Shown here: one piece after another, positions 1 to 42,347 of the stretch | Layout: the number at the start of each line of letters is the position of its first letter | Position numbering within the stretch: the stretch's first letter is position 1 | NCBI GenBank assembly: GCA_009780575.1 | Contig: WQZU01000008.1 | Location: 1 to 42,347 of the forward strand | Source of the DNA: Candidatus Methanomicula labiotermitis | Lineage (GTDB): Archaea; Thermoplasmatota; Thermoplasmata; Methanomassiliicoccales; Methanomethylophilaceae | Direction: 5' to 3' | DNA length: 42,347 bases | Notes under the pieces: model-generated | What the model was told of the DNA's origin: nothing | Database searches by the model: none | Seen by the model: only the letters and a program-made list of their open reading frames with translations | Made by a program: the position numbers and the translations under genes

Positions 1-123
1 CTTTTTATGTGATCCGCGACGATCTTATCGAAACGTCTGAACTTTGCATCGGCCATCATTCGGTCAAGTTCCGGCCTTTTCTTGTTCGCGCCCGAAACTT
101 CATCCTTGTATCGGTCGAATACT
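1..123. repeat. Inverted duplicate of 42225-42347 (123 bp, identical)
   Basis: Every base from 1 to 123 is the reverse complement of 42347 down to 42225; base 124 differs. It encodes residues from about 36 of a serine recombinase in both copies. Because the repeat reaches both ends of the window, the true length of the shared sequence is not visible. Confidence 0.95.
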
Positions 124-188
124 AGTGCCTTATGCCGTCGTTGCTTCATTATCTCGCGGGCCCACTGTGTCGGAGTGCGCGGAGTCAT
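1..188 (-). pseudogene. In-frame fusion of a small accessory protein start with a serine recombinase lacking its catalytic N-terminus (partial, runs off window)
   Basis: Read on the minus strand from ATG at 188, the first 22 residues equal those of the 141-residue protein at 41699-42124. The frame then passes directly into residue 36 onward of the serine recombinase at 42121. The missing part holds the start codon, the YARVS motif and the catalytic serine (Ser10 of the right copy). Compared with the right island, 461 bp are absent, with a 2-bp microhomology at 122-123. The ATG overlaps the stop of the upstream HTH gene (ATGA). The reading frame stays open to base 1, so the rest of the recombinase may lie outside. 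As drawn it cannot catalyse strand cleavage; it could still make a DNA-binding fragment. An assembly chimera at the junction cannot be excluded from sequence alone. Confidence 0.75.
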
Positions 189-197
189 CCGTACATC
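122..197. repeat. Inverted duplicate of 41690-41765 (76 bp, identical)
   Basis: This block is the exact reverse complement of 41690-41765. It covers the last codons and stop of the HTH gene and the first 22 codons of the following gene. Identity stops abruptly at 198, inside the 3' end of the HTH gene, whose remaining sequence is not alignable at DNA level with the right copy. Confidence 0.95.
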
Positions 198-1471
198 CCT
201 CCCTCTGCGTCGCTTCCTGCGAATGTCTCTAGAGGTTTTACCATCAAGGCCGTTGTTTTAAAGGAAGCTTTCTGAACTAAGACTGCCTCTTCTATCGTTT
301 TCCAGACATCTATCAATTCACTGATGACATAAGCCTTGATCTCTTGAATTTTCTTTTGATTTGATTCAATATTTGCGGTCATGGATAATATTTCTCTTTC
401 TGAGTCTGTGATCCTTACCTCGTGCTCGTTTATTGCGACCTTCGCTTCTTCAATGTCTGCTCTGATCTCTGCGAGCTTGTCTAGTGCTTTAAAAAATGCT
501 AGCGATTTTGATTCGAGGTGTCCGGACGGCCTGTGTGATTCGTCGAACCAGAATTTGTAGCCTTCCGACTCCATTACTTTCCTTCCGACCTCAGATTCAA
601 CCCATGCATTCAGTTCTTTATTTTTGCTGTAAAGATGATATCGTTTGATGTCATTGAGAGGTTTATCGTCGAATGTCCATCCTGCATATTTCTGTAGGAA
701 GTATAGAACCCTTCGACATTTCGCTATAATTTTCATTCCGACATCTTCGTCAGATGTTATATCGGATAGCAGAAATTCGGGATCCTCTAAAGGGTCAACA
801 TAGAAAAGGCGCTTTGGGGCTCCCTTTTTAGGATATGTTCGCTGATAGCGTATTTTGAACTTTTCTCCGTCTACAGAAAAGTGAGCTTCGAAATTGTCTT
901 GATTCTTCAGGGCCTCGCGCGATCTTGCGTTTTCTCCGAATACCGGGAATTTCAATCTTTTAATGTCTTTTTCTTTGGGAGAGTCGCCGATTTTCAAAAA
1001 TCTTACGACATGCCCTTCCTTTACTTCGACTGCCATCTCATTAGTGTATTCAATATTTCCTTCTGCTATGACCTTGAACCTTGCCTGCGTGTACGGGAAG
1101 TGCGCGCCCATTACCATGGGAACGTTGTAGAGGTGCGCCGGCGGCGATTCTACGGTTGGGGAGGGATGCACCCCTGTTGAGTCAACCTTTCTTTGCAGCC
1201 TCAAAGCATCAATGACGCTCTGATCTACCATGCCTTTAACTCGGTTTCCGTATCTTCCGGTGTCGTATAGCTTGTCTGTGCGATATCCGCTTAACGGCGA
1301 AATTATTTTGAGATTCGACAGTTTCTTTATTGTTTTTGAGACGTATTGTTTGGAAAAACCCGTTATTTCAGCCACTTGCTGTGCTGTGCGCGGTGCCTTC
1401 GTGTTTTCCGTATTGATAAGTTCGGCGAATATCCATATCTCATTATCTGTGAGTTTCGGAGGTTCAGACAT
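185..1471 (-). CDS. Winged-helix/coiled-coil accessory-island protein, function unknown
   Basis: The 428-residue protein starts with a helix-turn-helix of winged-helix type at about residues 8-60 (motif around TAQQVAEITGFSKQYVSKTI). A middle domain contains an RRVLYFLQKYAGWTF segment, and a heptad-rich coiled coil spans about 330-395. The right-island protein at 40644-41702 occupies the same position before the recombinase module and has the same order, including a GWKF segment, so the two look like distant homologues. Its ATG overlaps the stop of the preceding gene by one base, and its stop overlaps the next ATG. A regulator or a plasmid/element replication or partition protein would fit; the sequence does not decide between them. 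Confidence 0.8.
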   Translation of the reverse strand: MSEPPKLTDNEIWIFAELINTENTKAPRTAQQVAEITGFSKQYVSKTIKKLSNLKIISPLSGYRTDKLYDTGRYGNRVKGMVDQSVIDALRLQRKVDSTGVHPSPTVESPPAHLYNVPMVMGAHFPYTQARFKVIAEGNIEYTNEMAVEVKEGHVVRFLKIGDSPKEKDIKRLKFPVFGENARSREALKNQDNFEAHFSVDGEKFKIRYQRTYPKKGAPKRLFYVDPLEDPEFLLSDITSDEDVGMKIIAKCRRVLYFLQKYAGWTFDDKPLNDIKRYHLYSKNKELNAWVESEVGRKVMESEGYKFWFDESHRPSGHLESKSLAFFKALDKLAEIRADIEEAKVAINEHEVRITDSEREILSMTANIESNQKKIQEIKAYVISELIDVWKTIEEAVLVQKASFKTTALMVKPLETFAGSDAEGGMYG

Positions 1472-1659
1472 CAGACTGCCTCCTTAACTTTGCACGTATT
1501 CCACCACGGTTCAGTCAACCGCAGTCCACTTAAGTAGACTGTAGGCATTATTCCTCCTATAAAGAGAATAGTTGACTCAACCCTACCTTTTGCCTCCTCT
1601 TCATTTATATAGGGATGCGTGAAGATATGATGCGGTAATGGGTGCTTGTAGTCAACCAT
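1471..1659 (-). CDS. Small protein of unknown function (62 aa)
   Basis: The start is taken at ATG 1657-1659 because AAGGAG lies 8 nt upstream; a GTG at 1666-1668 is in frame but too close to that site. The product is rich in Pro, His and Trp with no recognisable motif. It sits between the pentapeptide-repeat gene and the HTH gene with 1-5 bp spacing, so it belongs to the same transcript. Confidence 0.55.
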   Translation of the reverse strand: MVDYKHPLPHHIFTHPYINEEEAKGRVESTILFIGGIMPTVYLSGLRLTEPWWNTCKVKEAV

Positions 1660-1664
1660 TATTA

Positions 1665-2126
1665 TCACTCCTTAGCTCGTAGACTCTTGGCGATACTCTT
1701 CTTTTCGTCGTGGTATGTGCGATGGCGCACCGATATCAGCCACTTCTTTTGATCTTCCGTCAGTCCGGGCCATCCATCAGATGCGTTGGCACAGGCGTGA
1801 GAGATAATCATTACAGTGAGTTGATCGTCTAGTGCTACATTGAGCGATTTACACCAGATTGGGATGTTGGTAAAATCTAAGTTCGCACCACTGAGGTTCG
1901 CGCGCCTGAGGTCCGCACCACTGAGGTCCGCATCACTGAGGTTCGCGCGCCTGAGGTCCGCACCACTGAGGTCCGCACCACTGAGGTCCGCATCACTGAG
2001 GTTCGCGCGCCTGAGGTCCGCACCACTGAGGTCCGCACCACTTAGGTTCGCATATGAAAGTTCGCTGAATACGCGCTCTGTGCCATCTTTGAAGGTTATT
2101 ATGTGAGTAGTTCCTTCTGATCTCAC
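1665..2126 (-). CDS. Pentapeptide-repeat protein
   Basis: This 153-residue protein carries about twelve consecutive A(D/N)LxX pentapeptides at roughly residues 24-85 ([15 protein letters not shown]), the signature of the right-handed quadrilateral beta-helix fold. A C-terminal part of about 65 residues is unrelated to the repeat. GTG start at 2124-2126 is supported by AGGAGG 7 nt upstream; the previous gene ends at the overlapping TAG. Pentapeptide proteins can mimic DNA (Qnr/MfpA type) or act as protein-interaction modules; no specific role is evident. The repeat DNA has been expanded recently (60-bp exact duplication). Confidence 0.9.
1893..2050. repeat. 15-bp coding repeats with an exact 60-bp tandem duplication
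   Basis: Units of 15 bp encode the pentapeptides. Bases 1921-1980 and 1981-2040 are identical, so four pentapeptides (20 residues) have been duplicated without a single change. Partial copies flank this block on both sides. Confidence 0.95.
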
Positions 2127-2401
2127 TACAATTCCTCCTGTGGAATGGGAAATGTATTATACGCGACCCACACGGGAAATGCTCCACTCGAACCTTCTTC
2201 AACGAATGTGTAAGATCTCACGCAATCGTAATCAGAATCTGCGATATGCCTGAATGCTAGCCAATCGCCATATACTTCTGTTATGTCGGCGCATTTGCAA
2301 TACTGCTCTTTGAGCGCGATTAAGAAATCCTCTTTTGTAGGATACTTTTTCTTCGGGGCGGCGAATGATTCTCCATCGAATTGTGTCAGATCGAATTTCA
2401 T
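2126..2401 (-). CDS. Small protein of unknown function (91 aa)
   Basis: Start chosen at ATG 2399-2401, which overlaps the stop of the upstream gene as ATGA; a GTG nine bases earlier is possible. The protein begins [11 protein letters not shown] and has an acidic, aromatic-rich C-terminal half. No known domain recognised. It is part of the same overlapping minus-strand operon. Confidence 0.6.
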
Positions 2402-2796
2402 TCCGGCCACTTCTCCTTATTGTCTTGGAGTAGTTTTTTGTCAGCACATCTTTGCAGTATTCGCTCTTCAATGTCCTTTTCCCATTGTCGCTGATGCTCT
2501 GTCTTAAGGCCTGTACTGTTACAATCTGGGCATGGGCGCTCCGCGTCTATTTCCCCTCCGCAGGATAAGCATAAGTCATCTAGCATTTTTTCGATGTGAT
2601 TGAAAATTGATAGATGGTCGATTATCGGGCAACAATAAAATGTCATGTCGCAGATCAGCGGACGTGACGGTAAGTTGACGAAATCCTTCATTTTTGGAGA
2701 GTCTTCATGCCCTAATGGATACGCGCAGAAGAAGTCAAGCTCTCCATCGTAGAATTTATGGCGACACGGAAATCCGTAAGAACAAAGCGGCCTCAT
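2398..2796 (-). CDS. Cys-rich protein with a CxxC zinc-ribbon-like C-terminal half
   Basis: The 132-residue product has CLSCGG and CPDC pairs about 15 residues apart in its C-terminal half, like a DnaJ/zinc-ribbon knuckle, plus further Cys residues (CRHK, FYCCP) in the N-terminal half. The start ATG overlaps the stop of the previous gene and follows AGGAGG. Metal binding is likely; function unknown. Confidence 0.65.
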   Translation of the reverse strand: MRPLCSYGFPCRHKFYDGELDFFCAYPLGHEDSPKMKDFVNLPSRPLICDMTFYCCPIIDHLSIFNHIEKMLDDLCLSCGGEIDAERPCPDCNSTGLKTEHQRQWEKDIEERILQRCADKKLLQDNKEKWPE

Positions 2797-3167
2797 ATAG
2801 AATCCTCCTGTTTGTAATCAACACATCTTTTATTGTGGAAAGCACGTGTTCCTGTATGTCTACAGAAGGTGTAATGCTCTGCTCTTTTGAATCTATGAAA
2901 TCGTGTCGCTATGCATAGATCTGCCATATGGACGCAGTCGAGGCATTGTACCGGTGTCATATCTGACATATATTGAATGTCATGAGCCGTGAGTTTGAAC
3001 CACGGATTATGTGTAGGGCACAAAGTCTTCGATCTGAAGGGAATGTATCTGTAATGCCATCCCTTGTTTTCGAGCTCGAATTGTGGACTTGTTTGGTGCG
3101 GAGTCTTTGTAATGACATCAGATTCGCACCTATCGCATTCGGCCTTTCTTAGGAATTTTACTTCCAT
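2793..3167 (-). CDS. Cys/His-rich protein, probable zinc-binding
   Basis: The 124-residue product has an N-terminal CDRC pair, a CPTH pair, then CLDC and several spaced Cys/His residues to the end (CIATRFH, CRHTG, CVDY). Such patterns usually bind zinc. Start ATG follows the upstream TAA as TAATG. I know no family for it; its neighbours suggest an element-encoded accessory or host-takeover protein. Confidence 0.6.
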   Translation of the reverse strand: MEVKFLRKAECDRCESDVITKTPHQTSPQFELENKGWHYRYIPFRSKTLCPTHNPWFKLTAHDIQYMSDMTPVQCLDCVHMADLCIATRFHRFKRAEHYTFCRHTGTRAFHNKRCVDYKQEDSI

Positions 3168-3421
3168 TACATCGCCTCCAGACTTTCATGAGCGGAAGAC
3201 ATTATTTCTTCCGCGACCCTTAGAGCGTCGCGCTTGGTGGATATCCAGAATCTTGACAGTATGATGTTTAGCTCGCATCCTTCGAATGAGCGGTAATAAA
3301 CGGCCGGAGGAACGGCGGTTATTGAGATGCGTTTTATCTTGATTTTATATCTTTTTGCGACTTTTTCAAAAATGTTTTTGATGCTCTGATCAGTGATTCC
3401 TTTGGATGGAACTCCTCTCAT
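3167..3421 (-). CDS. Small basic protein of unknown function (84 aa)
   Basis: ATG 3419-3421 overlaps the stop of the upstream gene as ATGA, arguing for translational coupling. The N-terminal half is lysine-rich (IFEKVAKRYKIKIKRI); no Cys cluster and no recognised domain. Confidence 0.55.
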   Translation of the reverse strand: MRGVPSKGITDQSIKNIFEKVAKRYKIKIKRISITAVPPAVYYRSFEGCELNIILSRFWISTKRDALRVAEEIMSSAHESLEAM

Positions 3422-3696
3422 GCGGAGGCCTCCAATGTCATACTGTGGACGCGATCATATGGACCATATATTCTCATAAGTTTGCCATCCTCGTAAGCGT
3501 CAAACCCAATGTCTTTATTGTGGTCTATCAGAGTGTGGCGTCTCAATCCGCCGCTCAACTCATAGTCAAGAGTCCAACCTGTAAGGTCTCCTAATAATGC
3601 GTTTCTCAGATACTCTTCAAACGGAGGAAGGTTAAGGGTGTCTCTTTCTATGACTCTGCGTCTTTGAGGCAGCGTTATTTCGTGAAGTAAATTCAT
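3418..3696 (-). CDS. Small protein of unknown function (92 aa)
   Basis: Start placed at ATG 3694-3696 because GGGGAGTGA precedes it by about 6 nt; an upstream in-frame ATG at 3729 would overlap the preceding gene by 20 bases and has no such site. Charged, with the segment LIDHNKDIGFDAYEDGKL; function unknown. Confidence 0.55.
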   Translation of the reverse strand: MNLLHEITLPQRRRVIERDTLNLPPFEEYLRNALLGDLTGWTLDYELSGGLRRHTLIDHNKDIGFDAYEDGKLMRIYGPYDRVHSMTLEASA

Positions 3697-3709
3697 GCGA
3701 TCACTCCCC

Positions 3710-3898
3710 TCAAGTTTCTTGTGTGGCATTCAGGGGTTCGGTCATTATTTCGGACATTCGCAATTGTTGAGCTTTTGTGAGATCGGAGCGAGTTTGTGTT
3801 CGTGTGATCTCTATGTTTGCGTTGCCCCAATTTACCTTCATGAGCGTACGAATTGATTGTTTGTTCAGCGTGTCCGCTATCTGTGTGTTGTTTCTCAT
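3710..3898 (-). CDS. First gene of the left-island operon, small protein (62 aa)
   Basis: This short polar protein begins MRNNTQIADTLNKQ, which may be a small helix-turn-helix-like segment, but it is too short to be sure. It is the promoter-proximal member of the long minus-strand operon and is divergent from the ribbon-helix-helix gene across the palindrome-rich region 3899-3985. Confidence 0.5.
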   Translation of the reverse strand: MRNNTQIADTLNKQSIRTLMKVNWGNANIEITRTQTRSDLTKAQQLRMSEIMTEPLNATQET

Positions 3899-3911
3899 CT
3901 GTTAGACCTTC

Positions 3912-3985
3912 TGTAAGGGCATTCCTTACAATGTAAGTATTGTCAGCGAGAATACTTAAAGGTTTGTGTAAGGGATACCCTTGCA
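3912..3985. promoter_or_regulatory. Divergent promoter with three palindromic operator-like sites
   Basis: Three inverted repeats built on the half-site TGTAAG lie between two divergent genes. The first is TGTAAGG-N5-CCTTACA at 3912-3930, the second TAAGTATT-N9-AATACTTA at 3934-3958, and the third TGTAAGGG-ATA-CCCTTGCA at 3967-3985. The first and third are both 19 bp with centres 55 bp apart. A TATA-like AATACTTAAA (3951-3960) places plus-strand transcription near the ATG at 3985, so the third palindrome would cover the start site. Autorepression by the ribbon-helix-helix protein is the natural inference. Confidence 0.75.
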
Positions 3986-4149
3986 TGGTAAACCGTAAAA
4001 GGCAATCTCTGACAGTATCTTTATCTGATGATGTAATGGCATTTTTGCAGAAGAAAGTCGAATCGCGCGAGTTTTCTTCTTTATCACACGGAGTTGAGTT
4101 GTCAGTACTCCGATACAAAGAATGGAGTGAACGGGCGCAAAATTTTTGA
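3985..4149 (+). CDS. Ribbon-helix-helix (Arc/CopG-like) transcription regulator, 54 aa
   Basis: The start is ATG 3985, chosen because a TATA-like element about 26-30 nt upstream predicts a leaderless transcript beginning here; an in-frame ATG at 3940 lies upstream of that box. The residues RQSLTVSLSDDVMAFLQKKV form the beta-strand and first helix of a ribbon-helix-helix fold, and FSSLSHGVELSVLRYKEW the second helix. It probably binds the palindromes at 3912-3985 and controls both itself and the minus-strand operon. Its 3' end overlaps a 12-bp inverted repeat. Confidence 0.75.
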   Translation: MVNRKRQSLTVSLSDDVMAFLQKKVESREFSSLSHGVELSVLRYKEWSERAQNF

Positions 4150-4184
4150 AGGTCTAACTCAAAAACATTTAATTGCGCCCGTTC
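4129..4184. terminator. Perfect 12-bp inverted repeat between convergent genes
   Basis: GAACGGGCGCAA at 4129-4140 pairs with TTGCGCCCGTTC at 4173-4184 across a 32-nt AT-rich loop. It overlaps the 3' end of the regulator gene and lies before the stop of the convergent gene at 4226. A bidirectional terminator or an mRNA-stabilising hairpin fits; an operator is less likely. Confidence 0.55.
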
Positions 4185-4225
4185 GTTGGTTTCTTTCGTA
4201 CATACATGTGCGCGTATAATAGCGT

Positions 4226-4588
4226 TCATGCCGTGGCCTCCATTTTCTCGTTGACGAGAAGAAGCGGCGCATCATCTCGGCGGTTGCGACCGCGTGATCG
4301 GTTCTGTCGCGGGCAGATGCAATTGCTTTCCAGTGCTAAATCCTCTGTAGCCTTACAAGGTTCGCACGGTTTGAGAGGGCAGTGGAGTTTGGATGTTGGA
4401 GTCCGTCTACCCTCTGAGAGTTTACTTTCGGGAACATTCAGTATTGCGCAGACTTCTTTCCATGCAGCCGCCGTTGCATGGGATTCTTTTTCAATAGCGT
4501 GATCTCTGAAAACTCTTGCCATCTTTTTAGCAGCTTTAGGGCCGTGATCTGCTGTAAGAGAATTGGCTAGATTCCTCGCATTCAGCAT
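4226..4588 (-). CDS. Island protein with conserved KKMAR...W..VC.ILNV domain and Cys-rich tail
   Basis: The first ~58 residues of this 120-residue protein match the complete 56-residue protein at 40135-40305 in the right island: shared NA at the start, KKMAR, then W-x2-VC-x-IL-x-V. The extra C-terminal part has a run of Cys (LHCPLKPCEPC, NCICP) that may bind metal and then a basic stretch. The start overlaps the upstream gene by 7 bp. Function unknown, but conservation between both islands makes it a characteristic component of this element family. Confidence 0.7.
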   Translation of the reverse strand: MLNARNLANSLTADHGPKAAKKMARVFRDHAIEKESHATAAAWKEVCAILNVPESKLSEGRRTPTSKLHCPLKPCEPCKATEDLALESNCICPRQNRSRGRNRRDDAPLLLVNEKMEATA

Positions 4589-4893
4589 AAGGATTCCTCC
4601 GACGTATCTGCGTTGGTGCTTTTTGTTTGTATTCTTCTCGTACTAACAACTTCTATTTCTTCTGACAGCACATCCAGAAGTTGATGGCCTAGCATTTTAT
4701 TTTCCAGGATAGTGGGGGCGCCTGAATGAGACATAAATGCCATCATGGTGGCTCTTGACAAGATGAATATAAGATCCGGAGTTTCAAGCCCTTCTTTATT
4801 TTCTTCAAGGAATCCATCAAGGACCTTACAGAGATTTAGATGCAGATTGTAAGATAACTCTACGCTCCTCTCTAATCGCTCTTCGAGATTCAA
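4582..4893 (-). CDS. Alpha-helical protein of unknown function (103 aa)
   Basis: TTG start at 4891-4893 is supported by GGAGGG about 7 nt upstream. The product is acidic, helical and leucine-rich (MNLEERLERSVELSYNLHLNL), with no recognised domain. It heads a two-gene operon with the gene at 4226-4588; a TATA-like CTATTAAAATC at 4969-4979 would give a leader of about 60 nt. Confidence 0.6.
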   Translation of the reverse strand: MNLEERLERSVELSYNLHLNLCKVLDGFLEENKEGLETPDLIFILSRATMMAFMSHSGAPTILENKMLGHQLLDVLSEEIEVVSTRRIQTKSTNADTSEESLC

Positions 4894-5012
4894 GCGGAAC
4901 CCTCCACATGTTTCCCGCGGTCGTGTTCCGGATTCAAAATGGCCGATTTTTTGGACATTTCGTGGCTTGATTTTAATAGTGTTGAAAAATCATCTACCCC
5001 GATGTTGGGGAG

Positions 5013-5085
5013 TGGACTGGGCGAGATTTGAACTCGCGACTTCATGCTTGCAAAGCATGCGATCTTCCAGCTGATCTACCAGCCC
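5013..5085 (-). tRNA. tRNA-Ala (anticodon TGC)
   Basis: The minus strand folds as a complete cloverleaf. The acceptor stem is GGGCTGG/CCAGTCC with discriminator A, the anticodon stem is CATGC/GCATG around loop TTTGCAA, and the T arm is GCGAG-TTCAAAT-CTCGC. A TATA box (ATATATAT, 5111-5118) lies 26-33 bases upstream of the 5' end. It separates the left island from the core chromosome. No fragment of this tRNA is repeated elsewhere in the window, so it is not shown to be an attachment site. Confidence 0.97.
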
Positions 5086-5153
5086 GTGTGCCCAAGTATC
5101 GGAGAACATGATATATATCTTTCGTACGCCTTTCTATAGGCATTCGCGGACAG

Positions 5154-5163
5154 AATATAAATA
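5154..5163 (+). promoter_or_regulatory. TATA box of the aro operon
   Basis: AATATAAATA is followed about 40 nt later by the preferred start of the first aro gene, predicting a short leader that contains the GAGGT ribosome site at 5191-5195. Confidence 0.6.
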
Positions 5164-5201
5164 GTATGTCACGTGTTAGCATGCATCACAGAGGTAAGAA
5201 A

Positions 5202-5993
5202 ATGTTCGGTAAGAACATACGAATGGAAAGGATAATCGACAGGAGGACCGGGAATGCGGTCATAGTTCCGATGGACCACGGCATATCCGCGGGTCCGATC
5301 AACGGCATAATTGATATGAAAGAGACCGTGAACGCAGTCAGGGGAGGCGGTGCGACCGCCGTCCTTATGCAGAAAGGACTTATACCGTACGGACACAGGA
5401 CAGAAGGTCATGACGTCGGCCTTATACTTCATCTCTCGGCGTCTACGAACATCGGTTCCGCATCCGATTCCAAAGTACTTGTGGCGACTGTCGAGGAAGC
5501 CATCAAACTCGGAGCGGATGCCGTATCTATACACATCAACCTTGGTGCGGAGAGCGAATCCCGGATGCTCTCCGATCTCGGGAAGATATCCCGCGACTGT
5601 TCGGAATGGGGGATGCCGCTTTTCGTGATGTCGTACGCGCGCGGTCCTTCCGTGAAGGATCCGTTTGACGCCGCGACCGTGGCGCACTGCGCGAGAGTGG
5701 CAACGGAACTCGGTGCCGATCTGATCAAAGTGAGTTACACCGGTAACATAGATGCCTTCAAAGACGTTGTAAAAGGCGCATTGGCCCCGGTGCTCATCGC
5801 CGGAGGTCCGAAGATGGATTCCGATATGGACATATTGAACATGGTGCATGATTCCATTGAAGCCGGAGGAAAAGGCGTTTCCATAGGCAGGAACATATTC
5901 CAGCACAGATGTCCGAAAGCAATGACCGAAGCGATCTCCGGGATCGTGATCGGCGGATTGAGCGTCAAAGAGGCGGCGAAGTTCATTAAGTGA
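5202..5993 (+). CDS. aroA': 2-amino-3,7-dideoxy-D-threo-hept-6-ulosonate (ADH) synthase
   Basis: The class I aldolase-type enzyme makes ADH in the archaeal pathway that replaces DAHP synthase for aromatic amino acids. The 263-residue length and the start MFGKNIRMERI match the family (MJ0400 type); an earlier in-frame ATG at 5166 is rejected because GAGGT sits correctly before 5202. Catalytic residues seen are Asp25 in VPMDHG, Tyr145 in MSYARGP and the Schiff-base lysine Lys176 in LIKVSYTGN. The C-terminal phosphate-binding GGKGVSIGRNIFQ is intact. It is first in the seven-gene aro operon, 4 bp before the next gene. Confidence 0.95.
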   Translation: MFGKNIRMERIIDRRTGNAVIVPMDHGISAGPINGIIDMKETVNAVRGGGATAVLMQKGLIPYGHRTEGHDVGLILHLSASTNIGSASDSKVLVATVEEAIKLGADAVSIHINLGAESESRMLSDLGKISRDCSEWGMPLFVMSYARGPSVKDPFDAATVAHCARVATELGADLIKVSYTGNIDAFKDVVKGALAPVLIAGGPKMDSDMDILNMVHDSIEAGGKGVSIGRNIFQHRCPKAMTEAISGIVIGGLSVKEAAKFIK

Positions 5994-5997
5994 TACC

Positions 5998-7011
5998 ATG
6001 ACGGAAATATGGATGAGAACGGACATTCCCGATGACGCCGGCGAAAGGAGAGAATTGCTGATATCGGGACTGGAAGCGGGAGTGAGAACATTCATCATAC
6101 GTCCGGGCGATGAGAGTATGTCATCGCTTGGTAAAGCTGAATTCATCATAAACGAGAACGGAAGACTTTCCGGTAAGGTCTCCGGAAGGATTTTGAATAT
6201 ACATTCTCCGAAGGATCAGACGGCGGCCATGGACCTTTGCGGAAAAGAGGACGTTATGATAGTGTCGACCGGCGACTGGTCCGTCATACCGTTCGAGAAT
6301 CTCATAGCCGCATCATCCGGAAAGACGAAGATAATGGCATGCGTCTCATCCGCCGATGATGCGGAATTATGCCGGAACATACTTGAGAAAGGTACGGACG
6401 GCATTGTGATATGCGTGAACTCTCCCGAACACGTGAAGAACGTGTTGATCGATGCGGACAGGGTTCCGGGAGTCGGACTTACGATCGTAAAGGTCACGGA
6501 CGTAAGGAACGTGCAGACCGGAGACCGTGTGTGCATCGATACTTGTTCATCAATGGTGCCGGGCGAAGGTATGCTCATAGGGTCGCAGTCGTCATGTCTT
6601 TTCCTTGTGCAATCGGAAAGCGAGGAGAACGGGTATGTCGCCTCAAGGCCGTTCAGAGTGAATGCGGGTGCGGTTCACGCATACATAATGATGCCGGACG
6701 GCAGAACAAGATATCTTTCGGAACTGCGGGCCGGTGACGATGTTATGCTCGTTGACAGGAACGGCGATACCAAGGTCGCAACGATCGGAAGATGCAAGAC
6801 CGAGATAAGACCGATGCTCATCGTTTCCGTGATCCATGACGGAAACGAGTACACAACGATACTGCAGAACGCCGAGACTGTGAAACTTGTGACCCCGGGC
6901 GGTTCCGTATCGGTCAGCGAACTGAAGAAAGGGGATGAGGTGTTCGTACTCCTTACTTCCGGCGGCAGACACTTCGGAATGCCGGTAAACGAAAAGATAA
7001 AGGAATTGTAA
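5998..7011 (+). CDS. aroB': 3-dehydroquinate synthase II
   Basis: This 337-residue enzyme converts ADH to 3-dehydroquinate by NAD-dependent oxidative deamination and cyclisation, the second archaeal-specific step. Diagnostic segments are GDWSVIPFENLIA, the VPGEGMLIGSQSSCLFLVQSE region, and RPFRVNAGAVHAYI followed by TRYLSELRAGD. It is unrelated to classical AroB. The pairing with ADH synthase is the standard archaeal arrangement, and its TAA overlaps the next ATG. Confidence 0.96.
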   Translation: MTEIWMRTDIPDDAGERRELLISGLEAGVRTFIIRPGDESMSSLGKAEFIINENGRLSGKVSGRILNIHSPKDQTAAMDLCGKEDVMIVSTGDWSVIPFENLIAASSGKTKIMACVSSADDAELCRNILEKGTDGIVICVNSPEHVKNVLIDADRVPGVGLTIVKVTDVRNVQTGDRVCIDTCSSMVPGEGMLIGSQSSCLFLVQSESEENGYVASRPFRVNAGAVHAYIMMPDGRTRYLSELRAGDDVMLVDRNGDTKVATIGRCKTEIRPMLIVSVIHDGNEYTTILQNAETVKLVTPGGSVSVSELKKGDEVFVLLTSGGRHFGMPVNEKIKEL

Positions 7012-8318
7012 TGAAGGTATGCGCATCATTGGGTTCGGTCGATGACATCCGTTCGGATGAACTGCCGTCAGCGGATATGATAGAGATACGCGCAGACGTA
7101 TTTGACGCAATTCCTAAGAACATTCTCAGAAAGGGGCAGACGGGCCTCGTATCATTCAAGAACGGTATCACAATGTCTGTGGTGCCGGATGACTGGATAA
7201 TTGATATTGAGGATGCCTGCCGGCCGGATCTCGCGAATAAGATAATGACATCCTATCACAACTTTGACGGTACGCCTGACCTTGACGAAATAATCAAAAT
7301 GATCGGATCGATGGACGGCGATATCGTGAAAACCGCGTTCAAAGTGAATTCCGTGAAAGATGCGGTTACGCTGCTGAACGCCTCCGTATCGGTCAGGAAA
7401 AAGCATGTGATATTGGGCATGGGAGATATCGGAACCGTTACAAGGATAAGGCAGAGAATGATGAAAAATGAGTTCACGTTCGCACACGCCGGAAAACCAA
7501 CGGCGCCCGGTCAACTTAGCGTCAGAGAGATGAAGCGTCTGGGAGATGATTGTATCATAACCGGAATAGCGGGATCCGATATCGGATACACGCGATCGCC
7601 GGCGATGCATGACGCGGCGTTTGAACATTCCGGGATCAACGGAAAATATCTGCCGTTCGATACGCCTTCGCTTGATGGTATAGACGAGTTCATCATCGGT
7701 TACGATATAAAGGGGATAAACGTCACGAAACCCTACAAGACCGATATCCTGGAATATGTCAAATGCGATAAAATGTCCGAGGCGGTCGGTGCGGTGAACA
7801 CCGTGGTGAACGACCGCGGAAAACTTAAGGGATACAACACGGACGTTCACGGTATTGAGGAAGCGTTGAAGGCCGTCTTGCCGGATACCGCGGAGAAAGC
7901 ATTGATAGTGGGGTCCGGCGGTGCCGCAAGGTCATGTGCATACTTCCTTTCGGAAAATGGATCCTGCGTTACAATAACCGGCCGTAATAAGGATGCGGTC
8001 AGAAAGATAGCATCGGAGTTCTCGCTTAGACCGCAGGAGAAGGAATATGTTGACATCAAAGAATACGATCTGATCGTGAACTGCACTCCTCTGAATATGG
8101 ACGGAACTTCGGAATATCCTGTTAAAATAGAGCAGATAAACAGCAGGCAGACAATATTCGACATGGTCTACGGAAGGACCCGTCTTACCGATACGGCAGA
8201 GAGTAAAAGATGCAGGATAGTGAGGGGAGAGGATATGCTGGCGTATCAGGGTATCAAAGCGTTCGAACTTTTCACGTCCGTACGTGTGCCGTATGAAGTG
8301 ATGAGGGCTGCGATATGA
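7011..8318 (+). CDS. aroDE: Bifunctional 3-dehydroquinate dehydratase (type I)/shikimate dehydrogenase
   Basis: Two consecutive pathway steps are fused in 435 residues. Residues 1-~185 form a type I dehydroquinase with EIRAD (25-29), catalytic His83 in SYHNFDG and Schiff-base Lys107 in DIVKTAF. From ~186 the shikimate dehydrogenase begins: substrate-binding SDIGYTRSPAMHDAAF, catalytic lysine in INVTKPYK, aspartate in NTDVHGIEEAL, and the NADP-binding GSGGAARSC loop followed by GRN. AroD and AroE are often separate in archaea; the fusion resembles the plant-type domain order but with an archaeal sequence. Its stop overlaps the next ATG. Confidence 0.95.
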   Translation: MKVCASLGSVDDIRSDELPSADMIEIRADVFDAIPKNILRKGQTGLVSFKNGITMSVVPDDWIIDIEDACRPDLANKIMTSYHNFDGTPDLDEIIKMIGSMDGDIVKTAFKVNSVKDAVTLLNASVSVRKKHVILGMGDIGTVTRIRQRMMKNEFTFAHAGKPTAPGQLSVREMKRLGDDCIITGIAGSDIGYTRSPAMHDAAFEHSGINGKYLPFDTPSLDGIDEFIIGYDIKGINVTKPYKTDILEYVKCDKMSEAVGAVNTVVNDRGKLKGYNTDVHGIEEALKAVLPDTAEKALIVGSGGAARSCAYFLSENGSCVTITGRNKDAVRKIASEFSLRPQEKEYVDIKEYDLIVNCTPLNMDGTSEYPVKIEQINSRQTIFDMVYGRTRLTDTAESKRCRIVRGEDMLAYQGIKAFELFTSVRVPYEVMRAAI

Positions 8319-9139
8319 TGTCTTACGGCGCAGTGACCGTGATAAACGCAATACCGTGCGGAATAGGCGCAGCCGTCGGTATCGATCTGAGAACGAAGGC
8401 CGAGTTCAATGCAGGCGGATCCGGCAGACGGGTGAATATAATTAACGATGCGAATGAAAGCACCGAGATGGCAAGGATCTGCGTAAAAAACACTTTTCTT
8501 CATTTCCGAACGGAAGAACCGGACGGCTGGGAACTGTCCGTCGATTCGCAGATACCGATATCCAAAGGGTTGAAGAGTTCGAGTTCCGCGTGCAACGCCG
8601 TGATCTCCTCCGTTGCGGATGCGATATCACGTGATCATACGTTAGACGCTCTCGATATCATACGTCTGGGCGTCAGATGCGCCGTGGAAGCGGATGTCAC
8701 GTTAACCGGAGCGTTCGATGATGCGTGCGGCTGCCATCTCGGAGGGTTTGTGATGACGGACAACGAACATAACGCTCTAATGATCCGAAAAAAAGCGGAG
8801 GAGAACGACGTCATACTGCTTTTCACTGATGAGAAGATCCGCAAACCTTCCATAGACAAAGAAAAATTTTATGCGGTCTCCGGTGCATCCCGAGAGTTGG
8901 TAAGGATCGCGGAGAAAGACTGGTATGATGCGCTTACAAAGAACGGAGAACTTGTAGCCGGTGTCATGAACATCGACGACCGCATCGCAAAGAAAGCGAT
9001 CAAAATGGGAGCTTTGGCCGCGGGAGTCTCCGGAACAGGGCCGGCGATATCCGTGATCGTAGGGAAAGGCGACGGCGCTTCATTCCTCAGGGATCTTGAA
9101 GCAGCCGGATACAGTGCGATCGTCACAAGAACAAGGTGA
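8315..9139 (+). CDS. aroK: Shikimate kinase, archaeal GHMP type
   Basis: This 274-residue kinase phosphorylates shikimate at O3 with ATP. It belongs to the GHMP (homoserine kinase-like) superfamily, not to the bacterial AroK P-loop family. Seen are the N-terminal NAIPCGIGAAVGIDL, the ATP-binding PISKGLKSSSSACNAV (P-x-x-x-GL-x-SS-x-A) and the C-terminal AAGVSGTGPAISVIV motif. The ATG overlaps the preceding TGA. Confidence 0.94.
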   Translation: MMSYGAVTVINAIPCGIGAAVGIDLRTKAEFNAGGSGRRVNIINDANESTEMARICVKNTFLHFRTEEPDGWELSVDSQIPISKGLKSSSSACNAVISSVADAISRDHTLDALDIIRLGVRCAVEADVTLTGAFDDACGCHLGGFVMTDNEHNALMIRKKAEENDVILLFTDEKIRKPSIDKEKFYAVSGASRELVRIAEKDWYDALTKNGELVAGVMNIDDRIAKKAIKMGALAAGVSGTGPAISVIVGKGDGASFLRDLEAAGYSAIVTRTR

Positions 9140-9143
9140 ACAG

Positions 9144-10397
9144 ATGATGAGATTCTCAGGAAAAACGGTAAAAGGTGTGATAACGCCGCCTCCTTCGAAA
9201 AGTTATACGCACAGGGCGTTCTTCCTCTCGGCGCTATCGCCCGGAAGCTGTAAAGTATCAAACGCTCTCGATTCCCGGGACACCGGGGCGACTCTTAACG
9301 CAATTGAAGCGATGGGCGCAGAGGTCAGAATTCGTTCCGACGGTATTGAGATTATCAGCAACGGACTGCACGCTCCCGATCGTGTTGTGGACGCAGATAA
9401 TTCAGGAACAACGATGAGACTGTTCACGGGAATAGCGTCAATGTTCGGTTCTCCGGTTACCATCACGGGCGACGCATCCTTGCGATCGAGACCTATGGGT
9501 CCGCTCCTGGATGCTCTTTCGGAAATGAACGTCAAATGTTCATCGGACAACGGGAAAGCGCCTGTTACCGTATGCGGACCCAACAAAGGAGGCGATGTGC
9601 GCATAAAAGGGAATGTGAGCTCACAGTTTGTATCATCGCTTATGATGACCGCTCCGATGCTTGCTGCCGACACTGCAATACATATCGACGGTGTGCTTTC
9701 ATCCGGACCTTATTTGAATATCACTGAGAACATGATGAAACATTTCGGCTCGGACATTGTCACGAATGACAGCGTGATACGAATAAAAGGCGGCACCGGA
9801 TACAAAGGACATGATATCACAATACCGTCGGATATGTCGTCCGCATCATTTCCCTTGGTCGCGGGGGCGCTCGGCGGTTCCGTCACCGTGAGGAACATGG
9901 ATATGGACGGACCTCAGGGAGACAAAAGGATCGTTGACATTCTGAAAGAAGCCGGTGCGGATGTTTCAATAAGAGGGAATGAAGTAACGGTCTCGGCGAA
10001 CGAGCTTAAAGCAATGAACATCGACATGGGCGACATTCCCGATCTTTTTCCTATAGTTGCGGTCCTTCTGTGCACCGCACCCGGTAAAAGTGTTCTATAC
10101 GGTGCACCGCAACTGAGATTCAAAGAGAGTGACAGGATAAAGGCGACCGCGGATATGCTTTCCGCATTGGGCGCCGATGTAAAGGAAACGGATGACGGCT
10201 GTGTCATCAGCGGCGTGAACCGTCTTAAAGGAGGAAAGGCTGAACATCACGAGGATCACCGCATACTCATGTCCGCGGCCGTTGCCTCACTGCTTTGCGA
10301 TAACGAGGTTACAATGACGAACAGCGGCTGCTACGATGTCTCGTATCCGCTGTTTCCCGATCATTTAAGAAAATTGGGAATGAACGCGGAGGTCTGA
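9144..10397 (+). CDS. aroA: 3-phosphoshikimate 1-carboxyvinyltransferase (EPSP synthase)
   Basis: The enzyme transfers the enolpyruvyl group of PEP to shikimate-3-phosphate. Start taken at ATG 9144 (418 aa), 4 nt after the shikimate kinase stop; an upstream ATG at 9096 lies inside that gene. Motifs include PPPSKSYTHRAFF near the N-terminus, ADNSGTTMRLF, LRSRPMGPLLDAL, and RFKESDRI with EDHRI in the second domain. Complete, with no missing segments. Confidence 0.96.
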   Translation: MMRFSGKTVKGVITPPPSKSYTHRAFFLSALSPGSCKVSNALDSRDTGATLNAIEAMGAEVRIRSDGIEIISNGLHAPDRVVDADNSGTTMRLFTGIASMFGSPVTITGDASLRSRPMGPLLDALSEMNVKCSSDNGKAPVTVCGPNKGGDVRIKGNVSSQFVSSLMMTAPMLAADTAIHIDGVLSSGPYLNITENMMKHFGSDIVTNDSVIRIKGGTGYKGHDITIPSDMSSASFPLVAGALGGSVTVRNMDMDGPQGDKRIVDILKEAGADVSIRGNEVTVSANELKAMNIDMGDIPDLFPIVAVLLCTAPGKSVLYGAPQLRFKESDRIKATADMLSALGADVKETDDGCVISGVNRLKGGKAEHHEDHRILMSAAVASLLCDNEVTMTNSGCYDVSYPLFPDHLRKLGMNAEV

Positions 10398-10399
10398 GA

Positions 10400-11455
10400 A
10401 TGTATTCGTTGGGAAGCAGAATGAGATTCCATCTGTTCGGAAAGAGTCATGGTCCCCATGTGGGATGCATACTCGAAAATGTTCCTTTGGGAATGAATAT
10501 ATCAATGGACGAATTGAAAAAGGATATGGATCTCAGAAAACCTAAGGACGGCATAGGAACTCCCAGGAAAGAGGATGATGACGTGGAGTTCATTTCAGGC
10601 GTCAAAGATAATGTGACCGACGGAACGCCGATACTCATGCTCATAAGGAACAAGAACGTCGACAGTTCAAAATATACGTCAATACCGCGCCCCGGGCACG
10701 CCGACCTTCCGGCGATGATCAAATGGAAGGATCATGACGTACGCGGAGGAGGTCAGTTCTCCGGCCGCCTGACCGCACCGATCGTGGCCGCAGGGAGCAT
10801 AGCAAAACAGATGCTCCTGCCTGCCGGCGTCAGAATAGCGGCGTTCACACGATCCGTCGGCTCTGTCGGCGATGATGACGCGCGTAACATCAACGACGCG
10901 TTCGTTTCCAGAGAGTATGCAACACGCGCCTGCTCCGCCGGTCTTGACGATCTCATGAGAAATGAGATAATGAGCGCATCGAAAGAAGGGGACAGCATCG
11001 GCGGCATCGTTGAGTGCGTGGTCTCCGGGCTGCCGATCGGTTTCGGAGGCATCTGGTTCAATTCACTTGATGCGGTTCTCGCAAAGGCCGTATTCGGCAT
11101 TCCTGCCGTCAAAGGCATAGAGTTCGGCGGAGGATTCGGACTCACGAAAATGAAAGGTTCGGAGAGCAATGACCAATATCAAATCGAGAACGGCATCAAA
11201 GCATTGACGAACAACATGGGCGGCGTCGTCGGAGGGATGAGCGACGGAATGCCGCTTGTGTTCCGGACGGCGTTCAAACCGACGCCTTCTATATCAAAGG
11301 AACAAAGGAGTGTTGATCTGTCCGTCATGAAAGACGTAACGATATCAACAGAAGGAAGACATGATCCGTGCATAGTTCCGAGAGCGGTCGCCGTCGTTGA
11401 GGCCGTGACTGCAATAGTAACGGCGGATACCGCAATATGTGAGGGATTGATATGA
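10400..11455 (+). CDS. aroC: Chorismate synthase
   Basis: This 351-residue FMNH2-dependent lyase makes chorismate from EPSP. It shows the AroC signatures GKSHGPHVG, RPGHADL and RGGGQFSGRLT, then FGGIWFNSLDAVLAKA and GIEFGGGF. The C-terminal GRHDPCIVPRAVAVVEA motif is intact. Located 2 bp after EPSP synthase; its stop overlaps the next ATG by 4 bp. Confidence 0.97.
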   Translation: MYSLGSRMRFHLFGKSHGPHVGCILENVPLGMNISMDELKKDMDLRKPKDGIGTPRKEDDDVEFISGVKDNVTDGTPILMLIRNKNVDSSKYTSIPRPGHADLPAMIKWKDHDVRGGGQFSGRLTAPIVAAGSIAKQMLLPAGVRIAAFTRSVGSVGDDDARNINDAFVSREYATRACSAGLDDLMRNEIMSASKEGDSIGGIVECVVSGLPIGFGGIWFNSLDAVLAKAVFGIPAVKGIEFGGGFGLTKMKGSESNDQYQIENGIKALTNNMGGVVGGMSDGMPLVFRTAFKPTPSISKEQRSVDLSVMKDVTISTEGRHDPCIVPRAVAVVEAVTAIVTADTAICEGLI

Positions 11456-12498
11456 ACGATCTCGATACGCTGAGAAAAATGATCGGTGACATCGACTCCG
11501 AGATAATCAGACTGATGATAAAAAGGAATGACGTTGCCGGGATCATCGGTGAAGTGAAGATCAGAAATGATATTCCTTTAAGGAACAAAGACGTTGAGAA
11601 AGAAGTAATAGAACGGTACCTGAAGCTGTCAGAGAATTCATCACTGCCGGCGGATGTTGCCGAATTCGTTGGAAAAGCGCTTATCTCAGCTTCCGTGGAC
11701 CTTCAGTATTCCCTTCCGCGAAAGAGGATCGAAAAAAACGTGACGGTCATAGGCGGCAAAGGAAAGATGGGGCAATGGATCTCCGGATACTTCGAAGACC
11801 GCGGTTCGGTTGTCAATGTGGTTGATGTTTCCGCCGGAAGCATGAATGATGCCGAAAACTCCGACATCGTTGTGATATCCGTTCCGATCCCTTCCGCCGC
11901 ATCGGTCTTAAAGGAAGCGGAACGCGTCTGCAGAAAGGACGCTTTGATCTTTGACATCTCTTCGGTGAAAACATCATTCTCGTCCGTCCTTAAAGACGCT
12001 GCGGAACGCAGGAAGGTCTGCTCCGTGCATCCGATGTTCGGCCCTTCATCGAGATCCGCGGTTGACAGAAGGATGATCATCTGCGACTGCGGGAACAATG
12101 AAGCGGTGTCCGAAGCGGCGGAAATATTTTCAGATGAAGGGATGGACATCATCATCACCGGCGTTGAGAGACACGATGAACTTATGTCATATGTGCTGGC
12201 GCTTGCGCACGCATCCAACATTGTGTTCTTCACCGCACTGAGATCGTCGGGCATACCGTTCAATGAGCTGAAATCCGCGGGATCAACAACATTCGATAAA
12301 ATGCTGGGAACCTGCATCCCTGTATCGGGCGAGAATGCTTCCCTTTACCATGACATACAGCGGCTGAATGTCAGCACTGAAAAAATGTGGACGGTCTTTG
12401 AGAAAGCCTTCGGAGAAGTGAAGGATGCGTCCCTCTCGAATGATCCCGAACGTTTCACTGAACTTATGGAACTCGGAAAGAAATATTTTGAGGAATGA
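11452..12498 (+). CDS. tyrA: Chorismate mutase-prephenate dehydrogenase fusion
   Basis: This 348-residue fusion directs chorismate to 4-hydroxyphenylpyruvate (tyrosine branch). Residues 1-~90 are an AroQ-type chorismate mutase (LDTLRKMIGDIDSEIIRLMI, VKIRNDIPLRNKDVE). From ~97 the NAD-binding Rossmann fold of prephenate dehydrogenase starts with VIGGKGKMG and continues with SVHPMFGPS and a C-terminal helical domain. No prephenate dehydratase gene lies in the window. Last gene of the aro operon. Confidence 0.94.
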   Translation: MNDLDTLRKMIGDIDSEIIRLMIKRNDVAGIIGEVKIRNDIPLRNKDVEKEVIERYLKLSENSSLPADVAEFVGKALISASVDLQYSLPRKRIEKNVTVIGGKGKMGQWISGYFEDRGSVVNVVDVSAGSMNDAENSDIVVISVPIPSAASVLKEAERVCRKDALIFDISSVKTSFSSVLKDAAERRKVCSVHPMFGPSSRSAVDRRMIICDCGNNEAVSEAAEIFSDEGMDIIITGVERHDELMSYVLALAHASNIVFFTALRSSGIPFNELKSAGSTTFDKMLGTCIPVSGENASLYHDIQRLNVSTEKMWTVFEKAFGEVKDASLSNDPERFTELMELGKKYFEE

Positions 12499-12510
12499 CG
12501 GAACGTCATT
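12494..12510. terminator. Hairpin between convergent aro operon and ilvD
   Basis: AATGACG-GAA-CGTCATT is a perfect 7-bp stem with a 3-nt loop that contains the tyrA stop codon and reaches the ilvD stop codon, followed by AT-rich sequence. It fits a shared bidirectional terminator, although the arms are short. Confidence 0.5.
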
Positions 12511-14158
12511 ATTTGTAATGATGCGCTCCCTCGGAACTGTCGCTCACCAGCGACCTGTATTTCCTTAATACGCCTGTCAATTGCCTTTCCGGTGCTTTCG
12601 CACCCGTAAGGCGTTCTTTCAATTCTTTATCTGATATGTTGACATTGAGACGTCTTGCGGGTATGTCTATCTCTATCACGTCTCCGTTCCTGACAGCGGC
12701 GATCGGCCCTTTGTCATACGCCTCCGGAGACACGTGTCCTATGCTTCCTCCCCTCGTGGCGCCGGAGAACCTGCCGTCCGTTATCAGAGCGACCGATTCG
12801 CCCAGTCCCATGCCTGCGATCAGACTCGTCGGCGACAGCATCTCGGGCATCCCGGGCGCGCCTTTAGGGCCTTCGTACCTTATCACGACAACATCACCGG
12901 AAACAACCTTTTTGTTCATGATCGCATCCATAGCATCCTTCTCCGAATCGTAGACCTTCGCCGGTCCTGTGAACCTCATCATCTTTTCGGAGACCGCGGA
13001 TTGTTTGACGACCGAGCCGTTCGGCGCCAGGTTCCCTTTGAGGATTGCGATCCCTCCCTCTTTGTGGAATGGTCTGTCCAGAGGTCTGAGGACCTCATCG
13101 TTCAGTACCTTGTGCTCTTTCGCTATCTCTTTCAGCCTTTTTCCGGAAACGGTGTCCGTGTCCTCTATGATATCGGCGAAGATACTGAGCACCGCGGGTA
13201 TTCCGCCCGCGTTGTCGAGGTCGCGCATGCTGTACGGACCTCCGGGCCTCATGTTCGTTATGTGAGGAACCTCTTTTGAGATTCTGTCGAATTCGTCTAT
13301 CTTCAGCGGTATCCCGAATTCTTTCGCTATCGCAGGAAGATGAAGCACAGTGTTCGTCGAACCGCCTATCGCCATGTCTATCCGTATCGCGTTGCGGAAT
13401 GAACGCTCGTCCACGATGTCTTTCGGCTTTATGTCCTTCCTGACGAGTTCGACTATTCTCCTGCCTGACTCCCTGGATATCTGTAACTTCTTTTCATCGA
13501 TCGCAAGAGACGACGCGCATCCGATCAGACTCAGTCCTAGTACTTCTGTCAGACAGGCCATTGTGTTAGCGGTGAACAGACCGGAACAGCTTCCCTCTCC
13601 CGGGCATGCCGCGCATTCCATCTTTTTGACATACTCCTCATCGACCTTGCCCGCCTTGTATGCGCCTATCGCTTCGAACACCGTCTGAAGGTCCGTTTCC
13701 TTTCCTTCCACTTTTCCGGTTTCCATGGCGCCGCCGGTGACCAGTATCGCGGGAATGTTCATCCTGCCCACCGCCATAAGCATTCCGGGCGTTACCTTAT
13801 CGCAGTTCGTTATGCCCACCCATCCGTCCATTGCGTGGGATTCCGCCATTATCTCACATGAATCGGAGATCGTCTCCCTTGAAACGAGTGAGAATCTCAT
13901 TCCGTTGTGACCCATCGCGATGCCGTCGCAGACAGCGGGAATGCCGTATGTGAACGGTACTCCTCCCGCTTCCCTTATCCCTTCTCTAACGGCATCCGCT
14001 AACTTGTTGAGATGAATGTGTCCAGGAACGATGTCGTTCCATGAATTTGCGATGCCTATGAACGGTTTTTTCATATCATCATCGTTCAGGCCGTCGGCAC
14101 GCAGAAGGCTTCTTGCGGGAGCCTTCTCAATCCCCTTCTTCACAGCGTCGCTTCTCAT
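12509..14158 (-). CDS. ilvD: Dihydroxy-acid dehydratase
   Basis: This 549-residue Fe-S enzyme dehydrates 2,3-dihydroxy-isovalerate/methylvalerate in valine and isoleucine biosynthesis. IlvD/Edd signatures are present: [34 protein letters not shown] (cluster cysteines) and the C-terminal [13 protein letters not shown] with GHVSPEA. TATA-like ATATATTTT at 14180-14188 lies 22-30 bp before the ATG, so the transcript is probably leaderless. Convergent with the aro operon. Confidence 0.96.
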
Positions 14159-14179
14159 TGAGCAATGAAAAAGGAACGC

Positions 14180-14188
14180 ATATATTTT
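14180..14188 (-). promoter_or_regulatory. TATA box of ilvD, leaderless geometry
   Basis: The AT-rich box, read on the minus strand as AAAATATAT, is centred about 26 bp upstream of the ilvD ATG at 14158, so the start codon is the likely 5' end of the mRNA. Confidence 0.55.
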
Positions 14189-14253
14189 ACTTTGTCCGCA
14201 AGGTAAATTGATTGTTGCATCTCCGAATATTATGAAATTTTCCGAACAGGATC

Positions 14254-17200
14254 TTATTTTTCGTGTTCGTCCTCTTCTGCCCTCCTGCGATGTCCGTACA
14301 ACTTGAGGTTATGTTTTCCTCTTCTTTTCAACCACACGGCCTTGAACAGCAAAGCTAGTAACAATATTACCAGCAGACATGACAGACCTCCCTCATTGTT
14401 TTGTTTCGCAGGGAAAAGCGTTACCGATACGCCGGAATTCTGTATCGCCAATAGAATAAAGTCCCCTTCCGTTACGTCTCCCTGATCATTTTCCCATTTT
14501 ACCGTGAAATTCCCCGAGACTCTTTTCTCGATGATCGTTTCATACGGTACGCCGTCCATCGTGTACTCGCCCGACGGCCCGATGACGAACGATCCGGCAG
14601 TCTTCCAGTTGTCGAGGGTGAATTCGAATATCGTTCCTTCATCGGCCTTCACTGTTATTGCGAACGTGGAAATTCCGTCGTATTCCATTGATATGTCCGC
14701 ATCATGTACGGATGCGGTAACGCCGAATGATGGCAGGGAGCTTAAGTGAAGGTAACCGTGCACATGCACGTTTATCATGCTGACCTCTGCGCCCCACGGT
14801 ATTCCGGATATCATGTATGAGCCGCTCGGTCCCGTGACGATAACAGGCTGTACAACGCCGTTTATCTCATACTTGATCTCGGCTGCGAGCTCTGTTCCGT
14901 GTTTATTATCAAACACGGTGCCGGTGATGAAGAACATTTCCGAGTGTATCCCGAATTTTATTTCAACGCAGCCGGAGTAGTTGCCCTTGAACGTTATTGT
15001 CATCACCGCAGACGTCCCGGCGGAGATGTTGTCCGTATATGAGACCGTGTAATCTATGCCTTCCGTCAGGATCATGTTTCCGAGCATTACCACGGGAACC
15101 GGTTCTATCGGATTACCGGTGTACTCATGATTTGTTTCGACCGTGACATCGATCGATGCTGCATCAACGACCAAGGCCGTTATATTCAGGCCGGCGGGAA
15201 TGAAGTATAGAACATAATTGCCGCTGATGTCTGCCAGTGTTCCTTGGTTTATATTGTATGAACCTACGTTCTCTCCCTGCTCCCTCGCCGGCGCACCTGT
15301 TATTATGTTATCTTTATTTGCCTCATCGGCAAACTGCCATCCCATGACCGTGTATGTGAATACAGGATCGGCGGCACCATACGTTTTGGTAATATCGTCG
15401 GCGGTCACCGTCAATACTGCAGGCGTTATGGTAAAAACGGCTTCGATAAATTCTATTGTATAATTGCCGCTTGTCTCGATTAACGTTCCTTGGTTTATGC
15501 TGTATGAACCCGCGTTCTCTCCCTGTTCTCTTGCCAACGATCCGCTAAGCAAGGAGTTATTGTCTCCGTGTTCCCACCCTGTGACTTTGTATGTGAACAC
15601 CGGATCATTTGTACCGTACACCTTTGTAATATCGTCGGCGGTCACCGTCAATACTGCATGCGTTATCGTGAAAACGGATTCAACAAACCGTATTGTATAA
15701 TTACCGCTTGTATCTGTCAATGTTCCCTGGTGTATAGTATATGAACCAACGTTAATTCCTGTATCTCTCGCCAACGATCCGCTAAGCAAAGAATTATTGT
15801 CTCCGTGTTCCCATCCTGTAACTTTGTATGTGAACACCGGATCATTTGTACCGTACACCTTTGTAATATCGTCGGCAGTTATCGTCAATACTGCATGCGT
15901 TATGGTAAAAACGGATTCAACGAATCGTATCGTGTAATTGCCGCTTGTATCTGTCAATGTTCCCTGGTGTATAGTATATGAACCAACGTTAATTCCTGTA
16001 TCTCTCGCCAACGATCCGCTCAATAAGGAGTTGTCATCTCCGTGTTCCCATCCCATGACCGTGTACGTGAATACCGGATCGTTTGTACCGTAAATCTCGG
16101 TGAGGTCATCGGCAGTTACGGTCAGCGTTGCAGGCGTTATCGTCAGAACGGCTTCGATGAATTCTATCGTGTAATTGCCGCTTGTGTCGACCAATGTTCC
16201 TTGATGTATCGTATATGATCCAACGCTGATCCCTGCGTCTCTTTCCAATGAACCTGTAAGTATTGCATCTTTGTTTGCTTCATCGGCAAACTGCCAACCT
16301 GTGACCGTGTACGTGAATACCGGATCGGTAGCGCCATATACATTTGCGAGATCGTCAGCGGTTATCGTCAGTACTGCAGGCGTTATCGTGAAAGCGGATC
16401 CAAGGAATTGTATTGTGTAATTACCGCTTGTGTCGATCAGCGTTCCTTGGTTTATGCTGTACGAGTCGGCATTCTCTCCGTTTTCCCTTGTCAACGAGCC
16501 GCTCAGTATCACGTCTTTGTTTGCTTCATCGGCGAATTGCCATCCTGTGACCGTGTATGTGAGCGCGGGATCAGCATCGCCGTATGTCTTGTGACCTGGA
16601 TCGGCGGTTACCGTCAGCATTGCAGGCGTTATTGTGAAAACGGATTCAACGAATCGTATCGTGTAATTACCGCCGGATTCGAATAGAAGCTCGTATGATA
16701 TTGAATAAACTCCCGCATCCTCTCCGTTCTCTCTTATAAGGACCACAGTAAGTGTTGACGGTGCGTTTTCTTCATCCTGTCCTTTCCATCCTGTCACCGT
16801 ATACGTGAATACCGGATCGGCGGTTCCGTAGATCTTGTTTTGGTCTTTATCGACAGTCACCGTAAGAACCGCTTTGGTTATCTCGAATGTTACTGCTGCG
16901 GTTCCGTGATAATCGCCTATGAAGGTTATTGTCACTTTGGCGGTTCCGGCGTTCTTGTTGTTCTCATATTCCGCAATGTGATCCTTTCCCTGAACCAGCG
17001 GCTGCCCCGTTGATACTAAGATCACCGTTATTTCCGGTTTGATGTCTTTTCCCGTGTACACATGTGATTCCGTTACAATGATCTCAATGCCGTCGATGTC
17101 AATGAGTATCTTGAACTCTGCACCGATTATCAGATCGGAACTGCCGCTGTGCGCATAAACTCCGTTTCCGGCAGGCCATTCTATTAGTGTCCATCCTTCG

Positions 17201-20200
17201 TCCGCATGCGCTTTCAGGTATATCGTGATGCCCTTTGCGAATGTTATCGGTTCGCTGAGCGGTTCATACAGTTCGTGAACATCCGCGACCGCCCACCATA
17301 TCTCTCCGCCTCCTGTTACTTTCCCGGTAATGGTGAAATATGTATCCGGATCATTCGGATCATAGAATACTGCGCCTATCGCCTTGTCGTCATGCGCGCG
17401 GAATGTGAATACACCATCAAGCGTGATCGTTCCGATCCAATGCGAGAACACGTTACCGTCCGTTGCTACCGCTTTGAATGATACTTCCGTACCGTCTATC
17501 ACCGCAACGGGGCGGTCGAACAGTATCCATTGTCCGGTTTCGCCGTATGCGAAATATGTTTCGCCTCCTTCGTTCCCGTCATACGGCGTCAGGATCATGA
17601 CGCTGCAATCGACACCGCAGAACACCGCACCGACCTTCAGATTTTCTGATATCCGGAAAGTGTGTCTTTCACATAATGCGGCGAGTCCGGTCCAATGCAG
17701 AAAATCATAACCGTTTCCGCCTTCCGCGCTTAGCGTAACCTCTGTTCCAACCTTCAGTGTCACGGGCGCCGTGAACCGTACTTCTTCATTTCCTTCTATC
17801 GATATGAATACGCTGCCTTTCTCGGCGGTTCCCGGTGTGAGCGTGAACACCTCATCCGAACTGCCGTAGAATACAGCACCTATCGTGATGTTTCCTGTCA
17901 CGGGGAATGTGTGCGGGTTTTCGAGAGCGCCTATTCCGGTCCAATGGGAGAACGTGTTTCCTGCGGCGATTATCGTCACCGTATATCCTTCTTTGACAAC
18001 AATAGGTCTTGTAAACTCTTCATTGATTCCCATTTCCGGGATCTGTATCGTTATTTTCCCGCCGGATGCTGTTCCCGGCGTCAGTGTGTGTTCCGCCGAT
18101 GTGTGGAATGCCGCTCCGAGCGTACGGTTGGAGATGCTGACGGCCGCGGAAGCATGAATGTTTATAACAGAATTCAGATAGTAATTCTCCGCGGTTTCAT
18201 CGGTTATGTTGACAAAACCGCCGAACCAGTTTTCGAACTCCCATGAACCTATGCCGACCGCTTCAAATGATATCCGTGTGTTGACCGGTACCGTTATCGT
18301 ATTTTGCGTCAGCAGCGATGGTGTGTTCAGCGGTATCTGTTCATCATCGCTTATCATGAATACGTTCCAGTATATCCCGCCATGGTTATGCTGCGTTATC
18401 GTTATCGTATATCCGGACACCCTGTACAGTACGGCGCCTATCTTGTAGTCGCTGTCCATCACAAGTTTTTTCGGATTCTCGTTTCCTCCTATATCTCCGG
18501 TCCAATACGACAGATCATCGTCTGCGGTTATCACAAGTGCCGTTCCCGCGGGGAATTTTATCACTCCCGTCAGATCTGCGAAATTTACGCCGTCCGCTGA
18601 CCATCTTATAACGGCTTCCGCCGTTCCGTACGTGTCGTCACGGATGAGTTCGAAATATTCATTGTGATCATAGAATACGGCGCCGACCGTCTTGTCTGCG
18701 TTCATGACAACGGACGTCCGGACGATCGTGCCTTTCAGGTATCCTGTCCAGTATGAGAATCCGAAACCGCTGTTGCCCGTTGCCGTTATCGGTACAACCG
18801 TGTCTGCGAGCAGTGTTACCGGTCTGTCGAATTCCCTTTCGATCCCATCGAGCGTGATCAGTATTTTGCCGTTGTCGTGTGATCCCGGCGTAAGCGTGTG
18901 CACGCTGTCCGTATCTTTGTAGAATGCAACACCTATCGTGTGATCGCTGTCGAGATCGAACACATACGGATTCCCGATCCCTCCGATCCCCGTCCAATAT
19001 GAGAAGCTGTATCCTGCAGCGTTGAATTCGGCTCTCACGGTTATCTGCGTCCCTTCCGGAAGTCTCAGGGATTCCGTGAATTCAGATTCGCTTTCATCGC
19101 CGATCGTTATGTAAAGCGTATACAGAACATCGATGACAGGTGTCAGCGTGTACTTGTCTTTCCAGAACACCGCTCCGATGGATGTGTCCGCGGTCGGATG
19201 TATCTGTGTCTGCGCCGGCAGCCCGGCGGAGATGCCTGTCCAGCGCAGGAATTCGTGATCTTGGTCAGGTACCGCCAATATGTGTATCTCGGCGCCGATC
19301 ATGAACGTTATCTCTCCTTTGAACTGAGAGTAATCATCCGGATCGTCTCCGCCGGTGACCGACCAGTATATTATGCCGTTGTCGAAATTTCCGGGTGTCA
19401 ACGTTACAGTGACGCTTCCCGCTCCGTATGTCTGCATGACGAAGTTCTGCGTCTTGTCCGTATGTATGTAGAACAGCATCGGCATCTCTTCTTGGACGCT
19501 GTAGTTCAGGGAGATTATCATCAGGAATGAACCGGAAGCCGCTTTTATCTCATACTTTCCGTTTCTGTCGGTTATTATGTTCTTTATCTCGCCGTCATCG
19601 ATCCTGTATTCTATCTTGATGCCCGCGACCGGTTTCGAACCGTCGACCACGATACCGGACAGTTTGAACTCGGTTGTCTCATCCGGTTCCATATAGAGAT
19701 CGTTCGTTGTATCGCTTTGTATGAAAATGACCGCCGGCACCTGGTCCGCCGGCGTCAGAACATAACCGTCCCTTTCCGCGTCCGTTATTTTTATCGTCTG
19801 CCCTGCGGCCGCCGTTATCACGTAGTTGCCGTTTGCATCCGTCTTGACACTGAATATTTTCGGACTGTCGTCTATCGTGTAAAATATCGTGATATTCGGA
19901 AGACCGATCCCGTCGTGGCTGACACTGCCTGTGACGGTGAAATCGATCGTGCTTACGGGAAGCATTATGAAATTCCGCTCCTTATTGATGTTCTCCGCCA
20001 CGATGAGGGTCGGTATCTCCGTCGTCTCATCTGTTTTGAAACCTTCTTTTGTCACGCTTATTATCTCTACATGCTGTCCGGAGAATACGCCTATCACATA
20101 ATGTCCGTGATCATCTGTCAGAACGAACCCTTCTTCATTGTCTATCCTGTATGATATAAGAACTCCCGACAGAAACACCGGACCCTCTGACGATTCTGAA

Positions 20201-23200
20201 ATGATTTCTCCTGATACGAACAGCACGTTTTCCCTCGAGGACATATGCACCGTCAGCAGTTCAGTGGAATCGTCGACGTATATGAGAGGCAATATACCTA
20301 CGCGAATATATCCGTCGAACGCCGCCTCCGATATTATGACGTTGCTTCCGAACGGTATGTTCTCCAGCGTGAAATGACCGTTTCCGTCCGAGACCGTGAA
20401 ATGATAATCGAATGACAGCGGATCGTTGGGATCGGAGATTATGTAACCTATCGTCACTCCTTCCAAAGCAGTTTGGTTCAGATATTCCAATACGATCCCG
20501 TTGATATCTATCGTTATGCTCAGATTTGGATCCACGATCATTACGATATCTTGTTCCGTTGCCTCGTGTATGTATACTGACGGCAGCTGCCCTTCGTGAG
20601 TGTAGTTCTCCAGTGAAACAGATGTTATCGTTACAACAGATCCGTAAGGCGCCGGTATTGAATACTCTCCGCTTACGGGTGATGATAAGATATGATGTTC
20701 CTCGACAAGCACGCCTCCCATGTGTATGACGTAATCTATCCTGACGTCGCCGAGAGGATGTTCGTTGTGCGTGACCGTTCCGTGAAGCATCGTGCGGCTG
20801 CCGTCCGGTATCATGAAGAAATTGTTTTCGTGATCCGTCTGTATCTGCTGGAAGACGAAGTTCATCGGATGTCCGGCGCTTATGACATATCCGGCCTTGT
20901 CCAGAGAATTTATGACAATCTTTGAATAGATCGGCACGACTATTTCATATGATCCTTCGCCATCTGTCGTGACCTGCTGCTGTGTATCGTTTACCGTTAA
21001 GCTTATTACAACTCCCGGTAAAGGATGTTCTTCAATGCCGTCGTCATGCAAAACCGTTCCGGATATTGTCTTCTTTGCACCGCTTACATGCAATACTGCG
21101 TGATGGGATACCTTTAAACCGAATACCGTTGACACTACGCAGCGGTACAGATTGTCATCGAGGTCATACGTCACGCGGTATATCTTGTATGTGTCCGACA
21201 CGGCGCCCGGTATGTCGGACCACGTTTCCCCGTTGTCCGCGGATACCTGCCACTGATGAAGTATATGATCGTTCGGCGGCGCTGTGCTTGCTGAGACCCT
21301 GAACACTGCCGTATCGCCCGGATTCAGATATTCATCATATGGATGTTTGTCTATTGTAAGTGTTGCCGCTCTTGACTGCAGTATCGGAAATCCGTTGTTC
21401 TTGCTCGGATCTATCGTCCATGTTCTGTTGAAATTCCATCCGGGTATCGCGGAACTTCCGGTTCCGACAGTTCCCGTGTAATATATTGAACCGTTGTTTG
21501 CGGCAGTCTCGATCGACGGTCTCATCTGGTCCGCCGTCTTTGCAGCGGATGACATTTGATTTTGTGCTCTCGGAGGATTGTGCGCCAATGTTCCTCCGTC
21601 TATGTTGTTGATCGCCGTCGAATTGCCTCCTCCTATGAGCTGGCTGAGTACGGTTCCGTTGACCATTACCGAATCCTGCAGGTAATATGAATTCGCTATC
21701 CTTGCCGCCGATGCGCTCACGCTGCCTGCTATGCCTCCCGCAAGAGGAACGTTATTGTTTGCCGTCTGTGCCGTGACCGTACCGACGCTGTAACAGTTCC
21801 TTATGACATTGGATGTCTCGCCTGCGATGCCTCCCGCGCGTGCCGTCCTCGAGGATGATGTTCCGGACGTCATGTTCTCGCCCGTTATGTCGCCGGTGTT
21901 GTAACAGTCCGTTATCTGACCGGCGGCTTGGCCTGCTATTCCTCCCGCTCTCGCCGGATTGCTGCTCAGGCCTCCTGCCAGAACCTCACCCGTGTTGAAC
22001 GATAACGTCACGTTCGAGGATGATGACGAGCTGCCAACAATACCGCCGGCGTACGGCAGTCTTGAAACGGACGTCACATCGCCGGTGTTGTAGCAATTTG
22101 TTATCGGCCTTGTTGTAAGTCCTGTGATGCCGCCTGCGAATGTTGTGTTGCTAGCACCTGAATCGGACGTGTTTATTGCTGTTACCGATCCCGTGTTCCC
22201 GCTGTCGGATATGAGACCGTTACGTCCCGTTATGCCTCCTGCGTGTACATTCGAACTTGTCGAAGCGGCAAAAACGGATCCCGTGTTGTAACAATTCGTG
22301 ACTATCGTCGAAACAGCGGCGGAACCGACTATGCCTCCTGCGGACTGTACTGCGCGTGCCAGTGTTGTAGCCGTTACGGAACCCATGTTGAATGTGTTGA
22401 TTATCTGCGCAGCTCCTCCGTTAACGCCTATTATCCCGCCGGCGTTGCCTGCCTCGGAGTTCGTTCTTGCCGAAACGTTTGCTGTATTGTATGAATCTAT
22501 GACGCGCGTCGCTCCGGACGGTGCGTTGCCTATCATGCCGCCGACGTTCAATGCTCCTGATGTTGACGTTGCCGCCGTGATCCCGTCGAAATAGGAGTTT
22601 ATGATCTGTGTTCCGGCGGATGCGGTCCCTATCATTCCTCCTACGTTGAGAGTACGTGTGGTGGTTGCCGCCGTGACCGAACTTTCCGTTATGCCGATGT
22701 TCCGTATCTGTGCGGCCGATCCGGCCGTTGTTGCGAAAAGTCCGATGCTTGAGGAAGATGTTGTGTATACTGCTATATGCATTCCGTGAATTATATGACC
22801 GTTGCCGTCAAGTATTCCCGTGAAGTCCGCAGGCAGGGGATTCATATTACCGTTTGAGTTGAATGACCTTTCGAATGACGATTGATATCTGTCTAATGTG
22901 AACGTATATGCGAACGGAAGGTTCGTTGTCGACCCTGCTCTGTAAAAGCCTGCTACCGTCACCGTGTATATGTTTACGTCCGATTGAGGCAGATTCAGCG
23001 ACACCGTTGATGTGTTCGATGTACCTGATCGTGATGCGTGTATCGCTTCGACGCGCACATGAAGCGTATCTATCCTCCAGCTGGATCCGGATCCTCCGGG
23101 GTTGCTGACCGTTACGCTCATTGAAGTTCCGTCCGCGCTCAGCGTTCCCGTTACTATGAGTCTGTGTCCTCCGTTAAGATCAGCGTTCGGCCCGAAGAAT

Positions 23201-23448
23201 ATATTGTCGGTAAGATAATACTTACCGTTCAGGGGCCAATTGCCCGATGAGGCTCCGGTGCTGCCTATTCTCGACAGATCTTCGGGAGTTGATATCGGTA
23301 TCCACGTTCCGTCGTTGAAGTCGTCCATGAGAAAATATTTACTTTCACTGTCATCGGTATCGTATGAAAAGAAGAGTGTCGTGGAGATCAGGATCGTCGC
23401 CACTATCACCGTAAACAATTTACCGTATTTGACAGTTATATTACTCAT
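14254..23448 (-). CDS. Giant multidomain surface (adhesin-like) protein, membrane-anchored, 3064 aa
   Basis: An N-terminal signal/anchor (about residues 11-30) leads to an extracellular region. It begins with about eight GLUG-like glycine-rich repeats (~residues 245-600, NAGGIIG.. and ITNCYNTG motifs), followed by an Ig-like domain (~700-785). Six carboxypeptidase-regulatory-like/beta-sandwich repeats span ~795-1350, then nine Trp-Thr-Gly repeats ending in IGAVF (~1350-2115). Seven MBG-type repeats of about 80 residues ([12 protein letters not shown] motif, ~2185-2740) are followed by a last beta-sandwich. A C-terminal transmembrane helix ([11 protein letters not shown]) and a basic cytoplasmic tail close the protein. 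It probably extends from the cell surface for attachment to host, mucus or partner cells, as proposed for adhesin-like proteins of gut methanogens. The ligand cannot be inferred. Confidence 0.9.
15400..16760. repeat. Near-identical 237-240-bp coding repeats (MBG domains)
   Basis: The MBG-encoding units at about 15365-16080 are the most alike: the segment starting near 15601 recurs near 15838 with a 237-bp period (79 codons) and only scattered differences. More diverged copies continue to about 16760. Such repeats are prone to unequal recombination, so copy number may vary among cells or be collapsed in assembly. Confidence 0.9.
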
Positions 23449-23458
23449 TTTAACACCG

Positions 23459-23479
23459 TTGTTCTTTTAAATAGAACAA
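23459..23479. promoter_or_regulatory. Promoter of the giant surface-protein gene with a palindrome over the TATA box
   Basis: The box, TATTTAAAA on the minus strand (23465-23473), is centred about 21 bp upstream of ATG 23448, so the mRNA is likely leaderless or nearly so. It is exactly flanked by TTGTTC (23459-23464) and GAACAA (23474-23479), a perfect 6-bp inverted repeat with 9-bp spacer. A repressor binding there would block TBP. Confidence 0.5.
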
Positions 23480-23525
23480 TTTTATCCAAAAGCTAAAGAG
23501 TAAACAAATATAAAAACAATATCTG

Positions 23526-23541
23526 CTATCTTTATAGATAG
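23526..23541. promoter_or_regulatory. CTATCT-TTAT-AGATAG inverted repeat upstream of the surface-protein gene
   Basis: A perfect 6-bp palindrome with a 4-bp spacer lies 78-93 bp before the start codon, in a very AT-rich region. It may be an activator or repressor site, or a by-product of base composition. The rest of the 277-bp gap (23449-23725) holds only the downstream rps10 terminator. Confidence 0.3.
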
Positions 23542-23675
23542 TTACTATATTTATCATTAACAGCTCCGAACTGCGCAGATATCCGGTCTTTGAAAATTGA
23601 ACTGGTTCCGATCGGCGTGTATACGGATCGGGCGTTATAAAAAAAGAATCCTTGAACGTGTATGATGATGAGATA

Positions 23676-23699
23676 CTGCGCCGGCAAACGCCGGCGCAG
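23676..23699 (-). terminator. Terminator of the translation operon
   Basis: CTGCGCCGGC-AAAC-GCCGGCGCAG is a perfect GC-rich 10-bp stem with a 4-nt loop, 27 bp after the rps10 stop on the minus strand. It is followed about 30 nt later by a run of seven T on the minus strand, where archaeal RNA polymerase would release. Confidence 0.8.
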
Positions 23700-23725
23700 C
23701 CGGATATCAAAATGGTAAATCGTTT

Positions 23726-24040
23726 TTATGTGCTTCGGAGCACGATCTCAATGTTGACCCCGTCCGGAACTTGGATCCTCATGAGCTGCCTGAGGGCACG
23801 CTCATCCGCGTCCAGATCGATGAGTCTCTTGTGAATGCGCATCTCCCAGCGGTCCCATGTCTCGCTGCCTTCCCCGTCAGGGCTTTTCCTGCAGGGAACC
23901 TTTAATTTCTTCGTGGGAAGCGGTACGGGTCCGCGGATGTTGACACCAGTTCTCTGGGATATCCCTTTGATCTGGTCGCATACGCCGTCGACCTTGCGCG
24001 GGTCAGACCCGCTGAGTGAGATCCTTGCTCGCTGTGACAT
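23726..24040 (-). CDS. rps10: 30S ribosomal protein S10 (uS10)
   Basis: This 104-residue protein of the small subunit head begins [18 protein letters not shown]; an upstream in-frame TTG at 24046 is less likely. [22 protein letters not shown] and the C-terminal [12 protein letters not shown] are typical of archaeal uS10. It lies 36 bp after EF-1alpha, in the order conserved across archaea, and is last in the operon. Confidence 0.95.
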
Positions 24041-24076
24041 GTTCAACCCTTTTTAATAAATGGGAGAGAAGAGGGT

Positions 24077-25342
24077 TTACCTCTTCTCAACCTCGATACA
24101 CATGCCTGCGGCAACCGTTTGTCCCATATCTCTGATGGCGAACCTTCCGAGCTGCGGGTAATCCTTCGAGGTCTCAACGACCATCGGTTTGGTCGGCTCG
24201 ACCTTAACGATGGCGATGTCGCCCGTTTTCAGGAACTGCGGGTTGTTCTCTTTTGCCTGTCCCGACTTCGGATCGATCGTCTTTATGAGCTCAACGAACC
24301 TGCATGCCACCTGTGCGGTGTGGCAGTGGAACACCGGCGTGTATCCTACCGTGATAACGGAAGGGTGGTTCAGCACGACGATCTGCGCATTGAACGTCTT
24401 TGCGACGGTCGGCGGAGCGTCCACCGGACCGGCGACATCTCCTCTTTTGATGTCGTTCTTTGCAACACCGCGGACGTTGAAACCGACATTGTCGCCGGGC
24501 ACCGCCTGCGGAAGTATCTCGTGGTGCATCTCAATTGATTTTACCTCACCGACCACATTGGACGGCTGGAATGAAACTTTCATGTTCGGCTTCAGGAGAC
24601 CTGTTTCGATACGTCCTACCGGAACGGTACCGATACCGGTGATCGTGTAAACATCCTGAACGGGCAGCCTGAGCGGCCTGTCCGTGGGCTTTGCCGGAAC
24701 GGTGAGCATGTCAAGCGCCTGGAATATTGTCTTTCCTTTGTACCAGCTCATGTTGGGGGACTGTACTTTCACATTGTCGCCCTCGATCGCGGAAACAGGT
24801 ACGAACGGAACGTTCTCCGCCTTGATTCCGACCATCGACATGATCTTGGACATTGCCTCGACCGCGTCCTTGTATTTTGCCTCATCGTATTTTACCGCAT
24901 CCATTTTGTTTATTGCGACGACGATCTGTTTCACGCCGAGCGTCGTTGCGAGGAACACGTGCTCCTTTGTCTGGGCCTGCGGTCCCTCGATCGCGGAACA
25001 GGATATGATCGCTGCGTCCGCCTGGCTTGTACCTGTGATCATGTTCTTGACAAAATCACGGTGGCCCGGCGCATCGATGATCGTGAAGAAGTATTTGTCC
25101 GTGTAGAACTTCTTGTGCGCGACATCGATCGTCACACCTCTCTCCCTCTCCTCCTTGAGTCCGTCCATGACCCATGCGAAAGCGAAGGATCCTTTTCCTT
25201 TCTCTTCTGCCTGTTTTCTGTATTTCTCGATAACGTGGGGCTCGATCGCACCGGCCTCGAGGAGAATCCTCCCGACCAGTGTGGATTTACCGTGGTCGAC
25301 GTGCCCGATCACTACCAAGTTCATGTGCTCTTTCTCTGCCAT
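24077..25342 (-). CDS. tuf: Translation elongation factor 1-alpha (aEF1A)
   Basis: This 421-residue GTPase delivers aminoacyl-tRNA to the ribosome. G1 is [10 protein letters not shown] (13-22), G3 DAPGHRDF, G4 NKMD and G5 SAIEGDN; domains II and III follow with the archaeal [11 protein letters not shown] segment. The start has a strong AGGAGG about 8 nt upstream. A 73-bp gap to EF-2 contains a possible second TATA box (acttaaata on the minus strand, about 25400-25409), so it may have its own promoter within the operon. Confidence 0.97.
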
Positions 25343-25415
25343 TTTGATTCCTCCTATTATTTTATCATAGGTATGATTTTTTCTCCATAACTTTATTCTC
25401 TATTTAAGTTTACTC

Positions 25416-27614
25416 TCATCCGGAGTAATATCCCGCGTCATACGGCTCCGGGTTCAGACCTTTACGTGTCCTTATCTCTTTAACGACCTGCGTCTGCAGC
25501 TCATTCGGCATGTATTCGAATCCCGCATTCTCAGTGGACCAAAGGGCTCGGCCTTGGGTCGCACCGCGTATGGCCGATGCGAAACCGAACATCTCCGATA
25601 CGGGGCATTTTGACGACACCGTAGCGTTTACGTCTTCCTGTCCCATGTCAAGGATTATTCCCCTGCGTGACTGTATCTCCTTCACCGCATCGCCCATGTA
25701 GTCCTGCGGAACGCTGATGAACACCTTCTGAACGGGTTCCATGAGCGTTCTGCCTGCTATGCACATCGCACCGTATATACCTGACCTTACGGCAGGTATC
25801 ACTTGCGCGGGACCTCTGTGTATCGTGTCCTCATGCAGTTTTGCGTCCATGAGCTTTACCTTGACTCCGGACACCTTCTCATTTGCCAGCGGCCCCTGCA
25901 CCATTGCCTCGTCGAAGGACTGTTTTACAAGCTCCATCGTCTCATGCAGGTACTGGATACCTTTCGTGCAGTCTATCAGCATGTTGCTGTTCTTGAATGC
26001 CGTTATGCCTTTCGCCTCTTCCTTGTCCATGCCGTTGTCCGAAAGGATCTTCGCCACGGCTTTGGCGTCCTTTATCTTAGCATCGACGGATATGTCGCCT
26101 CTCTTGATCGCATCAAGGATGCTTTGTTCGATCGGCTCCACTTCAAAGTAGAATTTGTTATGCTTGTTCGGTGATTTTCCTTCGAACGGACCCGCCTTTT
26201 TCTTGATCCCTTCCTGATATACCACTATCGGCGGCGATGAGATTATTTCAACGCCGTGATCATTGAGTATACGGTACTCCGTTATCTCCAGATGCAGTTC
26301 GCCCATTCCGGACAGAAGGTGCTCTCCCGTATCATTGTTTATCTCAATGTTAAGCGACGGGTCGGCCTTGGCGACCGATCTGAGAACCTCGACCAATTTG
26401 GGAAGGTCCTTCATGTGCTTCGCTTCTATCGCTTTTGTCACGACCGGTTCGGAATAGTGCGTCATCTTCTCGAACGGTTCCATCTCCTTTATTGTGGAGA
26501 CCGTTGAACCGGCAACCGCATCCTTCAGTCCCGAGACGGCAACGATATTGCCTGAACAGCATTCTTCCACCGCTATTCTGTCCGCGCCCACGGAGAATGC
26601 GACCGTCTGAACCCTTTGCGGGTTCGGCATGCCCGATATGTAGAGCGTCTGCCCTTTCTTCACGGTACCGGAGAAAAGTCTTCCTATTGCAACTTCTCCT
26701 GCATGCTGATCAACGATGATCTTATTGACCATGAGCGCAACATCTCCCGTTCTGTCGCAGGAGAGCATCTGTTTTCCGATCTGTGATCCCTGATCTCCCT
26801 TCCATATGACCGGGATACGCCTCTTCTGCGCCTCCAGCGGATTGGGAGTGTGGTTTATAGCCATGTCCAGTATAACTTCGTGAAGCGGTGATTTCTTCGA
26901 AAGCTCTTTCTGCTTCCCGTCCTTCAGGAAATCGAACACGTCTTTGAACGTAATGCCGCTCTTCTTCATGAACGGCGCGGATATCGCCCAGTTGTGGTAT
27001 GCGGAACCGAACGCGACCGTTCCTTCCTCTATCTTCACCTGCCACTCTTTGTTGAGCGGTGCGGGCAGTATATCGTAAATCCTTTTATTGACCTCGGCGA
27101 CGATCTTCGAGAATTTCTCTATCATCGCTTCCGGCGTTATCTGCAATTCGTTTATCATCCTGTCAACTTTGTTGACGAAGAGCATCGGTCTCACGCGCTC
27201 TTTGAGCGCCTGCCTTATGACCGTCTCTGTCTGAGGCATCATACCCTCGACCGCGCATGTCAGTATGAAAACGCCGTCAAGCGCCCTCATCGCCCTTGTG
27301 ACATCTCCTCCGAAGTCAACGTGCCCGGGCGTGTCGATAAGGTTGATCAGATATTCTTTGCCTTCGAATGTGTGCACCATCGACGCGTTCGCCGCATTGA
27401 TCGTGATGCCTCGCGCCGCTTCCTGCTCATCGAAATCCATGAATCTCTGCTTTCCTGCGAGATCCTCGGACATCATTCCGGCGCCTGCAACGAGGTTGTC
27501 CGAGAATGTTGTCTTACCATGGTCGATGTGCGCCGCCGTACCGATGTTCCTGATGAACTCCGGTTTGGACATAAGCTGCGTTGCTTTCTTGATGTTATCC
27601 TCTTTTCTGCCCAT
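25416..27614 (-). CDS. fusA: Translation elongation factor 2 (aEF2)
   Basis: This 732-residue translocase GTPase has the P-loop AHIDHGKTTFSDNL, LIDTPGHVDF and NKVDRM, and an archaeal/eukaryotic-type domain IV. HEDTIHRGPAQ near residue 600 holds the histidine normally converted to diphthamide. Overall length fits archaeal EF-2. It lies 14 bp after rps7. Confidence 0.97.
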   Translation of the reverse strand: MGRKEDNIKKATQLMSKPEFIRNIGTAAHIDHGKTTFSDNLVAGAGMMSEDLAGKQRFMDFDEQEAARGITINAANASMVHTFEGKEYLINLIDTPGHVDFGGDVTRAMRALDGVFILTCAVEGMMPQTETVIRQALKERVRPMLFVNKVDRMINELQITPEAMIEKFSKIVAEVNKRIYDILPAPLNKEWQVKIEEGTVAFGSAYHNWAISAPFMKKSGITFKDVFDFLKDGKQKELSKKSPLHEVILDMAINHTPNPLEAQKRRIPVIWKGDQGSQIGKQMLSCDRTGDVALMVNKIIVDQHAGEVAIGRLFSGTVKKGQTLYISGMPNPQRVQTVAFSVGADRIAVEECCSGNIVAVSGLKDAVAGSTVSTIKEMEPFEKMTHYSEPVVTKAIEAKHMKDLPKLVEVLRSVAKADPSLNIEINNDTGEHLLSGMGELHLEITEYRILNDHGVEIISSPPIVVYQEGIKKKAGPFEGKSPNKHNKFYFEVEPIEQSILDAIKRGDISVDAKIKDAKAVAKILSDNGMDKEEAKGITAFKNSNMLIDCTKGIQYLHETMELVKQSFDEAMVQGPLANEKVSGVKVKLMDAKLHEDTIHRGPAQVIPAVRSGIYGAMCIAGRTLMEPVQKVFISVPQDYMGDAVKEIQSRRGIILDMGQEDVNATVSSKCPVSEMFGFASAIRGATQGRALWSTENAGFEYMPNELQTQVVKEIRTRKGLNPEPYDAGYYSG

Positions 27615-27628
27615 TCATTCCACCTTGC

Positions 27629-28204
27629 TCAACGGGCAGACTGAGCTACCCTCTCAATCTCTTCTTTCTTGGTCACGGCAAACGAGGTCATGTCGCCTTT
27701 GGCCGCAAGCACCAATTCATCGGCTATGCATACGGATATCGCCTTCTTGCTTTTGGATGACGCCGCCACGGCGCCTCTGCTTATGTTCCTGAGCGCAATG
27801 TCGAGCCTCCTCTGCGGAGAGACGTCAACGGCCTTCGGCACGGATATGCCGCCGAACTGCAGTCTTGTGACCTCCTCGCGGGGCGCAGCATTCTCAAGCC
27901 CTTCCACGAGTATCTGAACCGGATTCTTCTTTGTCCTTTCCGCAACGAGGTCGAATGCGTCAGAGACCGCTTTGTACGATTTGAGTTTCTTTCCGGTGTA
28001 GTCTTCCGTCCTCATGACATTGTTTATAAGTCTTTCAACAATGCTGAGCTTTGATTTTCCGAACCATCTGTTGGCATGCTTTCCGCCCGTATGAGGCACA
28101 TTCGTCGGGGTGAGGTCTATGTACTTCGCCAGGCCGCCGTCGGTAACGACGACCTCAGACATATCGTATTTGCCGAACAGAAGAACTTTGTTTGAATTTT
28201 CCAT
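27629..28204 (-). CDS. rps7: 30S ribosomal protein S7 (uS7)
   Basis: The 191-residue protein nucleates assembly of the small-subunit head. It has NKWFGKSKLSIVERLINNVM-like RNA-binding helices, GKKLKSYKAV and the SPQRRLDIALRNI motif of archaeal uS7. The first ~45 residues are the extension usual in archaea. Located 7 bp after rps12. Confidence 0.95.
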   Translation of the reverse strand: MENSNKVLLFGKYDMSEVVVTDGGLAKYIDLTPTNVPHTGGKHANRWFGKSKLSIVERLINNVMRTEDYTGKKLKSYKAVSDAFDLVAERTKKNPVQILVEGLENAAPREEVTRLQFGGISVPKAVDVSPQRRLDIALRNISRGAVAASSKSKKAISVCIADELVLAAKGDMTSFAVTKKEEIERVAQSAR

Positions 28205-28211
28205 AATAAGA

Positions 28212-28640
28212 TCACCTTACAGGCTTCTCCATCCTTCCCCTTACCATCTCGTTAAGGGAAACGTTGTTCACTTTGATAACTTTGTAACGGACACCGGGGA
28301 TGTCACCGTATGAACGTCCCATCCTTCCGCCGATACCTTCCACGAGCACTTCGTCATGTTCATCGATGAAGTTGATCGCACCGTCGCCTACCGCGAATGC
28401 GGTGATCTGACGGCCGTTCTTTATAAGTTGGATCTTCACGCATTTCCTGATGGCCGAGTTTGGCTGTTTCGCTTCGATACCGACCTTCTCAAGCACAATA
28501 CCGCGTGCCTGCGCCGATCCTTCCAGCGGGTCCGATTTCTCCCTCAGTTTCAGTACTCTTTTCTTGTATGCTCTGTCCTGCCAGCGGAACTTACGTCTGT
28601 CCTCCTTAAGTTTCCTGGCTGTATATAGACCTCTACCCAT
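28212..28640 (-). CDS. rps12: 30S ribosomal protein S12 (uS12)
   Basis: The 142-residue decoding-centre protein starts [20 protein letters not shown], with GAGGT 8 nt upstream of ATG 28640; an in-frame TTG 9 bases earlier is rejected. [19 protein letters not shown] and the [11 protein letters not shown] loop are intact. It heads the operon rps12-rps7-fusA-tuf-rps10. The rpl30e and nusA genes that precede it in many archaea are not here. Confidence 0.96.
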
Positions 28641-28680
28641 ATTTTTCAACCTCGTGCGAAGTGTCCTGCGATTACTGTTA

Positions 28681-28692
28681 TTATATTTAAAG
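28681..28692 (-). promoter_or_regulatory. TATA box of the translation operon
   Basis: CTTTAAATATAA on the minus strand lies about 42-52 bp before the rps12 ATG, predicting a leader of about 20 nt that includes the GAGGT ribosome site. Confidence 0.6.
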
Positions 28693-28799
28693 CTTGACGG
28701 TTTTGAAAACTATCGGGCGTAACGACGGTCTTCCATAATTAATATAACCGCAAAATAAAAGGAAATTGGAAAGGGTTTGATTTGCTTCTTGAGGTTCGC

Positions 28800-29246
28800 T
28801 TATGCTCTCTTTTGGGAGAAAAGCGACTCGGCAACGGCGATCGTCTTTGCTGCGAGGTATTCCTCGAGCCATGACTCGCCTGATTTCGGGTCCACGAGAC
28901 TCGGGGCGCTGCGTGTGGCGCCGAGGTACGAAAGGTTCGTGTGTCCTTTCCTTACCTTTGCGCCGTTCTTGACGTACGTCCACTCGGTGTCCGCGGTGTC
29001 CATGACAATGTCCTGGATCTTCATCTTGTGTCCGTAGCCGGAGTTGACCGTTATCTTGCCGCCGGCCTCAGAGTAGTCCGCGTAAACGACGAAATCGCCG
29101 ATCTGCTTTTTCGCAATGAACTTGGATCCGTCGGTGATCTTGTCCTTGGACGCCTCTGCGGCTTCAATGACCATCTTTATGTCATCGACCTTCAGGCCTC
29201 TGCTCTCTATTGTCTTTACGACCTCGTCAGATATTACGTAATCCAT
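28800..29246 (-). CDS. Conserved-looking protein of unknown function next to a corrinoid methyltransferase-like gene (148 aa)
   Basis: Start placed at ATG 29246 after GAGGTGA; a GTG 9 bases earlier is in frame. The product is a soluble, globular, lysine-rich protein (DYVISDEVVKTIESRG..., KFIAKKQIGDFVVYADYS). It has no Cys cluster, membrane segment or motif I can assign. It follows the methyltransferase gene by 10 bp and is almost certainly co-transcribed, so a role in the same methyl-transfer step, or as a partner of that enzyme, is the best inference. Confidence 0.75.
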   Translation of the reverse strand: MDYVISDEVVKTIESRGLKVDDIKMVIEAAEASKDKITDGSKFIAKKQIGDFVVYADYSEAGGKITVNSGYGHKMKIQDIVMDTADTEWTYVKNGAKVRKGHTNLSYLGATRSAPSLVDPKSGESWLEEYLAAKTIAVAESLFSQKRA

Positions 29247-29256
29247 CTTAATCACC

Positions 29257-30378
29257 TCACCATGTTCCGTATGTACCGAAGTCCCTTGCCGCTCTCGTCA
29301 TTGCGAGGAGGTTGCCGGGTATCGTGTACGGAGGCGTCTCACAGCTTGTACCGAGGATGAATCCCTTCTTTGCGTCACGTCCTGCGAGAAGGCTTTCTTT
29401 CGACCTCTCGTAGACCTTTGCCGGGTTGGGGTTGATCATAAGTTTCGTGTCCACTGAACCCATGATCGTCGTGACATCCTGGAACTCCTTCTTCAGGAGG
29501 TCCGACGGGAATTCTCTCTGTCCCTGGTATCCTATGTGCAGAACGTTGAACGGCGACCATACAAGGTTCTCTTTGAACACCTTGTAACTTGTCTCGTGGT
29601 TACCGCACAGATGGTAGAATATCTGCGGTCCGGCGCCTCTCCTGAAGCACTGGTCCACATAGTGGCCCATTTTCTTAGCTGAGAACTGCTCTATCTGCTC
29701 GTCCGCGAATATATCGTTATTCGCAAGAACGGAACCGACGATAAGCATCGCGAATCCGTATTTGTCCGCCATCAGTTCCGCACCGTTGATGGATGTCTCA
29801 ACGTACGTGTCCACCAGTTTGTGCGCAAGGTCCGGCTCCGTGAATGTCCACATGATGAACTCTTCAACACCTACCAGCTCGGATCCTGCACCGCAGAGAT
29901 CGAAACCGTATGATATCGGAACGAGTGTGTGCGGAAGGTTCTGCTGTACGTAGTCGTAAAGTCCGTAGAACATCGGAATGGTTGACCCTTTCAGGAGGTT
30001 TTCTTTGCTTATAGGCTCAAGTTTATCAACATCTGCCGGATCTGTGATCGTCGGACCGGTGGATACCGGCGGCAGTGTGTCCTTGAACTCAAGTGTGACA
30101 CCGAGTTCTCTTACCCACGGAAGTGAGAAGAACCAGTGCGTGACCGGCAACAGATCGAACAGTTCAGATATGTAGCCGACGCAGTGTATACCGAGCTCGG
30201 GTTTCTCGTAGAAGTCCCTGATCGTGAAACCGCAGTTCACGGCAGCGTTCGAAAGGATTATAGGATCCACATCGATTCTGTCGTGAAAGTTGTCCACGAA
30301 GGGGCTCGCAAATCTTTTGGCCGCATTTGCATGCCAGCCGCTTAGGTCGTTTTTCGGGAATAATTCTTCGTAGCCCAT
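29257..30378 (-). CDS. Uroporphyrinogen decarboxylase-family (MtaA/MtbA-like) methyltransferase
   Basis: This 373-residue TIM-barrel protein belongs to the UroD superfamily, which includes corrinoid-protein:coenzyme M methyltransferases. The zinc-site pattern is present: HLCGNHE (His-x-Cys, about residues 256-262) and a C-terminal Cys in LGTSCETPP. It is the likely second methyltransferase for a methylated compound, or an accessory paralogue; the substrate cannot be read from sequence. No corrinoid protein gene is adjacent. The N-terminus is well placed (GAGGG about 7 nt before ATG 30378). Confidence 0.85.
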   Translation of the reverse strand: MGYEELFPKNDLSGWHANAAKRFASPFVDNFHDRIDVDPIILSNAAVNCGFTIRDFYEKPELGIHCVGYISELFDLLPVTHWFFSLPWVRELGVTLEFKDTLPPVSTGPTITDPADVDKLEPISKENLLKGSTIPMFYGLYDYVQQNLPHTLVPISYGFDLCGAGSELVGVEEFIMWTFTEPDLAHKLVDTYVETSINGAELMADKYGFAMLIVGSVLANNDIFADEQIEQFSAKKMGHYVDQCFRRGAGPQIFYHLCGNHETSYKVFKENLVWSPFNVLHIGYQGQREFPSDLLKKEFQDVTTIMGSVDTKLMINPNPAKVYERSKESLLAGRDAKKGFILGTSCETPPYTIPGNLLAMTRAARDFGTYGTW

Positions 30379-30408
30379 AATAGTCCCTCTTACGGCAATA
30401 GGAGGTAC

Positions 30409-30418
30409 GATATTTATA
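30409..30418 (-). promoter_or_regulatory. TATA box of the methyltransferase gene
   Basis: GTATAAATAT on the minus strand is centred about 35 bp upstream of ATG 30378, giving an expected short leader that includes the GAGGG site. Confidence 0.6.
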
Positions 30419-30435
30419 CGTTTTTATGAGGAATT

Positions 30436-30522
30436 TGCAACATTGTTGCATGCACTATATGTTTAAACTAACGTAATGTAACAGTGTTGCAATAATACTT
30501 TATTTTAATCAGTTTTGTTGCA
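30436..30522. promoter_or_regulatory. Cluster of TGTTGCA sites upstream of the methyltransferase promoter
   Basis: A perfect palindrome TGCAACA-T-TGTTGCA lies at 30436-30450. Two more TGTTGCA copies are at 30485-30491 and 30516-30522, spaced 41 and 31 bp from the preceding site, i.e. close to whole helical turns; a variant TGTTGCG occurs near 30574. All lie just upstream of the TATA box, the position of activator sites. The remainder of the 280-bp gap to 30658 shows no gene. Confidence 0.65.
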
Positions 30523-30658
30523 TTTTTTGAAGAATATGTCTGCGTTGTCAGTAAACGCCGTTAAGTGATGCATCGGATGTTGCGCCTTATATGAAAATCA
30601 TGTATTAACGCATATTGCGAACTTTAGTGCTGGACATAACACGCACGAATGCACTGCT

Positions 30659-32311
30659 TTAACGCAACGGTCTTTTCTGTGCAACCACTATTTCCGGATG
30701 CCTGTTGATGACGGCCGCAATATCATATTTCCGAAAAACGGCCATGTCCGGTCCCGCGTTGACCTCCGCGGAATTTATTTTATTACGCTGAACTTCCTCC
30801 AATCTTTTTGTTAATTCCTTCATCGTCACGGTGCCGTCCATTATATCCTTTGCCGGGATCATCGCGTCCGCGATCGCCGCCATTTGGCATACGTCCGCAA
30901 CCGGCCGGGGTATTTTTATGACCGTCTCGCCGAACTCCATTTTGAACGATGACAACGCAATAGAATTGACATCCTTCCTTCCTTTCGTCATATCCATGTT
31001 CTTTGATATCGGCATCCTCTCCGCCAGCAGGAGCTGTTTCGTGTTGTCATTGGTCACTGTGCTGCGCACCGAACGGATTGCTGTATGTCCGGACATCATT
31101 ATCGCCGTGTCCGCATCGAGTGCGTCAGAATGCCTGCACGCATATATCACCGATATTCCGAGACCGTGCTGCCTTACCGCACGCTTCACGGGGATCATTT
31201 TCTCATCGCCTTCGGGCAGCAATGAATTGATTTCATCATCGCAGTACAGTAGACCGTGATTCACCGATGTGTCGTCCATCAGCAATAATCCGCTCCCGAT
31301 CTCCAGCGCTTCCGACGCCGATACTGCCGATGACAGTGCATCGTCCGCATTGTCCGACGATATTGAGCGAACGTCGTGCAACGTATCCGACATGAAAAGC
31401 GAGACATCCGCATTCTTGACCGAACGTCCGATGTCTCCGGTCACAACGGCGGCATCCTCAACGGTTATGACCAATTCCCTGCCGTCACCAGGTATGTGAT
31501 CGTAGACGCCTGATGATATAGCATCGATCAGTGTCGATCTTCCGTGGCCAGTGGCCCCTATGACCGCCGTGATCCCTTCCGGTATGCCCATTCCTTCCAC
31601 AGTGTTCCCGTCTGCGGTCGCGAAAGATGTGCGAAGACAGTCCGGAGAAGTGAACGGAACGGCGCCGATCATCGGCGCCAGACCGTCCTCTCTTCTCGGT
31701 AAGATAGAACCGTCGGCAATGAATGCCGTCAGCCCTCTTTCCCTGAGAGCCGATCTTATCGTTTGTGCGGTAACCGCAGTATTGAGGTGATTGTACACCT
31801 TCGATCGTTTATATGAACTGAAGAAAAGAGATGCCTTTACGATTTCAATCAGATCATCGGCGAGCATCTTCTCTGCCGCCTTTCCTGCAACGTTTCTGCC
31901 TGCGGAAGGTAACGATGCTTTGAACCTTACCTCTATGAATGATCCGGAAGCCACCACGGAACTCCTTCCCAGGATCTCTTGGCCAGGTCTCGGTATTGAC
32001 ATTGCGCCTCCCTGATTGCCGCCTGAATTCCCCTTTGCGAACGTTCTGCATGATTCCCAGAATCTTCTTGCTATCAGGTCCCTGAGCGCTATCTCCTTTG
32101 TTCCGGTGTCGTGCGCATCATCCGGAAATCCGGACATCGCGAAGGATATGCGTACCCTCATATACGACGCGGATGACGGTTCGTTCTGTATCTTGTCGAT
32201 ATACAGCGTCGGTCCGTCCATGTCATAAGACGGTGAAAGTTCTCTGTATCTGCTGTAAGCTTTACCATCTATCGAACGAAGGAATTTCACCAGTGCTTCC
32301 TTTGATGTCAT
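30659..32311 (-). CDS. ABC-class P-loop ATPase (PF09818-like)
   Basis: This ~550-residue protein matches the 'predicted ATPase of the ABC class' family. The N-terminal IDGKAYSRYREL segment and DKIQNEPSSASYMRVRI block are characteristic. A Walker A GATGHGRST lies at about residues 252-260 and Walker B LLLMDD about 90 residues later; no membrane segments are present. Start at ATG 32311 just after the upstream stop; an ATG at 32326 overlaps that gene. The biological role of the family is poorly known; nucleic-acid or ribosome-related work has been suggested for relatives. Confidence 0.85.
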   Translation of the reverse strand: MTSKEALVKFLRSIDGKAYSRYRELSPSYDMDGPTLYIDKIQNEPSSASYMRVRISFAMSGFPDDAHDTGTKEIALRDLIARRFWESCRTFAKGNSGGNQGGAMSIPRPGQEILGRSSVVASGSFIEVRFKASLPSAGRNVAGKAAEKMLADDLIEIVKASLFFSSYKRSKVYNHLNTAVTAQTIRSALRERGLTAFIADGSILPRREDGLAPMIGAVPFTSPDCLRTSFATADGNTVEGMGIPEGITAVIGATGHGRSTLIDAISSGVYDHIPGDGRELVITVEDAAVVTGDIGRSVKNADVSLFMSDTLHDVRSISSDNADDALSSAVSASEALEIGSGLLLMDDTSVNHGLLYCDDEINSLLPEGDEKMIPVKRAVRQHGLGISVIYACRHSDALDADTAIMMSGHTAIRSVRSTVTNDNTKQLLLAERMPISKNMDMTKGRKDVNSIALSSFKMEFGETVIKIPRPVADVCQMAAIADAMIPAKDIMDGTVTMKELTKRLEEVQRNKINSAEVNAGPDMAVFRKYDIAAVINRHPEIVVAQKRPLR

Positions 32312-32312
32312 A

Positions 32313-32768
32313 CTACTGCTCCGCATCCGTTTCCAATAGTTCGAATCCTGACCTCTTGTCCTTAATTCTTTTCGATCTGCTTCCGGACAGTTCGATCATA
32401 ACTATTTCCATGACCAGCCATACTTTGACGCCGGCCCTTGCGCATCCTGTTACAGACTTACCTTCTCTGCCGCAGGAACAATGCATGTGCATTACCGGAG
32501 TTCCGTCAGCATTTTGAAATATCGTACCCGTTCCGGTAAGTTCATGCGGCGCATCCAATTCATAGAGCAACGGTACAACAGACGATGACAGCGGTATCTT
32601 CGGACCTGCCGTCAGTTTTGACCCTGTGTCCGCTCCGCCGGTCGCGGTCACGGTCGCCGCTTTCACGTTATTTGCGAGAGCGAAGGATTCCACTGCTTCA
32701 TGAAGTATCTCTCCTTCTTCCAGCCGGAGAATGAAAACACGCCCAACTGAACACTCGTCGGACCTCAT
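32313..32768 (-). CDS. DUF296/PPC-domain protein
   Basis: This 151-residue protein carries a plants-and-prokaryotes-conserved (PPC) domain: RVFILRLEEGEILHEAVESFA, then VKAATVTATGGAD and a metal-site-like HMHCSCGREG. Start at ATG 32768 with AGGT upstream; a longer form from 32834 would overlap the previous gene by 50 bp. PPC proteins trimerise and some bind AT-rich DNA, but no AT-hook is visible, and the last 20 residues are basic. It lies between a small unknown protein and the ABC-class ATPase and is probably co-transcribed with both. Confidence 0.85.
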   Translation of the reverse strand: MRSDECSVGRVFILRLEEGEILHEAVESFALANNVKAATVTATGGADTGSKLTAGPKIPLSSSVVPLLYELDAPHELTGTGTIFQNADGTPVMHMHCSCGREGKSVTGCARAGVKVWLVMEIVMIELSGSRSKRIKDKRSGFELLETDAEQ

Positions 32769-32781
32769 ATCACGTACCTGT

Positions 32782-33117
32782 CTAACGGAATTTACTGTAT
32801 CTGTCCATAAGTCTGCATATGCGGTCGTGTTCATCCTTCGTCAGAGCACCTGATTCAAGGAAAGATTTCACGTATTCTTTCGCATCCTTCGTGGATACTC
32901 TTGACGCTTTTGCAACGACCGACGCCAGAAATGATGATGCTACGGACGCATCCATTGATGACGATGACAGTATCTCATTCATGTCGTACTTGAACGGCGC
33001 CATCCTGTTGGTGTTAAGCATCGATTGCTTCTTCGAGGACTCTTTGCGCTTTGTTTTCGGCCTCTTTTGAGAGGAACCCGGTACGTTCGGTGAGGAATTT
33101 TTGTATGTTGAGTTCAA
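32782..33117 (-). CDS. Small lysine/serine-rich protein of unknown function (about 111 aa)
   Basis: A TTG at 33115-33117 preceded by GGAG is preferred. A TATA-like TTTAAGTATAA on the minus strand (about 33153-33164) would start transcription between it and the upstream ATG at 33186, which it would leave untranscribed. The product has a disordered basic N-terminal half (QKRPKTKRKESSKK) and a helical C-terminal half containing SFLESGALTKDEHDRICRLMDRY, reminiscent of a short SHOCT-like helix pair. First gene of a probable three-gene operon with the PPC-domain protein and the ABC-class ATPase. Confidence 0.6.
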   Translation of the reverse strand: MNSTYKNSSPNVPGSSQKRPKTKRKESSKKQSMLNTNRMAPFKYDMNEILSSSSMDASVASSFLASVVAKASRVSTKDAKEYVKSFLESGALTKDEHDRICRLMDRYSKFR

Positions 33118-33220
33118 ACTTATTACTCCGTGTCTGGTTTTGAAACATGATATTATACTTAAACTAGTTGGTCGGATCGACTTCAAAAGAGTATAAAAAT
33201 GTGAAAAGACATGAAAAATC

Positions 33221-33505
33221 TCATGTCTGTTTTGCGGATTGCTCTTTTTTCCTCTCTTCTTCCTCTATGGAATCTTTGAGCTTTCCCAATGATCTCGCTA
33301 TGATGACGATACATATCACCGCTACCACCGTGACCACTACCGCGTATATCAGCAAAGGTATCACTTGATTCTCCGGACAATAGTATTGTCTTATTACTTC
33401 GGATATTGCAGTGTTCCATGCCAATGCCGCGACCATTCCGAATGCGGCGGTCATCAGTGTGATGAATGTTTCCATCAGTTGCAGTTTGAACGGTTTCGGT
33501 GCCAA
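33221..33505 (-). CDS. DUF5654-like small membrane protein (two TM helices)
   Basis: This 94-residue protein has two hydrophobic helices (about residues 15-33 and 49-70) and a charged, glutamate/lysine-rich C-terminal tail. The MTAAFGMVAALAWNTAI segment is the hallmark of DUF5654. TTG start at 33503-33505 follows AGGT. Function unknown. Confidence 0.75.
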   Translation of the reverse strand: MAPKPFKLQLMETFITLMTAAFGMVAALAWNTAISEVIRQYYCPENQVIPLLIYAVVVTVVAVICIVIIARSLGKLKDSIEEEERKKEQSAKQT

Positions 33506-33663
33506 TTTTACAACCTCTTAACGGCGATGGGTTTTAATGTTTACATACATAACGCCGTTTTTCGCAAAAATTAGGATCTTTACGGATACGTGCTATATTT
33601 CATCAAGTCTGTTTTCTTCCTCGTTTTTTAAAAAAAATCAAAAAACTGCCTGGAAACGCTTTT

Positions 33664-35055
33664 TCAAAGCAGATGGCTCAATAATATCGTCACCAGTCCG
33701 AAATAGGCGAATAAACCGATTATGTCCTTGATCGAAGTGATTATGGGATCCGTCGCAGCCGCCTGATCGATGTTGTTCTTCATGAGAACATACGGAATGA
33801 CGAATCCTATGGTGGCCGCAAGCGTCATTACTATCACCAGCGACAATCCGACCGCCAGTCCTAGAAGTGCGCTGTCTGCCGTTGACATTCCGTCTCCCAT
33901 GAATCCGATCGACGCGAATCCGAATGCAACCAGTCCGCAGACGATACCTACGACTATACCCATACTGAGTCCGATCGTGGTCTCCCGCGTTATGTGCTTC
34001 TTCATCTTCTTATCAGTTATATGGCCGAGTAAAGCCCCTCGCTGGAATATCGTCGATGATTGGACACCTACGTTACCGCCCATGTCCATTACGACCGGGA
34101 TGAACATCGCCGCAATGATTATCGCTTCCAGCGTCTCCTCGAAGAATCCGAGAACGGAACCTGCCAGCAGTCCTCCCACGAGTGTGATCACCAGGAACGG
34201 CAAACGTATCCTCCAGACTGACCAAATCGAACCTTTTATCATATTTTCGCTTCGGTGGATCTCGCCGCGTCCTTTGGCAAGACCCGCTTTGTTCAGTATA
34301 TCCTCGGTCGCCTCCTGCTCAAGGATATCCATGGCATCGTCGACTGTGATTATTCCTACTATGCATTCGTTCTTATCAACAACCGGAACTGCCAGCAGAT
34401 CGCGCTTTTGTAAAAGTCTTGCAACTTCTTCCTGGTCGGTGGATGTTGAAACTTTTATTATCTCTTTTACCATAAGATTTCCGATGATCGCTTCCGGATC
34501 TGCAAGTAAAAGGGTGCGTAATGACAGAACTCCTTCCAGTTTTCCCCTGTCATCGGTCACATAGAGTATGTATATCGTCTCAAAGGCCTTTCGTTTTACT
34601 TTCCCCAAAGCTTCCGTTACCGTCAGACTGGCCTTCAGCCGGACGAAGTTCGGATTCATAAGACGTCCTGCGGTCTCGGCCTCGTAACCCATCAGCAGGT
34701 TTGTCTTTGCACGCTCTTCGGATGAAAGTGCCGCCAGCATCTTTTTTGTTACTTCCGTGGGCAGTTCGTCAAGTAATCTGACACGATCATCCGGGTCGAG
34801 GCCTCCGATTATCTCAATGGCGCGTTCGTCCGTAAGCGAACCTATCAGTTTCTCCTGATCGCTTGTTTCGAGATGTTCGAATACGTGAAGGGAACTGTCT
34901 TTAGGAAGTAGTCTGAACACTATTGCCTTTTCATGTTCGTCAAGCGTCTGTATGACGTCTAAAATATCATTGTTGTTAGCATCAAGCAATATTTTTTTCA
35001 ATGCGTTGATATCCTTGTTTTCGAGAAGGTCCAAGATCAGATTTTTCATTTCCAT
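33664..35055 (-). CDS. mgtE: Magnesium transporter MgtE
   Basis: This 463-residue channel has the complete family layout. The N-terminal superhelical MgtE_N domain (about 20-130; LDPDDRVRLLDELP) precedes a CBS pair (about 135-255; MNPNFVRLKASLTV and VPVVDKNECIVGIITVDDAMDIL). A linker helix and five transmembrane helices follow, with GGNVGVQSSTI in the pore. Mg2+ sensing by the CBS domains gates it. Start at ATG 35055 with GGAGGT 7 nt upstream; a GTG 9 bases earlier is less likely. Confidence 0.95.
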   Translation of the reverse strand: MEMKNLILDLLENKDINALKKILLDANNNDILDVIQTLDEHEKAIVFRLLPKDSSLHVFEHLETSDQEKLIGSLTDERAIEIIGGLDPDDRVRLLDELPTEVTKKMLAALSSEERAKTNLLMGYEAETAGRLMNPNFVRLKASLTVTEALGKVKRKAFETIYILYVTDDRGKLEGVLSLRTLLLADPEAIIGNLMVKEIIKVSTSTDQEEVARLLQKRDLLAVPVVDKNECIVGIITVDDAMDILEQEATEDILNKAGLAKGRGEIHRSENMIKGSIWSVWRIRLPFLVITLVGGLLAGSVLGFFEETLEAIIIAAMFIPVVMDMGGNVGVQSSTIFQRGALLGHITDKKMKKHITRETTIGLSMGIVVGIVCGLVAFGFASIGFMGDGMSTADSALLGLAVGLSLVIVMTLAATIGFVIPYVLMKNNIDQAAATDPIITSIKDIIGLFAYFGLVTILLSHLL

Positions 35056-35121
35056 ACGGGGCACCTCCTCTCAACGACTGTTACTGCAAGAATGAAATTC
35101 TATAAAATCATATCCTGAGTT

Positions 35122-35148
35122 GCAGCATTCGCAGTGTCGGAATGCTGC
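35122..35148 (-). terminator. Terminator hairpin after PEP carboxylase
   Basis: GCAGCATTC (35122-35130) and GAATGCTGC (35140-35148) form a perfect 9-bp stem with a 9-nt loop, 45 bp after the ppc stop on the minus strand. The mgtE TATA-like sequence (about 35101-35108) follows. Confidence 0.6.
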
Positions 35149-35192
35149 TGTCATTTCCTGCGAAGACCTTGGCGATTGCGTATCGGTTACGT

Positions 35193-37949
35193 TCATCCGC
35201 TGTTGCGCAGCATCAGCGCGATCGCATTGATAGACATGTGGATCCTTCTGCGCATGCGCTCGCAGTCCGCCGCCGAACCGCCTGCGCGGTATCGGCGAAG
35301 CATCTCCACCTGCACATGATTCAGCGGGTCGAGATGAGGTAAACGGCTTGCGATGGTCCGGCGCAGCGCCGGATTTCGTTCCAGCAGCCCTTTCTCACCG
35401 GTAATGGACAGCAAGTAAGTATGCGAGCGCTTGTATTCCTCGACTATCCGCGGGAAGATCGAATCGCGCAATGCTTTATCTTCAACCAGCGTGGAATAAT
35501 GCTCGGCAATGTCCATGTCTGCTTTCGCCAGTACCATCTCCATGTTGGATATCAGCGTTGAGAAAGTAGGCCATCTCTTGAACATGGACCGCAGCAGTTC
35601 GAGGCCTTTCTCCTTTCCGTGTTCGGACAGGAACGCTTCCACCGCGGAACCGAATCCGTACCATCCCGGTAACATAACCCGGCATTGCGACCATGAGAAC
35701 ACCCATGGGATCGCGCGCAGGTCCCTGATGCTTCTGCTGTTCGTACGGGACGACGGACGTGAACCTATGTTGAGCGAGGCTATCTCCGATATTACCGTTG
35801 ACTGCCAGAAATAATCATCGAATCCTTCTGTTTCATATACGAGGCTTCGATAGGCTGCGAAAGCGAAATCGGAGAGCTTGTCCAATGCCTCGGGGAAATG
35901 TTTGTTGGGAGATCTCGCCGTAGCGGATTTCGCTGCGGCGGCAAGGGAAGCGGCGACTATGACCTCGAGGTTCCGCCTGCCGACCTCCGCATTACTGTAT
36001 TTGGCAGCTATGACCTCGCCCTGTTCGGTCAGACGTATCTGTCCCTGCACTGCGCCCTTGGGCTGCGCCAGAATGGCGTGGTAGCTCGGACCGCCGCCGC
36101 GTCCTATGGAGCCGCCGCGTCCGTGGAATACCCTGAATTTCACACCGTGTGTCGCGAACACCTCCGCAAGTCTCGTTTCCGCTCGGTACAGTTCCCAGCG
36201 TGATGTCAGATAACCGCCGTCCTTGTTGCTGTCGGAATAACCTATCATGACCTCCTGCAGGTCTCCGCGGTCAGCGAGCAGTTTACGATAGAACGGTGAT
36301 GAAAGAAGACGGTCCATTATACCAGGGGCCGCGCGCAGGTCGTCTATGGTCTCGAAAAGAGGGACGATATTAACATCCAGCGTACCTTCTGCCGGACGCA
36401 GTATTCCTGCCTCCTTCAGAAGCACAGCGAGTTCCAGGATATCGGACAGTCCGCGGGTCATTGAGATTATAGCGGTCCGTATGCATCCTTTGCCGTAGCG
36501 CAGGTGTGCGGCGCGGACTGCGTTGAATATTGCCAGTTCCTTAATTGTCTCATCGCCGTAGCTGAACTGGTCGGAGGTCAGCGGGCTAGAGGACATAAGG
36601 TTTCGCATAAGGATCTCAACACGGCCGTTCTCATCCGATTCCATATAATTCGCGCCGGGATCCCCGAACTGCAGGAGCTCCGTGACCACACGCTTGTGTA
36701 CAACGGAATTCTGACGGACATCGAGCGGCATCAGCGTCCAGCCGAACACGTGTACGGCGCGCAGCAGTCTGCCGAGCCTTCCGTTCGCCAGCAGCTTCGA
36801 TCCGTGATTCAGGAGCGATTGTTCAATTACCGTAAGATCGGCAATGAGATCGTCCGGCGAACTGTAAGGCGTTACCGCCGGTTCGCGCCCTAATAGCATA
36901 TCGTGTGTCGCTGCCAGTCGTATCCTCACGGCGGATATCGCCAGCCTGTACGGCTCGTCCGAATCGTTCGCGGGGATGTTTGTTAATCTCTCTATCAGTT
37001 CCCCCATCTCCGGCGTCATATCCGAAAGCGATCCGGTAAGCGAGAGTTCACGGTAAAGCCTTCCAGTTTCAGCCATATAGAATGTGAAAGCGCGATCGGT
37101 GTAGCGCGATAACGCCTCGGTCAGCATGGGAGCGTCGACGAACGGGTTGCCGTCGCGGTCGCCGCCTATCCAGCTTCCGATCTGTAAGAATGACGGGGTC
37201 TCGCCTATCTCGACGCCGATAGTACGCTCCACGACAGAGTAAAGTTTCGGCACCGCCTCGAAGAAGGTCGAGTCAAAATATGACAATACGTTATCCACCT
37301 CATCGAGCACCGATGGTTTGGAGTTGCGTAATACAGATGTCTGCCAGAGCGTAAGTATCTGTATGCGTAACTCCGTCTTGATATCCTCGTGCTCTTCCTT
37401 TGTCACGGCAAACCTGTCGCGCTTGTCGAGCAGGGCGGCGATGGTGCTCAGTATGTCGAGGACGGAACGGCGCTGCACTTCCGTAGGATGTGCCGTCAGC
37501 ACCGGAGATATGTAAGCGGTCCGGAAGAAATCCCTAAGCTGCGCATTTGTGAAACCTTTTGATTTAGCGAATGCGATGCTCGCATCCAGGCTGCCTTCGC
37601 TTGCGGCACGGTCCCCAGTCTGGCATTCGCGCCAGCGGCGGATGTGATGGTGATCTTCAGCAATATTGGCAAGAAGAGAGGAATAGACGGTGGCGCGTGT
37701 GACCTTGCTCATATCCTCATTCGAGAGGTTCTTCAGCATGTCCTCCATGGCGGCGTGGCCTCTGTAGTGGTAGAAGCGCCTGAGATGCACGTGCTGCGTC
37801 TCTATCAGGTCGAACGCCTGTTTCCCTTCCACATCGCGGATCGTGTCCCACAGCATCTGCTTGAGCATGTGGTAATCCTCATACAGAGCGTCGGCCGCAG
37901 CCTTCTCCGCACCTTCATTGTCCTCCGAATTACCAAGTAAATACAGCAT
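35193..37949 (-). CDS. ppc: Phosphoenolpyruvate carboxylase, bacterial type
   Basis: This 918-residue enzyme carboxylates PEP with bicarbonate to oxaloacetate. The length and motifs are those of the bacterial/plant form, not the ~500-residue archaeal PpcA: VLTAHPTEVQR (150-160, catalytic His154), the HGRGGSIGRGGGP loop near 605 and GYSDSNKDGG. The C-terminus ends RNSG instead of the usual RNTG, a conservative change. It lies 48 bp after the carbonic anhydrase gene with no TATA box between, so both are probably one transcript. The bacterial type in an archaeon suggests horizontal acquisition. Confidence 0.95.
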   Translation of the reverse strand: MLYLLGNSEDNEGAEKAAADALYEDYHMLKQMLWDTIRDVEGKQAFDLIETQHVHLRRFYHYRGHAAMEDMLKNLSNEDMSKVTRATVYSSLLANIAEDHHHIRRWRECQTGDRAASEGSLDASIAFAKSKGFTNAQLRDFFRTAYISPVLTAHPTEVQRRSVLDILSTIAALLDKRDRFAVTKEEHEDIKTELRIQILTLWQTSVLRNSKPSVLDEVDNVLSYFDSTFFEAVPKLYSVVERTIGVEIGETPSFLQIGSWIGGDRDGNPFVDAPMLTEALSRYTDRAFTFYMAETGRLYRELSLTGSLSDMTPEMGELIERLTNIPANDSDEPYRLAISAVRIRLAATHDMLLGREPAVTPYSSPDDLIADLTVIEQSLLNHGSKLLANGRLGRLLRAVHVFGWTLMPLDVRQNSVVHKRVVTELLQFGDPGANYMESDENGRVEILMRNLMSSSPLTSDQFSYGDETIKELAIFNAVRAAHLRYGKGCIRTAIISMTRGLSDILELAVLLKEAGILRPAEGTLDVNIVPLFETIDDLRAAPGIMDRLLSSPFYRKLLADRGDLQEVMIGYSDSNKDGGYLTSRWELYRAETRLAEVFATHGVKFRVFHGRGGSIGRGGGPSYHAILAQPKGAVQGQIRLTEQGEVIAAKYSNAEVGRRNLEVIVAASLAAAAKSATARSPNKHFPEALDKLSDFAFAAYRSLVYETEGFDDYFWQSTVISEIASLNIGSRPSSRTNSRSIRDLRAIPWVFSWSQCRVMLPGWYGFGSAVEAFLSEHGKEKGLELLRSMFKRWPTFSTLISNMEMVLAKADMDIAEHYSTLVEDKALRDSIFPRIVEEYKRSHTYLLSITGEKGLLERNPALRRTIASRLPHLDPLNHVQVEMLRRYRAGGSAADCERMRRRIHMSINAIALMLRNSG

Positions 37950-37997
37950 ATCAAGTTCCCTTCAGTATCCGTCCCCGGCAAGCGATCTTAGGTCGCC

Positions 37998-38546
37998 TCA
38001 GACGACTTCCTCGATCTCGCCCGTGTTGGGGTCTATGACGAAGCCGAGAACATTTATACCTGTCGGAAGCAGCGGATGCTTTTTGATGATCTTAACTGTG
38101 TCGCGGACGGATTCGTTCGTCTCTTCGAAACCTTTGAAGTGCTCCTCGAGGTCGATGCCGCAGCCTTCCACAAGATCGATCTTGTCCTGAGTAACGCCTC
38201 TGGTGATCATCTTTTCCTTGATCTTTGATACGTTGAGACCCTGGACTCCGCAGTCTTTGTGTCCTATCACAAATATTTCCTCCACTCCCAACAGATATAC
38301 GGAGATGAGCAGACTGCGCATGGTGATCCCGAACGGATCCTTTATGACAACGCCGGCGTTCTTGATCACCTTAGCGTCTCCGTTCTTTATTCCAAGCGCG
38401 GCCGGCAGTAATTCGACCAGTCTCGTGTCCATGCAGGAAAGTATCGCAAGCTTGCGGCGTGGCTTGACTATCGCCGCGAACGGTTCGTAGGCTTTCGATG
38501 CGACGAACTTCTTGTTGTGTTCCATTATTATCTCTTTGTTTGACAT
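37998..38546 (-). CDS. Beta-class carbonic anhydrase
   Basis: This 182-residue zinc enzyme interconverts CO2 and bicarbonate. The ligands of the Cab-type beta class are seen: Cys in SCMDTRL (C-x-D-x-R) and HKDC (H-x2-C). Start is ATG 38546, with a TATA box (AATAAATAT on the minus strand, 38570-38578) centred about 28 bp upstream, so the mRNA is likely leaderless. The same frame is open for another 109 codons upstream, discussed separately. Its product would feed PEP carboxylase. Confidence 0.93.
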   Translation of the reverse strand: MSNKEIIMEHNKKFVASKAYEPFAAIVKPRRKLAILSCMDTRLVELLPAALGIKNGDAKVIKNAGVVIKDPFGITMRSLLISVYLLGVEEIFVIGHKDCGVQGLNVSKIKEKMITRGVTQDKIDLVEGCGIDLEEHFKGFEETNESVRDTVKIIKKHPLLPTGINVLGFVIDPNTGEIEEVV

Positions 38547-38569
38547 AGCATATGTGACGAGGCTGTCAA

Positions 38570-38578
38570 TATATTTAT
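38570..38578 (-). promoter_or_regulatory. TATA box of the carbonic anhydrase-ppc unit
   Basis: AATAAATAT on the minus strand is centred about 28 bp before ATG 38546, leaderless geometry. The gap to the DUF116 gene (38547-38803) otherwise shows no separate gene, although its minus-strand frame is open and continuous with the carbonic anhydrase. Confidence 0.5.
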
Positions 38579-38803
38579 TACTTTTTTTGGTACCGAAGCA
38601 GATGAATGCATAGAGCGTGTGAACACATATCTGATGATATCCGCGGCCTTCAGAACATGGGTAATGCGCGGGCGCGCCCATATGTCCCATCCAGTCTCTT
38701 TTTATGACAAAATGACCATCGGTCTTTCGTGCGCATGTGAACTTGAAATGACATTCAAGAACAGCATTGATACAAGGCCTAGGGACATCAAACGGCAGAC
38801 CGG

Positions 38804-39571
38804 TCATGGCGATATGACAAAATGATCCAGGAATCTCCTGACCTTCCCGATATCCACATCCGTGTTCATGCACGGTCCGAAAGGTCTGTCATTGAGTATT
38901 CCGTATCCGGGTATGGGGAATGTCTCCAGAAGCCCGTCCGCAAGATCGCGGTGGCATGCGACCGCGATTATGCAACTGGGTCTCGTCTGCACTATCATCA
39001 TGCGGGCAAGCGTACCGCCCGGGACCACTGCTATATTCACCGGACACTTCTTCGACAGATCCTTGAATTCCACGATAACACATTTCCCGCATTCCGTACA
39101 GTTGTTTATGTTGTTCACAACCCTGTGCGAGCAGTCATGGTTCTGAAGGCAATGCGGCAGCAGTATCAATACCTCCTCGGCCTTGAATCTCTGTCGACCG
39201 GCCTTCAGGAATGCGTTGTTCACTTTCACGAAGGATTCCTCTATCCTTTCTTTGGGTATGAATAACAGTCTTCCGATGAGCATGTTGACCTGAAAGATGA
39301 CGTTGATCGAGAATCGTATGAGCCTGTGGAACGGCCCTATGGGACGTTTTCCGTAACAGACCGCGAAAAGTATCACCATACCGACGGTCACAATGAGAAA
39401 GAAGGCGACGGCCGCGATGATTATGGCTGTCGCAAGGATCGCCGACATCTCGTGCAGGCGCGGAGAAGCCAGCCAGAGAAGGAGCGCAGCGATCGTCACC
39501 AGCAGGGCCAGGCTGAGCGCCGACAATATGAGGAACAACGACTTGCCTTTACTGTCGATCACAAAGTCCAT
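38804..39571 (-). CDS. DUF116 family membrane protein
   Basis: The ~255-residue protein has two N-terminal transmembrane helices (about residues 7-28 and 38-60). A DUF116 domain follows with its cysteine pattern: LPHCLQNHDCSHRV, NCTECGKC, KKCP and PSCIIAVACHRDL. The pattern suggests a metal or Fe-S site facing the cytoplasm. The start is uncertain: ATG 39571, or TTG at 39592. Function of the family is unknown; it occurs widely in methanogens and other anaerobes. Confidence 0.85.
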   Translation of the reverse strand: MDFVIDSKGKSLFLILSALSLALLVTIAALLLWLASPRLHEMSAILATAIIIAAVAFFLIVTVGMVILFAVCYGKRPIGPFHRLIRFSINVIFQVNMLIGRLLFIPKERIEESFVKVNNAFLKAGRQRFKAEEVLILLPHCLQNHDCSHRVVNNINNCTECGKCVIVEFKDLSKKCPVNIAVVPGGTLARMMIVQTRPSCIIAVACHRDLADGLLETFPIPGYGILNDRPFGPCMNTDVDIGKVRRFLDHFVISP

Positions 39572-39592
39572 GGTTTTCACATCCGTGCTCAA

Positions 39593-40105
39593 TTACCAGG
39601 ATCCCGATGACAAGAACCGGTGCATGGGAAGACGGTCGTCCGCATCCGTTCCCATTTTGAAGTTGTTCATCACTCGTTCCGGAGTTGACCATATATCCTC
39701 TCTATAAAGACTTTTATCAAAAGACCGAATGCAGCATTCCGTGAACCCGCGGGCCGATCTGTTCTGAAATCGAAGGAAACCTGTGAAAAAATAACTGTCC
39801 GGATAGATGATCTTGGTGCGGGGGGAGGATTTCCGCCGAACTTGTCCGCTTAAGCCACCAGAATACTGCCAAGGTACGGCATCGATAGCCCGTGAAAGTA
39901 ACTGCATCTGTCCTAGGTCGGACGATCTCAAGGCGGCGATCTGATGGGAAATAGATACAACCGCTCCGGTAGGACGAAAGCTTACGCGGTCCGGAGGCGC
40001 GTATGCTCTTTCTGCTTTTTCGAATGCGAGGAATTGATATTTCTTCCGACGGGAGAGGGAAAATACTACACAATGGAATGCGGGTACAATGGACCGCTTA
40101 ACCAT
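39593..40105 (-). pseudogene. Unassigned open frame, possibly a transposase remnant
   Basis: A minus-strand frame stays open for about 170 codons just beside the DUF116 gene. Its C-terminal half looks protein-like (IIYPDSYFFTGFLRFQ, IWSTPERVMNNFKMG), and the YPDS segment recalls the N-terminal part of some DDE transposases. The N-terminal half overlaps the plus-strand gene at 39944, and no catalytic DDE motif is present. It could be a decayed insertion sequence marking the right-island boundary, or a chance frame. Otherwise 39593-39943 shows no gene. Confidence 0.3.
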
Positions 40106-40138
40106 ATTCGCCGTAAGCTCAGGGAGGCGACAACATGA
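39944..40138 (+). CDS. Small basic protein with a CxxC pair (64 aa)
   Basis: The stop overlaps the next ATG as ATGA, as between the other genes of this operon, which argues for a real gene. The sequence is basic with CSFC and one further Cys; it may bind zinc. The upstream ribosome site is weak, and a TATA-like AAAATACTA near 40060-40068 could start transcription inside it, so the call is uncertain. Confidence 0.45.
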   Translation: MGNRYNRSGRTKAYAVRRRVCSFCFFECEELIFLPTGEGKYYTMECGYNGPLNHIRRKLREATT

Positions 40139-40305
40139 ACGCCGAGCATATGGTCAACATCCTGCGCGAGTATGACGATCCTAAGAAGATGGCCCGAATA
40201 ATGCATGCGTCATGTGTGCGCTTCGGAGGACCGAGTACTAAAGTCAAGATGTGGTCAGATGTCTGCACAATTCTAGGTGTAGACGTTCAGGAGGCATCCG
40301 AATGA
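40135..40305 (+). CDS. Island protein homologous to the left-island KKMAR protein (56 aa)
   Basis: The whole protein matches the N-terminal part of the gene at 4226-4588: NA near the start, PKKMARIM, and W-x2-VC-x-IL-x-V. It lacks the Cys-rich tail. GGGAGG precedes ATG 40135, and its stop overlaps the next ATG. Conserved between both islands, so probably a core component of the element family; function unknown. Confidence 0.75.
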   Translation: MNAEHMVNILREYDDPKKMARIMHASCVRFGGPSTKVKMWSDVCTILGVDVQEASE

Positions 40306-40496
40306 TTGAGTATCCTTCCCTCATTCCTGCCATTTGTGATTCATGCGAGAAGGCCTTTTACGCTGAGATTGACCCTTACAAGAACGAATCTATACACACC
40401 CAAGTAGTGCGTAGCGTCGCGACCTGCGACACATACGGAAACCCCGGAGCTTACTGCGATGAGTGTGTAGAGGGAGGTATTTCATGCACACCGTAG
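40302..40496 (+). CDS. Small zinc-ribbon-like protein (64 aa)
   Basis: ATG 40302 overlaps the preceding TGA. Paired cysteines ICDSC (residues 12-15) and YCDEC near the C-terminus form a typical four-Cys zinc ribbon. It ends at TAG 40494; beyond it the frame stays open except for one more TAG until TAA near 40608, see findings. Confidence 0.65.
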   Translation: MIEYPSLIPAICDSCEKAFYAEIDPYKNESIHTQVVRSVATCDTYGNPGAYCDECVEGGISCTP

Positions 40497-40642
40497 ATTT
40501 ACCACAAAGTAGAGGTGTTCGGGAAATCTCCCAATACATAGTATTGGGTTCAAACAAAAGCAGGGTCAATTTACGTAATTGTAAATCTACCGTGCTTTTC
40601 GTGGTAAATTCCCCGTATTATTCAACAGTCTGGGGGTGCTGA
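40484..40642 (+). CDS. Possible small protein (52 aa) overlapping an operator-like region
   Basis: ATG 40484 is preceded by GGGAGGT about 6 nt upstream, overlaps the previous gene by 13 bp and ends one base before the next start, consistent with the dense packing of this operon. The DNA is unusually rich in inverted ATTTAC/GTAAAT sites, so it may be regulatory instead of, or as well as, coding. Confidence 0.35.
   Translation: MHTVDLPQSRGVREISQYIVLGSNKSRVNLRNCKSTVLFVVNSPYYSTVWGC
40493..40611. promoter_or_regulatory. Cluster of inverted ATTTAC/GTAAAT sites before the HTH gene
   Basis: GTAGATTTAC (40493-40502) is the exact reverse complement of GTAAATCTAC (40581-40590). ATTTAC-N6-GTAAAT forms a second palindrome at 40569-40586, and ATTTACCAC (40497-40505) pairs with GTGGTAAAT (40601-40609). 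This is four half-sites in 120 bp, just upstream of a gene for an HTH protein. Autoregulation or an element origin are possible readings. Confidence 0.55.
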
Positions 40643-40643
40643 T

Positions 40644-41702
40644 TTGGTCATACGCAGACTTACAGCAGACCAGATCAGAGTGAGGGATAACATCCTGATT
40701 CCCGACATGACGATTCCTTTAACCGCGCGTAATCTAAAGATGGACCCTCGCAGAGTGCGGACAATCGTCAGTCAGTTGGTCCATTACAGGGAGATTCGCC
40801 GCATTCCCGGCACGAAATATCCGGTACTGTACACAAGCACCCTCCCCGTACCTAAAGGTACGGAAAGCCATATTACCGTAAATTGCAGGGAGGGTGCCAA
40901 TTCAAAGCAGGGGGGAGGTTCAGAAAAAAGAGAACCAACGCAATGCAGAATCCACCTCAACGGACAGATATATTCGCAGGTTACGAAGGTCGGAACAAGG
41001 CAAGCCCTCAAAACTGAGAGAGGTATCGAAGTAGGGGATTGGAAATCGAAACCAGGCCACCCACTCGGAAGCGTAGAATACAAAGGATGGATTCGTATCG
41101 AGGATCAGCATATCGAGTTCTTCTACCGAGAGGGCAACAGAGGGAGCAAGACCTTCACCGTCAATCCCGGTCACTCATATCAGACTGCCCCCAACGCGAA
41201 AGAAAAGGGTATGGCAGCACTCATTGACCGCGCAAGATACATAATGGAACTTCTCAGGCCGCACGGATGGAAGTTCACGGAACCGGAGATAAGAGGCATT
41301 GGAGGAGAAGCAGGTATCCCGAACCATCCACTGATAGAAAGGATCAATCGGGATAATGTCAAAGAGAATGCTACGATAAAGCTCGACACATCCAAAGGCG
41401 GAAGCGAGATCGAACTGACGGATGCAGAGGCAACAGACATCGCGTGTGAATCGCCGGAACACATCGTTCAACTCTACACGAACGATTCTCTGATCGTCGA
41501 AAGACAGGACGCATCCGAGGAAGAACTGCTGCAAATGAAGAAAAAGAGCCGTTTGATTGTTGACATTCTCAAAGACAACATATACTCTGCGGAACTTATC
41601 GCCAAGAAGCAGACAATCGAATTGGAAGGTCAAGTACACACTCTCGTCGAAATGTCCGATGGCATCTCGGCCGCCGGTGCAAGGGATGTGATGTACGGAT
41701 GA
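40644..41702 (+). CDS. Winged-helix accessory-island protein, counterpart of the gene at 185-1471
   Basis: The 352-residue protein uses a TTG start (40644) after GGGGGTG. An N-terminal winged helix-turn-helix covers about residues 5-65 (LTARNLKMDPRRVRTIVSQL). The middle has RYIMELLRPHGWKF, similar in position and character to the left-island protein, and the C-terminal part is charged and helical. The last four residues and downstream DNA are identical to the left copy, while the rest is strongly diverged. Its stop overlaps the next ATG. A regulator or element replication protein is plausible. Confidence 0.8.
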   Translation: MVIRRLTADQIRVRDNILIPDMTIPLTARNLKMDPRRVRTIVSQLVHYREIRRIPGTKYPVLYTSTLPVPKGTESHITVNCREGANSKQGGGSEKREPTQCRIHLNGQIYSQVTKVGTRQALKTERGIEVGDWKSKPGHPLGSVEYKGWIRIEDQHIEFFYREGNRGSKTFTVNPGHSYQTAPNAKEKGMAALIDRARYIMELLRPHGWKFTEPEIRGIGGEAGIPNHPLIERINRDNVKENATIKLDTSKGGSEIELTDAEATDIACESPEHIVQLYTNDSLIVERQDASEEELLQMKKKSRLIVDILKDNIYSAELIAKKQTIELEGQVHTLVEMSDGISAAGARDVMYG

Positions 41703-41765
41703 CTCCGCGCACTCCGACACAGTGGGCCCGCGAGATAATGAAGCAACGACGGCATAAGGCACTAG
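41690..41765. repeat. Inverted duplicate of 122-197 (76 bp, identical)
   Basis: Exact reverse complement of the left block. Similarity begins abruptly two codons before the HTH stop and continues into the next gene to 41765, where the left copy jumps 461 bp ahead. Confidence 0.95.
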
Positions 41766-42124
41766 AGCACGTCGAGTATCTCATATCTACGCGCATAGAT
41801 CCTGATTTCTGGAAAGAAGTACGGAACATCATAATCATCACTTACGACAACATCGACGAAGATTCGCATCTGATCGAGCAGTATTATCTTGATATGATCC
41901 CGGAGCACAAACGCCGCCTCGCCCGCATCATGATTGAATCTTGGGTGCATTATTCTAATTTCGGTTACAAACAGATTTATGACCTGATAAAAAATGCTGA
42001 GAATGCCGAGCAACGCATATTTTGGAAATATGTTCGTCGCGAGCTCAGTAAGGCTATACGTCGACAAGGGGGTTACGCGGACGATCTCCGCCGTTCATTT
42101 CTAGCCATGGAGGTCTGCGCTTGA
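41699..42124 (+). CDS. Charged helical protein upstream of the serine recombinase (141 aa)
   Basis: The protein is rich in Arg, Glu and aromatic residues (FWKEVRNIII, RIFWKYVRRELSKAIRR) and has no Cys cluster. It overlaps the recombinase start (TTGA) and the HTH stop, so the three genes are translationally coupled. It may be a recombination directionality or accessory factor; that is inferred from position only. In the left island only its first 22 codons survive. Confidence 0.7.
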   Translation: MTPRTPTQWAREIMKQRRHKALEHVEYLISTRIDPDFWKEVRNIIIITYDNIDEDSHLIEQYYLDMIPEHKRRLARIMIESWVHYSNFGYKQIYDLIKNAENAEQRIFWKYVRRELSKAIRRQGGYADDLRRSFLAMEVCA

Positions 42125-42347
42125 GAGTTGCATTGTACGCCAGGGTTTCGAAGAAAGGCGACATCCAGCACAACGAAAACCAGTTGATAAAACTCGAACA
42201 GTTCGCGGAAATGCGCAAATACGAAGTATTCGACCGATACAAGGATGAAGTTTCGGGCGCGAACAAGAAAAGGCCGGAACTTGACCGAATGATGGCCGAT
42301 GCAAAGTTCAGACGTTTCGATAAGATCGTCGCGGATCACATAAAAAG
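42121..42347 (+). CDS. Serine recombinase, N-terminal catalytic part (runs off window)
   Basis: TTG start at 42121. The visible 75 residues carry the resolvase/invertase fold: RVALYARVS with catalytic Ser10, QLIKLEQFAEM, then DEVSGANKKRPELDRMM and FDKIVADHIK. This is the usual spacing in serine integrases and resolvases. No N-terminal MerR-type HTH precedes the catalytic domain, so it is not of the IS607 type. Whether it is a large integrase or a short resolvase depends on the missing C-terminus. It is the intact counterpart of the truncated left copy. Confidence 0.9.
   Translation, partial: MRVALYARVSKKGDIQHNENQLIKLEQFAEMRKYEVFDRYKDEVSGANKKRPELDRMMADAKFRRFDKIVADHIK
42225..42347. repeat. Inverted duplicate of 1-123 (123 bp, identical)
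   Basis: Exact reverse complement of window bases 1-123, within the serine recombinase gene. The identity reaches the window end, so the full shared length is unknown. Confidence 0.95.

Follow-up and report, generated by a model that had tools for sequence, protein, structure and literature searches.

The stretch of DNA analyzed here (the window, 42,347 nucleotides) is the complete contig C8 of an archaeal metagenome-assembled genome of 1.37 Mb in 64 contigs, which contains mcrA, the mark of a methanogenic archaeon, along with archaeal-type EF-2, EF-1A and S7. Its gene content points to a probable member of the Methanomassiliicoccales. About 35 kb of archaeal chromosome lie between the first parts of two proviruses, both running outward (Table 1). 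A 3064-aa ORF with tandem repeats of 237-246 bp, encoding an adhesin-like surface protein, is found at 14254-23448 on the minus strand.

Table 1. Features of the two proviruses in the window.
Feature	Position	Strand	Remarks
Left tract 2, 5'-truncated serine recombinase fragment, left provirus	1..123	-	Codons 36 to ~75; identical to 42225-42347 (123/123)
Fusion ORF	3..188	-	Codons 1-22 of the 141-aa gene, then codon 36 onward of the recombinase; no stop before the contig edge
Deletion junction	122..123	-	Dinucleotide AG common to both tracts
Left tract 1	122..197	-	Identical to 41690-41765 at the right end (76/76); from GATGTACGGATGA (end of the regulator gene) to codon 22 of the 141-aa gene
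428-aa winged-helix protein, left provirus	185..1471	-	MarR_2-like N-terminus, C-terminus GGMYG; nearest relatives in elements of G018 and G027
Rest of visible left provirus	1471..5010	-	Small genes, one of them for a pentapeptide-repeat protein
tRNA-Ala(TGC), attachment site of left provirus	5012..5085	-	Homology to same-genus genomes stops at the tRNA 3' end
Probable left attachment site of right provirus	39813..39828	+	16-bp direct repeat of the tRNA-Leu 3' end (C1:14845-14860)
Small provirus gene	40135..40305	+	Similar by eye to left-provirus ORF 4226-4588 (-)
352-aa winged-helix protein, right provirus	40644..41702	+	Homologues in G027 and G036 proviruses, just upstream of a 200-aa serine recombinase
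Intact 141-aa gene, right provirus	41699..42124	+	Start and stop overlap the neighbouring genes
Segment absent from left copy	41766..42226	+	461 bp; either end may shift by the 2-bp AG
5' part of intact small serine recombinase gene	42121..42347	+	YARVS, Ser10; runs off the contig

Both copies of the recombinase gene reach the end of the contig at about codon 75. When nearly all contig tips of the assembly were compared, 25 pairs of ends, the two of C8 included, proved identical over exactly 123 bp, and nearly all of these pairs are without similarity upstream of the 123 bp, as is the case at repeat borders. De Bruijn assemblers cannot resolve repeats of k-1 bases or more (PMC9215042), and 123 is therefore the k-1 value of the assembler. 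The identity between 1-123 and 42225-42347 is a fork in the assembly graph, with both ends of C8 entering the same unbinned repeat node, hereafter R. An invertible segment of 42 kb was ruled out: the two ends differ upstream, housekeeping genes are located inside, and the 123-bp identity is the signature of the assembler. Identical sequences found in inverted orientation at the two tips of a contig can thus reflect a k-mer overlap created by the assembler. A similar situation is encountered in contig C19 of the same genome (G000:C19), whose own two ends converge in inverted orientation over 123 bp (157 bp at 98.7%), one repeat bounding both sides.

The continuation of the recombinase was sought in the genome itself, in viral contigs and in genome contigs, by DNA pattern and at the protein level, and was not found. 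Several contigs were considered as continuations of C8 and discarded. C17 is another provirus, at tRNA-Arg (a virus-like element at about 18668-27000 of G000:C17, with a tyrosine integrase), and C40 is another element with no visible attachment (virus-like over G000:C40 1-9000, with membrane proteins, an ATPase, a zeta-toxin-like kinase and a 520-aa possible replication protein), while the matches to C35, C34 and C56 are spurious in this respect. C45 was ruled out as well, its two recombinases being a different, chromosomal pair: adjacent serine recombinase genes about 0.8 kb apart (G000:C45 4187-4972 and 3339-4184; L048), near a thermosome gene. Such a pair is also present in G001:C60, G005:C62, G008:C122, G021:C101, G023:C9, G026:C5, G035:C43, G038:C3, G045:C48, G051:C19 and G059:C21, and its recurrence in many genomes of the order suggests a conserved part of the chromosome, not the remains of a phage.

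Regarding the left provirus, homology to genomes of the same genus begins at 5009-5012, exactly at the 3' end of tRNA-Ala. A 22-bp exact copy of this 3' end is located on contig C15 (15717-15738), just after a tyrosine integrase gene (C15:14627-15622), so that the far border of the element carries the tRNA 3'-end repeat beside an integrase, as expected for a provirus integrated in a tRNA gene. Next to this copy lies a host aminotransferase gene, and in G001 the same gene adjoins tRNA-Ala. Judging from these sequences, the most likely course of the left provirus is from 5010 outward, across R, to an end on C15. The links from C8 to C15 and to C1, the contig discussed below, cross the unassembled repeat and rest on attachment-site repeats and gene content. 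Among the small genes of the left provirus, the one at 1665-2126 on the minus strand encodes a pentapeptide-repeat protein (PF00805) built from near-identical 15-bp units.

The right provirus probably sits in a tRNA-Leu gene, with a weaker link than that of the left provirus. Its candidate attachment site, although an exact repeat, is short (16 bp) and G-rich; the tRNA-Leu gene on C1 is intron-bearing and stands beside a second tyrosine integrase gene (C1:13848-14801). An empty site was not found in relatives, the DUF116 gene next to it lacking conservation across the family. A 170-aa ORF at 39593-40105 on the minus strand spans the probable attachment site and is likely not a gene. At the right end of the window, the 352-aa gene, the 141-aa gene and the recombinase gene follow one another, each overlapping the next at its stop codon. 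The recombinase begins with MRVALYARVS, which includes the catalytic-serine motif Y-x-R-V-S, and matches PF00239 (Resolvase) with E=5e-14 over profile positions 1-72. The 141-aa protein has no relatives among 147 genomes of the order or in the viral-contig collection.

The reverse complement of positions 1-197 equals 41690-41765 joined to 42225-42347 at 100% identity. The first-pass annotation had described 461 bp as missing relative to the right copy, with 2-bp microhomology, and the exact tracts, which overlap at AG, bear this out. It had also proposed that the deletion joins the two genes in frame and leaves the frame open to the edge: this is the case, codon 22 of the 141-aa gene being followed by codon 36 of the recombinase, and the translation of the fusion ORF reads MTPRTPTQWAREIMKQRRHKAL up to the junction and VFDRYKDEVSGANKKRPELDRMMADAKFRRFDKIVADHIK beyond it. 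The fusion ORF still matches PF00239 (E=5e-6, profile positions 29-72), and its start overlaps the stop codon of the upstream winged-helix gene (ATGA), an overlap that has been preserved in the left copy. As the same annotation claimed, the start, YARVS and Ser10 are missing: codons 1-35 are deleted, and with them the N-terminal Y-x-R-V-S motif and its catalytic serine. Moreover, the deletion takes away a large part of the catalytic fold in addition to Ser10. The established resolvase structure places the first strand, the first helix and the nucleophile loop among the 35 lost residues, so that catalysis by the fusion protein is excluded and folding of its catalytic domain is not expected. The right-hand deletion endpoint is centred in a small inverted repeat, AATAC-GAA-GTATT (within 42210-42240), probably by chance because the other endpoint shows none.

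The proteins of the two proviruses, as seen on C15 and C1, follow the same gene order and are 28-50% identical, whereas the recombinase stretch is 100% identical over 197 bases between the left and right ends. With viruses this divergent sharing a fully identical segment, one of them should have received it recently. The winged-helix proteins that precede the segment on either side are only remotely related (93% probability by profile comparison) and have different relatives. Those of the right protein, in G027:C15 and G036:C2, are encoded upstream of 200-aa recombinases in tRNA-Ser proviruses. The left protein has full relatives only in G018:C4 and G027:C8. In these two elements, the only ones from which the native downstream genes of its subfamily are known, the winged-helix gene precedes a different small gene and then a recombinase of 380 aa (37% identity with the R fragment over 59 residues). 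From these comparisons, it is most likely the left provirus that took the recombinase segment, either from the right provirus or from its close kin.

The identity starts at GATGTACGGATGA; this sequence codes for MYG, the conserved C-terminus, and shares bases with the start codon that follows, and GGGAGGGATGTACGGATGA is identical in L200 and L201. A crossover could plausibly have taken place in this short shared tract, and would there have left translation coupled. Several winged-helix proteins of these elements have GGMYG, GGMYQ or MYG as their C-terminus, and their stop codon overlaps the next start (185-190 and 41697-41702 in the window; L173:4635, L174:10256 and L201:8174). The peptide looks conserved: L173 and L174 differ in this tract at synonymous sites, a pattern that agrees better with conservation of the peptide than with a DNA recombination site at the winged-helix stop, and the latter idea was rejected.

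The explanation that we favor, with a probability of roughly 0.7, is that of a mosaic provirus carrying a recently acquired and now decaying gene. The left provirus would have acquired the segment that follows its winged-helix stop by recent recombination between co-resident or co-infecting proviruses, with a crossover in the short conserved tract at the stop/start overlap. A deletion of 461 bp at a 2-bp homology would then have taken out codons 1-35 of the recombinase together with the greater part of the 141-aa gene, leaving a catalytically dead and probably decaying gene that stays in frame by happenstance.

Two other origins of the left end have to be weighed. It could be an artefact of the assembly or of the library, in which sequence of the right provirus was chimerically joined to the left one. 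Both junctions are indeed located less than 200 bp from the contig tip, and the contig stops at a k-mer fork with its last overlap backed by the first 124-mer only. Such a join would nevertheless have to account for two independent junctions (at 197 and at 122-123) that share 13 bp and 2 bp, too little for a k-mer join, and that both respect frame and gene boundary; in addition, the contig is continuous, with no fork through either junction until the repeat, and nearly all other tips stop at ordinary repeat boundaries. We hence regard an artefact as unlikely. Somewhat less probable still is a mobile cassette or recombinase-catalyzed module, made of the 141-aa gene and the recombinase gene, whose insertion would have hit exactly the stop/start overlap in both regulators. 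The identity does begin exactly at the winged-helix stop codon, different recombinases follow winged-helix genes in relatives, and the encoded enzyme is itself a DNA recombinase. However, conservation of a C-terminal GGMY[G/Q] peptide, together with the overlapping start codon of the next gene, accounts for GATGTACGGATGA, which shows synonymous differences between L173 and L174, no terminal repeats were seen, and the resident position after a winged-helix gene is conserved in several proviruses.

The remaining alternative concerns the fate of the gene rather than its origin, and had been raised in the first-pass annotation: the fusion might be a functional, catalytically dead recombinase that binds the recombination sites and competes with the active enzyme of the right provirus. 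That frame and start have been kept, with the start codon overlapping the upstream stop, and that relatives possess a C-terminal helix-turn-helix (HTH) which could bind DNA, speak for such a competitor. DNA binding by the fusion would depend on this C-terminal HTH, which falls past the contig edge, and, should the C-terminal domain of the recombinase be intact, a few codons further on might still be of importance; the competitor requires that domain while lacking the 35 N-terminal residues needed for its catalytic domain to fold. The frame itself carries little weight. A homology of at least 2 bp is expected at about 20% of random junctions in this stretch, one in three deletion lengths gives an in-frame join, and the distal part is open to the edge in one frame only of three, so that the in-frame fusion needs no special cause. 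The left and right copies differ by 0 substitutions in 197 bp; the open frame is therefore inherited from the intact gene and uninformative on selection, leaving no trace of selection in favor of the competitor. Finally, no such fusion was found in any other genome searched. A dominant-negative effect, or any retained function of the leftover fusion protein, is unsupported by the sequence, and we consider a functional competitor very improbable, decay being the likelier fate. It is just as improbable that co-resident proviruses swap a regulator-recombinase module at the stop/start overlap, possibly by means of the recombinase, and that the truncated fusion of one regulates the recombinase of the other.

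Mosaic proviruses and decayed recombinases are ordinary; what is new is the particular pair of archaeal proviruses and the identical module shared by otherwise divergent viruses. The mosaic-provirus reading thus provides a case of recent exchange between two divergent proviruses within one methanogen, in a virus lineage without matches in viral-contig searches: the collection contained no relatives of either winged-helix protein or of the 785-aa surface protein, and the surface proteins of C15 and C1 matched no PHROG, nor any Pfam family named for a viral fusogen, a VP4-like fusogen being what would mark a pleolipovirus-like provirus. Such a mosaic will be useful to the specialist without being surprising, and the idea of a dead recombinase with a role of its own is only a lead.

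Among known systems, the right recombinase belongs with the small serine recombinases of the resolvase/invertase type (PF00239; gamma-delta and Tn3 resolvases, Gin invertase; PHROG 125), having likewise an N-terminal YARVS with the serine. Its full-length relatives are about 200 aa long, with a C-terminal HTH, and match structures of TP901-1 integrase, DNA-invertase and resolvase; they also possess the second active-site arginine cluster, which, like the HTH, lies beyond codon ~75 where both copies end here. Compared with these enzymes, the left copy is devoid of the start, YARVS and Ser10, and the C-terminal part of both copies is off the contig.

Regarding the elements themselves, pleolipovirus-like proviruses have been reported from Methanomassiliicoccales (PMC10919331). 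The two proviruses resemble those of G027:C15 and G036:C2, in the same family, by their winged-helix protein, serine recombinase, membrane proteins, P-loop ATPase and tyrosine integrase beside a tRNA gene, and differ from them by large secreted surface proteins (713-1128 aa) and by the extra 141-aa gene.

The resemblance extends to the mosaic prophages of bacteria, in which exchanged and decaying integrase or recombinase genes are common: here too, divergent elements reside in one genome and share a recently exchanged, identical module, one copy of which has been damaged by a deletion. Unlike in bacterial mosaic prophages, the host is an archaeon and the border of the exchange lies at an overlapping stop/start codon.
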